DNA of 64,000 nucleotides from Gautieria morchelliformis. Lineage: Eukaryota; Basidiomycota; Agaricomycetes; Gomphales; Gomphaceae. The notes beneath the pieces were generated by a model that saw only the letters and a list, made by a program, of their open reading frames with translations, had not been told where the DNA came from and searched no databases. Shown here piece after piece: positions 1 to 64,000 of this stretch (position 1 is the stretch's first letter; each line of letters opens with the position of its first letter). The stretch spans positions 124,001 through 188,000 of the forward strand of contig WHVA01000013.1 of assembly GCA_015179125.1 (NCBI GenBank). Direction: 5' to 3'. Made by a program: the position numbers and the translations under genes.

Positions 1-71
1 GAGTACATTTGATTCTAGCTTTCTAAGAACTCTACCGAACCTTCCCTGCCATAGCCCCTGAGTTGCTAACA
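1..71 (+). mobile_element. 3' end of a copia-1/2 family LTR
   Basis: The segment matches the last 71 bases of the copia LTR seen complete at 24713-25201 and reverse-complemented at 10639 and 15396, and ends in the same GTTGCTAACA terminus. It abuts gag sequence of the outer G2' element at 72, so a copia element or solo LTR sits in G2'. The rest lies left of the window, so the TSD cannot be checked. Confidence 0.85.
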
Positions 72-280
72 CATTTCACGCAGTGCGGACACAAACCGTC
101 TACGGAATGTGTAGTCATCTGGCGGCTGTATCATACATGCCGCATACTTCATGAGCTTGTTCAGCATCTCCTGAATGGTTTTCATGCCCTGCATGACCAC
201 ATCGAATTTATTTGATGCATGGTGGTAGGTCGACGTGTGCAGGAACCTTTTTTGAAGGCCTTGCATCACTGTTTCCAAGG
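72..280 (-). pseudogene. Outer G2' gag fragment (capsid region)
   Basis: Read on the minus strand this encodes the same capsid-like segment as G2 at 18665-18870 (LETVMQGLQKRFLH, then TYHHASNKFD, then MIQPPDDYTF), with several substitutions and a stop soon after. It ends at 280 in CAAGG, which is repeated at 20898-20902. Sequence resumes there with the next gag bases. It is therefore the left half of a gag gene split by insertion of G2. No function is expected from this piece. Confidence 0.85.
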
Positions 281-495
281 TGTAAAGGATGTCGATCTTA
301 GGACCTTGTATCACAAGGGCACTGCAGAGCTTGACCAATGAGTGGTATTCTGAATGCTACGTAGTGACAGGTAAGAGTAAGATGTGATGGGAACCGCTGG
401 CCGGTTCCCACGCATAAACTATACAGTGGGTCCCTAAGGGGCCCACTGGGATTATGTAATAACTATTGTACATGTAGATACATAGGTTATTTACA
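281..495 (-). repeat. G2 3' LTR
   Basis: This is 215 bp, TGTAAAGGAT to GGTTATTTACA on the plus strand, and nearly identical to 20683-20897. It contains two hairpins: stem TGGGAACCG with loop ctggc at 388-410, and CAGTGGGTCCC paired with GGGGCCCACTG at 424-449. Related LTRs at 22749-22952, 30201-30376 and 32873-33066 keep comparable hairpins with different stem bases. Confidence 0.9.
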
Positions 496-512
496 CCCAC
501 CCTCCCCCTCTA
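496..512 (-). other. G2 polypurine tract
   Basis: Next to the 3' LTR the minus strand reads AGAGGGGGAGGGTGGG, a typical plus-strand priming purine tract. It fixes the element's orientation as minus. The non-autonomous relative has AGAAGGGGAGGG in the same place (before 32873). Confidence 0.8.
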
Positions 513-532
513 TAGACAACTATAGGGGTCAA

Positions 533-2515
533 CTACGACTCATAGAGGTCATCCATAATGGAATCCTCTAGAGTGGCCGATACGATGACGCCGTCGTTGT
601 ACGGTGCCGGTGGAGCGCGTGACTCCTCTGGGGGCACCTCTGCATCATCGGTGGTGATTAGGTGAGGCTGGTTGGCCTCACCACTAGCGGCGGTATCTGC
701 TTGGGTGATGAGGCCAGCGTCCTCGCGGAGCATGGCCTCAACGGCCGGGTCCTCAGTCTGAGGGGGCCGGAAGCGCGCCAGCTCTTGGTCGAGCTGAGCG
801 TGAGTGAGGGGTCGCGGCACCGTGGCCCTCACATGGCTGGTCTCGAGGACCTTTTGTTGGCCCTCGCGGGCGGCAGCACTGAATGCCGCGCCGGTGATGC
901 TGCGTTGAACATAGTGTTCAATGCGTGCCACTCGCTTGCGAGTGACCCCTGCGTAGCGGGCCAACCATCTTGCGATCTCGGCGAGGGGGATGTCGTGGCC
1001 GGCTCGGCCCCCCATGGGGAATGGGCCCATGATGGAGAGCCGCAGGGTGGTGCTCTGAGGCGTCAGCACTTCCCTGGCATCGACGAGGCTCGACCATTGG
1101 TCTGTCGAGCCGAATAGGTCGAGTAGCCTCGCCATGAGAGGTGATGCGACCCCTTTGACCTGGGGCACAAGGGCCTTCAACCACATCCAGACATCCATGT
1201 CATCTAGGTTGAAGGTGCCATCCGTGTTGTCACGGATGGCTGATGGGATTCCTTCAGGGTTGTGTATCCAACCCTTTAGGATGGCCGCGATATCGTGCGG
1301 GGTACTGCCCGCTATCACGAGACAATCCCTTTTGGGATTGCGAGTGCGTTGTTCACGCTCGATGTGTTTAAATACGCCGATCATCTTGCGCATACGCGCG
1401 AGCTGTGGCGTTTCTTTTGCCCGCACTAGGAGTTCGACGAAGCATGGGTCGTCAAGTGGGCAGACATCGTACCATTGAGTATGATGCTGTTGGGCCTTCC
1501 CTACCGGCCGTGGTAGGAGGCCCGTCTCGGAGATCGGTGGATCTCCGAGTGGGATGAGTGTCCCCTCCCCCGGGTAGGGAGGGTGAACTGTCCCCGCTGG
1601 TGGAGGCAGGGCCACGCCAGGCCCGATGTACTGGGCCTTGACCTGTGCTATCTGCCATTGAAGGGCGGGGTTGTTGATAGTGTGCGACGATGACGCCGCT
1701 AGGTAAGCACTAATCGCACTTTCCCTCGCAATGGCTAGCCCATTGACGGTGTTGGGGGTGCCGCGCAATTTCTTGCGCTTTTTCTTTGGCTGCTCTGCCA
1801 GCCGCTGTGCCCTTTCCGGGTCGTACGTCTTCCAGACGGACGAGTCTGACTCCCATCCTTCTGGGACGCCGTACGCAGAGTCGGAAGGCGCGCTATGCCC
1901 TTCCATCGTTGTTGTTGTCGGGGTCGGCACCGACAATCGGGACGCTAGCCCCGATGTTGCGCACGCCGGCAAAGGCGCCGTCGCGCGAGGTGATGATGGC
2001 CCGGCCACTGGGTCCGTGGCCGGGTCATGTCGCGGCCTTTTTGAGGCAGCATGGGGGAACTTGAGCTGGAGCTGGGCTGCGCTCAGCTGCTCCTCGAGCT
2101 CTTTTATTTTGGCATGCTCGGCTTTGAGTGCATCGTCGCGGTCTTCAACCACGCGTTCCACCTCCTTGACCTCTTTTTTGAGGTCGTGGATGTCCCGGAG
2201 GAGCTCTTCTCGCGCGTCACGCGCGATGCCCCTTGGGAGCCATCCCCAGGCTGCCTCGACGGCATCGCCGATGTCTTCGTCCCGCAATTTGACCTTGTGG
2301 GTGCCTGTCGCGGCCCTTAAGTGCGCGGCGTAGTCCGCGCACGTTGCGCAATCGTCCAGGTGGACGATGGCGAGGGCGTCCTCCCATCCCACGATCATCC
2401 AGTGCTCCTGGTCTACTGGAGCACGGAGAATATCTGCGGCCCCCTGTCTTGGGGCCATTGCTCGCGTTGTGGACGTTGACGGATCAACGTCCATCCCATC
2501 TTTGGGGGGCATCAT
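533..2515 (-). CDS. Extra ORF of G2, downstream of pol, unknown function
   Basis: An uninterrupted ORF lies between the pol stop (2635) and the 3' LTR, on the same strand as pol. The first ATG is at 2515 (Met-Met-Pro-Pro-Lys), giving about 660 residues. The frame is open from 2632 without an upstream ATG. Visible parts are a heptad-like charged coiled coil (around residues 112-152, LKKEVKEVERVVEDR), a basic KKKRKKL cluster that could be nuclear, low-complexity Pro/Thr/Ser stretches, and a C-terminal half with W-x-W-L and RWLARYAG motifs. No signal peptide or membrane segment is evident, so it does not look like an envelope protein. I do not recognise the family. It is intact although gag and pol of the same element are broken. 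Confidence 0.7.
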   Translation of the reverse strand: MMPPKDGMDVDPSTSTTRAMAPRQGAADILRAPVDQEHWMIVGWEDALAIVHLDDCATCADYAAHLRAATGTHKVKLRDEDIGDAVEAAWGWLPRGIARDAREELLRDIHDLKKEVKEVERVVEDRDDALKAEHAKIKELEEQLSAAQLQLKFPHAASKRPRHDPATDPVAGPSSPRATAPLPACATSGLASRLSVPTPTTTTMEGHSAPSDSAYGVPEGWESDSSVWKTYDPERAQRLAEQPKKKRKKLRGTPNTVNGLAIARESAISAYLAASSSHTINNPALQWQIAQVKAQYIGPGVALPPPAGTVHPPYPGEGTLIPLGDPPISETGLLPRPVGKAQQHHTQWYDVCPLDDPCFVELLVRAKETPQLARMRKMIGVFKHIEREQRTRNPKRDCLVIAGSTPHDIAAILKGWIHNPEGIPSAIRDNTDGTFNLDDMDVWMWLKALVPQVKGVASPLMARLLDLFGSTDQWSSLVDAREVLTPQSTTLRLSIMGPFPMGGRAGHDIPLAEIARWLARYAGVTRKRVARIEHYVQRSITGAAFSAAAREGQQKVLETSHVRATVPRPLTHAQLDQELARFRPPQTEDPAVEAMLREDAGLITQADTAASGEANQPHLITTDDAEVPPEESRAPPAPYNDGVIVSATLEDSIMDDLYES

Positions 2516-2634
2516 CTTCGTGGGGATGATGGTGGTTAGCTTCCAAGAAGCGATGCGCCCTCGGAAAGATCCGAGGTGAAAATTTAACTGCGCCGTGGCC
2601 GGCGTGTCACGTGGTCTGCATGTGACAGACACGT

Positions 2635-4296
2635 CTAGCGGCGTCTGGGGAAGTCGCGTGGCTTGCTCACCCCCCGAAGCTCTAGATAGCTATCTAGGGC
2701 TTCAAGGTCCTTGCAGGACGACATGGGTTCCCATGTCACATCGCCTAGGGTCCAACGGATCTGGAACTCCAGGTCCATCGAGTTTATCCATCGATGTGCG
2801 ATAATCTCGTCGACGAGCCACTCCTCGTCGTCATTTGCTCCGAAGTCATAAAATGACTTGGCCTCCCGACGAGGGAACAATTCGTCGTTGTTAGCCTCGT
2901 ATCGCCGTACGAGGCTTGAATGGAAGACCGGCGAAATGTGACGGCTTTTCAGCTCGTCGGGAAGATCAAGGGTCACCATCGAGGCATCATTGTGAGCCTC
3001 GACGACGCGGTATGGTCCGATGTACCACGGGACTAGTTTTCTGGCTCTTCCTTTCGGGAGAGTTAGGTTTTGTGTCAAAGGTAGATGCGGTCGTTGGCCA
3101 CGTACCTGTCGCTTGCCATACATTTCTTGTTTGCATGAAACGTTTGCGTCACTTGATGCTCTATGATTGCATCGTGTGCCGCCATCAGGTTCCATTTTGC
3201 CTGATGTGCGAACCGGGCTACCCCCTTGAACGGGGTGTCCACGGCTATGGGGAGGTCTATCCGCGGCATATAGCCGTGGTTCAGCTCGAAAGGTGCGAAC
3301 CCTGTGGTCGCGCTGACGTTGCTGTTGAGGGCGACCTCAACCATTGGGCATTTCAATGCCCAATCCTTCTGATCATCTCTGACGACCGCGCGCAATATCT
3401 GGCCGATCGAGCGGTTTGCCCGCTCGGTGGCTCCATCCATGTGGGGATGGAAGGCAGTTGACATGAGGAGCTTAGTCCCCATGAGTCGCTGTAGTTCATG
3501 CCAGAAGATCGACGTGAACTTCGAGTCTCTGTCCGAGACGATGGAGTCGGGAACTCCGTGGAGTCGAATGACCTCCTTCAGAAACAGCCAGGCTACTCCC
3601 TTGGCTGACACACTCGTCGTGGTTGGTATGAGGTGTACGAGCGACGTTAGTCGGTCGATGACTACCATCAGGTAGTCACAGTCGTTGGATTTGGGCAGGG
3701 GCCCCATGAAGTCGATGCCAATCGACTGCCACGGCCTATCCGGAATGGGTAGGCTGTGTAGTAGGCCTTTGGGCCGTTGTGGTCCGGTTTTCGTCATCTG
3801 ACACCTCGCGCACGATGTGCAGAACACTTCTATGTCTGGGCTCATGCCCGGCCACCAATATGATCTTCGAACGTAGTTCGAAGTCTTCAGATGGCCGTAG
3901 TGGCCAACTATCTGATGTGCCCGATCGATGATGATTTCGATCAGCTTCCTTCCCCCTTGAAGAACAGAGCGGGGGATGGCAATGACGTCTCTTTTGAGCT
4001 GGTTCTTAGTCCAGATCAACCCGTCCCAGATCCTGAATCTCGGGTGCACGTCTGGGTGCGCCATGATCTTTGTGAACATGGCGTCCCTGTGGTATGCATC
4101 TCGTAGGACCTTAGACAGGTCTACGCCTTGCTCGACGACCCGGCGCAGGGGCGTGCTGTCATTTCCTGCGGCGATGACTCTGATGTCATCGTCGTCGGCA
4201 TCGCGTGACGTGGCGACATTTGCGGGCTCTGGTGAGCCCTCGTTTAATGTGGCGGATTCCGTTGCTCTCGCCTCTGTCTTCTCAGTGAGGCGTTTA
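2635..4296 (-). pseudogene. G2 pol, C-terminal part: integrase and chromodomain
   Basis: The minus strand encodes a gypsy integrase: zinc-binding HHCC region (HQIVGHYGH to CTSCARC), catalytic Asp in IGIDFMGPL, Asp in IVSDRDSKF, and Glu in DGATERANRS. After the conserved ARKLVPWYIGPYRVVEAH segment comes a chromodomain-like end (EEWLVDEIIAHRW to DVTWEPM). One frameshift near 3090 separates integrase (frame of 3075-4394) from the chromodomain part (frame of 2635-3195). The stop at 2635 is followed at once by the extra ORF. The upstream end is cut at 4296 by a copia LTR, so RNase H and most of RT are absent here. Confidence 0.85.
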
Positions 4297-4775
4297 TGTT
4301 GGGTGTATTTATGCTCCTGCACCAAAATCAAGCCAAATAGATTCCACCATTCATATTTCTTTTGATTTTGACTTGAAACCATGCTGACATTCATTCTATG
4401 ATTTTTCGAATTTTCCTTTGATTTTTTGAAGCTGTATTTCTACTTCTTTTCATGTTCTGTCCAACCGACCCTTTGTGGGTGGTTGTGGACAAATTTCCTT
4501 TTTGAGCTGCGGCTGTTCACCACTGTGGTACGTTCTATGGGCGCTTAGCATGGCACACGGTGGTACCACGGGCGCTAAAGCGCCGGCTAGTAGTACATGT
4601 GCATGAGACACATTTCCCTCCTCTCTCAGTGACAACTAAATTCACTGAGAGAGGCAAGTAAATTAGTCTTGTTTCCTTTCGATTTGTTGACCTAGAAATC
4701 CTGTAGTGAATTGATTTCTAGTCGTCTTTTGAGCAGCAAGTCCATACCTACTGCCTATAATTCCTGTCCTCTACA
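4297..4775 (+). repeat. Copia-1 5' LTR
   Basis: This is 479 bp, TGTTGGGTGTATTTATGCTCC to CTCTACA, related to but clearly diverged from the copia-2 LTR. It keeps the long LTR hairpin (CTCTCTCAGTGA paired with TCACTGAGAGAG, 4620-4653). The left flank 4292-4296 is GTTTA. No matching right flank exists because the 3' part of this element is lost. Confidence 0.85.
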
Positions 4776-4789
4776 GGGTTATGGGCCCC
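4776..4789 (+). other. Copia-1 primer-binding site (half-tRNA type)
   Basis: Just inside the LTR is GGGTTATGGGCCCC. It is complementary to the anticodon arm of eukaryotic initiator tRNA-Met (GGGGCCCAUAACCC, anticodon CAU). Drosophila copia and yeast Ty5 are known to use a cleaved initiator-tRNA half as primer. The same site is present in copia-2 (15381-15395) and copia-3 (41041-41055). The gag ATG lies within it. Confidence 0.75.
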
Positions 4790-5238
4790 GGAGACACTTC
4801 ACAGAAGCTATTGGGTGTTGAGAAGCTTGCTACAGATGGAAGTAATTGGCCATTGTGGCGAGCCACTCTCATCAGCTATTTCGAGTCCAAAAATCTACTC
4901 AAGCATGTAGAAGGGAGAGTCACTCGACCTTCTGATCCTCCAGTCATGCCCCCAGGCCATATTCTTACAGAAGCTGAGGAAACTCAGATGGATAAGGCTG
5001 AGGAGAAGCTGGAGAGATATCTTGCTAGAGAAGGACAAGCCAAGACCCAAATCATCGTCTCAGTGTCAGAGTCACTGGCTCTGATGCTACAGAAGCAGAA
5101 GACAGCAAAAGAGACTTGGGATGCATTGGTCAATGAAATGACCAAAAAGCCCAAGATGGTCCTCACCAGCCTGCAGAGACAACTCCGCAGTATGAGATGT
5201 CCTGAGGATGGAGACTTGAGAGATCATTTGGACAAGGC
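4781..5238 (+). pseudogene. Copia-1 gag, N-terminal fragment
   Basis: The frame starts at the ATG in the PBS (MGPGDTSQKLLGVEKL) and encodes a copia gag (UBN2-type) closely matching the gag of copia-2 (minus strand below 15389), including WPLWRATL and MTKKPKMVLTSLQRQLRSMR. It stops being copia at LRDHLDKA (5238), where the GypA-1 LTR begins. In copia-2 the protein continues QDLYARLNEMG. The remainder of copia-1 is nowhere in the window. Confidence 0.9.
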
Positions 5239-5719
5239 TGTCAGGGGACACCCTGTTTTCCATTTCCAGTTCCGACACCACACCCAGTTCCGACTCCATT
5301 TCCGACACCGCTTCCGGTTCCGATTCCATCTCCGCCTCCGCTTTCGGAAATGATTCCGCTTCTGGGAGAACTTCCACCAGTTCCGTTCACCTTGCCAGTT
5401 CCACTCCAATTTCCGACTTCCACCCTCGGAACAGTGTCGGAAATCAAGCGACTCGCATAATAGGTGGCATCAAGGGTCGATCAAGGGTCAGGGGGATGCA
5501 GGGTTGATGGCGGGTGCCAAGTGTTGTCCCTGGCTGCGCAGCGTAGTATAATACGGGCTCGCTGACATTGGGGGTCCTTAGACTTTTCTCTTTGGATTTC
5601 CCCTTGTCAGGTGAGAATCCCCTCTCTTGTATACTCCGTTCATTTATACATACTTTGGATTTCCCCTTGTCAGTTGTGTGGTAGTGTGATCTCCACGACT
5701 AGCCAGGGTTGCCCTTACA
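5239..5719 (+). repeat. GypA-1 5' LTR
   Basis: This is 481 bp, TGTCAGGGGACACC to TTGCCCTTACA. It contains a TATAATA box at about 5548-5554. About 30 nt downstream (around 5580) lies a GACTTTTCT motif that is complementary to the sequence just after the LTR. The U3 region is a (TTCCGA/C)-rich Ser-codon repeat. Confidence 0.92.
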
Positions 5720-5721
5720 GC

Positions 5722-5731
5722 AGAAAAGTCT
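5722..5731 (+). other. GypA-1 self-priming PBS
   Basis: AGAAAAGTCT lies two bases after the LTR end. It is the reverse complement of the AGACTTTTCT motif placed at the likely transcript start within the LTR. This is the layout of Tf1/sushi-type self-priming, in which the 5' end of the transcript folds back to the PBS. The GypB family has the equivalent pair with a compensating change. Confidence 0.65.
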
Positions 5732-5906
5732 CTCCCCTAGAGGACCGGCGGTCGTACTGCGCGTTACATTCGCCATAGGTGCGTTCGGAATCGGAGACAG
5801 CGACTCGGAGATCGCAACCTCTTCCGCACACACAGCGTACGACAGCCCTTCTTCTTACGTCGAGCTCCCAACCCCGGAAATCCCGTCCCACATTTCTCCT
5901 TCCGAC

Positions 5907-7082
5907 ATGGATCCGGACGATCGTCTTCGGAATATGGAGGAGGAATTGACGCGGAACCGGATGAAGACCGACGCGATTGAAACAGCCTTACAAGCGATTT
6001 TGGCTAAGTTAGATATTCCACAAGGTGGTGGAAATGAAATGTTGGATGATCCGGATTTCGGAAAAGCGGAACTAGCGGAGGAGAGAAAGTCCGCGAAGTT
6101 AGCAAAGGTCAAACCCGCAACTCCGGCGGACTTTGACGGAGATCGGGAGAAGGGACGCGCATTCTTCAACACATGCAGCATCTACTTCGCAATTGTCGGA
6201 GACCTCTTTCCGAACGACCAGGCTCGGATTCACTGGGCATTGTCCTTTTTCAAGTCGGACCGCGCAGCCCGTTTTGCAAACAAGGTGATCCGACATGAAG
6301 CAAAGGGAAAGGGGAACTACTTCCGGGACTGGGACGCCTTCGAGAAAACATTTTCCGACCAGTTCTGCCCAAAAAATGAGCAGCTCACAGCCCTTACGAA
6401 GCTCGAGGGGACCAGCTGGTACCAGGCCAAGGATCCGGTCGATGACTATATCGATCGCTTCCAGGAGCTCATCGACATTGCGGAGTATGATGACGACAAG
6501 ACGATCGTCATCAAATTCCGACGAGGACTTGATCCGACAGTCCAGAACCAAGTTGCGCTGCTTGGGGATGGAGCTCCGGACTTTGATGACCCGGAAGGGT
6601 GGTACCAAGCTGCACAGAGGGTGTCCCGGAACAGGGAAGCCAATGAGGCCTTCGTGGAGACGAGCCGGAATATGACGCGCAGTTCCACTCGTCCTACTCC
6701 ACCTGTGCCAAAACCCGGAAGCGCATTCATTCCCATGCGGAAAGTATTTCCGACGCTTGCTCCGCCCGCTCCTATTAGGAACCATAGCCCTCCTCCCTCG
6801 AAGAGTGGCCCTGCCCCGATGGATGTTGACCGCATGCGCGGAAAAGGCCGCGGAACTATCACCTGCTTCCGATGTCAACAACCAGGCCACTATGCCCGCG
6901 AGTGCCCCCAAGCATTTGACATCCGGCTTATGACCACAGAGGAGAAACTCGAGCTCCTTCCAGAGTTCCTCGCACTTGCGGACATAAGCGGAGTGGCTAC
7001 TGCGGAAGGAATTTCCGAAAATGCGGAACATGGCGCATCGGAAGCGGAAGATGCGTCGGATTTTGTGACGCGCAGCGGGTGA
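5907..7082 (+). CDS. gag: GypA-1 gag
   Basis: The frame is open from the LTR (5709), but its first ATG is at 5907 (MDPDDRLRNMEEE). It encodes about 391 residues of gag: a coiled start, the capsid-like region (KPATPADFDGDREKGRAFF, DYIDRFQELIDIAEYDD, IKFRRGLDP), and one CCHC zinc knuckle CFRCQQPGHYAREC. It ends ...VTRSG with TGA at 7080-7082, overlapping the pol frame by a few bases in the -1 frame. It is nearly identical to GypA-2 gag and is itself unbroken. Confidence 0.88.
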   Translation: MDPDDRLRNMEEELTRNRMKTDAIETALQAILAKLDIPQGGGNEMLDDPDFGKAELAEERKSAKLAKVKPATPADFDGDREKGRAFFNTCSIYFAIVGDLFPNDQARIHWALSFFKSDRAARFANKVIRHEAKGKGNYFRDWDAFEKTFSDQFCPKNEQLTALTKLEGTSWYQAKDPVDDYIDRFQELIDIAEYDDDKTIVIKFRRGLDPTVQNQVALLGDGAPDFDDPEGWYQAAQRVSRNREANEAFVETSRNMTRSSTRPTPPVPKPGSAFIPMRKVFPTLAPPAPIRNHSPPPSKSGPAPMDVDRMRGKGRGTITCFRCQQPGHYARECPQAFDIRLMTTEEKLELLPEFLALADISGVATAEGISENAEHGASEAEDASDFVTRSG

Positions 7083-10000
7083 GATGTGTGCCCCTGCTGC
7101 CTGTACATAACCGGTTTGCCTGTCTTGAAGTAGAGAATGAAAAGCCCCGACTCCCTTCACTTCATACAGACCCACCGGATAAAGTCACACAAAAGCCAAA
7201 TCCGACACCCCGTCTATCCCGCATCCGCCCTTGGGAGAGACGCCTTCCGAAGCGCTATGTTGTTGCTGCCGCCCCTGGCCCCAAGTCACTAGTCATTAAG
7301 GTAGAGATCCAGACGACCGATACGGCGGAAGTCAAATCCGGACCCGCCCTTGTCGATTGCGGGGCCACTGGTCAGTTTATGGACCGGGACTATGTGGAAC
7401 GGAACCGACTGACCACGCGGAAGTTGCAACGTGCAATCCCGGTGTTCAATGTGGATGGAAGCCCCAATGAGGCAGGGTCCATCACGGAGATAGTGGACAC
7501 AATTCTCCGCTACGATGGACACTCGGAACGCACTTCCTTCGCTGTCACCAGCCTGGGGAAGCAAGACATCATCCTCGGGTTTACCTGGCTTCAAGAGCAC
7601 AACCCGGAGATCAATTGGCAGACTCGGAAGGTACTGATGAGTCGATGTCCAGCCAAGTGTCACATGTGCCGGTCGGAAGTGCGGAAGGAGCGCCAGGAGC
7701 AGCGGAAGACCGAACGGCTCATACAGACATGTCGTTCCGGCCCCCATCCACTGCTTGCAGAAGAAGACTCGGAAGCGGAATTTGACCCGGATCCCCCTTC
7801 CAATTCCGATTCCGATGTCATCCGACTCGGCCTGGAAGACACTCTGACGGAAGGGGAGCGCTTGCTGTACGTAAACCTTCCGCCGAAGGCGGAACACATC
7901 CGCGCCACCGGAAATATTTCGCAACGCCTTGCTGAAGCCTCTAAGAGGTATGATAGAGTGGAGGCGGAAATTCCGGAGTACCTGCGGGAGTTTGAGGACG
8001 TCTTCTCCAAGGAGTCGTTTGATGCCCTGCCTCCGCGGAAACTGTGGGACCATGCCATCGAGTTGGAGCCTGGGTCGAAGCCCACCAACTGCAAGGTCTA
8101 CCCGCTGTCACCCAAGGAGCAGGTAGAGCTCGATGCATTCCTTGCGGAAAATCTCCGTACAGGGAGGATCCGCCCCTCCAATTCACCCATGGCATCTCCG
8201 GTGTTCTTCATCAAGAAGAAGGACGGCTCGCTCAGACTTGTGCAGGATTACCGGGCCTTGAATGCGATCACGATCAAGAACCGGTACCCCATTCCGCTCA
8301 TTTCCGAATTGATCACACAACTCCGCGGGGCGAAGTACTTCACTAAGCTGGATGTCCGCTGGGGCTTCAATAATGTCCGGATCAAGGAGGGAGATGAGTG
8401 GAAGGCCGCATTCCGCACCAACCGAGGACTCTTTGAGCCACAGGTCATGTTCTTTGGCCTCACCAACAGTCCTGCCACTTCCAGACGATGATGAATGACA
8501 TTTTCCGTGACATGATAGCAGAAGGGGTGTCTGCGTCTACCTCGATGACATCCTCATCTTCACAAAAACAATGTCCGAACATCGGGAAGTCGTGCGGAGA
8601 GTGCTGGAACGACTCCGGGAGTACAACCTGTGTCTCAAGCCGGAAAAGTGCGAATTTGAGCGGACGCGGATAGAGTATCTTGGGGTGATTGTGTCGGAAG
8701 GAAAGGTGGAAATGGACCCCGTCAAGGTTTCCGGTGTGTCGGATTGGCCGGTGCCGCGGAACAAGAAGGAAGTCCAGTCCTTCATTGGGTTTGTCAATTT
8801 CTACTGGCGGTTCATCAAGGACTTCTCCTGCCACGCCCGTGCCCTCTTCGACCTCACCAAGAAGGAGGTTGGATGGCGGTGGGGAGAGCCGGAACAGACA
8901 TCCTTTGACAAACTCAAAGAGCTGATCACTTCCGCCCCGGTCCTGATCTTTCCCGACGACTCTCGCCCTTACCGAGTCGAGGCGGATTCTTCCGACGCAG
9001 CTACCGGAGCGGTCTTGTCGCAACAGTCATCGGAAGAAGGTGGGGGGTGGCATCCGATTGCCTTCTTCTCTAAGAGTCTCAGTCCGGTCGAGCGGAACTA
9101 CGAGATCCACGACAAGGAGATGCTGGCAATCATCCGAGCGCTGGAGGAGTGGCGACACTTCCTCGAGGGTGCTCTATGCCCATTTGAGATCTGGACAGAC
9201 CACAAGAACCTTGAGTATTTCCGCACGTCTAAGAAGTTGAACCGACGACAAGCACGGTGGTCCCTACACCTGTCCCGGTTTGACTTCATGCTCCACCACC
9301 GCCCCGGCCGCACCATGGGCAAGCCCGATGCCCTATCCCGCCGTGCGGATCATGGAAGCGGAAGCGGAGACAATGCGGATATGACACTGCTCCGCCCAAG
9401 TCTCTTTGCAATCCGCGCCCTAGAAGGAGTGACTGCAGTTGGAGCGGAAGCGGAAATGCTCCGGGACATCCGGAGACAGTACCGGAATGGAGAGAAGGAG
9501 GAGTCGGTGGTGAAGGCAGTGGAGGAACTTTGGAAAGGGCACTCACGGTCTGTACGAGCAGCGGAATGGTCGGAACGGGATGGGCTGCTCCACTTCAGAG
9601 GCAAGGTCTACGTTCCAGATGGGGCGGACCTCCGCCGCCGCATCATGTCCCAGCACCATGACACGCGGGTCGCTGGGCATGCTGGCAGGTGGAAGACGCT
9701 GGAGTTGGTGGCTCGGAATTACTGGTGGCCTCAGATGTCCCGCTACATTGGACAGTACGTGAAGACATGTGATCTTTGTCTCCGAACCAAAGCGCAACGA
9801 CATCCACCCGTCGGAGAACTTGTTCCGCTCCCGATTCCCGAATCCCGCTGGGACACCATCAGCGTCGACTTCATTGTTGAACTCCCAGAGTCTCATGGCT
9901 ACGACGCGATCATGAACGTCGTGGATTCGGTAAGCAAGGTGTCCCACTTCATTCCGATGCACACGACGATCACAGCCCTCGGAGCGGCCCGCCTGTTCCT

Positions 10001-10638
10001 AGCCCATGTCTGGAAGTTGCATGGGCTCCCGAAGCAAGTTGTTTCGGACCAAGGTCCGCAGTTTGTCGCGGAACTGACTCGGGAGCTCTACCGCCTGCTC
10101 GGCATAAAGCTAGCTACCACCACGGCGTACCATCCGCAGGGTGACGGACAGACGGAACGGGTCAATCAGGAGTTGGAGCAATATCTCCGCCTCTTTGTCA
10201 ATGAGAGGCAGGATGACTGGGACGAGTTACTTCCGTTGGCGGAATTCCAATACAACAACCATGTCCATTCCGCCACGCAACAGACTCCCTTCATGCTTGA
10301 CTCCGGACGACACCCGCGGATGGGCTTCGAACCACGCCAGGCTGACTCCCGACTCGAGACGGTCAATGAGTTCCGAGACCGCATGGACTCCACCCTTTCG
10401 GAAGCCAAGTCGGCCCTTGCGAAGGCCAAGGATGACATGGCAAGGTACTACAACCGACGCCGGGTTCCTGCCCTGGAGTACCAAGTTGGAGACAAGGTGT
10501 ACCTAGATGCAAGTGACATCCGCACCACACGCCCGTCGCAGAAGCTTGCCCACCGCTACCTTGGCCCCTTCACAGTGACGCGGAGGGTTGGACGGAATGC
10601 ATACCGCCTCCGACTTCCGATGTCCATGTCCCGCCTCC
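7079..10638 (+). pseudogene. pol: GypA-1 pol, main part (PR-RT-RH-IN)
   Basis: It follows the GypA-2 pol closely: protease ALVDCGATGQFMD, RT (FFIKKKDGSLRLVQDYRALN), RNase H (FEIWTDHKNL), integrase zinc finger, and DDE residues (SVDFIVELPES, VVSDQGPQF, QTERVNQ). Compared with GypA-2, one G is missing near 8479 (CCACTTCCAG for CCACGTTCCAG) and one T near 8528 (GGGGTGTCTG for GGGGTTGTCTG), which breaks the frame around the YLDD catalytic motif. At 10638 the reading frame is cut by copia-2 and resumes at 15885. Confidence 0.9.
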
Positions 10639-11127
10639 TGTTAGCAACTAGGGGCTATGGCAGGGAAGGTTCGGTAGAGTTCTTAGAAAGCTAAAATCAA
10701 ATACACTCTCTCAGTGAATTTATTGTCACTGATGTATTAATACAATACCTAAAATCAAATACACTACATGATTTTCAGTCAACATGCTATGTAAATATGA
10801 AAGATACTACTCGCCTCTCTCAGTGAATTTATTGTCACTGAGAGAGGAGTGTAATCCTGTCTCAGAAGGCATATACTTGCACCCGGCCCTTTAGCGCCCA
10901 AGGGCTCGCGCGTCGAAGTCATTTCAAACTCCGCTGGGTGCAGCCGCCTATGAAAATAGAAATAACAGAATGGAATGGAGAGATAGGGAGTGGCTAGAAA
11001 ATTTCGAAAATAAGCAAGGGAGTGGATGCATGGGACAAGAACAGTGTGAGAAACAATTGGAAACACCACACAATAAATTGAACATATTATGCTTGATTTT
11101 GGTGCAGGAGCATAAATGCACCCAACA
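10639..11127 (-). repeat. Copia-2 3' LTR
   Basis: This is 489 bp, TGTTAGCAACTAGGGG to AAATGCACCCAACA on the plus strand. It holds a strong hairpin, CCTCTCTCAGTGA at 10814-10826 paired with TCACTGAGAGAGG at 10835-10847 (13-bp stem, 8-nt loop). The same hairpin is present in the copia-1 LTR and in the solo LTR at 24713-25201. Confidence 0.95.
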
Positions 11128-11890
11128 CGCCCCCTCAAGCTTAATATATTCCGATTTCTCGTTGAGGATTCTCACTCTAGGACTAGGAAGCCCTTTAGTG
11201 AGAAGATCGGCTAGCATGTGTTCCGTTGGTAGGTACACAAGCTTAATTTCTTCGTCTTCGACTATATCTCGGATGAAATATAATCTAATGTCGAAATGCT
11301 TGGTCCTCGTGTGTTGTTGAGTGCCATAGACAATGGCAATGGCTGATTGATTGTCTGAATAAAGTTTGATGGGACAATTCAGCGGTTGGAACACTTCAGA
11401 AATAAAGTGGCGCATCCATAAGGCTTCTTTGCTCGCATGAGTCAGAGCAACGAATTCGGCTTCAGTTGATGATAGGGCTACTATGGATTGTTTTTGACAA
11501 CTCCATGATACTGTCCCTCCATCAATCTGAAAAATATAAGCCGAGTATGAGTGCCTGTGCTCTTGAGAAGCCCAATCCGCATCTGAATACCCAATGAGGC
11601 CGTCTCGATTTTTCCCAAGTGTCAATTTGTAGTCTATCGTGCCTTTTAGATATTTAAAGACACGTTTGACTGCATGCCAATGTGTTGGACCTGGGTTTTC
11701 GAGGAATTGAGAAAGTAATGACACTGCGAACGCAATGTCCAGTCGAGTGGCTACTGCTGCCCACATCAATGATCCTATCGCTTGTCTGTATGGAATTCTT
11801 GACATCTTCTGTTTGTCTTCATCTGTAGAAGGGCATTGGTCTCTGGATAATTTAACGGCTGGGTCGAGAGGCGTGGAAAATGTTTTGGCA
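10948..11890 (-). pseudogene. Copia-2 pol C-terminus (RT end and RNase H)
   Basis: The minus strand encodes SRIPYRQAIGSLMWAA, then the copia RNase H with the motifs GYSDADWASQEHR, ALSSTEAEF, LYSDNQSAI and VYLPTEHMLADLLTKGL. The frame runs on through the PPT into the 3' LTR before its stop at 10948. It is out of frame with the RT segment upstream because of one missing A in an A-run at about 11905. Confidence 0.88.
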
Positions 11891-11894
11891 TCAT

Positions 11895-12730
11895 CTAGAT
11901 TGAATTTTTGATGATTTTTTGGATGTATGCAGCTTGTGATATTGCAATCGACTTGTTATTCCAATCTCTTTCGATTTTGAGGTTCAAAAGCCAGTGAATC
12001 TCGCCTAGGTCTTTCATACTAAAAACCTGGGCAAGGTCATGCTTTACCTCATCGAGGATTGGTTGACTCTCAGCTGTGATAGTGAGGTCGTCTACCGCCG
12101 TTGCAATAATCGCATGCCCTCTCGGTCCACGTCTGCAAAATACAGCTCCATCCGAAGCTGATTTAGTGAATCCTAACTTGAGAAATTCACCACTCAGACG
12201 TTTGTACCATTCCCTTCCAGACTGTTTGAGGCCGTAAAGTGCTTTCTTCAGCAGGAGGACATCATCTTTGTCTCCGGTCTCATATCCATACGGCTGTCTC
12301 ATGTAAATAGGTTCTGGCAGTGTAGCATTCAAATACGCACTGTCCACATCCATTTGATGAATAGGCCAGTTGTTCCTGGCAGCAATGGCACATATAATCC
12401 GTAAGGAAGTCATCCGAGCAACAGGTGCATAGGTTTCATTGTAGTCGACTCCAAAACTTTGTGTAAAGCCTTGGGCGACCATCCTCGATCTAGGTGTGAT
12501 GGGTTCACCTTCTGGATTGCGTTTCCAGAGGAATACCCATCTATTTCCGACAATATTTGCCCCAGGAGGTGGTTTAACCACTTCCCATACACCTTTGTCG
12601 AGTAGCACCTTGTACTCTTTATCCATCGATGCTTTCCATATAGGATCATTTAAGGCTTCATCTGCATTGCTAGGCTCGGTCTGATTCAAATCCGGCAGCA
12701 CATTAATCTTTGTTTTGATCAGAGGTCGAA
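11895..12730 (-). pseudogene. Copia-2 reverse transcriptase segment
   Basis: It encodes a copia RT (RVT_2): WKASMDKEYKVLL, VGNRWVFLWKRN, MVAQGFTQSFGVDYNETYAPV, HQMDVDSAYLNATL, KKALYGLKQSGREWYKRL, and TAVDDLTI, where the usual YVDD is replaced by TAVDD. Its start is joined to the preceding segment by an extra A near 12715 (CAAAAC for CAAAC). It ends at a stop at 11895 caused by the downstream frameshift. Confidence 0.88.
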
Positions 12731-13595
12731 AGTGTACTGATGGCAAGGTTATAATCACTGATGCCGTCAGTGACAGAGGATAAATCTTGTTCGAATAATT
12801 TGTCTTGATGGTCCTCAATGTCCTCGTAAGCTAGTGTAGTGATATCTGCACCAGCATGTCTCTTAGTTTGAGATCTTGTTACGGGACCACTTGGGGCCGG
12901 CTGCACCTGCTGCTGACGGATTCTCTCGCTTCTCCTTGTTGGAGCAGCTTCTTTAGGTCTGGCATCAACAGTCTGACTGGGTTGCAGCTCTTTCAGACGT
13001 TCCTCTGGTTCATCATCATCAATTTCCTCGATCTTTGCCTCCTCGCTGACTAAGCGACTAGGCATAGGTGCTGGCGCCGAGATGGCCTGTACCATTTTTC
13101 TGGACGTAGGTAGCTGTGACTCTTCAATAGAAATGATTGGAGCTTTGCCCCCCTTCATCTCTGAGTCAAATATAACATTCCGCTCGACAGAAACCTTCTG
13201 AGAGTCAGGCCAGTAGATGCAGTGACCATGGCTCTGTCCAGAGATTCCTATCCACCGAGCTCTTTTGGCACGGGCTGCTAGTTTGTTTCCCTCTTTGACT
13301 TTAACGTAGACTTCAATTCCCCACACGTGTATGTCTTTCAGGTTCGGTTTCTCGTGATGGATCATTTCAAAAGGGGTTTTATCTGGCAAAGCTCTTGTGT
13401 GTGTCCGATTCCTAAGATAGTTGGCATGCAAAATTGCATGCCCCCATAGAGTCTTAGGAAGACTTGATTCCAATAGCATGGCACGAGCTCTTTCAACTAG
13501 AGTTCGGTTTAAACGTTCAGCAACACCATTTGACTCTGGGGTGTCGTGCACGGTTAACCGATGCTTCGTGCCTTGCTTGGCTAAATGCTGTTCAA
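12703..13595 (-). pseudogene. Copia-2 integrase C-terminal segment
   Basis: It contains the integrase catalytic Glu region HDTPESNGVAERLNRTLVERAR, followed by the copia linker between integrase and RT (HVWGIEVYVKV, the RRSERIRQ motif). One missing G near 13600 (GGGG for GGGGG, between DRGA and the EYTSSEFEQH reading) separates it from the upstream gag-protease-integrase ORF. Confidence 0.86.
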
Positions 13596-15389
13596 ATTCC
13601 GAGCTTGTATATTCGCCCCTCTGTCGGAAACAAGTGCTTTGATGTGCACGTTCCTCTGTCGAAGCATCAAGGCCTCGTAGAGTTTGTATTTTGAAAATGC
13701 TTCCGATTTGTTTGCCATCAAATAGATCACCGATTCTCTTGAGTAGTCGTCAATGAAAGACACATAATAGGATTTCTTGTCAATTGTGGAGTGTCTCGCT
13801 GGTCCCCAGACATCAGAATAAATTCTGTCACCGAATTTTAATGATCGGCTTCTGGGTTCCTGAGGAAGTGATTTGCGTGCAATCTTCGCCTGAATGCACG
13901 CATCGCAAACAACCTTGTCACCTTTTGAGCTCAATTCAATGCCTAATATCATGCCACGGTTGAGCAAATGCTGTAGGGACTTTTGTGAAATGTGCCCCAT
14001 TTTTTGATGTATTTCCATGGCTGATGCGCATACATGCGCTTCGGCACTTGTGTGTTGTAAATCAAATCGATATAAGCCATTCAGCTTCGGTGCTTGCATC
14101 AATATCCTGCCTTTACGATTGGATATTGTGCATTTCTGATCAGCTATTTGTGTGTTATAGCCTGCATCATCGCACCGGCCGATCGAGATGAGGGTAACAG
14201 CCATTTTTGGCGCGTAGAACGTATCCTTCAATGTAATGTTCACAGTCTTATCTCCAACCTTGTTAGATAGCACGAGTGAGCCTGAACCGAAGGCATCAAA
14301 AGTGCCTTTGTTGGCTGCACGAATTGTGCGCGGCTGTGAGAATGGACTGTAATCCCTCAATAAATTCTTGTGAGGGGTCATATGTGCGGTCGTTCCAGTG
14401 TCGAGGATAACAACAGTGTCCAGAGATAAACTACTCAAATTAGAGCAGTCGAAGTTGGCGAAAGCGGCTGGACTGCCACTCTCATCCTCCTCAGAGGACA
14501 CTTCTTCGGCAACATTCGTCTTGGCTTTGCCCTTCTTCTTTTTGGCTTTCGCTTTCTTCTTCTGACGTGGCCCCTGACCTTCTTTACCACCTCCTTTAGC
14601 CCAGCAATTCTCTATAGCATGTCCAGGCTTGTGGCAATTAGTGCATGTAGGCACCTTCGGGTCTTTCCGGCCCTTCTGCCCTTTCGTAGATGAACCAATA
14701 AATGCCTGCTCTTCTTGTGAAATATTGAGGGTCTTTCTCCTGTCGTATTGAGCCTTTAGTACTCTGATAATATCATCAGGCACTAAGGGCATTCCACATT
14801 CTTCGAGCGACGTGGTAAGGGCATTCATAACTGCCTCATAGGAGGGTGGAAGTGATGCAAGGATAATGTCGGTGAACTCTCCTTCAGAAATTCTGGCTCC
14901 CATCTCATTGAGACGAGCATAGAGGTCTTGGGCCTTGTCCAAGTGATCTCTCAAGTCTCCATCCTCAGGACACCTCATACTGCGAAGCTGTCTCTGTAGG
15001 TTGGTGAGGACCATCTTGGGCTTTTTGGTCATCTCATTGACCAATGCATCCCAGACTTCTTTTGCTGTATGTCTCTTCTGTAGCATCAGAGCTAGTGACT
15101 CTGACACTGAGACGATTATTTGGGTTTTGGCCTGTCCTTCTCTGGCAAGATATTTCTCCAGCTTCTCCTCAGCCTTCTCTATCTGAGTTTCCTCAGCTTC
15201 TGTGAGAATATGGCCTGGGGGCATGACTGGAGGATCAGGAGGTCGAATGGCTCTCCCTTCTATATGCCTGAGTAGATTTTTGGACTCAAAATAACTTGTG
15301 AGAGTAGCTCGCCACAGAGGCCAATTACTTCCATCTGTTGCAAGCTTCTCCACACCCAAAAGCTTCTGCGAAGTGTCTGCGGGGCCCAT
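13581..15389 (-). CDS. Copia-2 gag-protease-integrase N-terminal ORF
   Basis: The start is the ATG at 15389, inside the PBS (MGPADTSQKLLGVEKL). It encodes about 602 residues: UBN2-type gag, zinc knuckle CTNCHKPGHAIENC, a Lys-rich linker, protease ILDTGTTAHM (DTGT rather than DSGA), the GAG-pre-integrase zinc region (HQKMGHISQ and CDACIQAK) and the first integrase Asp (YSDVWGPARHS). The ORF stops early because of a one-base frameshift just after VSDRGA. It would otherwise continue into the full polyprotein. Confidence 0.9.
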   Translation of the reverse strand: MGPADTSQKLLGVEKLATDGSNWPLWRATLTSYFESKNLLRHIEGRAIRPPDPPVMPPGHILTEAEETQIEKAEEKLEKYLAREGQAKTQIIVSVSESLALMLQKRHTAKEVWDALVNEMTKKPKMVLTNLQRQLRSMRCPEDGDLRDHLDKAQDLYARLNEMGARISEGEFTDIILASLPPSYEAVMNALTTSLEECGMPLVPDDIIRVLKAQYDRRKTLNISQEEQAFIGSSTKGQKGRKDPKVPTCTNCHKPGHAIENCWAKGGGKEGQGPRQKKKAKAKKKKGKAKTNVAEEVSSEEDESGSPAAFANFDCSNLSSLSLDTVVILDTGTTAHMTPHKNLLRDYSPFSQPRTIRAANKGTFDAFGSGSLVLSNKVGDKTVNITLKDTFYAPKMAVTLISIGRCDDAGYNTQIADQKCTISNRKGRILMQAPKLNGLYRFDLQHTSAEAHVCASAMEIHQKMGHISQKSLQHLLNRGMILGIELSSKGDKVVCDACIQAKIARKSLPQEPRSRSLKFGDRIYSDVWGPARHSTIDKKSYYVSFIDDYSRESVIYLMANKSEAFSKYKLYEALMLRQRNVHIKALVSDRGANIQARNLNSI

Positions 15390-15395
15390 AACCCT
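15381..15395 (-). other. Copia-2 primer-binding site (half-tRNA type)
   Basis: On the minus strand AGGGTTATGGGCCCC follows the 5' LTR directly. It matches the anticodon arm of initiator tRNA-Met, as in copia-1 and copia-3. Confidence 0.75.
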
Positions 15396-15884
15396 TGTTA
15401 GCAACTAGGGGCTATGGCAGGGAAGGTTCGGTAGAGTTCTTAGAAAGCTAAAATCAAATACACTCTCTCAGTGAATTTATTGTCACTGATGTATTAATAC
15501 AATACCTAAAATCAAATACACTACATGATTTTCAGTCAACATGCTATGTAAATATGAAAGATACTACTCGCCTCTCTCAGTGAATTTATTGTCACTGAGA
15601 GAGGAGTGTAATCCTGTCTCAGAAGGCATATACTTGCACCCGGCCCTTTAGCGCCCAAGGGCTCGCGCGTCGAAGTCATTTCAAACTCCGCTGGGTGCAG
15701 CCGCCTATGAAAATAGAAATAACAGAATGGAATGGAGAGATAGGGAGTGGCTAGAAAATTTCGAAAATAAGCAAGGGAGTGGATGCATGGGACAAGAACA
15801 GTGTGAGAAACAATTGGAAACACCACACAATAAATTGAACATATTATGCTTGATTTTGGTGCAGGAGCATAAATGCACCCAACA
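15396..15884 (-). repeat. Copia-2 5' LTR
   Basis: This is 489 bp, and I see no difference from 10639-11127 when read side by side. It is flanked by CCTCC at 15885-15889. Confidence 0.95.
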
Positions 15885-16235
15885 CCTCCACCCCGTCTTC
15901 AACGTGGTGAAGTTACTCCCTATGCTTGAGGATCCAATTCCAGGTCGGAAGGCTCATCCGCCACCTCTGCCAGAAATTGTAGATGGGGAAGAGCACTATG
16001 TGGTGGAACGGATCCTGGACAGCCGGTTTGTGCGAGGACGACTCCAATTCCTCGTGAAATGGAAGGGTATGGGTACGAGGAGAATTCGTGGGTCCCGGAG
16101 CAAGATGTTTCCGCTCCAGACAAACTCCGTGAGTTCTATAGGACGCACCCCGGTGCCCCTCGCCGAATCCGCTCGCTGGCATTTCAATCCCTCGTGTCCC
16201 GTGCTTCGAGGACGCAGCACGCTAGAGGGGGGTGA
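15885..16235 (+). pseudogene. pol: GypA-1 pol C-terminus with chromodomain
   Basis: The sequence continues the reading interrupted at 10638: [22 protein letters not shown], then chromodomain residues ([25 protein letters not shown]). Against GypA-2 one G is missing in the run after AAATGG near 16062, so the rest of the chromodomain and the tail that would run into the LTR are out of frame. Confidence 0.88.
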
Positions 16236-16715
16236 TGTCAGGGGACACCCTGTTTTCCATTTCCAGTTCCGACACCACACCCAGTTCCGACTCCATTTCC
16301 GACACCGCTTCCGGTTCCGATTCCATCTCCGCCTCCGCTTTCGGAAATGATTCCGCTTCTGGGAGAACTTCCACCAGTTCCGTTCGCCTTGCCAGTTCCA
16401 CTCCAATTTCCGACTTCCACCCCCGGAACAGTGTCGGAAATCAAGCGACTCGCATAATAGGTGGCATCAAGGGTCGATCAAGGTCAGGGGGATGCAGGGT
16501 TGATGGCGGGTGCCAAGTGTTGTCCCTGGCTGCGCAGCATAGTATAATACGGGCTCGCTGACATTGGGGGTCCTTAGACTTTTCTCTTTGGATTTCCCCT
16601 TGTCAGGTGAGAATCCCCTCTCTTGTATACTCCGTTCATTTATACATACTTTGGATTTCCCCTTGTCAGTTGTGTGGTAGTGTGATCTCCACGACTAGCC
16701 AGGGTTGCCCTTACA
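16236..16715 (+). repeat. GypA-1 3' LTR
   Basis: This is 480 bp, TGTCAGGGGACACC to CCCTTACA, with about four differences from 5239-5719. To its right is RT sequence of G2, not the copia-1 gag that flanks the left LTR. Confidence 0.92.
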
Positions 16716-17400
16716 GATGGGGCGTTACAGTCCCCATCGGTATCACCTGGCTCCTGAAGGTGCCAAGGATCGTGGCAAAGGCAGTCTTTGCTACGTGATA
16801 CGGATGGATCCGGATCTGCTTGTATGCTTCTGACATATCGAGTTTTGTTTGATACCGACAGTGAGCCATGTCGCTGCGGATGATATCCTGATCCGGGAAG
16901 GGCGTGACGTCCTTCACCGTGTTCTCGTTCTGCTGGCGCAGATCGAAGACGGTTCGCAATGTCCCGTTCTTCTTCGGCACACACAGCATGGGCATGGCCT
17001 GCTGCGCGACTGCCGGAATCCACCACTTTGCAGTGGTGTATCGTTCTATCTTAGCCGACAGTTCCTCTCGGAAGTGTTCGGGGCATTTCGGTAGTCGATA
17101 CCGCATGTGCTTGTTGGGATCGATGAGGTTGATCTCATGGTTGATCTCCCGTAGTGGCGGGAGTTATAATGGAATTCCACTGACTAAGTCAGTGATTCGT
17201 TCCATCCATTCCTCGCAGAGGCGAGGAAGGTCATCATCTGTGAGGATGATGGTGGTGGTTGGCTTAGAAGCCATTAGGCGCTGTGGGCGTCTATTAGGTC
17301 CCGCGGTGCGCGGAACCGCTTTCCTCTTCCCCATCGCTTTCACTGTTAGGTGAGAGCACCTCTCCCTACGGTTGTAGGGTGAGTTCGAGGACGAGTCGCG
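16716..17400 (-). pseudogene. G2 reverse transcriptase, N-terminal half
   Basis: The minus strand encodes gypsy RT blocks: LPKCPEHFREELSAKIERY, MLCVPKKNGTLRTVFDLRQQN, and YQTKLDMSEAYKQIRIHP (catalytic Asp in LDMSEAY). The consensus MGDCNAP is broken by a missing G (near 16735). The sequence ends at 16716 against the GypA-1 LTR. The YxDD half of RT and RNase H are absent from the window. An adjacent perfect hairpin with a 12-bp stem sits at 17387-17415. Confidence 0.82.
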
Positions 17401-17421
17401 GGACGACTCGTCCTCCTGGCT

Positions 17422-18044
17422 TCAATGAGCCAGGTTAGGCTTCGGTGCCCAGGTGATCCTGCTCACCCGTGGCCCCTTGTCCTCGTTCGTCGATCTGTCG
17501 TCATCGAATGAGACCTTGCCCGTGGGGATCACTTCGTTCCCCTTGCAGATCATCCCTGGGCTCGAGAAGTCCAGGGTTATGCTGAATCTCCTTAGGAACG
17601 GTGTCCCTAAGATAGCGTCGTAATATTCGACGTTCGCTATGTCGAAATATTCGTCGTATGTCTCACGACCAAATTTGATGGTCGTGTTCGTTCCATAGTT
17701 GATCATGGAACGACTGCCTATGCAGGCTAGCTGCAGCGCGATTGGCTGCTCCAGGGAGAATGTCTTCATCCCTGTAGCTTACGTGAATTCGGGGGATAGC
17801 AGTACCCCTTCGCTGCCGCTATCTAGAAGGCAGTGGGCTTTTACGCCGTTTATTTCCCAGTACCCCGATAGGGTACGGTTCTCACTGCGCAGGCGCATTG
17901 GCCGCGTCCTGTGTTTGCTTCGGTGGTGATACACCGGCTCGGCCGCCTTGTCTGGCTTGACCGACGTTCGTGCCGCCATGACTTTCGTGGCAGTTTCGTC
18001 CTCCGGCACGAATCTGATCGTGCTGGACCTGTAGGTGGTGTCTT
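17422..18044 (-). pseudogene. G2 aspartic protease region
   Basis: It encodes a retropepsin-like domain: LSGYWEINGVKAHCLLDSGSEG (catalytic DSGS), then QLACIGSRSMINYGTNTTI, and YYDAILGTPFLRRFSITLDF. A stop (TAA at about 17775) lies between LLSPEFT and the ATGMKTF continuation. The region lies between the gag zinc knuckle (about 18290) and RT, as expected for a gypsy pol. Confidence 0.82.
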
Positions 18045-19241
18045 CTACCTCCTCATCCCATTCATAGTATTGGGACGTCTCAGGGTCCCACTCTTCAGCG
18101 GGCGCGTCTCCGTTGTCCGGAGTGTCGTTGGGTTGGGGATCACCCTCCCCCTCTTCATCAATTTGATGGAGAGAATTTTGACCGAGATCCGTCTCTGGAT
18201 CTTCGGTCCCTCTTCGTGCCTCGCGGCCGCTGTCCTGATACTGGACTTAAGCCGGGGGCATTCTGCCTTCTTGTGGCCAGGTTGGCCGCATTCAAACCAC
18301 ATGGTGCTGCTTTGGCTGCCGCTGGGCCGATCGTTAGGCCGGCCCAACACTTTCGTTGGTGGGGCAGGTCGTGGGGACGACCCTGACACTTAAGGCTGTT
18401 TAGCTTCAGGCGGGCGTCCAGCTTGTGCTGGGTGTGGGGGCGGCAGCCGTTGTCCTGTTCCGCTTCTTGAGAACAGGCTGGGCCTGGTCAGGCCGGTTTG
18501 TGTCAACAGCTTGCTCCCTGTGAGCTGGGCAGCGCTTGCCATTGCTGCTGCGCTTTCTGCGTGGCGCATCTCCATGTTGTATTGGGATGCCTCCTCGATC
18601 ATCCGGGCCGTCTCGAAAAGTTGCTCTATTGAGCTGCTCTTGTCATTATAGCGCTTTTTGAGGACTTCGTTGCGCAGCGCTGACATGAACCGTCTCAAGA
18701 ACGTGTAATCATCTGGCGGCTGTATCATACGTGCCGTGTATTTCGTGAGCTCGTTCAGCATTTCCTGAATGGTTTTCATGCCCTGCATGACCGCGTCGAA
18801 CTTATTTGATGCGTGATGGTATGTCAGTGTGTGCAGGAACCTTTTTTGAAGGCCTTGCATCACAGTTTCCAGCATCCAGCTGCGGACCTGGCGATCAAAG
18901 CATTCTATGTTTCGAAGGAACCACTCCTGGGCTTTGCCGGTGAGGCGAGTGCCCACGTAGCCGACCTGCATGTCTATGCTGGTTGGCCCTATGAGGCAAT
19001 TCATTTTCAGCCATCGTAGGATGGCTGCCACGAAGATTTCAAACTCTTCGAGGTCAGATCCCCCGGCATATGGCTCGGGGTGAGCCAATTCCACGCCGGC
19101 TTTCGCTAGCACAGACTTCTCTGGGTCTGTGTCTGCGGCGTCTGCTAACGCCATTTGGATCATCCATGTGATCCCATCATACGGCTCCATTGGTACGATG
19201 TCAGCCTGGTCAGGGATTCCCTGGCCTTCCGTTGGGGCCAT
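18045..19241 (-). pseudogene. gag: G2 gag, capsid and zinc-knuckle part
   Basis: It encodes the gypsy capsid-like block: GSDLEEFEIFVAAILRWLKM, GKAQEWFLRNIECFDRQV, YHHASNKFDAVMQGMKTIQ, DDYTFLRRFMSALR. After a frame change at about 18390 it has the knuckle MWFECGQPGHKKAEC, where the first Cys of CCHC is replaced by Trp. The same protein is encoded by the outer copy G2' (72-280 joined to 20898 onward) with many substitutions. Confidence 0.85.
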
Positions 19242-20660
19242 GGATCACTCGCGCGGCTGTGACGCTGCACCGGGCAGGCTGTTGTATGCCCTGACGGGCC
19301 CCGGGCCCAGATCGTGCTCGGGATCGGGAGCATTTTGTGCTCTCGGTTCCGGGGGCGTTTTGTGCCTGGTGTCCCCGGTCAGTCCCGCATTGCGGATCCG
19401 CAGCCTGCTGTTGTAGGCTGCGTGCGCCTGCCGTGCGTCCTGTACGGCTCATGTGAGCTGCTCGTTGGGCAGCTGAGCGGTGTGGCTGTGGGCCACTGTC
19501 TCTTCAGCGTTCTTCGCTAGTAGCTCGAGTCCCCACATGTGGCGGCGCGCGGCTGCGGCTTCTTTATGCTGCCAGTGTGCGACTTCGAGCTCTAAGCTCT
19601 GGGTCGTCGTTTCAGAGTCAGGCTCTGAGGCGACCTGTTCCCTAATGATCTGTTGGATCGTCTTACGGCTGTCCGTTGGGGCAGCGGTTGCTCTTGAGGT
19701 TCGTTCCTGAACCTTACGTCCTGTTCGACCGGGACGGCTGGCGGCGGCATTCGCTGCTTGTCCCGCTCCTTTCGGCGTGGGTCTTCTGCGTTGTGACTGC
19801 GTTCGTTGGCTGCGGACTGTCGCGAGCTCGGATGAGTTGTGTCACGTTCCCCGCGTGGGCGGAGGGCTTTCTGGACGTCTTCCAGCGTGGCTGCGTCTTG
19901 CAGCCTGATCTCCTCCGCCTGGTGGAGTTCCTTGCCGATTGCTATTAGGGCGGCGGTGGCGTTGTCAAGCTGCGATGCCAGCTGATTGTGCTTGTGGTGC
20001 ATCAGCGTGCTTCGGCGCAGCACAGCCTGCACCTGTTTATTCAGGGCCTCTGCCGTCTCATGGTCGATGGCGTGAGCCCTCAAGCTCTTGCGACTGGAGC
20101 TCGAGTATTCCAAGCCCTGACCATTGTCTGGGGCTCATCTTTTTTGCTGTCGTCCCCCTTCAGGGACGATCGTCGTCGCTCTACTTCGTGAGCGTCGGTT
20201 CGAGTCGTGGCTTTGTGCCCGCCTCGACGTTGTTGCTCTACCGTCTGACGACGGCCAGACTTCTCTGCCCTTTCCTTTGTCTCTGGGCAGAGAGGAATGG
20301 GGGGGGCGGCGCCGGCTCGTTGCCCGGCGTCGTCTCTTCCTTGGCCATGCTCAACGAGATGTGGTCGGGGTTTTCCTTGTCCTCTACTGGGGGATGAGGG
20401 CGGTGAGATCTATGATCTCTCCATCTTCTATCGTCCTGGACTCTTGGTCCAGGGTAGCGTCAGCCATCGTGTCGCTGGGCTGCGCCTGGGTGTGGACCTC
20501 AAGCTCATCACTCGTGTCCGTCTTCGACTGCGTGGAATCATCATGCTCGCAGCCGACAGTAGAGGGTCTACTGGAGGGTCTCAACGATGTTTAGTCGTCG
20601 ACGCAGCGATCTTTTTCAAGATTGCTTCGAATCCACTATCGGTTGGTCGCGTGGCGATCA
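19242..20660 (-). pseudogene. G2 gag N-terminal region and leader
   Basis: Minus-strand reading in shifted frames gives SSSSRKSLRAHAIDHETAEA, EEIRLQDAATLEDVQKALRP and FRNEPQEQP. These are also recognisable in G2' (20898-22600) and, as a remnant, in the non-autonomous element (31905-32190). The upstream leader (MADATLDQESRTIEDGEIID) is conserved with G2'. Frameshifts break the ORF. The sequence includes a palindrome TGCGGATCCGCA and a hairpin CGCAGCCT paired with AGGCTGCG near 19390-19425. Confidence 0.7.
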
Positions 20661-20682
20661 ACCGCAGGATAGTTCAAAAAGG

Positions 20683-20897
20683 TGTAAAGGATGTCGATCT
20701 TAGGACCTTGTATCACAAGGGCACTGCAGAACTTGACCAATGAGTGGTATTCTGAATGCTACATAGTGACAGGTAAGAGTAAGATGCGATGGGAACCGCT
20801 GGCCGGTTCCCACGCATAAACTATACAGTGGGTCCCTAAGGGGCCCACTGGGATTATGTAATAACTATTGTACATGTAGATACATAGGTTATTTACA
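20683..20897 (-). repeat. G2 5' LTR
   Basis: This is 215 bp, with very few differences from 281-495, so G2 is far younger than G2'. It is followed by TSD CAAGG at 20898-20902, after which G2' gag resumes. Confidence 0.9.
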
Positions 20898-22748
20898 CAA
20901 GGTCCAGCTGTGGACCTGGCGGTCGAAATGTTCCACATTCGGAGGAACCACTCCTGGGCTTTGCCAGTCAGGAGAGTGCCCACATAGCCAACTTGCATGT
21001 CTATGCTGGTTGGCCCTAGGAGACAATTCATTTTCAGCCATCGTAGGATGGCTGCAACAAAGATCTCAAACTCTTCAAGGTCTGATCCCCCTGTGTATGG
21101 GTTGGGGTGTGCCAGCTTCATGCCATCCTTTGCTAGCACAGACTTCTCAGGGCCTGTGTCGGCAGCATCTGCTAGCACCACGTGGATCATCCGTGTGATC
21201 CTGTCGTACAGCATGTGATTCTGTTGTACGGCATGTGATTCTGTTGTACGGCGTGTGATCCTGTCGTATGGCTCTTGTGAGCCGTCGGTCTGATCCGGTA
21301 TGCCCTGCCCTTCTCTCAGGGCCATGGATCGTTCGCGTGGGGCAGGCTGTTGTATGCTGTAGCAGGGCCCAGGCCCAGGTCGGGCTCGGGATCGGGAGCA
21401 TTTTGTGCTCTCAGCTCTGGGGGAGGCCTGTGCCAGGTGTCCCCTGTCAGTCCCGCATTGCGGATGCTCAGCCTGCTTTGTAGGCCGCGCACACTTGTCG
21501 TGCTCCCTGCATGGCATGCATGAGCTGCTCATCAGGTTGCTGAGCAGCGTGGCCCTGGGCCACTGCTTCCTCAGCACTCCTTGCTAGCAGCTTGAGGGTC
21601 CACGTATGGCGGCGCGCAGCTGCAGCTTCTTTCTGCTGTCAGTGTGTGGCGTTGAGCTCTAAGCTCTCTATCATTGCTTCAGAGTCTGGCTCTGAGGCAA
21701 TTTGCTCCCTGACGATCTGTTGGATCATCTTATGGTTGTCCGTGGTGGCAACCGGTTCTCTTTGGGGTTCATTTCTGCTGTACATCCTGTTCGACCAGGG
21801 CAGCTGGTGGCGGCCTTCGCTGCCGGTCCTGTTCTTTTCAGTGGTGTTCTTCAGCAGCTTGGCCACATTCGCTGGCTGTGGACTGGTGCAAGCTTTGGCG
21901 TGCCATCCCATGTTCCCCACATAAGCGAAGGGCTGTCTGGATGTCCTCCAGTGTGGCAGCATCCCATTGCTGGATCTCCTCGATCTGGTGGAGCTCCTTG
22001 CTAAACTGCATGAGGGCAGTCACGATGTTATCAAGCCACAATGCGATATGCTCGTGCTTATGGCCCATATGGGCATTCGTGTGCAACGCATCCTGCACTT
22101 GTTTGGCCATTGCCTCAGCCATCTCATTGTCAATGGCATGTGTCCTCGAGCTCTTGCGGCTTGAGCTCGAGTATTCTGAACCCTGACCATTGTTGGGGGC
22201 TCATCTTTTTGTCTTCGTCCTCCTTCGAGGACGATGGTCGTCGCTCAACTCTGCGAGCGGCGGTTCAAGTCTCAGCTTCGAGCCTGTCTCGAACGTGACG
22301 CTCTGCTGTCTGATGATGGTGAGACTTCCCCACCCTTACCTTTGTCTCTGGGCAGAGAGGATTGGGGGAGCGGTGCCAGTCTATCGCCCAGCGATGTCTC
22401 GTCCTCGACCACACTTAGCGATACATGGTCAGGATTTTCCTCACCTTCAATTGGGGAGGCAAGTGTGGTGAGATCTATGATCTCTCCGTCTTCTGGCATC
22501 CTGGATTCTTGGTCCAGGGCTACATCAGCTGTTGCATCGCTAAGCTGCGCCTGGGGTGTGGTCTGCAAGCTGGTGGCTCGCACCTGTCTTCGACTGTGTG
22601 GAATCATCATGCTCGCAGCTGACAGTAGAGGGTCTACTGGAGGGTCTCAATGATGTTTAGTCATCGACGCAGTGATCTTTTTCAAGATTGCTCCGAACCC
22701 ACAATCGGTTGGTTGCGTGGCGATCAACCGCAGGATAGTTCAAAAAGG
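20898..22748 (-). pseudogene. Outer G2' gag and leader remnant
   Basis: This is homologous to G2 16-20 kb, in the same order: capsid block (GSDLEEFEIFVAAILRWLK, GKAQEWFLRM), then the N-terminal gag (EIQQWDAATLEDIQTALRLC), then the leader (ADVALDQESRMPEDGEIIDL). It has numerous substitutions, indels and stops and is non-functional. Some hairpins are preserved with changed stems, for example CGTCCTC paired with GAGGACG at about 22217-22234. Confidence 0.82.
21192..21271 (-). repeat. Four 20-bp tandem repeats in G2' gag
   Basis: Four units of about 20 bp (CGTGTGATCCTGTCGTACAG and variants CATGTGATTCTGTTGTACGG) lie in a row. G2 has a single copy of this unit at about 19170-19190. The expansion is specific to the outer copy. 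Confidence 0.85.
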
Positions 22749-22952
22749 TGTAAAGATGTAGATCTTAATGCCTTGTGTCACAAGAGCAGACAGAACTTGA
22801 CCAATGTGTGGTATTCTGGATGCTACGTAGTGACAGTGTAAGGTAAGATGCGATTGGGAACCGCCGGCTGGTTCCCATGCATGAACTGTACAGTGGGTCC
22901 CCAAGGGGCCCACTGGTATTAGCTAAGCAACTATGTACATAGGTTATTTACA
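22749..22952 (-). repeat. G2' 5' LTR
   Basis: This is 204 bp, TGTAAAGATGTAGATC to GGTTATTTACA, diverged from the G2 LTR by many substitutions and small indels. The flank on the right is AATTG; the other end of G2' lies outside the window. Confidence 0.82.
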
Positions 22953-23412
22953 AATTGTCCCTCGGCTAAGCTCACACACAGATACCTCAGCCCCTTCATA
23001 GTAGTCCGGAAGGTTGGGAGGAATGCATACTGACTGCACCTGCCCACATCAATGGCTTGGCTGCACCCAGTGTTCAATGTTATGAAGCTCCTCACAGCCC
23101 TGGAAGACCAGATCCCAGGCTGAAGGGCCAGGTGCCCACCACCCCCAGAAATTGTCAACAGGAAGCAGCACTATGTGATTGACAAGAGCTTCAACAGCCA
23201 CCTCCTACAGGGCCGCCTCCAATCCTTGATCAAGTGGGAAGGCTACAGTTATGAGGAGAACTCATGGGTCTCCAAAGACGATGTCCATGCACCAGCCAAG
23301 GTGCAGGAATTCGACTGGACTCACATGGGAGCACCCTGAAGGATTGGGTTGACAGCTTTCCAATCCATCATGTCCCATGCTTTGGGGATGCAGAATTATA
23401 GAGGGGGGTTGA
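22953..23412 (+). pseudogene. Degenerate GypA-like pol C-terminus
   Basis: Plus-strand reading resembles GypA pol from KLAHRYLGPFTVTRRVGRNAY onward: LHPVFNVMKLL, EIVNRKQHYVIDKSFNSHLLQGRLQ, and YEENSWV in decayed form with stops (for example after DQIPG). It is a distant, old relative and the host of G2'. Confidence 0.78.
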
Positions 23413-23756
23413 TGTCAAGGGAACCCCCTCCCAAGGCTATTTCCAAGCTCAGCTTCAGTTCTGACCTTAGCTCTGGTTCCAACCTGAGCACATCCCAAGG
23501 GCAGAGCTGAGTTCCCAAGCCTTTGGCTTCAACTACAATCCCAGAGCAGTGCCAGGGGTATCTGCAGGGTCGCGTGTGTCACGCAGTGGCTGCAGAGCCT
23601 TGGACTTACATCAGCAGTGGAGCAGGTGTCCTTGACTTTGATCAGGGGGCAAGGTATATAGGTAGCATGCTGGCAGCAGGGATCCACAGCTTCCTCTTTG
23701 GATCCTCCTTTGCCAGACTGCGTGACTTCCACTGTCTAGGGAGAGCTGCCCTTACA
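23413..23756 (+). repeat. Degenerate GypA-like 3' LTR
   Basis: It runs TGTCAAGGGAACCCC to CTGCCCTTACA, 344 bp. Ends and internal landmarks (CTCTTTGGATCC, AGAGCTGCCCTTACA) match GypA/GypB LTRs, but most of U3 is diverged or deleted. Positions 23757-23940 beyond it hold nothing I recognise. Confidence 0.65.
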
Positions 23757-24431
23757 GAAAGTGAATCATCAGAAAGAAAGGCGTCCATGGTTGGTCCCTG
23801 AGACCCAGCCACAGATGATCAATGAGAGCTCAGAGTCAGCTGCCCTGCCATGTGCCTCTGTGGCCATTTGGTCAATGGAGATGGCCCACTAGGGGCTGGC
23901 TTCCTGTAGGCCAGGCTCACCTTTTCTCTAGCTATGCCTATCCTGTATACCTTGACTCCAGCAATCCATGCCATCTCCCTCACCTGCTGGAACAGAATAT
24001 GCCCATTCTTGGCTTGTCCTTACCTGATTGCCTCGCTCAAAGTCAAAGCCACTGACCATGGTGATTGATGCCTCATGACATGCGTTTCCTGAATCTCACA
24101 TGCATTGAGGCTGTATCAAGACCATAACAAAAAGAGCTCATCTCAGATTCCAGCTGCTTGTCTCTTAATGCTTGGTGAGCCATGGCTTGGCATTTGCACT
24201 TGAGTGCCTGGTTTGCCTCATCTGCCTTGAGGTGATGCTCATGGGTGTGAGGGATCTGAAGCAAGTGTTAAGGGCCTCTGGAGTTTGACTGAGAAGTCCA
24301 GTGGAAATAGGTCCAATAGTTGCAAAAGCTGAAGAGGCAATATGAACATCTGGAGGTTGAGGACCAGATGTGAAGTTGATGGATAGTTTGTCCCAATTAA
24401 TTGAAGGATTTGTGGTATGAAGCCAAGGTAG

Positions 24432-25579
24432 TGTTACATATCGAGATTTCCACAAGTTGGAACTGTAAAGGACAACGGCTTCAACTTATGTGTTGCGCCC
24501 CTGATGAACTATTGTCCTAAATATTTCGGAAGGTGGGTCAGGAGTCAGAAAGTATCGAACATAAACAGAAGTCGAAACTTGAGTCGGAACTGAGTTGGAA
24601 AACGGAAGGCGGAAGGGCGGAGGTCTTGCTAAACCCACTGTGCTAAGAACAGGAGATAGAGTGAAGGAAATCAAGTATCAAAGGCGATTATCTGATTGCA
24701 GAATAACAGACATGTTGGGTGCATTTATGCTCCTGCACCAAAATCAAGCATAATATGTTCAATTTATTGTGTGGTGTTTCCAATTGTTTCTCACACTGTC
24801 CTTGTACCATGCATCCATTTCTCTGCTTATTTTCGAAATTTTCCAGTCACTCCCTACCTCTCCATTCTACTCTGTTATTTCTATTTTCACAGGCGGCTGC
24901 ACCCAGCGGAGTTTGAAATGACTTCGACGCGCGAGCCCTTGGGCGCTAAAGGGCCGGGTGCAAGTATATGCCTTCTGAGACAGGATTGTACTCCTCTCTC
25001 AGTGACAATAAATTCACTGAGAGAGGCGAGTAGTATTCTTTGTATTATCATAACATGTTGACTGAAAATCATGTAGTACATTTGATTCTAGGTATTGTAT
25101 TAATATATCAGTGACAATAAATTCACTGAGAGAGTACATTTGATTCTAGCTTTCTAAGAACTCTACCGAACCTTCCCTGCCATAGCCCCGAGTTGCTAAC
25201 AAGACATACATGAGAGGCTTTTATACAAAGAGCTGAGACAACATGTAGTGAGATAGTACTAGGCAAATTCTGGAGAGAGCGGAAGTCGGATAGACATACG
25301 GGGTAATTAACTAATTGGGAACAAGGGGACTACAAGGGGGGTTCAGGGCAGGGTAAAACAATGGCAAAAGAACAAGGGGTCAGAAAACATATCTGACAAC
25401 GAAACTACAAGGAGGACCGGACATAAGGTCTTGCTGTACTAAGAGGTGGGTCCGGTGGGCCCAAGTAATAGAGTCGAAAGAACAAGGGAATAAAACAAGG
25501 GGCGGAATGTTGGAACTATCAGAGGGTCGGAATGTGCGCGGAACTGAGTGTCAGAAGTGGGAACTGCATGGTCATAACA
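24432..25579 (-). mobile_element. Solo LTR D-1 (gypsy), with nested copia solo LTR
   Basis: It begins TGTTACATATCGAG and ends GTCATAACA, with TSD GGTAG (24427-24431 and 25580-25584). The unfilled site is present in repeat C copy 2 (AGCCAAGGTAGTCCCAAAAC, about 63015-63040). A TATAAAAG box on the minus strand (within GGCTTTTATACAAAG) sets the orientation. It is homologous to LTR D-2 at 26118-26780 once the nested 24713-25201 block is removed. Confidence 0.92.
24713..25201 (+). mobile_element. Copia solo LTR inside LTR D-1
   Basis: This is 489 bp, TGTTGGGTGCATTTATG to GTTGCTAACA, of the copia-2 family. The TSD is AGACA (24708-24712 and 25202-25206). The uninterrupted site is in LTR D-2 at about 26394-26412 (GAATAACAGACATACATGAG). 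The element left only one LTR, consistent with LTR-LTR recombination. Confidence 0.95.
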
Positions 25580-26117
25580 GGTAGTCCCAAAACAATTGGT
25601 GCAGTAGGGTGAGGTCAAGTACCCAGGAGATGGATAGATTGTGTTGATAAGAATTGGCAAAGGAGATTTGGGTATTGGCTGCTTTGTTGATAAATCCTGA
25701 AGTAGTAGGTTTTCCATCAAAAAGGGGGAGCAAGATAGGTTGTAGAAGGGAGGTGAGAGGAAGTTGATTCACAAGGGAAAAATCAATGAAACTTAATGTA
25801 GCACCTGAGTTGATAAGACCTGGAATATTTTAGGGAGAGAAACTGGGATGAGGAAGGAAGTGGTAGATTCCAAAATAAGGGCTGCCAATAGACAAGTAAA
25901 TTTGACTGGTAGGGGAAATGTAGGATGACCCAGAGCCCCCTGAAGCACATCAGAGTTACCTAATTGTTTTCCTGATGAATGTCCGAAATGGAGGCTTCAG
26001 GAATGAGTGCAACTGGGTCAGAGTCAGAGTCACAAATACACCACCAAGCAAACAGCTGTCAGCAGACACCATGACCAAGGCAGAGGTGAAGACACATACC
26101 AGGCCAAGACATCAACC

Positions 26118-26780
26118 TGTTACGTATCGAGATTTCCGCTAAGTCGGAACTGGAAAGGACAGCGGCTTCAACTTATGCGTTGTGCCCCCAATGAACTATC
26201 ATCCTAAGTATTTCGGAAATGGGTCGGAAGTCGGAAAGTATTGAACTAAAAAGTAAGTCGGAACTTGAGTTGGAACTGAGGCGGAAGGCGGAAGACGGAA
26301 AGGCGGAGAGACAGAGGTCTTGCTAGACTCGCTGTACTAAGAACAGGAGATGGAGCGAAGGAAATCAAGTATCGAAGGCGATTATCTGATTGCAGAATAA
26401 CAGACATACATGAGAGGCTTTTATACAAAGAGCTGAGACAACATGTAATGAGGTAGTACTAAGCAAATTCCGGGGGGAGCGGAAGTCAGGTAGAAAATAC
26501 GTGGGAACTAACTAATTGGGAACAATGGGACCACAAGGGGGGCTCAGGGTAAGGTAAAACAATGGCGAAGAACAAGGGGTCAGGAAACATATCTGACAAC
26601 AAACTACAAAAGGAGGGTCGGACCTATGGTCTTGATGAACAATGAAGCGGGTCCGGTGGGTCCGAGTAATAGAGTCGAAATAACAAGGGAGTAGAACAAG
26701 GGGCAGAATGTCGGAACTATCGGAGGTGCGGAATGTGTGCAGAACTGAAGGTCGGAAATCGGAAATGCACGGTCGTAACA
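26118..26780 (-). mobile_element. Solo LTR D-2 (gypsy)
   Basis: This is 663 bp, TGTTACGTATCGAG to CGGTCGTAACA, with TSD CAACC (26113-26117 and 26781-26785). The empty site is at about 63561-63580 in repeat C copy 2 (GACATCAACCTGAGAGCC). The minus strand carries a TATAAAAG box. Confidence 0.93.
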
Positions 26781-27190
26781 CAACCTGAGAGCCACAGCCA
26801 CAGTCCAGAGGATTCCCCACCAAAGTGAAGGATTGTCTGCTTTGAAAGGGAAGGGAAGGGGATGGCAGGGTCATGGGGGGCAGAATTGCACAGCTTGTTC
26901 TGACAAAACAGGGCCTGATGTGAACAATCATCTCAGGATGCAGCTAGTCAGGATGGTACCAAGTGCATGATGACCTGCTCACCATCAACAAGGGCATGTT
27001 TCTGCTGTCCTAACCTAGTTATACAACATCCTCCAGGCTCTTTCGAGTATGCCTGATATGCATATACAAACATCAGTGCACATCCTGACTTGACAATAGA
27101 TATCCACCATCCCCTCAGCTCATATGTGAGTAACCAACAACATAGGGGGACGTCAGGACGGGGAGTGGCATGGGGCAGTTCAGCACTTAC

Positions 27191-28046
27191 ACACAGCCGC
27201 TGAGGAGCTGGGGGGGATATGAATATCAGCCATGGGTAGGAGATGTCGGAGAGGGGGGTGCGTACTTTTGCTTGGATGGTGACGACGAGGGAGCATACAG
27301 AGACTATGATGATGACACCTGTGAATACGCCGAGCGACTGGGCTTGTGGCGCCTGGGATGGCAATGGGGGTGAGCAGGGCGGAGTGGGGCAGATGAGATG
27401 GTGGACTCACATTTACGCTGAGCATGACACCGAGGAGGAGGTACAGAATGAGCGGGCCCCACAGGTCCCAGTCCCTGGCAGGAGAATAAGGAATAAGAAT
27501 AAGCCATGGAGGGTGGGGGGGGATAGCATACGCACCTGAGGGCCTCACGCGCGCTCCCCGCGCGGCACGGGTACAGCACCTGCATGAGCTTGGAGTATAC
27601 ATACAGGAGATCGCGGGCCTGTGTGGGAGATCAGTGGTCAATGGTCAGTGTAGAGCTAGGGCGGGGGCGGGGAGACTCGCGATGGTGGGCGCGACGGGCT
27701 CATCGAGCATGTTGGCGCCGGCGTAGCTGTGGTGGGCAAGCGTGAGTGTGAGTGTGCGGGTGCGGGACGTACCGCGTCTCGACCCGCACGCCGCCCACGG
27801 TGCGGCGCGTGCTCTTCCCCGTGGCGCTGCCGCTCCCGATATTCTGTGAGAGCAGGACACCCCGCCGCTGCCACTGCCACTGCCGCCACCACCACCCGGA
27901 GGCGCGAGCTGCTCCGGCCCATGGCTCTTCCCCTTGCCAATCTGCAACGATGACAGGTCGTCAGGCGGGAGAACGCGGGGATGGACTCCTCGTCGCATCC
28001 TCGTCGTCTGGACGATGAAATAGGGTGTAGGGAATGATACAATCAC
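27191..28046 (-). pseudogene. YIPF6-like Yip1-domain gene, truncated by repeat C
   Basis: Minus-strand exons splice cleanly: 27773 upward (GSGSATGKSTRRTVGGVRVETR), 27681-27726 (YAGANMLDEPVAPTI), 27536-27618 (ARDLLYVYSKLMQVLYP), 27417-27474 (RDWDLWGPLILYLLLGVMLS), 27266-27352 (LGVFTGVIIIVSVCSLVVTI) and 27191-27207 (LLSGCV). Introns are 46-64 nt, GT-AG except 27619-27680, which reads as GC-AG. Motifs DWDLWGPL and FTGVIIIVS are typical of the YIPF6 branch of the Yip1 family, Golgi/ER membrane proteins that interact with Rab GTPases. The remaining membrane segments are missing: after the last exon the sequence becomes repeat C. The N-terminal exon (27850-28046) seems to change frame. It is probably a truncated copy. 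Confidence 0.62.
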
Positions 28047-28493
28047 GTGCCTGGAGTTTGAAAATAACCAGAGTTTGAAAATTTGGGTCGAAGCTGGCCA
28101 TGAGGGCCCGAGTTAATGAACTCTGTAGCTATAGTTGTTAGTAAATACTGAATCTTTCTTGGGACGCGTGGGGTCGCGAAGATCACGTAAAATGACCATG
28201 CACGACATGTAATTTAGCACTGGAGAGCCTTCATGCACTCCTGAGACCTCTGTTTTGCTGGGATTTTGCGTGATTTACATTTCATATAACCCTATTTGGT
28301 GTTTAGTCCTTAATTCTACTATGCCGGTGGCAGGGGGCTGGTGGGAGAAACAAGGGCTAGTCACGCTGCAGCTAATTACTCTGCATGACAGGCGCCCGCG
28401 CGGCCGGATCTTGGCATGAGACTCTGACTCACTCCGCCGCCTTTTGTTCTCTGCCATCCACTGCCATCCACATCCGCGCTAAGTACTGTACCC
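28047..28493. other. Intergenic, nothing recognised
   Basis: No gene, LTR or clear repeat was seen here between the YIPF6-like gene and the pogo-type transposase. Confidence 0.5.
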
Positions 28494-30200
28494 ATGCCTC
28501 AATCCAGCGGGGCGACCGCGATCTCGAGCCCTATGGACGAGGATGCGGGATCTCGAATGAAAGCGGCGTTAGTAGTGTTCCAATCAGGCCAGAACAAGTC
28601 GATGAGGGCGGCGGCGACCACGTGGAATGTTAAGTACAGCACCTTGCGCAACCGTATCCAAGGTAATCACCAGAGGCTGTTTGTGCCAACGGCACCAAAG
28701 TTCCACCGTTGGTGGTGCTGATGAACGGCACGGAGCCAGAAGGTTGGTGGAAATGCGCTGGATTGAGCGGGTGAGTCCTTCTGTACACATACGTCCTGTT
28801 CACACTGATGTCTGGCTTCGTAGTGTTGCTTATTCTTAGAATGGCTGGACCGACGATGAGGTATATTTGGGCTGGTTCAGAGATGTTTTCCTCAAACACG
28901 TATCCACGAATAACCCTTCGGGCAAGCCTATCCTTCTTATTATGGACGGTCACAAATCCCATGAGACAGACGGCGTCCGGGAGTTAGCAACCAAGAATGA
29001 CATCATCCTCTACTCCCTCCCTCCCAATACAACCCATAAACTCCAGCCGTTGGACATCGCTGTGTTCAGCCCGCTTCAAATTGTGTGGGCCTTTCGATGC
29101 CAAAAGAGCAGCATTGAGCCGAGGCCAATCACGTGCAAAACCTTCATGAAGGAATATCTCGCCGTCCAGGAGACGTCCATGACAACGAAGGTGATCCAAA
29201 GCGCGTTCAAGCGCTGCGGAATCCACCCATTTGACGACCAGGTGTTCACGGACGAAGACTTTGGACCCAGTCTGTCTACGTCGATGGCCGGTGGCGTTGT
29301 GCCTGACTTGTGGTCGGGGGATCTTCCCTCCTCCCCTGAGAGTGCGGAGATGACGCCCGGGGAGGACCAGGAGAGTCAGGATAGTCAAGCGAGTGGCGGG
29401 TCTCCAGGTGCGCGAGGAAGGAATGACAATAACAAGGAGGATGACGAGGAAGATCAGGGCGAGGGCGAGAACGCCGAGGACGACAAGCACAATGACGAGG
29501 CCGAGGCGGGGATGGTGGAGCAGCAGGGCGATATGGATGATAACGATCCAGATTACGCACCGATTGTCCAGGACGAACCTGTAAGTCAAGCGTATTTCAT
29601 GTAACGTCATGTAGGCTGGTGCTGATCAGCTATAGGGCATGACACTCCCTAATCCCAAAGAGCCCCCTCCCGACTCCATGGGTGTCAAGTCACCCATTCC
29701 ATCCCTATGGGACTATCGGTTTCTCTCACCACCCTCATCCATGGATACCTCTTCCATGACATCATCAGCACTCACAGGCTCCAGTGGCCATCGCCGTCAC
29801 TCGTACGGCATTCGCAGCATTACGCAGGACAAGACGTGCCACCTAAAGCTCCTGAGCCGACGTAATAGTGCGGCCCACTCCTCTGCCTCCTCATCCCAGC
29901 CCTCTGGATCCAGTGCATTCTCTTCTCCTATGTCCATCCATGACTTGCCAGTCGAGAACCTGAGTGAGAGTCTCGTCAGCCAAATAAATGGCTTGTTCCT
30001 TAACATGCGTGCCGCCCAGGCAGACGCCAAGGCGGTCTGGGAAGAGAACCAGCTCTTGCGGGAGGACAGCCAGGCCTCACAGGCACACATCACACTTGCT
30101 GCCATGGAGATAGCTCATCTGCACCAACTGATAGAAGAGGGCACCAAAAAGCACCCCGCCAAACGGCGCAAGACCCACGCTGGCCCCCGGGTGATAACGT
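28494..30200 (+). pseudogene. Pogo-type (DDE_1) transposase gene, internally deleted
   Basis: The N-terminus (ATG 28494) has a pipsqueak-type helix-turn-helix (VFQSGQNKSMRAAATTWNVK, TLRNRIQG). After about 28720 the frame changes and the DDE domain appears in its second half: NGTEPEGWW, intron 28771-28839, NGWTDDEVYLGWFRDVFL, PILLIMDGHKSH (second Asp), LPPNTTHKLQPLDIAVFSPLQ (third Asp). The CENP-B-type HTH and the first catalytic Asp are missing, so it cannot be active. A 55-nt intron (29581-29635) leads to a Ser-rich and coiled-coil C-terminal region (LVSQINGLFLNMRAAQADAK). The reading continues at 33067 beyond an inserted element. Confidence 0.82.
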
Positions 30201-30376
30201 TGTAAAGAAGTGGATTCAGAGGGGGGGGGTCCACAAGACCCCACTGTATAGTAGTGCGTGGGAACCGCCGGCAGTTCCCCAGCTTGATCGCAGCTTAATC
30301 TTTACCTGTCACCATCACTACGTAGCATCTGAATTACCACAAACTGGTTGAATTCAGCGTGCCCTTGTGATAAACA
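30201..30376 (+). repeat. G2-NA 5' LTR
   Basis: TGTAAAGAAGTGGATTC to GTGATAAACA, about 176 bp. The last 20-30 bases are diverged from the 3' copy, so the right border is approximate. It includes the hairpin stem GGGAACCG (mismatched here by a deletion) and GGGGTC paired with GACCCC. Confidence 0.78.
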
Positions 30377-30824
30377 GGTATCAAGCCACTTTTGAACCTT
30401 CTGCAGTCTTTTTCAAAAGACTGCAGTGCAGATGGTGGTTCGCCGTTGAGAACGCTGTTGCCGCGATGTTCTCATCGCGGGAATATTCCGAGTATGAGTT
30501 GGACTCAATGATGGAGAGGAGGAAGGCACGGCTCACTCGCTGGGTGAAGGCGTGCGAGATGACGCCCAGCGAGGCGTGGTTCTGGGCAGAGGCCAGCGAG
30601 GAGCGTTGGCAAAGCCTCTGCAGGGCCATGGACGAACGCGATGGCATCCCTCTGGGACGCATCCACGCGCCACGGCACCTCCAGCACCCTCAGGCCTTCC
30701 AGCAGCCGGCCAGACAGGTCGGCCACGCTGTGCGTGACATGCAACGTGACGCCGCACTCGTTGACGCCACCTCCACCGCCCACACCGCGCATCCGCGCTC
30801 TAGGTAGCCCCAGGCGCACACGGA

Positions 30825-31830
30825 TGACGGCACACACTCCAAGGTGTGTGCATCCACCCTGGGGAACCCCCAGGAGCCCCCCAGAGCTGCGAAGGACCCG
30901 CGTAAGCTGCCTTTGCCGCGCAGCGTCATCCGCGGGCCCCAGGTGCCATACCGGCCGCCCTGCTCGTTCCCAGCGAATGGGAACGGTGGTGCATGCTCCC
31001 TGGAGCATGCATCCACCTCTGGGGGCCCTCCAGAGGCCCCCAGAACCGGCCAAACATCGCGAACGCCGGGCCCGGCGCCCGCGGCCATCCACCCTCGCCT
31101 GTGGCCCCAGGGGCTGCCCTGCTCACTCACAGTGAGCGGGAACGGTGGTGCACGCTCCTTAGAGCGTGCACCCACCTCTAGGGGCCCTCCAGAGGCCCCC
31201 AGAGTCGGCCGGACGCCGCGCCCGGCGCGCAACGACACCCGCGCGCCCCAGGACCCGTCCCGGCCGCCCTGCTCACTCCCAGCGAGCGGTAACGGTGGTG
31301 CATGCTCTGTAGAGCATGCATCCACCTCTGGGGACCTTCCAGGGGTCCCCAGAGCCGGCCAGATGTTGCGCATGCCGCGCCCGGCATGCAACGACATCCG
31401 CGCGCCCCAGAGCGCACCCCGGCTGCCCCGCTCGTTCCCAACGAGCGGGAACAGGGCTGCACATCCCAAATGACGTACACCCACCACTGGGAGCCCTCAA
31501 GGGACCCCCAGACGCTGCAGGGCACCGCGAAAGCTGCCCCTGCAGCGCCGCTCCGCCCGCCCTCGCTCGCGGCCGCATGCACAGCCGCCCCCGTCAGCGG
31601 CGGGTGCCACGCGGCGCACCGTGTCCCCAGCAGACACCCAGGCTGCTGGGGCTCCCTGCCGCGTGCAAGGGCCGGCCCACAGCCGCATCCGCGTTCGCGT
31701 TCGCGTTCGCGCGTGGGCCCAGAGGCGGTCCCGGCCGCCATGCTCTCTCCTGTCAAGGAGGGAGCGTGCGGCACGCCCCAAGGGGCGTGCATCCGCATCT
31801 GGGGACCCACCAAAGGTCCCCAGAAGCTCC
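30825..31830 (+). repeat. Array of about seven hairpin modules (period about 150-160 bp)
   Basis: Each module contains several perfect inverted repeats in fixed order: H1 (around GCTC...GAGC), H2 and H3, plus a GC palindrome. H2 examples: GCACACAC/GTGTGTGC 30830-30851; TGCATGCTCC/GGAGCATGCA 30990-31011; GGTGCACGCTC/GAGCGTGCACC 31147-31172; TGCATGCTC/GAGCATGCA 31299-31320; GCACGCCCC/GGGGCGTGC 31771-31790. H3 examples: TCTGGGGGCC/GGCCCCCAGA 31018-31044; CTCTGGGGACC/GGTCCCCAGAG 31326-31354; TCTGGGGACC/GGTCCCCAGA 31798-31824. Stem bases differ between modules but pairing is kept. The modules are open in several frames on both strands, so no protein claim is made. Confidence 0.85.
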
Positions 31831-31904
31831 TGGTTGCGGCATATGTCGCAACCGCCGCATTGCCGGCCCCCTGCAGAGCCACCGCCATTCAGGGTGGCCC
31901 CTAG

Positions 31905-32190
31905 GAGATCAGGCTGCGAGATGTGGCCACGCTGGAGAACGTCCAGACGGCCCTCTGCCCATGCGGGGAACACGAAGCGCCACGTAAAAGTGCGTGACAG
32001 TCCGCAGCTAGCGAACGTGGCCACAACGCGGAAGACCCGCGACGAAAGGAACTGGACAGGCAGCAAATGCTGCCGCCAGCCGTCCCGGTCAAACAGGACG
32101 TGAAGTTCAGAAATGAACCCCAAGAGCAACCGGCTGCCCCCATGGACAGCCACAAGATGATCCAACAGATTGTCAGAAAGCTGTGCCTCT
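31905..32190 (+). pseudogene. G2 gag remnant inside G2-NA
   Basis: Reading EIRLRDVATLENVQTAL, a stop, then SERGHNAEDPRRKELDRQQM, VKFRNEPQEQP and HKMIQQIV, it aligns with the G2 N-terminal gag (19592-20113). It shows that the non-autonomous element derives from the G2 lineage. Confidence 0.8.
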
Positions 32191-32289
32191 GCCTGCATCA
32201 CATGCTTGGTGTGCACACAAATGCACATCCGTTGTGTCCAGGTCCATGGACACAATGCCCGGCGACTGTATGCAGCCGCTGGCCCATTC

Positions 32290-32870
32290 GGCCATGAAGC
32301 GGTCAAGTATTGACCGCTTCGGTAATTTCCTTGCATAGGGCTCCTCCAAGTCCTACGGGTGACATCGTGTCACAAAGCGGTCAATTATTGACCGCTTGGT
32401 TATTCCTTGCATAGGGCCCTGCCGGGTCCTATGGCTGCATAACTGCTATCCTTCGCAGTTAGGCATCAATGATGCCTAGATCATTGGCTGTTCAGTTCCC
32501 CACAGACATCACCTGTCTGTGGGTTTGAGAGCATTCAAGTTGTTCTCAACCGTGGGTTTCAGTTCAGAGGGGGAAGAACCATGCCCCCAAACCAACCAAC
32601 CACCCACTACAACCGGGGAGTGCCGGTGAAGCCGGCACAACCACTGGTGTTCAGAATGATGAACACCAGAACAGATGTGTTGGTACTATGCCAACACATT
32701 TGCCATGATGCCATGTCATGACATCATGCCATTCATGTCAGATCTGAGGCATCAGATCTGCGGTTATTCTGAGGTACATCAGAATGACCTGGTCCACACA
32801 CCCATCCCTTTCTCAAGGTCAAAGGGGCGCTTCTTTTGGCTCACCCGGTGGGTTCCTTCTAGAAGGGGAG
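32290..32870 (+). repeat. Hairpin-dense 3' region of G2-NA
   Basis: Consecutive perfect inverted repeats: AAGCGGTCAA/TTGACCGCTT at 32297-32319 and again at 32375-32397, GTGACA/TGTCAC at about 32360, AGGCATCA/TGATGCCT at about 32461-32478, CCCACAGACA/TGTCTGTGGG at about 32498-32523, GTGCCGG/CCGGCAC at 32620-32638, CTGGTGTTCA/TGAACACCAG at 32644-32669, TGTGTTGG/CCAACACA at 32676-32698. No coding potential was seen. Confidence 0.8.
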
Positions 32871-32872
32871 GG

Positions 32873-33066
32873 TGTAAAGAAGTGGATTCAGAGCGGGGGG
32901 GTCCACAAGACCCCACTGTATAGTAGTGCGTGGGAACCGCCGGCGGTTCCCCAGCTTGATCGCATCTTACTCTTACCTGTCACTACGTAGCATTCAGAAT
33001 ACCACTCATTGGTCAAGTTCTGTAGTACCCTTGTGATACAAGGTCTTAAGATCGACATCCTTTACA
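32873..33066 (+). repeat. G2-NA 3' LTR
   Basis: This is 194 bp, TGTAAAGAAGTGGATTC to CGACATCCTTTACA. The 3' half is nearly the reverse complement of the G2 LTR, including TCACTACGTAGCATTCAGAA. It carries GGGAACCG/CGGTTCCC and GGGGTC/GACCCC hairpins. TSD AACGT follows. Confidence 0.88.
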
Positions 33067-34026
33067 AACGTGCCCCACACGGGCTGCCCAATTGAGGAAG
33101 AACAATGAGAACGTGAGGCCCAACAGGCTGAGGAAGCCGCCAAAAAGCAAGAGCTGGAAGCGGCTGCCCGAGCACGAGAGCTTCAACGCTCTCACAATGC
33201 GGTTTTAAAGACGTTTGAGCAACCCATCGCAGCATATAAACATAAAGACGACTTGAAAGATATCGCAGCTGCCTTCGCCCTGGACCAACAGGGGACTATC
33301 GCACAGTTGACATCTCGGATCAAAGAGTACATGACCCTCCATCCTGAACTTGCCACCAACCCTCGCTTCCAGGCGCTTTTCTTAAAAGCGCACCGAAGCC
33401 ACAAATGATGTGCATCCATTGGAGACTCGTCTGCGGAGGTAAATCCCCCTCCACCTGCCCTTCCCCCTCTGCCTGCTGTTCCGCCTCTACCTGCACATCT
33501 TCCCCATGCGTGCATGGCCCGTGGCCTGACCCCTGCTCATGACAGGTCATTCCCTGAGTTCAGCTGCGTCCCTCTCACACGAAACCCCATGTACGTGGGC
33601 ACCCCTGTTCACCCTGGCATCCCCAGTCCCCATATGCCCTACGAGGACACGGCCCGTGGCTTCACCCCTGCTCACGACAGATCATACCGCGAGTTGGGCT
33701 CCGGTGTCCCTCTCATGTGAAACCCCGTGTATGCGGGCACCCCTGTTCTCCCTGGCATCCCCGGTATCCCTCTGCCCCACGCACGCTCGGCCCGTGGCTC
33801 GACCCCTGCCCACGACATGGCGTATCCTGAGTTCGTACCCGGCTCATCCAGTGTCCCTCTCACGCAAAACCCCGGGTACACTGGCCTCCCTTCCTCTTCC
33901 CTTCCCTTGACTGGTTTTGGTCCCTCTCAGGCCAATCCCTCCTCCGCATATTCCATGTACCCTGAGGCATCCAGACGCCCTGATCAGTCCTACGACCCTT
34001 CGTTTTGGCCGTACCATCACTATTAA
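33067..34026 (+). pseudogene. C-terminal part of the transposase: SAP-like domain and Pro-rich tandem repeats
   Basis: One frame runs from about 33090 to 34026: a coiled coil (EREAQQAEEAAKKQELEAAA), a SAP-like segment (HKDDLKDIAAAFALDQQGT, IAQLTSRIKEYMTLHPEL), a Pro-rich linker, then three copies of a roughly 45-residue repeat with the core ARG-x-TPAHDRS followed by VPLTRNPMYVGTPVHPGIP, ending DPSFWPYHHY. In-frame TGA codons at about 33406 and 33718 interrupt it. The second stands where the sister repeat has CGA, consistent with CpG to TpG decay. It belongs with 28494-30200, split by G2-NA. Confidence 0.65.
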
Positions 34027-34094
34027 GTGGGCCGCAAGTTCTATATTTCATAGTACATGTATCAATATGTAGTGTACTACTTACTTCCTCATGT

Positions 34095-34572
34095 TGTCAG
34101 GGGACACCCTGTTTTCCATTTCCAGTTCCGACACCACACCCAGTTCCGACTCCGCTTCCAGTTCCGATTCCATCTCCGCCTCCGCTTTCGGAAATGATTC
34201 CGCTTCTGGGAGAACTTCCACCAGTTTTGTTCGCCTCGCCAGTTCCACTCCAATTTCCGACTTCCACTCTCGGAACAGTGTCGGAAATCAAGCGACTCGC
34301 GTAATAGGTGGCATCAAGGGTCGATCAAGGGTCGGGGAGGTCAGGGAGGTGCAGGGTTGATGGCGGGTGCCAAGTGTTGTCCCTGGCTGCGCAGCGTAGT
34401 ATAATACGGGCTCGCTGACATTGGGGGTCCTTAGACTTTTCTCTTTGGATTTCCCCTTGTCAGGTGAGAATCCCCTCTCTTGTATGCTCTGTTCGTTTAT
34501 ACATACTTTGGATTTCCCCTTGTCAGTTGTGTGGTAGTGTGATCTCCACAACTAGCCAGGGTTGCCCTTACA
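34095..34572 (+). mobile_element. GypA solo LTR
   Basis: This is 478 bp, TGTCAGGGGACACC to TTGCCCTTACA, clearly GypA family, with the TATAATA box and AGACTTTTCT motif. The flanks are CATGT (34090-34094) and CGTGT (34573-34577), an imperfect TSD explained by one CpG to CpA change. No second LTR or internal region is present. Confidence 0.92.
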
Positions 34573-36091
34573 CGTGTACAGTAAGTAGCATACTTCTATA
34601 ATGTACTGTACTGGACACTACTCTAATGGTGTGCCGTGACGGCACTCCTAGCCGAAAGAGACAGCAATGTGTGACCCAATGGTGACAGAACATGACAGTT
34701 TGTGATGAAATCGCACAGCATCGTGTTCAAAGTCCTGTACAGCGGCCTCTGCTACGCAGGGCTCCCTTAAAAATTAAGAGAACCTTACAGAGAACAAAAT
34801 AACATTTGTAGTTTATAATCCATCCACTTTTCAGGTCTGCCTAGACTGGCATTCCGGTGCAGTAAGCAGTTTTATGCAATTTTCAAACTCCTGGTACCCG
34901 ATAGTAATCCCGTGGAGAATGTAAATATGATGTGACGGTGTTGAGGTTGTGCAGGTAGTCGAGGTAGGAGACTCGATGTAGGAGTTTGAATTTGGAACAT
35001 GTGATTGGAATTCACATGATACTTACTTATGAAAAACCGGTAAAAAGGAAAATTTCAAAGTACAATTGGAAAAGTAACTGGCACAGCTCCTAATAGAGTA
35101 CCTAGTTGAGCCTAAACAGAGGAGATACATGCACATCTGGAAAGGTGCTTTGGTGATGGCGGGGTTAATTGAGGCTTAAACGCGGTGATTGAGATTCTTA
35201 TTGATGATCGATCATCATTTTGACGCCAGGTACGTATACCACCGCGCTTCACTTTCAATTTTGGGTGGCCAATATCTCGGTGTAATTCCAAAAATTATCG
35301 GAAAGTAATCCGAATAGTACCCCAATTATGCGCTTGCGAGATTTGACCTTCTGTCCAAATAAAAATGGCATGTAACCCAAATTCCATCCAAGATTTCAGC
35401 TAGATTCTCTCCACACAAGAAATTATCACCAGTGCTATTACCCGGCTAGGCAGCCAGCTGCAGCCTCAATAATTGTAAGAAAAATTGATAGAAAGAGGTA
35501 TATAACAAGAAATGGCCCAGTAATCCTTTCCCTATGATATATAGCTGAGGCTACACTGGCATCATTTCTCGACTCACGGCCCCTCAAGCGCCACCTTTCA
35601 TGCAGCAATCAAACGTCGCACTGATATTTAGAGTACTAGATGTCATGTCCAAATTAGTAATGCGAATACCTGTTCGGTAGCACTCACAGTTACACATTGC
35701 TTTCACAATGCCCTCATCTTCACGTCGAGCAAGAGTGCCACGACGAGCACAGACAAGAAGTCGTGTCAGATCAGGATACAGATGGTAGACAAAGGACTCC
35801 ACCTCCAAAGAAAGCTAATCCTAGCCTACATCCATCTGCGGGCTTGCACTATGAGTAATAGAATTTCATACGCGCGGCTTTCTATGGCCTCATGGGTGTT
35901 GAGGAGCGATCGGAAAAGCTTAAGGATCCGATATCGCGTGGCTACTGGGTGCCAGATACGTCTTCTAAAACCCCAACCAACGATCAATATTTTCGACCTA
36001 ATTTCAATCTCACCTTCGAGAAGCAAAGAGGTGGCATAAAGACGTTGCTAAACAAATAAAAGACAAAGGACTAAGTTTTTCTCGTGCTTGT
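34573..36091. other. No recognised gene
   Basis: AT-richer, non-coding-looking sequence. Only short ORFs occur and no domain is recognised. A 42-bp segment at 35082-35123 recurs with two mismatches at 45967-46008. Confidence 0.5.
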
Positions 36092-36600
36092 CTAAAAAAC
36101 GCTGAGGTTAACACACTTACCATCGACATGATCATCGACGATTGGGCAGAGCACGGAGTGTGCAGGGAGTTGGTGGAGGAGAAGGGGGAGGAGGAGCGCC
36201 ATGCACACGGTGTAGGTATATGTGTGCGTCTGTGTGGGGATATGCGTCAGATAGGAGGGGTCAGCGCAGCGCACCCAGCTGCGCACCCGCTTGTCTTGGA
36301 ATGGGTTCAGGCCATCGACGGTCCGCCACACCCCAGTGAAGAACGCAGCGGTGAGGATGATGAGCGTGGGCGTGCGCCAGGCAGGGCGCTGGGCAGGGCG
36401 GGAGGTAGCAAGGTGAGGATGAAGGTGCGGAGGTATTGCAGGACCGTCTGCATGAGCGCAAGCACAGTAAAGTGGAAGCTGCATGCACGGCGTACAGTGC
36501 ACGACTGGGATGATCTCAGATGAGTAGAGTAGGCAGGTGAGAGCGACGCACTTGAGATATGACCCGTGCTTCGAGGCACGCATGTATGCCTGTCAAAAAA
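36092..36600 (-). pseudogene. Possible spliced gene fragment, unidentified
   Basis: Minus-strand sequence shows plausible splice sites (a GTGCGT donor after the reading HGSYLK at about 36553, a CATGCAG acceptor at about 36482, and a GTAAGT donor at about 36118). The exon between has hydrophobic stretches in two different frames (FTVLALMQTVLQYLRTFIL and TLIILTAAFFTGVW). This suggests a membrane protein gene broken by a frameshift. I cannot name it. Confidence 0.25.
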
Positions 36601-37012
36601 TGGGGTGTTCAGAGAAAAACAGTGGTACTATAGCTAGAGCTGGGTTAGGGACATCTTGTTTGTCACCTGGTTCACAAAAAGGGAATAGCTGAGTGCATGG
36701 TAAAAATGAGTTGAGGTGCTCGGAGAATTAGGCCAAGAGAACAGAGCAGAAAGCGGTTCAAAGCTGTGGAACGAAGGAGTAAAATAATAGTCTGTTATAC
36801 TACGATATAGTTGAGATCATTCTGCCTTTATATACAAAATATGAAGTCCATTGTATTACTAATATCTTCGAGCTGCTGTGCCGATGCGATGCCGGTGCAC
36901 CAGCAACCTGGGGTCGAGAGCGGTCTCGGACTTCCGGCTAAGTGCGTGCCGGCTCTGCCTCGGCGGTGTCATCGTCCCGATTACTAACACTCCCCCTCAG
37001 CGAGAATTCCCT

Positions 37013-37612
37013 TCAGCAAAATCCTAATTTCCCTAATAAATACCTATGTTGGTGCAAATCCAGTCCCTTCGTAAATATGTCCGCTACATTCTCCTTCGTC
37101 GGTACATACGTAAGTGATGCCTCATGAGAGGCCACTTTCTCACGGATGAAGTGATATGCAACATTGATATGTTTGGTACGCGCATGATACGTTGCGTCAT
37201 GCGATAGTGTGATGGCGCCTAGATTGTCTGATCGAAGTGATGTGGGCTGGGCTTGATCTATTCCTAGCTCCTTGATGAAGCGCCTCAGCCAGATCAATTG
37301 CTTGGCGCCCTCGGTAAGTGCCATGTATTCGGCCTCTGTAGTAGACAATGCGATCATTCGCTGCTTCTTCGAACTCCATGCAACGGCTCCCCCTCATAGT
37401 ATAGCTACATAGCCACTAATAGACAGTGCATCGGTTCTATTAGCATAATCCGAGTCAACGAATATTTCGAGGTCGAGACCAGCCTCTCGTCGGAAGGTTA
37501 TGCCATCGTCACGTGACCCCTTGAGGTACCTGAGCACGTGCTTGATCGCCGTCCAGTGCTCGGTTCTGTAAGTAGTAGTGAATTGGCTCAGATGTTGTAT
37601 GGTAAAGGCCAA
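37013..37612 (-). pseudogene. Copia-3 RNase H
   Basis: Minus-strand reading: HLSQFTTTYRTEHWTAIKHV, FVDSDYANRTDALSISGYV, a stop at about 37397, then MIALSTTEAEYMALTEGAKQ, LRSDNLGAITLSHD, YVPTKENVADIFTKGL. The motifs SDYAN, STTEAEY and SDN are the copia RNase H signature. A further stop (about 37618) separates it from RT. Confidence 0.88.
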
Positions 37613-37618
37613 ATCAGG

Positions 37619-38950
37619 TCACGTGCTGAGTGCTGCATACATTAATGATCCGATTGCTTTAGCGTAGGGTACTTCGGCAGTTGGACCTGTTGAGTCCATA
37701 GACATTGTGAGCTTAATCATTTTGTGTAGAGGTGTAGATACGTAATGAGCCGTTGCCATGTTGAATCGATCGAGTATGATGTCGATGTAATGTCCTTGAG
37801 ACATAGTCAGTGTTCCCTCATCCCTATTCCTCTCAACTCTAATTCCCAATATTTTCTTCATTTCTCCTAAATCTGTTAAAGGGAATTTTCCATGAAGCTC
37901 CCCCTTGAGCTTAACCATCCTTCCTTTGGAGTCAGCAAATAATCCGAAGTCATCTACGTATACTGATATGACTTCGATTGCGTCCTTGTCTTGTCTGATG
38001 TAGACGCATTCATCGGCTGTACTTTGATGAAAGCCGAGATCGAGTAGTGATTTGCGTAAGCGCTGATGCCAAGCTCGTCCCGATTGCTTGAGTCCATAGA
38101 GCGCTCTGTGTATTCTTAGAATGCGTCCAGATCCATCATCAAAACTGTCGGGCTGACGCATGTAGATCTCCTCATCTATAGTTGAATTCAGATAGGCGCC
38201 TTTGACATCCATCATTTCGATTTCCCAATCGAGTGTGTTTGCGATGGATAATAGAACACGTAGTGAATCAAACTTGACCACAGGTGAAGTTATCTCGTAG
38301 TAATCCATCCCTGGCCTCTGTGTGAATCCTTGAGCCACAACCCTTGCTTTCGCTTTGTCAAATTGTCCATCCGGTTGTGTTTTGACAGTGTATACCCATC
38401 GGCAACCGATGGCTACTCGTCCGTGTGGTAGTTCTGTTAATTCCCATGTTCCTAGTGTCTTATGTTGATCCATTTCAATTTCCATCGCTTTCTCCCAGAT
38501 CGGCGCATCATCACGTGATACCGCCGCTCTGTAATTCTCAGGTTCAGTGACGATTTCTCTCATTATGTAAACCTGCTCGGTGCGTCCTGAATCATTCAGC
38601 TTCCGGTAATCCGGTCTTTGTGTGATACGCGCGCTCCGTCGAACCTGTGGAGCTGGCGCTTGTTCAGGTGGATCAGGAACGGGCGCCATCTGGGGTGATG
38701 ACGTCTGCGGGGTAGATGGGATCGGGTCCGGCACATGCTCGCGTGGTGAGTGCTCCCCCTCGAGCGGTGCTGTAGTAGTGTCGTCATCGTCGTTATCTGG
38801 GATAGGGTAGAGTTTATCATCATCTTCGTCGAATGTGATATTTCTTGAGATTTGAACGTGCTTTGAGGCTTTATTGTAATACCTCCAGGCTTTTGCATGT
38901 TCAGCTACTCCGACGAATATATGTTCTTCTGCCTTTGGATCAAGTTTGGC
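37619..38950 (-). pseudogene. Copia-3 reverse transcriptase and integrase-RT linker
   Basis: It encodes the linker RRSARITQRPDYRKLND and a full copia RT: WEKAMEIEMDQHKTLGTWEL, ARVVAQGFTQRPGMDYYE, EMMDVKGAYLNSTI, HRALYGLKQSGRAWHQRL, and the catalytic ISVYVDDFGLF. It is open for about 370 residues. Upstream, a TGA (about 38954) interrupts VPDQR-stop-AKLDPKAEEH. Confidence 0.9.
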
Positions 38951-40255
38951 TCAACGTTGATCTGGCACCATAACCCAGCAATTTGTCCTGAATTCCTCTA
39001 GACGTGCTATGTTCGGCTTCTTGCCAAATAGTGCCTGGAATGGCGTTGCGTCATCTCCAAGCACTCGCGTGGGTGATCAATTTTTGATATAACACGCGTA
39101 AGCCATGGCCTTGGGCGAGAGTATTTTTGGCAAGTTCTTGGCAAATATCATTGCCCGTGCGTGCTCGAGTAAGGTCCGGTTGAGTCGTTCGGCGATTCCA
39201 TTCTGGGCTGGGGAGTATGGAGCTGTGGTCTCCATGATAATGCCATATTTTGCACAAAATTCCTTGAAATTTTTATTGACATATTCCCCTCCATTATCCG
39301 AGCGAAACCTCTTCAATTTCTGACCTGTTTGGGTCTCGAGGAATGCTTTGTACGTCTCGAAGTGCATGAGCGCTTCATCTTTGGCGCTCCCGAAATAGAT
39401 GACCGTGTACCTAGATTTGATGTCCGTGAAAGAATAGAAGTACTTTTCACGTGATGGTCCCTCGGTCTGGGCAGGCCCCCATACATCGGATACTGTTAGG
39501 TCACCGACCTGTTCTACAGTGTCCTCGGCTCTTTTGGGGAATGGCTCCACATGCCGTTTGCCTTGTATGCATGCTTTGCACTGGCTTGGCTCGTTTGACT
39601 CGTCGATCTCAAGTCCAGTAACTAGATCGTTAGATTTCAACATCTTTATAGAATTTATGTTGACGTGCCTGAGTATCCTGTGCCATTTGTCCCATGACCG
39701 TCCCTTTGCCGCTGCGGCAAAGTCCCGTGCCTCAATTGATCGAGTGACCCGTGCCTTCATACAGAATAGCCTCCCGCACTTCTGTCCCTGTGCAAAAATA
39801 ACTCCGGCGCGTGTTTTGAATTCGACGCCGGTGCCTGTAACTGTGGCCGTGTTGTCCTTATCAGTTAGACGCCCTACACTGATAAGGTTGTTCGGCGCAT
39901 CTGGTGCATGCTTGACGTCATGTAGTTCGATCGTGTTCATCTTGGCGCTGACCTTGAATTCCATGTATATAGTGCCTCGGCATTGTGTGTGTAGTACCGC
40001 ATCAGGTGAAATTCCTTCAATTTCTGATGGGTCCTCGGCATAGCTAGCGAAATCATTTCGGCTTCGGGCTATGTGTGTTGTTGCCACTGAATCGGCTAGC
40101 CAGTCGGATGCAGATATAGCACTGTATGCTACCTCTTTGGATACAAATGCGAAATCCTTTTCTTCTGCTTGTTTAACTGTCTCTTTGTTCCCTGATTTGA
40201 ACCACTTTGGTGCTTGGCCTTCCTTGCCGCCACCTTTCGCCCAGCAGTCCTTCAC
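38951..40255 (-). pseudogene. Copia-3 protease and integrase
   Basis: The reading includes the protease-like WLADSVATTHIARS, GAG-pre-integrase (WHRILRHVNINS, CKACIQGKRH), and integrase Asp (LTVSDVWGPAQ), Asp (FRSDNGGEYV) and Glu (SPAQNGIAERLNRT). A TGA at about 39077 (between CYIKN and SPTRVL) breaks the ORF. It is otherwise open for about 390 residues. Confidence 0.9.
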
Positions 40256-40965
40256 GTAATGACCCTTCTTGCCGCAATTTCAGCACTTTCCCTTTGTTGC
40301 TCCTGAGTCATCTTTCCTGGGCCTGTGACGTCGTTGCGCCTTAAGCGCCGTCTGCCGTGCCGATCCAGCTTTCCGTGCTCGATCCTCATCGAGGACTCGA
40401 GCTATTAATATATCAGCTGTCGTCCCGGCTCCACTAGCGTTTACTGCCGTAATAAATGCCGACCAAGAATCTGGTAATGATGTCAGCAACGTGTTCGAGA
40501 ACTCGGTGTCACTGATGTAATGTCCCCGCGCATTCAGTTCCTGTTGAATGCCGCGGAGCTTGCGTACGTGCTCCTCCATGTTCACGGCGTCCTCGGCAAG
40601 CGTCTGGAAGAAATCTCTTCGGAGATTTACAATCCCACGGCTCCCTTAGATTCGAATATTGCTTGTAAACTAGTCCATACAGCAAATGCAGACATTGTCT
40701 GATTGATGTAAACTAGCTGTTCATCGGCGACTCTGAGGCAAATCTCTTTTCTAGCTTTCTTGTCCTTCCTTCTCCAATCGTCGATTTCCTGCTGCTCAGT
40801 CACAGTGACGTTGTCGGCATCTGCCGGTCTCGGTTCCGTCTCCCTGCCGATAGCCACATCCCACAGATCTAAATCATCGAGTATCCACTCGAGCCGCCGG
40901 CGCCACACCGCGTAATTATCCCCGTTCAAGGGATCGATCTTGTACGTGTTATTGCTACTCGACAT
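40256..40965 (-). pseudogene. Copia-3 gag
   Basis: The start is ATG 40965 (MSSSNNTYKIDPLNGDNYAV), with copia gag features (WRRRLEWILDDLDLWDVAIG). A frameshift at about 40600 leads to the segment MEEHVRKLRGIQQELNARGH. The zinc knuckle should read CWNCGKKGHYVKDC, but the Trp codon is TGA (about 40278). Confidence 0.88.
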
Positions 40966-41040
40966 CGTTGATTGGTATTGAGTTGGTGGATTATAGAGTG
41001 TAGTTGGAGTAGGTTAGATTTGTAGTAGTTTTAGTTATGC

Positions 41041-41055
41041 GCGGGGCCCATAACC
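41041..41055 (-). other. Copia-3 primer-binding site (half-tRNA type)
   Basis: Minus-strand GGTTATGGGCCCCGC follows the 5' LTR. It is the same initiator-tRNA anticodon-arm complement as in copia-1 and copia-2, although the three elements are otherwise not all close relatives. Confidence 0.75.
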
Positions 41056-41279
41056 TGTGGAACGAAGGAGTTATAATAAAACTGATATTCTACGATCTAT
41101 ACAAGATCGTCTGTCCTTATATACTAAATATGATGTTCCTATATTACTAATCCTTCGAGCTGATGCTGTGCCGATGCCGTGCCGGTGCACCAGCATCCCG
41201 GAGTCAAGAGTGATCTCGAACTTCCGGCTAAGTGCGTGCCGGCTCTGCCTCGGCCGTATTATCGTCCCGATTACTAACA

Positions 41280-41885
41280 AACGTGACATTTGGTACTGGT
41301 GGTTTCAGAGTGCTCATCGCCTAGGTAGCGTATTAAGTGGGCAAGAGACCAATCAACATGTGTATTTATATTATGTGTCCACTCACATGACTCTTGAACA
41401 TCGACGACAACAGTATCTCGGCGACAACAGTATCAGTAGATGTGAGATACTCAGTACTATAGTGTCACAAGGGCAGGGAAAAGCTGGTGGGAAGATGTAC
41501 CATGTCTCAAAGTCCCAGCTTGCAAATGGCTAGTAAAGACGGCAGAAGAATGTGCCACAGATGTGTTCACAAGACTTCCATGCACAGGTCTGACCAAGGT
41601 CAGGACAAGGTGTTCAAGTGGTCGACCCGTTGGTTTTGCTTACATATTTGAAACTACGCCAGCCATACCTTGAGCGAACATATCTAACACGTATACTGTA
41701 AGGCTATTGGAAAGGTAACAACCACTACCTTTCAGCAAGTCGAAACTCGAACGGCGGTGTACTCGTGTACCTTAGTCGGCACAACAAAAAGAAATGTCTT
41801 GGACAACAACTGAGATTTTAATTAGTTTACAATGTGCAGCGTAAAATATACAAACATGTCAAGAAAAAGAAGCTTTTATAAGAGT
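41280..41885. other. No recognised gene
   Basis: Only short ORFs without motifs are present between copia-3 and the BTB pseudogene. Confidence 0.45.
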
Positions 41886-42780
41886 TCACATAGCCAACTT
41901 GACCATTGTCCCCTCAAGAGCCTTCACCTTAAGCAGCACTTCCGCCTTCATGTCATTCTCGAGCTTGAACAAACGTTGTGCCTTGATAGCCTCTATCCCT
42001 CGCAGTCGACACTCAGTTGTAACGCCAATGACTGGTGTTTTTTCAAGCTTGACCAGGATTTCCTGCAGTGAGCAGGGGAAATTGGGATGAAGGTAATTAC
42101 GTGCAAGACCATCCCACCATGCTGTCTCCCAGTTGCACTGGCAGGTAGCTAGTGCTTTATTACAGGCCATGTCATGGTGGCGTAATTTTAGCGGGCTGTA
42201 TGTGACAAGAAGTCAGTGGTGGCTAACCGCTGCCTGTGTCGTCACAATCAGCATCATAATCTGCTGTCCAAGTAGAGCTGAATCCTTGACGGTAAAGTTT
42301 TTTTGGGGGGGGTGTCCATTAATTCTTTGAACGCCGGCTCAATCCAGTTGTGGATTCTATAGCAGATCGCCAAGGACAGCTTATGGGAAGCCATCAAGCC
42401 CAAGGTGGCTAATGTTTTAATAGCGAAGTTCCGTGCGGCATCCCATTCCAGGAATGTGGCAAGCTCTAAAATGTTATCGAGTGCCGATACATTGGGAACT
42501 GGTGGTCACAGTGAAAGGGGGCCCGATATTTATTGGCCGCTCATCAGTAAATCCCTCCTGCTCTGATTCACTGACTGCACCTGGCATCGCAAACATATCC
42601 CTTAGGACGACTGAGTGAGGTTCAAGGAGAGACATGTGTAATTTATACAGTCTATCCTCAACCTATAAGAATGTGGTCAGCTGGATGGAACATATAATAT
42701 AGTAGATATGCATACCAGAAAAATCGTAGAGCCATCACGCCAGTAGAATGCTCCATGGTGAAGCGGAGCCTGGTCCATTG
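41886..42780 (-). pseudogene. BTB/POZ-domain gene, decayed
   Basis: Minus-strand exons resemble the large Agaricomycete BTB family: FYWRDGSTIFL, intron, VEDRLYKLHMSLLEPHSVVL, RDMFAMPGAVSESEQEG, ERPINI. After a probable deletion it continues in another frame with NILELATFLEWDAARNFAIK, MASHKLSLAICYRIHNWIEP, AFKELMDTPP, then WWDGLARNYLHPNFP and a terminal coiled segment ending KALEGTMVKLAM. Frame changes and stops show it is not functional. Such proteins are usually nuclear or cytosolic with poorly known roles. Confidence 0.6.
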
Positions 42781-42812
42781 ACAGAAAACAAAAAACGAAC
42801 AACTACCGTGAC

Positions 42813-44879
42813 ATGTTTTCCCCAAGGCGGAGTTCTAACCTAGACCCCAAACTCCTAGTCGACGTGATGTCCATTGAGCTACCAGGGTCATTCCCCACTC
42901 TCCATGGTCCAGGACCACCGAGCAACAACATCTATCAAGCTCACAAAGTAATATCTGACTCTTACAATAATTCTTTGCAGCTACTTCGTCAGGATGACCA
43001 GGATCCCCTACGCTTCCATTTTCACCTTGATCGCCTCCAGAACCGAATCATTCCATTATTCCGTGCACTGTCTGTCGAGAATGTCCCTGAAGACTGGCTT
43101 GAAAGTGGTGCACATGCTCTAGGGAAGTTATTAGTAGCACTGTGGGTGGCGATCAAAGGTGCAGAAGATTGGTAAGTCATCTTGTGAAATGAATACCATT
43201 GTTCTCTAAGGTTGTTGTTGCTAGGGATACCTTGCATAGGTTCAAGCCAAATTTGATAACTACAGCTCGTAATGGGTGGGTTGGTTGACCAACAAAAGAA
43301 ATCAATGGCAACTGGCTTCGACAAGCTGCCTCGGCCACCCATAATCTTAGCCAAAAACAAATAGCTTCAATCTTAGGAATACATCGAAACTCACTCCTTC
43401 CCAAGCTTCGAAAAATGGGTCTACATAAACAATTCTCCGAGATCAGCGATGACGACTTGGATCGCATCCTCAAGTTATACAAGTGCCTTCCCCCCAATTC
43501 AGGTCTCTGGTATGCGACGGGCTTTCTATGACGTCACAGCTTCAAGGTTCAGCAAGACCATGTATGTGATACATTAAAACGTATTGACACTTTAGGTCGT
43601 GCAGTCAGAAATCAGGATGTGATATTGCATTGTAAATACACATCTCGTCATTCTGGTGCTGTTGTGCACATCGATGGCCACCACAAGTTAATTCTATGGG
43701 GATTCATTCATGGGATGATTGACGGTCATGATCACATCATAAGTACTCATATTCTATACAAATCATGCTCTAATGACATGTATACAGGTGACTGGTCTTC
43801 AAGTGAGTACAAACAACCGTGCTGCAATGGTTCTTGAACTTTTCTTAGAGAGCATCCGCAAGTTTGGTTGTCCCTCACGAGTTTGTGGTGATCTAGGTGG
43901 TGAAAACATCGATGTTGCAGTTTGGATGATCATGCATAGGGGTGCAAGGCGTGGCTCATTTTTGTGGGGGTCATAAGTGCATTCTATGTTCTTTGTTTTA
44001 TCCTTGTCTAATATATCCTTTAGCTCGATGCATAATAGTCGTATCGAGCGCCTGTGGGTTGAGGCTGGGAAACAGTTTGTTCGCCAGTGGCAAGGGTTCT
44101 TCTTGCATTTAGAACGATTGCATCAACTCGACCGTGATAACCCCCACCACCTATGGCTCCTACAACATCTTTATTTGGATCTCATCAATGCTGATTGCAA
44201 TGCGTTTGCGCAAGATTGGAACCTGCATCCACTATCAAGTCAAAGCAATCAAACCCCACTGGTTTGTCCCATTGTACAGGCACAACAACTGCTGAAGATA
44301 TGACAGGATCTGCGATTCCTTAATGAATCGCTGCATGGAATGGCCATAGATGTGTTCAAAGATGTCCATCCTGATCTTTTGCAATGTTACCACAGTGTAC
44401 TTGGCGACCCAATTCACTGGGGATCCCAGCAAACAGGTGCTGGATATCTGTCAGGAGAAGAAGAATCGGGCTCAGATGTCACTACTGTATCTGATGGAGC
44501 CGATCCTGGGTCTGACATGGAGGAGTCAGAACAGACCACATTAGAGCAAGCTATCTCCTCCCACATCTCTGCTAACGTTAAGCATGAAGCCATTAAGTGC
44601 CCCCGACATCTCTGTCCATTTGATGATCTGACATACATCCCACTATTTGATGCCGCACTACGTCATATTCAAGCAAGCAGCCTTATCCCTGCTGGGTATG
44701 GCCTCGATATGTTGGAATGGGATGGAGGGGAATACCCAGCTTCAGAGCTGATCAGGTTCGGGCGGAAGAAGGAGATAATTGTGGATTTACCCTTGGCGAT
44801 TTGGATGCCTTGGGCACTTGCTTGGGTTCAAGGTCTGTATGCCATGAACACATTTAGAGAACATATTTCCAACGAGTAG
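42813..44879 (+). pseudogene. Integrase-fold (rve-like DDE) protein gene, decayed
   Basis: The N-terminal helical region (42813-43175) is followed by an HTH-like segment (NLSQKQIASILGIHRNSLLP) and an integrase core: VVHIDGHHKLILWGFIHGMIDG (first Asp), STNNRAAMVLELFLESI, RVCGDLGGENIDVAVWM (second Asp), and HNSRIERLWVEAGKQFV (Glu). Two introns are readable (ending at about 43788 and 44021). The end (44340-44879) is FKDVHPDLLQCYHSVLGDP plus an acidic tail. This family is common in Agaricomycete genomes and looks derived from a mobile element. Stops at about 43275 and 43530 and a frame change at about 44302 suggest decay. Confidence 0.6.
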
Positions 44880-45084
44880 ATATATTAGCTCTCCAAGCCT
44901 TTGTTCACTGTGGGTAGTCAAACCAATATTTACAATAGCATCCAGATGATCAACAGCACACCATAACACGTCGCGCAGGTAGATCATGTGACTTTTAATT
45001 CTCTCCTGACATATATATTTCTCGAGCCATGCATTCTTCTTCCAGCTGATTCCACCACTCCCCCTCTCTTTTGTTTTCATCATC

Positions 45085-45810
45085 ATGGTCAAAGCTTCAA
45101 AACATACCAGCAAGGCAAAATCTAACCCCAAGAAGACCTCGAGTCCCCGTCCTTCATATAAAGAATGCCACAAGCTCTACATGCAACAGCTGGAGGATGC
45201 AAAGGGTAACTCGCACAAAAAGAAGGCCACTGGAAAGAAGGTCATCGCCCATGATTCCGAAAGTTCTGAAGTTGGCAGCGATGCGGAGGATTTCTAAATG
45301 TCTGTCGGTATATGAGCCCTTTAACGTGGTGACAAGATATTTCACAATATTATGTGTTTCAAACAGTGAACCCAAGCAGCAGACGAAAAAAACATCCAAA
45401 AAGTCCTGCAAATACCATGAGCTATTATTATACTCTACCAAGCGCTTGAGACTGACGTGTACATACACCCAGATCTGAATCTGATTCTGATTCTTCTGAC
45501 AGGGACAGTCGCTCCCACCAATACAAGTGTAAGCACAAGAAGATATGAGCCCTGATCCCTAAGCCGTTTGGGGCTGCTGGAAATAAAAGGACAGGTGAAC
45601 ACGGGAGTAAAGGGTATAACCTCAAGGAACATATGGGCTTGGAGAGCGACGACACAAAATACTTGGACATCAGCGTACGTACGCACACTATGAATGGAAT
45701 TGAGGTGATAATGGCTTTGATGGGCCATGAGTTTTCATATTGCTTCAACTCCAGGAATCGTTTCTCAACCTATGATACTGCATTAGAAAGCCCCAATAAC
45801 ATCATGTAGA
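45085..45810 (+). pseudogene. Unrecognised gene, charged Ser-rich protein
   Basis: ATG 45085 opens a short Lys/Ser-rich reading (KKTSSPRPSYKECHKLYMQQ, then DSESSEVGSDAEDF). After a gap with possible introns it continues at about 45462 with SESDSDSSDRDSRSHQYKCK, a stop, IPKPFGAAGNKR, and YNLKEHMGLESDDTKYLDIS, to EVIMALMGHEFSYCFNSRN. The motif GYNL-x-E-x-MGL appears to recur in lineage-specific Agaricomycete proteins. No function is known to me. At least one stop is present, so it may be decayed. Confidence 0.35.
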
Positions 45811-46019
45811 TGAATTAATTACTGAGCACAAGATTGATGCGACTTTCTGGGGGTCTTGTTTACGCTTTCTGCCCTCAAGACGATGATGAGCAACCTCATT
45901 GCGGACTGCAGCCTATAGGAGGTCAAAACGATCAGTAATGAACAATCTGAGGCAAATGTACCTGTACACAGCTCCTGATAGAGTACCTGGTTGAGCCTAA
46001 ACAGAGGATGAGATGACTT

Positions 46020-46549
46020 CTTTGCAACAAGAGTGACTACCACAGGAACAAGGAGGTGCAACGACACAAGAAGGCCGCTCGTGCCCGTGTGCAGCATCAG
46101 GAACAACGGGAATGACAAGAACGACAGGAACAGCACGAAGAGGTATATATTAGTTATTATATTAGTTATTATAATAATTAATTGCTAACATATATTGTGT
46201 TTGGCATGTCCATGTGAGCCTCAAAGCAAATGTAGAAGAACGTGCCACTGTGCTGCAAGAGGATCAGGCACAAGAGTCAGCTGTGGACGGTAATGATGCA
46301 GGTGATGCTGAGGATGAGCAAGGTGATGTGGAAGATCAAGGGGAACAGGACCACAAAGTGCTGGACATTTATTTGTGCCGTGCTGATGATCTCACGCTAA
46401 ATTTCAATGTGCAGCAAAATCCTTCCGAAGACATGAGTCAGACGCTGAGTGATTCTGACTCATATGCACCGGAGTCCGATGCTGCCACTTGGTCAAAAGG
46501 GAACAAGCCCAATGCCAAGAAGGAGGGATTGAAACCCATCAACAATTAG
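46020..46549 (+). CDS. Unrecognised acidic protein fragment
   Basis: The reading begins with a basic coiled stretch (KAARARVQHQEQRE) and continues, from about 46214, into an acidic segment (DGNDAGDAEDEQGDVEDQGE), then SDSDSYAPESDAATWSKGNK, ending at 46549. No domain is visible. It may be a 3' exon of the preceding gene. Confidence 0.25.
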
Positions 46550-47108
46550 GTATGCATGTCCCCTTTATATCGCTTCTAAGTCATACGATCCCTCTTTGCC
46601 TGCTGCTGATAGATCACTCTTGGTACGGGTCTCAATCGCCGCTCGCTGTGTTCATCCTTGCCTCATTGCCTAGATATGTGTCTGATGCTTTGTACTGTTA
46701 ATTGGCTTCCATTGCTCAAAAATAATTTTTTGTGCATTCACTGAGTGCACCATGAGCGATCTTGAAAAATTATAAGTGTGCGAACAACGGGAATCCAGGC
46801 CTTTGAGCACTGAAATTCTCCTGATAACTATGTTGAGGATGTAGTTCCTATGGCACGGAAACTAAGTGACAAAGCCACTGAAAATTCTACTCATCCAACC
46901 ACTTAAAATAATTTCATTGGTTTGTTTCAATGGGGGCTGTTTCATTACTAAAGGTTTTCAGTTCACTTCGCTATCCACAGTGATCCAGAGATTACCAAGT
47001 TTGCCGAGACTCACCCAAGCCGAATGTGATAATACAAAAGTATAGCGTAAATGAAAATTTGTTTAGTACCGCTTTTTCCTCACACCACATATATCCTCCC
47101 CCTCTCAT

Positions 47109-48573
47109 ATGGCTCCTGTGTTGTCGAAATGTTCTCACGTGCAGGTCACTGACGAATCTGAAATCAGGTGCCGCTGCCCAATGTTTTTCCCCAAAATAGC
47201 ATTGGCGACCGGCAAAGATGACACGGACAACCTATGTGACGAATGTGCCCATAGCATCTCGTGGCACATCAACATAGTGCCTCCTGCATCGCCAACACCT
47301 AGTGGATTAACCTCTGCTAAAATGGATGCAATACTGTCAACTTACCTCAAGGGTGCTCAGTCTTCAGGGACCGGCAGTGTGAGCAGAAGTACCAGTGCCA
47401 GTACTGCGAGTGGGAGCTCCACCATCGACAGGAGTTTTCAGGTAAAAAATATGGAGACTGATGCTAGAAAAGAAGCCGTGTCTGGTTTGAAGAAAACCAT
47501 TCTGCAGTCAGACTGAAGTCGCCGTCCAAAGGTAGGCTCACTCACAAATCCATGATGTCCCTCAAAATGATATGATCCACACTAGGGCAGGACAGTAGTG
47601 ACACAGAATAAAGGGAAACGGAAGAAGTCAGTTGCTGATACGGATGACAACAAGTTTACCAGTGTCCGGATTATCGCCATTCTCCCACATGGACTTGATG
47701 TGAGTTTGACTACTCACACACCTCATCATCCTCACTATCTTTCCAGGATGATGGTAGCCTGAAACATGCGGCTGAGCTGACGCCACAGCAGATTGATGAG
47801 CTCCTCAATCTCAGATTCACTACAATTGGAAGCCGCAGCCAGCACAAATTTGGCAACAACTGGGACACCGATCAGATCGACGAATGGTTGCACGAGACAC
47901 TACCTGTTCCATTTGAGCGACTGGACCTCATTGCCAACCTACCTGATCACAAGTACCAGTGGTGACTACTCAAGGCTCGCCAGTGGCACCTTGAGCTCCA
48001 CTGTGAGATGCCCGAGGGGTATGACATGAATAGCGCAAAAGGCTGTAAAAGCAAGGCTGGCAGGATACTAAGCTATGCTTCGTTACATCTAATAATATCA
48101 TTTGAGCAGTTCATTAAGCAGATTACTAATTAATTTATCTAGTAACATGCATTCCCATTACCAACATTGTTGAGGCCATGGAAGACATTGCCATGCAGGC
48201 TAAAAAAGGGAAGGGAAAGGCAGTACGCAAGCGGAAGGCAGGTAAGCACTTGTGCACTATCTAACTTGATTATCTGAGGTAACCATCCATCCCCAAGTCG
48301 ACAGCGATGATGATATCGACTACAATACTCAATCGGAAAAGCGTAAAATCACTGGAAAGAAAAGTAAGCCGTATCCATACTGGTTAATTCAATCAACTTT
48401 ACAAATTACAGGCTTGGCCAATTCTGGTGACGACTATGTGATAGCCGGTCCATCTGGCCAGAGTATGAAGAGAAAGGCTTAAGGTGGTGATGATGACGTA
48501 GTGTCAATCAATACAGTGGATCGTGAGGCATCATTTGACGAATTTGAGGCCACGTTTAAGCCCCAGGCCAAAC
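47109..48573 (+). pseudogene. Unrecognised spliced gene, cut by GypB-1
   Basis: ATG 47109 opens a 135-residue reading with a Cys-rich, possibly metal-binding start (SKCSHVQVTDESEIRCRCPM, DNLCDECAHSISWH) and a Ser-rich linker. Later exons read GKRKKSVADTDDNKFTSVRI, DGSLKHAAELTPQQIDELLN, NNWDTDQIDEWLHETLPVPF (with one stop near 47964), AMEDIAMQAKKGKGKAVRKRKA and VSINTVDREASFDEFEATF. The last exon is interrupted at 48573 by the GypB-1 LTR, so the natural end is missing. It looks like a lineage-specific Agaricomycete family; function unknown. Confidence 0.4.
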
Positions 48574-49004
48574 TGTCAGGGGAACACCAATCACACACTG
48601 CTTTATTGCATGCATTATGACTGTGAGCATTATCGCATGCTTTATCACAGCATGTTATTGGTGGCCCCTGAGCTTCTCCTAGCCTTCGGCATCCTTCTGT
48701 CTTGTGTTCCATTTATTTCCTTTCCTGTTCTGGCCCCTTCCAACATCATTCCTTCCTTATCTGTCCAGCCCTGTTATCGCTGGCATGATTGCTTATGTAA
48801 CTTGAGCATTCAGTGATTGGGCTAGCATGCCTGGGTTTACTTATAGTCATGGTTAGGTGGCGAAGGAGTTCCTCGGAGTTTTCTCTTTGGATCCCCCTTT
48901 GCCAGGTATGTCTGTGTCCTGTATATAGTTCTCTATCTTACTTTGGATCCCCCTTCACCAGTTCGGTGCTTGAGTGTAGAGTGTCTGCCTAGGTTTCCCT
49001 TACT
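48574..49004 (+). repeat. GypB-1 5' LTR
   Basis: This is 431 bp, TGTCAGGGGAACACC to GTTTCCCTTACT (the last base mutated from CA). It contains CTTATAG (TATA-like) and, about 35 nt later, GGAGTTTTCT at 48875-48884. Confidence 0.85.
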
Positions 49005-49006
49005 GT

Positions 49007-49016
49007 AGAAAACTCT
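49007..49016 (+). other. GypB-1 self-priming PBS
   Basis: AGAAAACTCT lies two bases after the LTR end and pairs with GAGTTTTCT inside the LTR (9 of 10). Relative to GypA (AGAAAAGTCT with AGACTTTTCT) the paired position changes from G-C to C-G. Confidence 0.65.
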
Positions 49017-49122
49017 CTCTAGAGCACCGGTTGCAAAATTGCCCGACTTCGAATCGACCACCCTTTGAAAGCAGCGATTTTAGCAATCCTTTCTCATACC
49101 CTGACACCCTCTAACACTTACC

Positions 49123-50172
49123 ATGGATGACTTGCCATCTGCTCCTGAAGTTTTCGACTGCTTGGCGTTGATAGAGCAAGAGTTGATGAGAGAGAGGCAG
49201 GAAAAACAAGATCTGGAGACGAGATTGAACACCCTGCAGGCTATGACCACTGGGCTGATGGCTGGACTCCCTAGTCACATTCACGCCTCCTCAAAGCGAA
49301 CAGCTGAGCCAGCAAAGCCCTCTGAATATGATGGGGATCGTGCGAATGGTCGCAACTTCATCCATTCGTGCAGCCTCTACCTGGGTGTGTGTGCGAGTGA
49401 CTTCCCAGACGAGCAGTTGCAGATCCTTTGGGCGATGTCCTTCATGAAAACAGTGAGGGCTGCAACTTTTGCCACTCAAGCATTCACTCATGAAGGAAAG
49501 CATGGCATGCCGCTCTATGCAACCTGGAAGGAGTTTGTTGAAGCATTTCGCCAGCAGTTCTACCCCCTACATGAGGCCACCAATGTGATGAACTAACTGG
49601 AATCGCGCCAGTACCACCAGGGCAAGCGTTCAGTTGACGAATACATTGATGGGTTCGAAGAGCTGGTTGAGAAGGCTGAATACACAGATGGGCAATCAAT
49701 TGTGATGAAGTTCCATCGAGGTCTCAAACCTGTGATCCAGAGTTGCATTGAATTGATGTTAGATGGCAGGCCAAAGGATGATGACCCTTCTGCATGGTAT
49801 GGAGCGGCGAGAACGGTTGCACTCATGCCTGCGGCCAACAAAGTGTTCCAGGGACCTAGGGTGACAAACAGTGCCACTCCCCCACCGCCAGTTTTTCGCA
49901 AGGCAGGTGAATCACACACCAGGTTCACCAGTCAACTCTCTTCGAGGCCAGCGATAATGCCAGTGCCCACACCCCTTCCGACTGCCTCTGGGCCTGCTCC
50001 AATGGATGTGGATGCTGCAAAAAAGCGATTCCCACAGCCACTCACCTGTCAGTGCTGCGGGAAGGTCAGACACTTCACACGAGAATGCCCCCAGTCCTAT
50101 GATGTCCACTACATGACAGCTGATAAGCGTGAGGAGCTACTGGAGCACTGGATGGTTGCTGCAGATGTATGA
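49123..50172 (+). pseudogene. gag: GypB-1 gag
   Basis: ATG 49123 (MDDLPSAPEVFDCLALIEQE). Capsid-like region (KPSEYDGDRANGRNFIHSCS, then ILWAMSFMKTVRAATFATQA), an in-frame TAA at 49594-49596 where GypB-2 has CAA, then EYIDGFEELVEKAEYTDG, and a zinc knuckle CQCCGKVRHFTREC. A stop at 50170-50172 precedes a short acidic tail ending ASRSE. It is an inactive gag. Confidence 0.87.
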
Positions 50173-50390
50173 GATGTTGCTGAGGGAGAGGTCGAGAAGG
50201 ATGATGCGGAGGATTTTGCGTCGCGCAGTGAGTGAGAGATGTGCCCTCGCTGCCCCTGTCCAATCGCTTTGCTGCCCTGTCAATAGCCCCAGATACTGAA
50301 GATGCAATTCATGTGTCGGGAACTAGGTCACACGCAGCAGGCGATAAAGACACATCAACCGACAACATTCTAAAAATTCCGTCACCATGA

Positions 50391-51717
50391 TTGAAGCGCT
50401 GGGAGCGAGCCCTTCCCAAGCACTTCGTGGTTGCATCTGTTCCCTCTCCAAATTTGCTGAACCTCAATGTAGAGATCCAGACAACAGACACAGCTGAGGT
50501 CAAAAGAGTGACTGTGCTCCTTGACAGTGGTGCAACTGGGTTGTTCATTGACAGCGAATTTGTCACCACTGAGAAGTTAACCATGCGATTGCTGACGCTC
50601 CCTGCCCCTGTGTACAATGTTGATGGCACCCCCAATGAGGGTGGAGCAATTTGTGAAAGAATGGATAGAGTAAACACAAGGTGTGTATGCTCTTCAGTGA
50701 TAACTATGCAAGTTTATGCGTCGCAAGGTACCAAGTTACTTCAAGAATGTGAGTTCCAATTGACTAAAGAATGTGTGTGTACATGCTGAACTATTTAACT
50801 AGCTACGAGGTCTGCTGCGGCGCGAAGAGTGGAGGGGGGAACGCATGGGTCGACTGATGTGTGTGGATTCGGGAATACGGTGGTGTGGAGACAGCGGTAG
50901 CTAGGGGATCAATGTAACGAATGGGAGGGGATGTATGTAGTCATGTGCATCAGAAGAATGGTTTGTGGATCATCGAAGGGAACATTATGGAAGATATGTA
51001 GATCACCGGCTCCATGACTAGCTCCTCCATGGATCAACGTCTCTCAGGCTCGGGCTGTGACTCGGGTCGAGTGGGTCCGCAGGCATTGGGTCAGGGTAGG
51101 ATCAGTAGAGTAGTGGAAATGGTATGATGTATCGTGCGGACGTGTGTGGGCTCAGGTAGACGTGGGTGGTGCAAGTGGAAGTGTGTATGAGACGCGGGAC
51201 AGTGTATATGCGGCGGTTTGACGGATTGTGATGGCAGTGATAGCTTACGGATATTTTTATGACACAATTTGCAATGTTGTTGATGTCATCCTGCGATTCC
51301 GTGACCACTCTGAATGTGCTGTATTTGCTGTTACAAACCTTGGGAAGCACAAGATGATCCTCGGCTATCCATGGCTCTGGGAGCACAACCCAGAGGTTAA
51401 CTGGTGAACGCAGGAGGTGACACTGAGTCGATGCCCTGCACAGTGTCACACCTGCAGAGCGACATTGCAGGAAGAGCGGAGGGAGGAAGCAAGGATATGT
51501 GCATGCCGCATGGGCCCCTGCCTCAGATGGTAGAAGAGGAAGAGGGACACACAGAAGGAGATGAGACAGGTGATGTTGAGCCCCTTCTGGAGCCAGGCGA
51601 CCACCTGTTTGCAACTGTGTCCACGCCCAATGTCCCTGTACCCATTATCGCAACCACCACAATGTCAAGATTGGTTTTGAGGCATTAATATCGTGTATTA
51701 GTGAACACAGCGAATGC
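50391..51717 (+). pseudogene. pol: GypB-1 pol N-terminus (protease), interrupted
   Basis: It reads KRWERALPKHFVVASVPSPN, VEIQTTDTAEVKR, and protease VLLDSGATGLFIDSEFV, to NVDGTPNEGGAICE. Positions 50652-51264 are a foreign solo LTR. Protein resumes with NVVDVILRFRDHSECAVFAV and ILGYPWLWEHNPEVNW, then a decayed Cys-rich region. The match ends at about 51717. The RT and downstream parts are absent. Confidence 0.85.
50652..51264. mobile_element. Solo LTR E in GypB-1 pol
   Basis: This is 613 bp beginning TGTGAAAGAATGG and ending TTTTTATGACA, flanked by CAATT on both sides (50647-50651 and 51265-51269). Removing it restores the pol sequence found in GypB-2. TG...CA ends, size and 5-bp TSD fit a solo LTR. 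No second copy of this LTR family is present in the window. Confidence 0.75.
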
Positions 51718-53239
51718 CCGAATGACTTGTGCGAATAAGTATGCCGTTCGGCAAATAGGTGAACCAATAAATGTTCACAAGATAAGAGGGCTGCCTGAGC
51801 AGAGCTCACCCTATCTACAGTCGTAGCGAAATAGCCCATGGCACTTGACGATGTAATATGCAAGGTGTCACAGAAGGGTTGTCTAAGTAGCAACAATCCC
51901 TTCGCCGGCGAAGGTCCTTCGGAGCCCTTCGCCGTCAGCACAGAAAATAGTTTGAAGGCTAAGGTAACGAAGATGAAGTATGAGAATTCACTGGTGATGC
52001 CTAAGTCTTCTTCTGGTTGAAGATAGAAATCCCCAGGAGAAGGCTCAAAACAATGATCACAGTGAGTTCAAGTTTGCACAAGATGAACGATATATGATAA
52101 TTGAACTGGAGAATATACATGCGAATGTAAACTACTTATATCAAATGCTCGTAAGGCATCAGTGAATAGGAAAGAGGCTGTCGTGAGTCAGGGTTGGATA
52201 GGGGTGCGCAGTCATGATACTAAGTAGATGGAATAAACATACAATAGAGTGAGGGAAGAGTGCGAACATGAAATGACGGAGAGTAAAGGTGGTGAAGGCA
52301 CTTATGTCCAAAACCATGTCTTGGGACCCACATACATGCTACCCTGCACGGACTCTTCGTCTACTGGGTTGATCCTGCACGACCTATGGAAGGGACGTCC
52401 TGCCAACACACTTTGGCCATACGAACACCCAAAGGGGTTGGATTAAGAAGATGATGGGGTTAGTGATGAACCATCATGCCGGGTAAATGGTATCGATCGT
52501 ATTTGATGGTGTGCCTGCTGGCGAAATGCGCGAGTAGCGAATAGCTGTTCGGAGAAATGCGAGGAAGGGCGAACGGAGATGACATAGGGGAGAAGTGGTT
52601 GAAGTGGAGGGCAAACACGGGGGAGGAGTGGCGAAAGGGGAAATGGGGATAACAAGATCCAGGAAATACACAAGCCATGACAGTCCGATCATAGGAACAC
52701 CATCGAAAGAGGGTTGAGCAGAGGAGGTGATAGGCCCAGCGATGACTGCCAAGTCAGTCCAAGGACGTCGATTGTACTTCGACAGCGTGGCTATGGTAAA
52801 TGGCGCGAACAGCGAGGATCAGTTGCTGAACACGGCAAGGGCGATCAGAACAAACACGAAGGTGGAGTGAGAAATGGGACAGCATCTGAGTATGGGAAAT
52901 AAACGCGTCATGACACACAACCACTTCACAGCAGCTAGCTGAGAAGGCCCTTCGCAGTGTACCAAATAACATTAGCTGGTGCAGCAGCAGCTACGGGCCG
53001 CGACAAACTTTGCACAGAACGGAGTCGTGCTGACGCCTTTGATGCCTAACAGGTATGGACGATTGTATTTACAGTGATCGCACTGATTAACATCATGGGG
53101 TGGTGTATTCAATACACAACACAGCCTACTTTATACAACAGACCTGAAAAAAGGAAATGTCCTGCAAAGTCCAGGGATGATCATGCGCTGTCTGCACAAG
53201 ACATTTCTGGCTCGTGCCCCTCGAGGGAGTTTGCGGGCC
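51718..53239. other. Unassigned sequence between inverted GypB copies
   Basis: No domain, LTR border or TSD could be read. Only short ORFs occur. Repeated CTTCGCC/GGCGAAG-type motifs occur around 51900-51940. It separates the two GypB arms. Confidence 0.4.
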
Positions 53240-54300
53240 CCAGTTTGGTCTTTGCAATGAGCTCAGAAATGATGGGAAGGGGGTAGCGGTTCTTCACTGT
53301 CATGGCATTGAGCACACAATAATCCTGGACCAGTTGCAGCGAACCATCCTTCTTCTTGATGAAGAACACTGGACTGGCCATAGGCGATTTCAAGGGGCGA
53401 ATGCGGCCAGTGCGCAGGTTCTCCTGCAGGAATTTGTCCAGCTGCGACTGTTCACTGGGGGCAAGTGGGTAAACCTTGCATGCAGATGGCTTGGCTCCTG
53501 GCTTGAGCTCAATCACGTGGTCCCATGTCCTGCGTCCAGGAAGTAAATCAAAGGACTCTTTAGAAATGACATCCTCGAAGTCACGGAGGTACGGAGGGAT
53601 GTGTTCACTAATACACAATATTAACGCCTCAAAACCAATCTTGACATTGTGGTGGTTGCGATAATGGGTACAGGGACATTGGGCGTGGACACAGTTGCAA
53701 ACAGGTAGTCGCCTGGCTCAAGAAGGGGCTCAACATCACCTGTCTCATCTCCTTCTGTGTGTCCCTCTTCCTCTTCCACCATCTGAGGCAGGGGCCCATG
53801 CGGCATGCACATATCCTTGCTTCCTCCCTCCGCTCTTCCTGCAATGTCGCTCTGCAGGTGTGACACTGTGCAGGGCATCGACTCAGTGTCACCTCCTGCG
53901 TTCACCAGTTAACCTCTGGGTTGTGCTCCCAGAGCCATGGATAGCCGAGGATCATCTTGTGCTTCCCAAGGTTTGTAACAGCAAATACAGCACATTCGGA
54001 GTGGTCATGGAATCGCAGGATGACATCAACAACATTGCAAATTGCTCCACCCTCATTGGGGGTGCCATCAACATTGTACACAGGGGCAGGGAGTGTCAGC
54101 AATCGCATGGTTAACTTCTCAGTGGTGACAAATTCGCTGTCAATGAACAACCCAGTTGCACCACTGTCAAGGAGCACAGTCACTCTTTTGACCTCAGCTG
54201 TGTCTGTTGTCTGGATCTCTACATTGAGGTTCAGCAAATTTGGAGAGGGAACAGATGCAACCACGAAGTGCTTGGGAAGGGCTCGCTCCCAACACTTCAA
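53240..54300 (-). pseudogene. pol: GypB-2 pol fragment (protease to RT start)
   Basis: The minus strand encodes protease VLLDSGATGLFIDSEFV, NVVDVILRFHDHSECAVFAV, ILGYPWLWEHNPEVNW, and, after frame changes, ISEHIPPYLRDFEDVISKES and RT block MASPVFFIKKKDGSLQLVQD, ending at LPIISELIAK (about 53240). The rest of pol and the 3' LTR are missing. Confidence 0.87.
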
Positions 54301-54518
54301 TCATGGTGACGGAATTTTTAGAATGTTGTCGGTTGATGTGTCTTTATCGCCTGCTGCGTGTGACCTAGTTTCTGACACATGAATTGCATCATCAGTATCT
54401 GGGGCTATTTACAGGGCAGCAAAGTGATTGGACAGGGGAAGCGAGGGCACATCTCTCACTCACTGCACGACGCAAAATCCTCCACATCATCCTTCTCGAC
54501 CTCTCCCTCAGCAACATC

Positions 54519-55557
54519 TCACACATCTGCAGCGACCATCCAGTGCTCCAGCAGCTCCTCACGCTCATCAGCTGTCATGTAGTGGACATCATAGGCCTGG
54601 GAGCATTCTTGTGCGAAGTGTCCAACCTTCCCGCAGCACCGACAGGTGAGTGGCTGTGGGAATTGCTTTTTCGCAGTGTCCACATCCATCGGAGTGGGTC
54701 CAGAGGCAGTTGGGAATGGTGTGGGCACTGGTATTATCGCTAGCCTCGAAGGGAGTTGACTGGTGAACCTGGTATGTGATTCACCTGCCTTGCAAAAAGG
54801 TGGCGGTGGGGGAGGGCCACTGTTTGTCACCCTAGGTCCCTGGAACGCTTCGTTGGCTGCATGTGTGAGTGCAACTGTTCTCGCTGCTCCATACCATGCA
54901 AAAGGGTCGTCGACCTTTGGCCTGCCATCTAACATCAATGCAATGCGACTCTGGGTTGCAGGGTCGAGACCTCGACGGAACTTCATCACAATTGATTGCC
55001 CGTCTGTGTATTCAGCCTTCTCAACCAGCTCTTCAAACCCGTCGATATATTCGTTGACTGAACATTTTCCCTGATGGTACTGATGGGATTCCAGTTGATT
55101 CATCACGTCGGTGGCCGGGGTAGAACTGCTGGCGAAAATCCTCTACAAAATCCTGCCAGGTTGCATAGAGCGGTGTGCCTGGCTTTGCTTCATGAGTGAA
55201 TGCATGAGTGGCGAAAGTCGCAGCCCTTCCAGTTTTCATGAAGGACATTGCCCAAAGGATCTGCGACTTTTCATCTGGGAAGTCGCTTGCACACACACCC
55301 AGGTAGAGGCTGCATGACTGGATAAAGTTGCGACCATTCGTGCGGTCACCATCGTACTCGGAGGGCTTTGCTGGCTCCACTGTTCACTTTGAGGAGGTGC
55401 GAACACGACTAGGGAGTCCAGCCATCAGCCCAGTGGTCGTAGCCTGCAGGGTGTTCAACCTCATCTCCAGATCTTGTTTTTCCTGCCTCTCTCTCATCAA
55501 CTCTTGCTCTATCGTTGCCAAGCGGTCCAAAACTTCAGCAGCAGATGGCATGTCCAT
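54519..55557 (-). pseudogene. gag: GypB-2 gag
   Basis: ATG at 55557. The coding sequence is collinear with GypB-1 gag, including EYIDGFEELVEKAEYTDGQS and knuckle CRCCGKVGHFAQEC. A TGA at 55384-55386 stands where GypB-1 has CGA (49297-49299), a CpG to TpG change. A frameshift at about 55100 separates the halves. Confidence 0.87.
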
Positions 55558-55579
55558 GGTAAGTGATAAAGGGTGTCAG

Positions 55580-56061
55580 TGTAAGGGCAACCCTGGCTAG
55601 TTGTGGAGATCACACTACCACACAACTGACAAGGGGAAATCCAAAGTCTGTATAAATGAACAGAGCATACAAGAGAGGGGATTCTCACCTGACAAGGGGA
55701 AATCCAAAGAGAAAAGTCTAAGGACCCCCAATGTCAGCGAGCCCGTATTATACTACGCTGCGCAGCCAGGGACAACACTTGGCACCCGCCATCAACCCTG
55801 CACCTCCCTGACCCTTGATCGACCCTTGATGTCACCTATTACGCGAGTCGCTTGATTTCCGACACTGTTCCGAGGGTGGAACTCGGAAATTGGAGTGGAA
55901 CTCGGAAATTGGAGTGGAACTGGGAAGGCGAACAGAACTGGTGGAAGTTCTCCCAGAAGCGGAATCATTTCCGAGAGCGGAGGCGGAGATGGAATCGGAA
56001 TCGGAATCGGAATCGGAAGCGGAGTCGGAACTGGAAATGGAAAACAGGGTGTCCCCTGACA
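55580..56061 (-). repeat. GypA-2 3' LTR, also coding for the pol tail
   Basis: This is 482 bp. The pol reading frame enters the LTR at about 56061 and ends at 55832, so about 76 residues (a Ser/Asp-rich tail, with SDSDSDSDS from a GGAATC hexamer repeat) are encoded by U3. Confidence 0.93.
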
Positions 56062-59000
56062 TCACCCCCTCTCTAGCGTGCTGCGTCCTCGAAGCACGGG
56101 ACACGAGGGATTGAAATGCCAACGAGCGGATCCGGCGAGGGGCACCGGGATGTGTCCTATAGAACTCCCCGAGCTTGTCCGGGGCGGAAACATCTTGCTC
56201 CGGGACCCACGAATTCTCTTCGTACCCATACCCTTCCCATTTCACGAGGAATTGGAGTCGTCCTCGCACAAACCGGCTGTCCAGGATCCGTTCCACCACA
56301 TAGTGCTCCTCCCCATCTACAATCTCTGGCAGAGGTGGCGGATGAGCCTTCCGACCTGGAATTGGGTCCTCAAGCATAGGGAGTAACTTCACCACGTTGA
56401 AGACGGGGTGGAGGCGGGACATGGACATCGGAAGTCGCAGGCGGTATGCATTCCGTCCAACCCTCCGCGTCACTGTGAAGGGCCCAAGGTAGCGGTGGGC
56501 AAGCTTCTGTGAAGGGCGTGTGGTGCGGATGTCACTTGCATCTAGATACACCTTGTCTCCAACTTGGTACTCTGGGGCAGGAACCCGGCGTTGGTTGTAG
56601 TACCTCGCCATGTCATCCTTGGCCTTTGCAAGGGCCGACTTGGCTTCCGAAAGGGTGGAGTCCATGCGGTCTCGGAACTCATTGACCGTCTCGAGTCGGG
56701 ACTCAGCCTGGCGTGGTTCGAAGCCCATCCGCGGGTGTCGTCCGGAGTCGAGCATGAAGGGAGTCTGTTGTGTGGCGGAATGGACATGGTTGTTGTATTG
56801 GAATTCCGCCAGCGGAAGTAATTCATCCCAGTCGTCCTGCCTCTCATTGACAAAGAGGCGGAGATATTGCTCCAACTCCTGATTGACCCGTTCCGTCTGT
56901 CCGTCACCCTGCGGATGGTATGCCGTGGTGGTAGCTAGCTTTATGCCGAGCAGGCGGTAGAGCTCCCGAGTCAGTTCCGCGACAAACTGCGGACCTCGGT
57001 CGGAAACAACTTGCTTCGGGAGCCCATGTAACTTCCAGACATGGGCAAGGAACAGGCGGGCCGCTCCGAGGGCTGTGATCGTCGTGTGTGTCGGAATGAA
57101 GTGGGACACCTTGCTTACCGAATCCACGACGTTCATGATCGCGTCGTAGCCATGAGACTCTGGGAGTTCAACAATGAAGTCGACGCTGATGGTGTCCCAG
57201 CGGGATTCGGGAATCGGGAGCGGAACAAGTTCTCCGACGGGTGGATGTCGTTGCGCTTTGGTTCGGAGACAAAGATCACATGTCTTCACGTACTGTCCAA
57301 TGTAGCGGGACATCTGAGGCCACCAGTAATTCCGAGCCACTAACTCCAGCGTCTTCCACCTGCCAGCATGCCCAGCGACCCGTGTGTCATGGTGCTGGGA
57401 CACGATGCAGCGGCGGAGGTCCGCCCCATCTGGAACGTAGACCTTGCCTCTGAAGTGGAGCAGCCCATCCCGTTCCGACCATTCCGCTGCCCATACAGAC
57501 CATGAGTGCCCTTTCCGAAGTTCCTCCACTGCCTTCACCACCGACTCCTCCTTCTCTCCATTCCGGTACTGTCTCCGGATGTCCCAGAGCATTTCCGCTT
57601 CCGCTCCAACTGCAGTCACTCCTTCTAGGGCGCGGATTGCAAAGAGACTTGGGCGGAGCAGTGTCGTATCCGCATTGTCTCCGCTTCCGCTTCCATGATC
57701 CACACGGCGGGATAGGGCATCGGGCTTGCCCATGGTGCGGCCGGGGCGGTGGTGGAGCATGAAGTCAAACCGGGACAGGTGTAGGGACCACCGTGCTTGT
57801 CGTCGGTTCAACTTCTTAGACGTGCGGAAATACTCAAGGTTCTTGTGGTCTGTCCAGATCTCAAATGGGCATAGAGCACCCTCGAGGAAGTGTCGCCACT
57901 CCTCCAGCGCTCGGATGATTGCCAGCATCTCCTTGTCATGGATCTCGTAGTTCCGCTCGACCGGACTGAGACTCTTAGAGAAGAAGGCAATCGGATGCCA
58001 CCCCCCACCTTCTTCCGATGACTGTTGCGACAAGACCGCTCCGGTAGCTGCGTCGGAAGAATCCGCCTCGACTCGGTAAGGGCGAGAGTCGTCGGGAAAG
58101 ATCAGGACCGGGGCGGAAGTGATCAGCTCTTTGAGTTTGTCAAAGGAGGCCCGTTCCGGCTCTCCCCACCGCCATCCAACCTCCTTCTTGGTGAGGTCGA
58201 AGAGGGCACGGGCGTGGCAGGAGAAGTCCTTGATGAACCGCCGGTAGAAATTGACAAACCCAATGAAGGACTGGATTTCCTTCTTGTTCCGCGGCACCGG
58301 CCAATCCGACACACCGGAAACCTTGACGGGGTCCATTTCCACCTTTCCTTCTGACACAATCACCCCAAGATACTCTATCCGCGTCCGCTCAAATTCGCAC
58401 TTTTCCGGCTTGAGACACAGGTTGTACTCCCGGAGTCGTTCCAGCACTCTCCGCACGACTTCCCGATGTTCGGACATTGTTTTTGTGAAGATGAGGATGT
58501 CATCGAGGTAGACGCAGACAACCCCTTCTGCTATCATGTCACGGAAAATGTCATTCATCATTGTCTGGAACGTGGCAGGACTGTTGGTGAGGCCAAAGAA
58601 CATGACCTGTGGCTCAAAGAGTCCTCGGTTGGTGCGGAATGCGGCCTTCCACTCATCTCCCTCCCGGATCCGGACATTATTGAAGCCCCAGCGGACATCC
58701 AGCTTAGTGAAGTACTTCGCCCCGCGGAGTTGTGTGATCAATTCGGAAATGAGCGGAATGGGGTACCGGTTCTTGATTGTGATCGCATTCAAGGCCCGGT
58801 AATCCTGCACAAGTCTGAGCGAGCCGTCCTTCTTCTTGATGAAGAACACCGGAGATGCCATGGGTGACTTGGAGGGGCAGATCCTCCCTGTACGGAGATT
58901 TTCCGCAAGGAATGCATCGAGCTCTACCTGCTCCTTGGGTGACAGCGGGTAGACCTTGCAGTTGGTGGGCTTCGACCCAGGCTCCAACTCGATGGCATGG

Positions 59001-59977
59001 TCCCACAGTTTCCGCGGAGGCAGGGCATCAAACGACTCCTTGGAGAAGACGTCCTCAAACTCCCGCAGGTACTCCGGAATTTCCGCCTCCACTCTATCAT
59101 ACCTCTTAGAGGCTTCAGCAAGGCGTTGCGAAATATTTCCGGTGGCGCGGATGTGTTCCGCCTCCAGCGGAAGGTTTACGTACAGCAAGCGCTCCCCTTC
59201 CGTCAGAGCGTCTTCCGGGCCGAGTCGGATGACACCGGAATCGGAATCGGAATTGGAAGTGGGATCCGGGTCAAATTCCGCTTCCGAGTCTTCTTCTGCA
59301 AGCAGTGGATGGGGGCCGGAACGACATGTCTGTATGAGCCGTTCGGTCTTCCGCTGCTCCTGGCGCTCCTTCCGCACTTCTGACCGGCACATGTGACACT
59401 TGGCTGGACATCGACTCATCAGTACCTTCCGAGTCTGCCAATTGATCTCCGGGTTGTGCTCTTGAAGCCAGGTAAACCCAAGGATGATATCTTGCTTCCC
59501 CAGGCTGGTGACAGCGAAGGAAGTGCGTTCCGAGTGTCCATTGTAGCGGAGAATTGTGTCCACTATCTCCGTGATGGACCCTGCCTCATTGGGGCTTCCA
59601 TCCACATTGAACACCGGGATTGCACGTTGCAACTTCCGCGTCGTCAGTCGGTTCCGTTCCACATAGTCCCGGTCCATAAACTGACCAGTGGCCCCGCAAT
59701 CGACAAGGGCGGGTCCGGATTTGACTTCCGCCGTATCGGTCGTCTGGATCTCTACCTTAATGACTAGTGACTTGGGGCCAGGGGTGGCAGCAACGACATA
59801 GCGCTTCGGAAGGCGTCTCTCCCAAGGGCGGATGCGGGATAGACGGGGTGTCGGATTTGGCTTTTGTGTGACTTTATCCGGTGGGTCTGTATGAAGTGAG
59901 GGGAGTCGGGGCTTTTCATTCTCTACTTCAAGACAGGCAAACCGGTTATGTACAGGCAGCAGGGGCACACATCTCAC
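55832..59977 (-). CDS. pol: GypA-2 pol (PR-RT-RNase H-IN-chromodomain)
   Basis: About 1381 residues, in the -1 frame after gag. It is open upstream of 59977 without an ATG (the first displayed codon is GTG), so expression by -1 frameshifting from gag is likely. Domains: protease LVDCGATGQF (residues 91-100, Cys in the usual DSGA/DTGA position), RT KKKDGSLRLVQDYRALN (about 380) and VYLDDILIF (YLDD 490-493), RNase H (VEADSSDAATG, HDKEMLA, WTDHKNL, PDALSRR), and integrase zinc finger (HHDTRVAGH to CDLC, about 862-903) with D933 (SVDFI), D993 (VSDRG) and E1029 (QTER). The chromodomain is about 1222-1275 ([34 protein letters not shown]). The tail from about 1306 is encoded by the LTR. No disabling change seen. 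Confidence 0.95.
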   Translation of the reverse strand: MRCVPLLPVHNRFACLEVENEKPRLPSLHTDPPDKVTQKPNPTPRLSRIRPWERRLPKRYVVAATPGPKSLVIKVEIQTTDTAEVKSGPALVDCGATGQFMDRDYVERNRLTTRKLQRAIPVFNVDGSPNEAGSITEIVDTILRYNGHSERTSFAVTSLGKQDIILGFTWLQEHNPEINWQTRKVLMSRCPAKCHMCRSEVRKERQEQRKTERLIQTCRSGPHPLLAEEDSEAEFDPDPTSNSDSDSGVIRLGPEDALTEGERLLYVNLPLEAEHIRATGNISQRLAEASKRYDRVEAEIPEYLREFEDVFSKESFDALPPRKLWDHAIELEPGSKPTNCKVYPLSPKEQVELDAFLAENLRTGRICPSKSPMASPVFFIKKKDGSLRLVQDYRALNAITIKNRYPIPLISELITQLRGAKYFTKLDVRWGFNNVRIREGDEWKAAFRTNRGLFEPQVMFFGLTNSPATFQTMMNDIFRDMIAEGVVCVYLDDILIFTKTMSEHREVVRRVLERLREYNLCLKPEKCEFERTRIEYLGVIVSEGKVEMDPVKVSGVSDWPVPRNKKEIQSFIGFVNFYRRFIKDFSCHARALFDLTKKEVGWRWGEPERASFDKLKELITSAPVLIFPDDSRPYRVEADSSDAATGAVLSQQSSEEGGGWHPIAFFSKSLSPVERNYEIHDKEMLAIIRALEEWRHFLEGALCPFEIWTDHKNLEYFRTSKKLNRRQARWSLHLSRFDFMLHHRPGRTMGKPDALSRRVDHGSGSGDNADTTLLRPSLFAIRALEGVTAVGAEAEMLWDIRRQYRNGEKEESVVKAVEELRKGHSWSVWAAEWSERDGLLHFRGKVYVPDGADLRRCIVSQHHDTRVAGHAGRWKTLELVARNYWWPQMSRYIGQYVKTCDLCLRTKAQRHPPVGELVPLPIPESRWDTISVDFIVELPESHGYDAIMNVVDSVSKVSHFIPTHTTITALGAARLFLAHVWKLHGLPKQVVSDRGPQFVAELTRELYRLLGIKLATTTAYHPQGDGQTERVNQELEQYLRLFVNERQDDWDELLPLAEFQYNNHVHSATQQTPFMLDSGRHPRMGFEPRQAESRLETVNEFRDRMDSTLSEAKSALAKAKDDMARYYNQRRVPAPEYQVGDKVYLDASDIRTTRPSQKLAHRYLGPFTVTRRVGRNAYRLRLPMSMSRLHPVFNVVKLLPMLEDPIPGRKAHPPPLPEIVDGEEHYVVERILDSRFVRGRLQFLVKWEGYGYEENSWVPEQDVSAPDKLGEFYRTHPGAPRRIRSLAFQSLVSRASRTQHAREGVMSGDTLFSISSSDSASDSDSDSDSISASALGNDSASGRTSTSSVRLPSSTPISEFHSNFRVPPSEQCRKSSDSRNR

Positions 59978-61149
59978 CCGCTGCGCGTCACAAAATCCGA
60001 CGCATCTTCCGCTTCCGATGCGCCATGTTCCGCATTTCCGGAAACTCCTTCCGCAGTAGGCACTCCGCTTATGTCCGCAAGTGCGAGGAACTCTGGAAGG
60101 AGCTCGAGTTTCTCCTCTGTGGTCATAAGCCGGATGTCAAATGCTTGGGGGCACTCGCGGGCATAGTGGCCTGGTTGTTGACATCGGAAGCAGGTGATAG
60201 TTCCGCGGCCTTTTCCGCGCATGCGGTCAACATCCATCGGGGCAGGGCCACTCTTCGAGGGAGGAGGGCTATGGTTCCTAATAGGAGCGGGCGGAGCAAG
60301 CGTCGGAAATACTCTCCGCATGGGAATGAATGCGCTTCCGGGTTTTGGCACAGGTGGAGTAGGACGAGTGGAACTGCGCGTCATATTCCGGCTCGTCTCC
60401 ACGAAGGCCTCATTTGCTTCCCTGTTCCGGGACACCCTCTGTGCAGCTTGGTACCACCCTTCCGGGTCATCGAAGTCCGGAGCTCCATCCCCAAGCAGCG
60501 CAACTTGGTTCTGGAGTGTCGGATCGAGTCCTCGTCGGAATTTGATGACGATCGTCTTGTCGTCATCATACTCCGCAAGGTCGATGAGCTCCTGGAAGCG
60601 ATCGATATAGTCATCGACCGGATCCTTGGTCTGGTACCAGCTGGTCCCCTCGAGCTTCGTAAGGGCTGTGAGCTGCTCATTTTTTGGGCAGAACTGGTCG
60701 GAAAATGTTTTCTCGAAGGCGTCCCAGTCCCGGAAGTAGTTCCCCTTGCCCTTTGCTTCATGTCGGATCACCTTGTTTGCAAAACGGGCTGCGCGGTCCG
60801 ACTTGAAAAAGGACAATGCCCAGTGAATCCGAGCCTGGTCGTTCGGAAAGAGGTCTCCGACAATTGCGAAGTAGATGCTGCATGTGTTGAAGAATGCGCG
60901 TCCCTTCTCCCGATCTCCGTCAAAGTCCGCCGGAGTTGCGGGTTTGACCTTTGCTAACTTCGCGGACTTTCTCTCCTCCGCTAGTTCCGCTTTTCCGAAA
61001 TCCGGATCATCCAACATTTCATTTCCACCACCTTGTGGAATATCTAACTTAGCCAAAATCGCTTGTAAGGCTGTTTCAATCGCGTCGGTCTTCATCCGGT
61101 TCCGCGTCAATCCCTCCTCCATATTCCGAAGACGATCGTCCGGATCCAT
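59974..61149 (-). CDS. gag: GypA-2 gag
   Basis: The first ATG is at 61149 (MDPDDRLRNMEEG), about 391 residues. The same frame is open back into the LTR (61347) but without ATG. It has a short coiled coil, the capsid-like region (PADFDGDREKGRAFFNTCSI, DYIDRFQELIDLAEYDDD, IKFRRGLDP), a Pro-rich linker and one CCHC knuckle CFRCQQPGHYAREC near the C-terminus. The TGA overlaps the pol frame. Gag packages the element RNA. Confidence 0.93.
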   Translation of the reverse strand: MDPDDRLRNMEEGLTRNRMKTDAIETALQAILAKLDIPQGGGNEMLDDPDFGKAELAEERKSAKLAKVKPATPADFDGDREKGRAFFNTCSIYFAIVGDLFPNDQARIHWALSFFKSDRAARFANKVIRHEAKGKGNYFRDWDAFEKTFSDQFCPKNEQLTALTKLEGTSWYQTKDPVDDYIDRFQELIDLAEYDDDKTIVIKFRRGLDPTLQNQVALLGDGAPDFDDPEGWYQAAQRVSRNREANEAFVETSRNMTRSSTRPTPPVPKPGSAFIPMRRVFPTLAPPAPIRNHSPPPSKSGPAPMDVDRMRGKGRGTITCFRCQQPGHYARECPQAFDIRLMTTEEKLELLPEFLALADISGVPTAEGVSGNAEHGASEAEDASDFVTRSG

Positions 61150-61324
61150 GTCGGAAGGAGAAATGTGGGACGGGATTTCCGGGGTTGGGAGCTCGATGTA
61201 AGAAGAAGGGCTGTCGTACGCTGTGTGTGCGGAAGAGGTTGCGATCTCCGAGTCGCTGTCTCCGATTCCGAACGCACCTATGGCGGCTGCGACATGCAGT
61301 ACGACCGCCGGTCCTCTATGGGAG

Positions 61325-61334
61325 AGACTTTTCT
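61325..61334 (-). other. GypA-2 self-priming PBS
   Basis: Minus-strand AGAAAAGTCT sits two bases downstream of the 5' LTR end (61337). It pairs over 10 nt with AGACTTTTCT at 61467-61476, the predicted RNA 5' end. Confidence 0.65.
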
Positions 61335-61336
61335 GC

Positions 61337-61818
61337 TGTAAGGGCAACCCTGGCTAGTTGTGGAGATCACACTACCACACAACTGACAAGGGGAAATCCA
61401 AAGTCTGTATAAATGAACAGAGCATACAAGAGAGGGGATTCTCACCTGACAAGGGGAAATCCAAAGAGAAAAGTCTAAGGACCCCCAATGTCAGCGAGCC
61501 CGTATTATACTACGCTGCGCAGCCAGGGACAACACTTGGCACCCGCCATCAACCCTGCACCTCCCTGACCCTTGATCGACCCTTGATGTCACCTATTACG
61601 CAAGTCGCTTGATTTCCGACACTGTTCCGAGGGTGGAACTCGGAAATTGGAGTGGAACTCGGAAATTGGAGTGGAACTGGGAAGGCGAACAGAACTGGTG
61701 GAAGTTCTCCCAGAAGCGGAATCATTTCCGAGAGCGGAGGCGGAGATGGAATCGGAATCGGAATCGGAATCGGAAGCGGAGTCGGAACTGGAAATGGAAA
61801 ACAGGGTGTCCCCTGACA
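61337..61818 (-). repeat. GypA-2 5' LTR
   Basis: This is 482 bp, with TSD GTCAG at 61819-61823. It differs from the 3' LTR at one position in the middle. Confidence 0.95.
61467..61509 (-). promoter_or_regulatory. GypA-2 LTR promoter: TATA box and likely transcript start
   Basis: The minus strand has TATAATA at 61503-61509. About 30 nt downstream is AGACTTTTCT (61476-61467). The spacing suits RNA polymerase II initiation at this motif, which would place the PBS-complementary motif at the 5' end of the RNA. Confidence 0.55.
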
Positions 61819-61919
61819 GTCAGGGTATGAGAAAGGGTTGCTAAAATCACTGCTTTCAAAGGGTGTTCAATTCAAAGTCGGGTGATTTCGCAACCAGTTC
61901 TCTAGAGAGAGTTTTCTAC
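61819..61919 (-). other. GypB-2 5' leader, separated by GypA-2
   Basis: The reverse complement matches the GypB-1 leader (49005-49122): CTTTGAAAGCAGTGATTTTAG and AACCCTTTCTCATACCCTGAC. It includes the GypB-2 PBS (AGAAAACTCT on minus, 61908-61917). The TSD GTCAG links it to 55575-55579. Confidence 0.88.
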
Positions 61920-62525
61920 TATAAGGGCAACCTAGGCAGATGCTCTACACTCAAGCGGCAAACTGGCGAAGGGGGATCCAAAGAGAAAACTCTAAGGAAC
62001 CCCTTTGCCACCTAACTACGACTATAAGTAAGCTCGGGCATGCTAGCCCGATCACCGAATGCCCGAGTTACATAAGCAATCATGCCAGCGATAACAGGGC
62101 TGGACAGATAAGGAAGGAATGATGTCAGAAGTGGCCAGAACAGGAAAGGAAATAAAGGGAACACAAGACAGAAGGATGCCGAAGGCTAGGAGAAGCTCAG
62201 GGGCCACCAATAACACACTGTGATAATGTTCACGCCATGGTAATGCGCATGCAGCGATAATGCACATGGTGATAATGCACCATCAGCGATAATGGACATC
62301 ACAATAATGCACCTCGCGATAATGCACCTCATGATAATGCACCTTGCAATAATGCACCTTGCGATAATGCACCTGCGATAATGCACATCACAATAATGCA
62401 CCTCACAATAATGCACCCCAAAATAATGCACCTGCGATAATGCCCCGATAATGCACATCGCGATAATGCACCATGCGATAATGCATATCGTGATAAAGCA
62501 GTGTGTGATTGGGGTTCCCCTGACA
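61920..62525 (-). repeat. GypB-2 5' LTR with internal minisatellite
   Basis: This is 606 bp, TGTCAGGGGAACCCC to CCCTTATA on minus. Compared with GypB-1 (431 bp) it is enlarged by a minisatellite. The promoter-proximal CTTATAG and AGAGTTTTCT (61984-61993 on plus as AGAAAACTCT) are kept. The flank is CCCGC at 62526-62530. Confidence 0.87.
62225..62500. repeat. GATAATGCAC minisatellite in GypB-2 LTR
   Basis: About 16 imperfect units of 13-17 bp with the core GATAATGCAC, separated by short variable spacers (CTCGC, CATCA, CTTGC). GypB-1 has only two or three such units at the same place (48604-48650). Spacers are too short and units too degenerate for a CRISPR array. Confidence 0.88.
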
Positions 62526-62530
62526 CCCGC

Positions 62531-63950
62531 TGCATGTATCCTGCATACCTTGACTCCAGCAATCCATGCCATCTCCCTCACCTGCTGGAACAGAATATAC
62601 CCATTCTTGGCTTGTCCTTACCTGATTGCCTCACTGAAAGTTAAAGCCACCAACTGTGGTGATTGATGCCTCATGACATGTGTTTCCTGAATCTCATGTG
62701 CATTGAGGCTGTATCAAGACCATAACAAGAAGAGCTCATCTCAGATTCCAGCTGCTTGTCTCTTAATGCTTGGTGAGCCATGGCTTGGCATTTGCACTTG
62801 AGTGCCTGGTTTGCCTCGTCTGCCTTGAGGTGACGCTCATGGGTGTGAGGGATATGAAGCAAGAAGGGCCTCTGGAGTTTGACTGAGAAGTCCAGTGGAA
62901 ATAGGTCCAGTAGTTGCAAAAGCTGAAGAGGCAATATGAACATCTGGAAGTTGAGGACCAGATGTGAAGTTGATGGATAGTTTGTCACAATTAATTGAAG
63001 GATTTGTGATACAAAGCCAAGGTAGTCCCAAAACAATTGGTGCATTAGGGTGAGGACAAGTACCCAGGAGATGGATAGATTGTGTTGATAAGAATTAGCA
63101 AAGGAGATTTGTGTATTGGCTGCTTTGTTGATAAATCCTGAAGTAGTAGGTTTTCCATCAAAAAGGGGGAGCAAGATAAGTTGTAGAAGGGAGGTGAGAG
63201 GAAGTTGATTCACAAGGGAAAAATCAACGAAACTTGATATAGCACCTAAGTTGATAAGAGCTGGAATAGTTTGAGATATCGCAGGGAGAGAAACTGGGAT
63301 GAGGAAGGAAGTGGTAGATTCCAAACTAAGGGCTGCCAATAGACAAGTTAATTTGACTGGTAGGGGAAATGTAGCATGACCCAGAGCCCCCTCAAGCACA
63401 TCAGGGTTGCCTAATTGTTTTCCTGATGAATGTCCAAAATGGAGGCTTTAGGAATGAGTGCAACTGGTTTAGAGTCTGTGTCACAAATACACCACCAGGC
63501 AAACAGCCGTCAGCAGACACCACAACCAAGGCAGAGGTGAAGACACATACCAGGCCAAGACATCAACCTGAGAGCCACAGCCACAGTCCAGAGGATGCCA
63601 CACCAAAGTGAAGGGTTGTCTGCTTTGAAAGGGAAGGGAAGGGGATGGCAGGGTCATGGAGGGCAGAATTGCACAGCTTGTTCTGACAAAACTGGGCCTG
63701 ATGCGAACAATCATCTCAGGACACAGCTAGTCAGGATGGTACCAAGTGCATGATAACCTGTTCAACATCAACAAGGGCATGTTTCTGCTGTTCTGACCTA
63801 GTTATACAACATCCTCCAGGCTCTTTCAAGCATGCCTGATGTGCATATACAAACATCGGTGCACATCCTGACTTGACAATAGATATCCACCATCCCCTCA
63901 GCTCATATGTGAGTAAGCAACAACATATCCTGCAGAGGACGCCAGGGTGG
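62531..63950 (-). mobile_element. Repeat C, copy 2: old gypsy remnant, uninterrupted
   Basis: It is collinear with 23941-27140 but lacks the three LTR insertions, so it preserves their empty sites. Minus-strand reading (63399 to 62671) keeps a decayed retropepsin pattern: IPALINLGAISSFVDFSLVN (DSGA decayed to NLGA), PLFDGKPTTSGFI, and VLGLPWL-like remains in another frame. It is not functional. Confidence 0.85.
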
Positions 63951-63979
63951 GGAGTGGCACGGGGCAGTTCAGCACGTAC

Positions 63980-64000
63980 ACGAGGCCGCCGAGGAGCTGG
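63980..64000 (-). pseudogene. Second YIPF6-like gene fragment at window edge
   Basis: The same 17-nt exon as 27191-27207, here reading LLGGLV, with donor GTACGT (63974-63979) and an acceptor CAG at 63997-63999. The adjoining intron sequence continues into repeat C as in copy 1. The rest of the gene would lie beyond the window. Confidence 0.55.

Follow-up and report, generated by a model that had tools for sequence, protein, structure and literature searches.

The element and its Gypsy relatives

The DNA analysed here, called the window, is a 64,000-nucleotide stretch of Gautieria morchelliformis contig WHVA01000013.1. Judged by its sequence, it carries a non-autonomous LTR retroelement that is Gypsy-derived and related to G2, a Gypsy lineage of the same window. 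Outside its hairpin modules the element comprises:

30201..33066, plus strand: non-autonomous LTR element, 2,866 bp, TG...CA ends, a subgroup A copy; termini from a 39-copy comparison
30196-30200 and 33067-33071: 5-bp target site duplication AACGT, from comparison with 39 further copies
30201..30385, plus strand: 5' terminal repeat, with a U3 common to the 3' repeat and a relic of its own R-U5, without a TTTACA end
30280-30300, plus strand: switch-like scar CAGCTTGATCGCAGCTTAATC in the 5' terminal repeat of the window copy
30466..30807, plus strand: 113-codon open frame without Pfam match, broken in several copies
31903..32176, plus strand: G2/G3-related piece, from self-comparison of the window (G2 gag side 19914-19648, minus strand; G3 21980-21709)
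32230..32826, plus strand: hairpin region on the 3' side, with another 15 stems (6-14 bp), most of which a mechanical hairpin list also contains
32861..32872, plus strand: putative polypurine tract AGAAGGGGAGGG, assigned from sequence, adjoining the 3' LTR
32873..33066, plus strand: 3' LTR, with its own U3 followed by a G2-type R-U5 ending CTTTACA

The Gypsy lineages to which it is compared are represented by:

277..4470, minus strand: 3' half of Gypsy G2, with LTR 277-496 and integrase open reading frame 3075-4439
533-2689, minus strand: G2 open reading frame without Pfam match
17380..20900, minus strand: gag side of Gypsy G2, with 5' LTR 20679-20898 and gag-like Pfam matches below cut-off
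22745..22940, minus strand: LTR of G3, a second Gypsy subfamily and alternative donor of the 3' R-U5

A search of the organism's own genome (122 Mb, 1113 contigs), in which 40 of 1845 candidates were scored so that copy numbers are lower bounds, gave at least 124 matches, and 39 further copies were fetched. Both terminal repeats could be placed in 29 of the 40 copies, 15 belonging to subgroup A (including the window copy) and 14 to subgroup B. All 29 are flanked by a 5-bp target duplication which, judged by eye, is perfect in 24 and has one mismatch in five (11 and four in subgroup A, 13 and one in subgroup B). A Pfam scan of nine of the ten listed open frames of at least 120 codons inside the element gave no match, and so no pol or gag domain. 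The 113-codon frame is probably free of coding constraint: non-synonymous changes exceed synonymous ones, as raw counts rather than dN/dS, in all 16 ungapped copies, and several copies contain stops. The earlier note had described a non-autonomous retroelement tied to G2, and the tie holds, with a 3' R-U5 of G2 type and an internal piece from the G2 gag side.

Two other readings of the locus were rejected. A coding role of the hairpin array is contradicted by module spacings of 143 (copy L033) and 277 (copy L031), which are not multiples of three, and by the absence of Pfam matches in the scanned frames; for these reasons the frames that stay open across the array are put down to its G+C richness. 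A DNA transposon with terminal inverted repeats was considered because the repeats of subgroup A differ, and is countered by a U3 that is shared within copies while R-U5 is not, as well as by the ordinary matching LTRs of subgroup B.

The surroundings are rich in other mobile DNA. Directly upstream of the element, the frame 28840-29601 has a DDE_1 transposase match, and a second open frame (within 28840-30205) enters the LTR element and stops inside it. The window's G2 is interrupted (4470-17380) by other elements; another Gypsy has reverse transcriptase, RNase H and integrase matches at 6920-10694, a Copia-like element has an RVT_2 match at 11898-12830, and G2 has a weak RVT_1 match of its own at 16714-17163. 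A 5.4-kb inverted duplicate pair of 97% identity (5238-10638 and 56410-61819) places a second Gypsy-type element twice in the window. A similar sequence of about 480 bp occurs five times (5239-5720, 16236-16716, 34095-34572, 55580-56061 and 61337-61818), and also beside or inside copies L035, L040, L043, L051, L052 and L067 of the element; it is possibly an LTR with solo copies.

Modules, covariation and inverted loops

The hairpin array consists of modules with up to three hairpins, H1 to H3:

30828..30885, plus strand: partial module (H2-H3 half), with H2 30830-30851 and part of H3
30938..31044, plus strand: module 1, H1 30965-30985, H2 30988-31013, H3 31018-31044
31098..31203, plus strand: module 2, H1 31118-31140, H2 31147-31172, H3 31176-31204
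31247..31353, plus strand: module 3, H2 31297-31322, H3 31326-31354, H1 weaker
31406..31512, plus strand: module 4, H1 31427-31449 intact, H2 broken (TGCACATCCCAAATGACGTACA), H3 imperfect
31718..31824, plus strand: module 5, H1 31742-31765, H2 31771-31790, H3 31795-31827

The loops of full modules measure 3 nt in H1, 2-4 nt in H2 and 7 nt in H3. With stems of at least 9 bp and loops of 2-8 nt, eight perfect hairpins lie between 30825 and 31860, where 200 dinucleotide shuffles gave 0.12 on average and never more than 1; for the same stem length the whole element has 17 (0.11 in shuffles) and its 3' region seven (0.00). The array reported by the earlier note is thus real, and the stems that it quoted lie where it placed them. 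Its count of about seven modules becomes six by nhmmer, five full and one partial, and its period of 150-160 bp holds for three of the start-to-start spacings of the five full modules (159, 150 and 159), whereas the fourth is 312, with the spacer 31560-31710, whose folding is hardly out of the ordinary (z -1.3 and -1.2), lying between. The claim that every module carries the same perfect inverted repeats fails at 31406-31512, where H2 is broken and H3 imperfect. An ARAGORN tRNA-Pro call on the minus strand (31391-31475) overlaps this hairpin module and is probably a false positive to which the hairpins gave rise.

With a profile seeded by the five window modules and rebuilt once, nhmmer found 199 modules distributed over all 40 copies, with one to seven per copy and four to six in 35 copies. 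Of these, 57 have gaps or insertions and are dropped, and the haplotype and tree counts use the remaining 142 full modules, to which 39 of the 40 copies contribute; a separate alignment holds 49 of the 199, namely the 107-nt modules from plus-oriented loci and the window. In both sets the compensatory stem differences described earlier are borne out, and covariation is above background. Across the 142 modules there are 20 co-substitution branches, compared with 8.0 +/- 2.9 (maximum 18 in 2000 draws) in a tree null of column pairs matched for number of changes and with 3-13 when partners are slid, all branch counts being approximate since modules recombine. Double changes from one pair to another number 13, against 0-3 with slid partners, and 10 of the 13 are placed on internal branches. 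In the 49-sequence alignment the share of cells that pair is 88.7% (shuffles 85.4%), and only 77.4% within H1; double-change cells number 73 against 31.8, and the covariation score of 0.194 (0.130 in shuffles) was reached by none of 500 shuffles. The same alignment shows no excess over shuffles in double-change pairs (9 against 8.4) or in further pair types (21 against 22.3), and RNAalifold predicts 19 pairs from it, six with a double change, the covariation term contributing -1.61 of -16.74 kcal/mol.

Covariation is therefore real, and it rests on few pairs that were inherited by many modules. The covarying pairs, counted from 0, are pairs 4, 6, 7 and 9 of H2 and pair 7 of H3. Few intermediates are found among the 142 modules at H2 pair 6 (120 CG, 20 TA, 1 CA, 1 GG), at H2 pair 7 (82 TA, 58 CG, 1 CT, 1 GG) and at H3 pair 7 (83 AT, 58 GC, 1 GT), while H2 pairs 4, 5 and 9 have many. 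At H2 pairs 4 and 5, CpG decay can mimic some of the double changes.

The orientation of H1 and H2 is free. H1 occurs as GCTCGCT-CCC-AGCGAGC and as GCTCGCT-GGG-AGCGAGC, H2 as ...CTCCTTAGAG... and as ...CTCTAAGGAG..., with TT or AA at its centre. Among the 142 modules the H1 loop is CCC in 91, GGG in six and something else in 45, and the H2 centre is AA in 53, TT in 38 and something else in 51. Exact reverse-complement haplotype pairs number 13 in total, five among the 59 distinct haplotypes of H1 and eight among the 78 of H2, and some of them mirror the stem mismatches too. H3, the most conserved hairpin, shows no inversion among 43 distinct haplotypes. On a tree built without the loop columns, the loop windows of H1 (7 columns) and H2 (10 columns) undergo 36 changes that affect at least two bases, and 18 of these are inversions; five of the 18 fall on internal branches and 13 on tips, and one fits at inner loop positions only. 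Triple-adjacent transversions are confined to the H1 loop (five branches), and double-adjacent ones fall on 13 branches in the H2 loop and on 5 and 5 in the H1 loop, compared with at most two per start column elsewhere.

The inversion tests covered H1 to H3 and 15 hairpins of the 3' region, other hairpins in 30260-30483 and 31208-31853 being outside their scope; the 3'-region counts exclude L062, L067 and L041, which are truncated or misaligned. The 3'-region hairpin at 32620-32638 has its loop flipped from GAA to TTC in copy L035, and the one at 32672 has a one-base centre flip. A multi-base flip is thus absent from 14 of the 15 tested hairpins, and any flip from 13.

An RNA helix tolerates G.U mismatches and not A.C, whereas a DNA-level process treats both alike. 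No excess of G.U over A.C is seen in the modules, in the tree changes or in the 3' region. In cells of distinct haplotypes the ratio of G.U to A.C is 99:101 (H1 52:36, H2 38:46, H3 9:19). Tree changes away from Watson-Crick pairing divide 20:27 on internal branches and 53:46 on tips, and the 3' region has 12:12 among variants shared by at least three copies, 4:3 among those shared by two and 19:19 among private ones. Constraint on the stems appears weak or absent. In the 3' region, 302 stem columns hold 75 private and 35 shared variants, and 300 other columns hold 78 and 46; in the modules, the 54 stem columns have 271 changes and the 53 others 364, so that the stem columns change somewhat less and some constraint is possible.

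Folding is stronger than in shuffled sequence on both strands. In the five array tiles, plus-strand z runs from -3.8 to -7.3 and minus-strand z from -3.9 to -6.4; in the four 3'-region tiles the ranges are -5.1 to -5.5 and -3.1 to -5.6, the plus strand being the stronger in seven of these nine hairpin tiles. Two of three controls outside are near zero; the third, 33300-33450, reaches z -3.2 on the minus strand. Rfam gave no gathering-level match over the whole window and two sub-threshold matches in 30150-33100 (E 0.18 and 0.21), and the H3 pattern is absent from the viral contigs searched.

Hairpins are not restricted to the element. Perfect hairpins of at least 8 bp number 22 in the element against 0.39 expected from shuffles, 13 against 0.42 and six against 0.31 in the two parts of G2 (277..4470 and 17380..20900), and three against 0.27 in G3, where no stem reaches 9 bp. 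Eight other segments, including another Gypsy and a Copia, have zero to two such hairpins against 0.28-1.13, so that among the 12 segments tested (which leave aside 4470-5720, 10638-10900, 15400-17380, 22960-24000, 33066-34000 and everything after 61337) the excess is confined to the element and G2/G3. Six G2 hairpins, at 1217, 1526, 2000, 2470, 2893 and 3343, lie inside open reading frames. The loop is fully reversed in at least five genome copies of the hairpin 2470-2493 and in at least one of the hairpin 1526-1549, and no reversed loop was found among genome copies of the hairpin 1217-1240 with up to two mismatches allowed. The unreversed patterns at 2470, 1526 and 1217 occur at 568, 437 and 347 places with up to three mismatches; since the searches for reversed loops were stricter (one mismatch allowed at 2470, two at 1526 and 1217), the counts of reversed loops are minimum values and should not be read as exact fractions of these. 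Five further copies of the hairpin 2470-2493 are one base short of a reversed loop, and a stepwise change is therefore possible there.

Mosaic terminal repeats

Ordinary LTR replication makes both repeats of an element alike. In subgroup B the two LTRs of one copy are 97.7% identical on average (0.977, 14 copies). In subgroup A the U3 segments are more similar within a copy than between copies, by a small difference (0.976 against 0.968, permutation p 0.0001, 14 copies), and private U3 variants are common to both repeats in L032, L036, L063, L064 and L065. R-U5 behaves otherwise: the identity of a copy's own 5' R-U5 to its 3' R-U5 is 0.606, against 0.880 among 5' and 0.889 among 3' segments (p 0.86). 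The comparison drops L066, whose 3' repeat start was mis-set, keeps L046 though an insertion breaks its 5' repeat, and excludes the poly-G columns of the terminal repeat from U3.

The nearest relative of the subgroup A 3' R-U5 is G2 in eight copies (0.94-0.99) and G3 in five (0.86-0.93; only narrowly in L064), with a tie in L065. The 5' R-U5 is 0.48-0.68 identical to either partner and passes into the internal region without a CTTTACA end. Where a primer-binding site would be expected, G2, G3 and subgroup B have the LTR end TTTACA followed by C(C/T)TTTTTGA...; in the subgroup A copies inspected this LTR end is missing and a degraded motif is kept. The junction of U3 and R-U5 (CAGCTT) follows the TATA-like TATAG at 30247 by 39 nt, and is presumably the place where the transcript would start.

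This pattern would fit a subgroup in which strong-stop DNA of a partner primes each cycle. Minus strong-stop DNA (R-U5) of the partner would be transferred onto the 3' R of the parasite, and the finished minus strand would anneal back via R, with U3 being copied to the 5' end and the old 5' R-U5 staying in place. Imprecise annealing would be expected to leave scars of the kind seen in the window copy and in L037, both of which carry a switch-like one. Later conversion of the 3' LTRs by G2 was rejected by argument only, as it needs an identical stop point everywhere and an untouched 5' repeat.

TRIM, LARD and BARE-2 elements have TG...CA ends, a polypurine tract and target site duplications, lack pol and depend on a partner. 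The present element resembles them in its TG...CA ends, its apparent polypurine tract, its target site duplication, the absence of any pol found and its likely dependence on a partner. Subgroup A departs from them in that its terminal repeats differ and the junction between LTR end and primer site is not intact. Inter-element recombination is described for ONSEN recombinant LTRs (PMC5668417) and for Triticeae elements (PMC1950507), the causes named being abnormal template switching or the reverse transcription of RNAs packaged together. Those products are pairwise mosaics or fusions, whereas the subgroup A pattern is fixed, with U3 shared, the 3' R-U5 of partner type and the 5' R-U5 its own. 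A search of the literature, in such portions of it as were accessible, turned up no description of an element with mosaic repeats of this kind, which is no proof of absence.

What keeps the stems complementary

We regard it as probable that template switching between the arms of inverted repeats, presumably during reverse transcription of the element, mainly keeps the stems complementary. The growing strand would switch between the two arms during copying; with one arm as template for the other, paired changes would arise in one step, and a switch that spans the loop would invert the loop or the whole hairpin. Template switching is favoured as the main force because arm homogenisation and inversion of the spacer or loop are published outcomes of it. 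PMC8604942 reports both from Saccharomyces coding genes, with polymerase template switching as the source, and gives ten spacer inversions over the genes of many strains; the same two outcomes are met here, but within one mobile family with many hairpins and with the same hairpin flipping repeatedly. For rRNA hairpins, PMC8794818 names as footprints compensatory changes that arise at once, several paired changes together and inversion of the full loop; it counts inversion together with compensatory change six times and inversion alone 69 times, and describes the loops as highly conserved. The footprints are the same here, but the loops of H1 and H2 have flipped repeatedly, and the retroelement that carries them has no known RNA function. 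Flips in every hairpin would be a stricter demand than the definition in these papers, and are not what we see, H3 and 13 of the 15 3'-region hairpins having none. Clustered palindromic motifs are also known from non-coding parts of Sirevirus LTR retroelements (PMC2829016), where most boxes share a CGG-CCG core and most lie in LTRs or near the envelope gene. The clustering is alike, but here the stems vary and hairpins are also present in open frames of the partner.

The earlier note had offered two readings, a structured RNA and a product of template-switch correction of palindromes, and the loop and whole-hairpin inversions in H1 and H2 speak for the second. A structured RNA serving packaging, dimerisation, protection or regulation, with pairing selected in transposition-competent RNAs, is unlikely to be the main cause. 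It would account for covariation above background, yet the covariation term in RNAalifold is small (-1.61 of -16.74 kcal/mol), and G.U mismatches, which a helix should tolerate, are no more frequent than A.C. It would also account for the strong plus-strand folding of the array tiles and its advantage in seven of nine tiles, but the minus strand of the array is likewise far from shuffles (z -3.9 to -6.4). The presence of modules in every one of the 40 copies, the placing of 10 of the 13 pair-to-pair double changes on internal branches and the lack of a multi-base loop flip in 14 of 15 3'-region hairpins are what selection on an RNA would lead one to expect; recurrent loop inversions that leave the orientation of H1 and H2 free, 3'-region stems that are not clearly less variable than their surroundings and the lack of an Rfam family at threshold are not. 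The symmetry of the mismatches would suit a constraint at the level of DNA, such as protein sites or cruciforms under selection, but stems that differ between modules and subfamilies, and hence provide no fixed motif, together with palindromes inside Gypsy open frames, make this improbable.

It is possible to imagine that covariation arose only because modules, each palindromic by chance in its ancestral form, were duplicated or converted. The number per copy, varying from 1 to 7, does indicate that modules duplicate, are lost or recombine; however, such copying does not yield exact inversions of single hairpins within modules that otherwise keep the same strand, and 17 hairpins where shuffles expect 0.1 make chance palindromes hardly credible. 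A scenario that differs from ours in place only has the template switching occur while the host replicates its DNA or repairs integrated copies. For cellular DNA, PMC8604942 and PMC8794818 document the mechanism, and 13 of 18 inversions lie on tips, but eight other window segments show no hairpin excess and five of the 18 inversions lie on internal branches, so that we think host replication a somewhat unlikely setting.

Template switching during the element's own reverse transcription would take place inside its particles rather than in host replication, the one ground for this setting being the restriction of the hairpin excess to the lineage. A strong function of the RNA shape would not be required. 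Selection for pairing may add to template switching, since 10 of the 13 pair-to-pair changes are internal and folding is more often the stronger on the plus strand. A single simple process is opposed by H3, which never flips, and by the 3' region, where one hairpin in 15 has a multi-base flip.

More tentatively, the hairpins and the terminal repeats can be read together. In a Gypsy lineage, reverse transcription would write, repair and flip short palindromes all along the sequence, open reading frames included, and a related parasite that has lost a primer end of its own would use partner R-U5. In each cycle first-strand transfer would supply the parasite with this R-U5 from one or the other of two partners, and its 5' end would be rebuilt by annealing in R and not at the primer site.

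The hairpin array is unusual, and its best explanation is a mutational process that is already known and is strongly at work in a single retroelement lineage. The usual case for a functional RNA is built on covariation; since covariation occurs here together with flipped loops and symmetric mismatches, the locus is a test case for separating the two causes. Template switching during retroelement copying becomes measurable in one high-copy family, and the mosaic repeats suggest a route by which a non-autonomous LTR element may survive without a primer-site end of its own.
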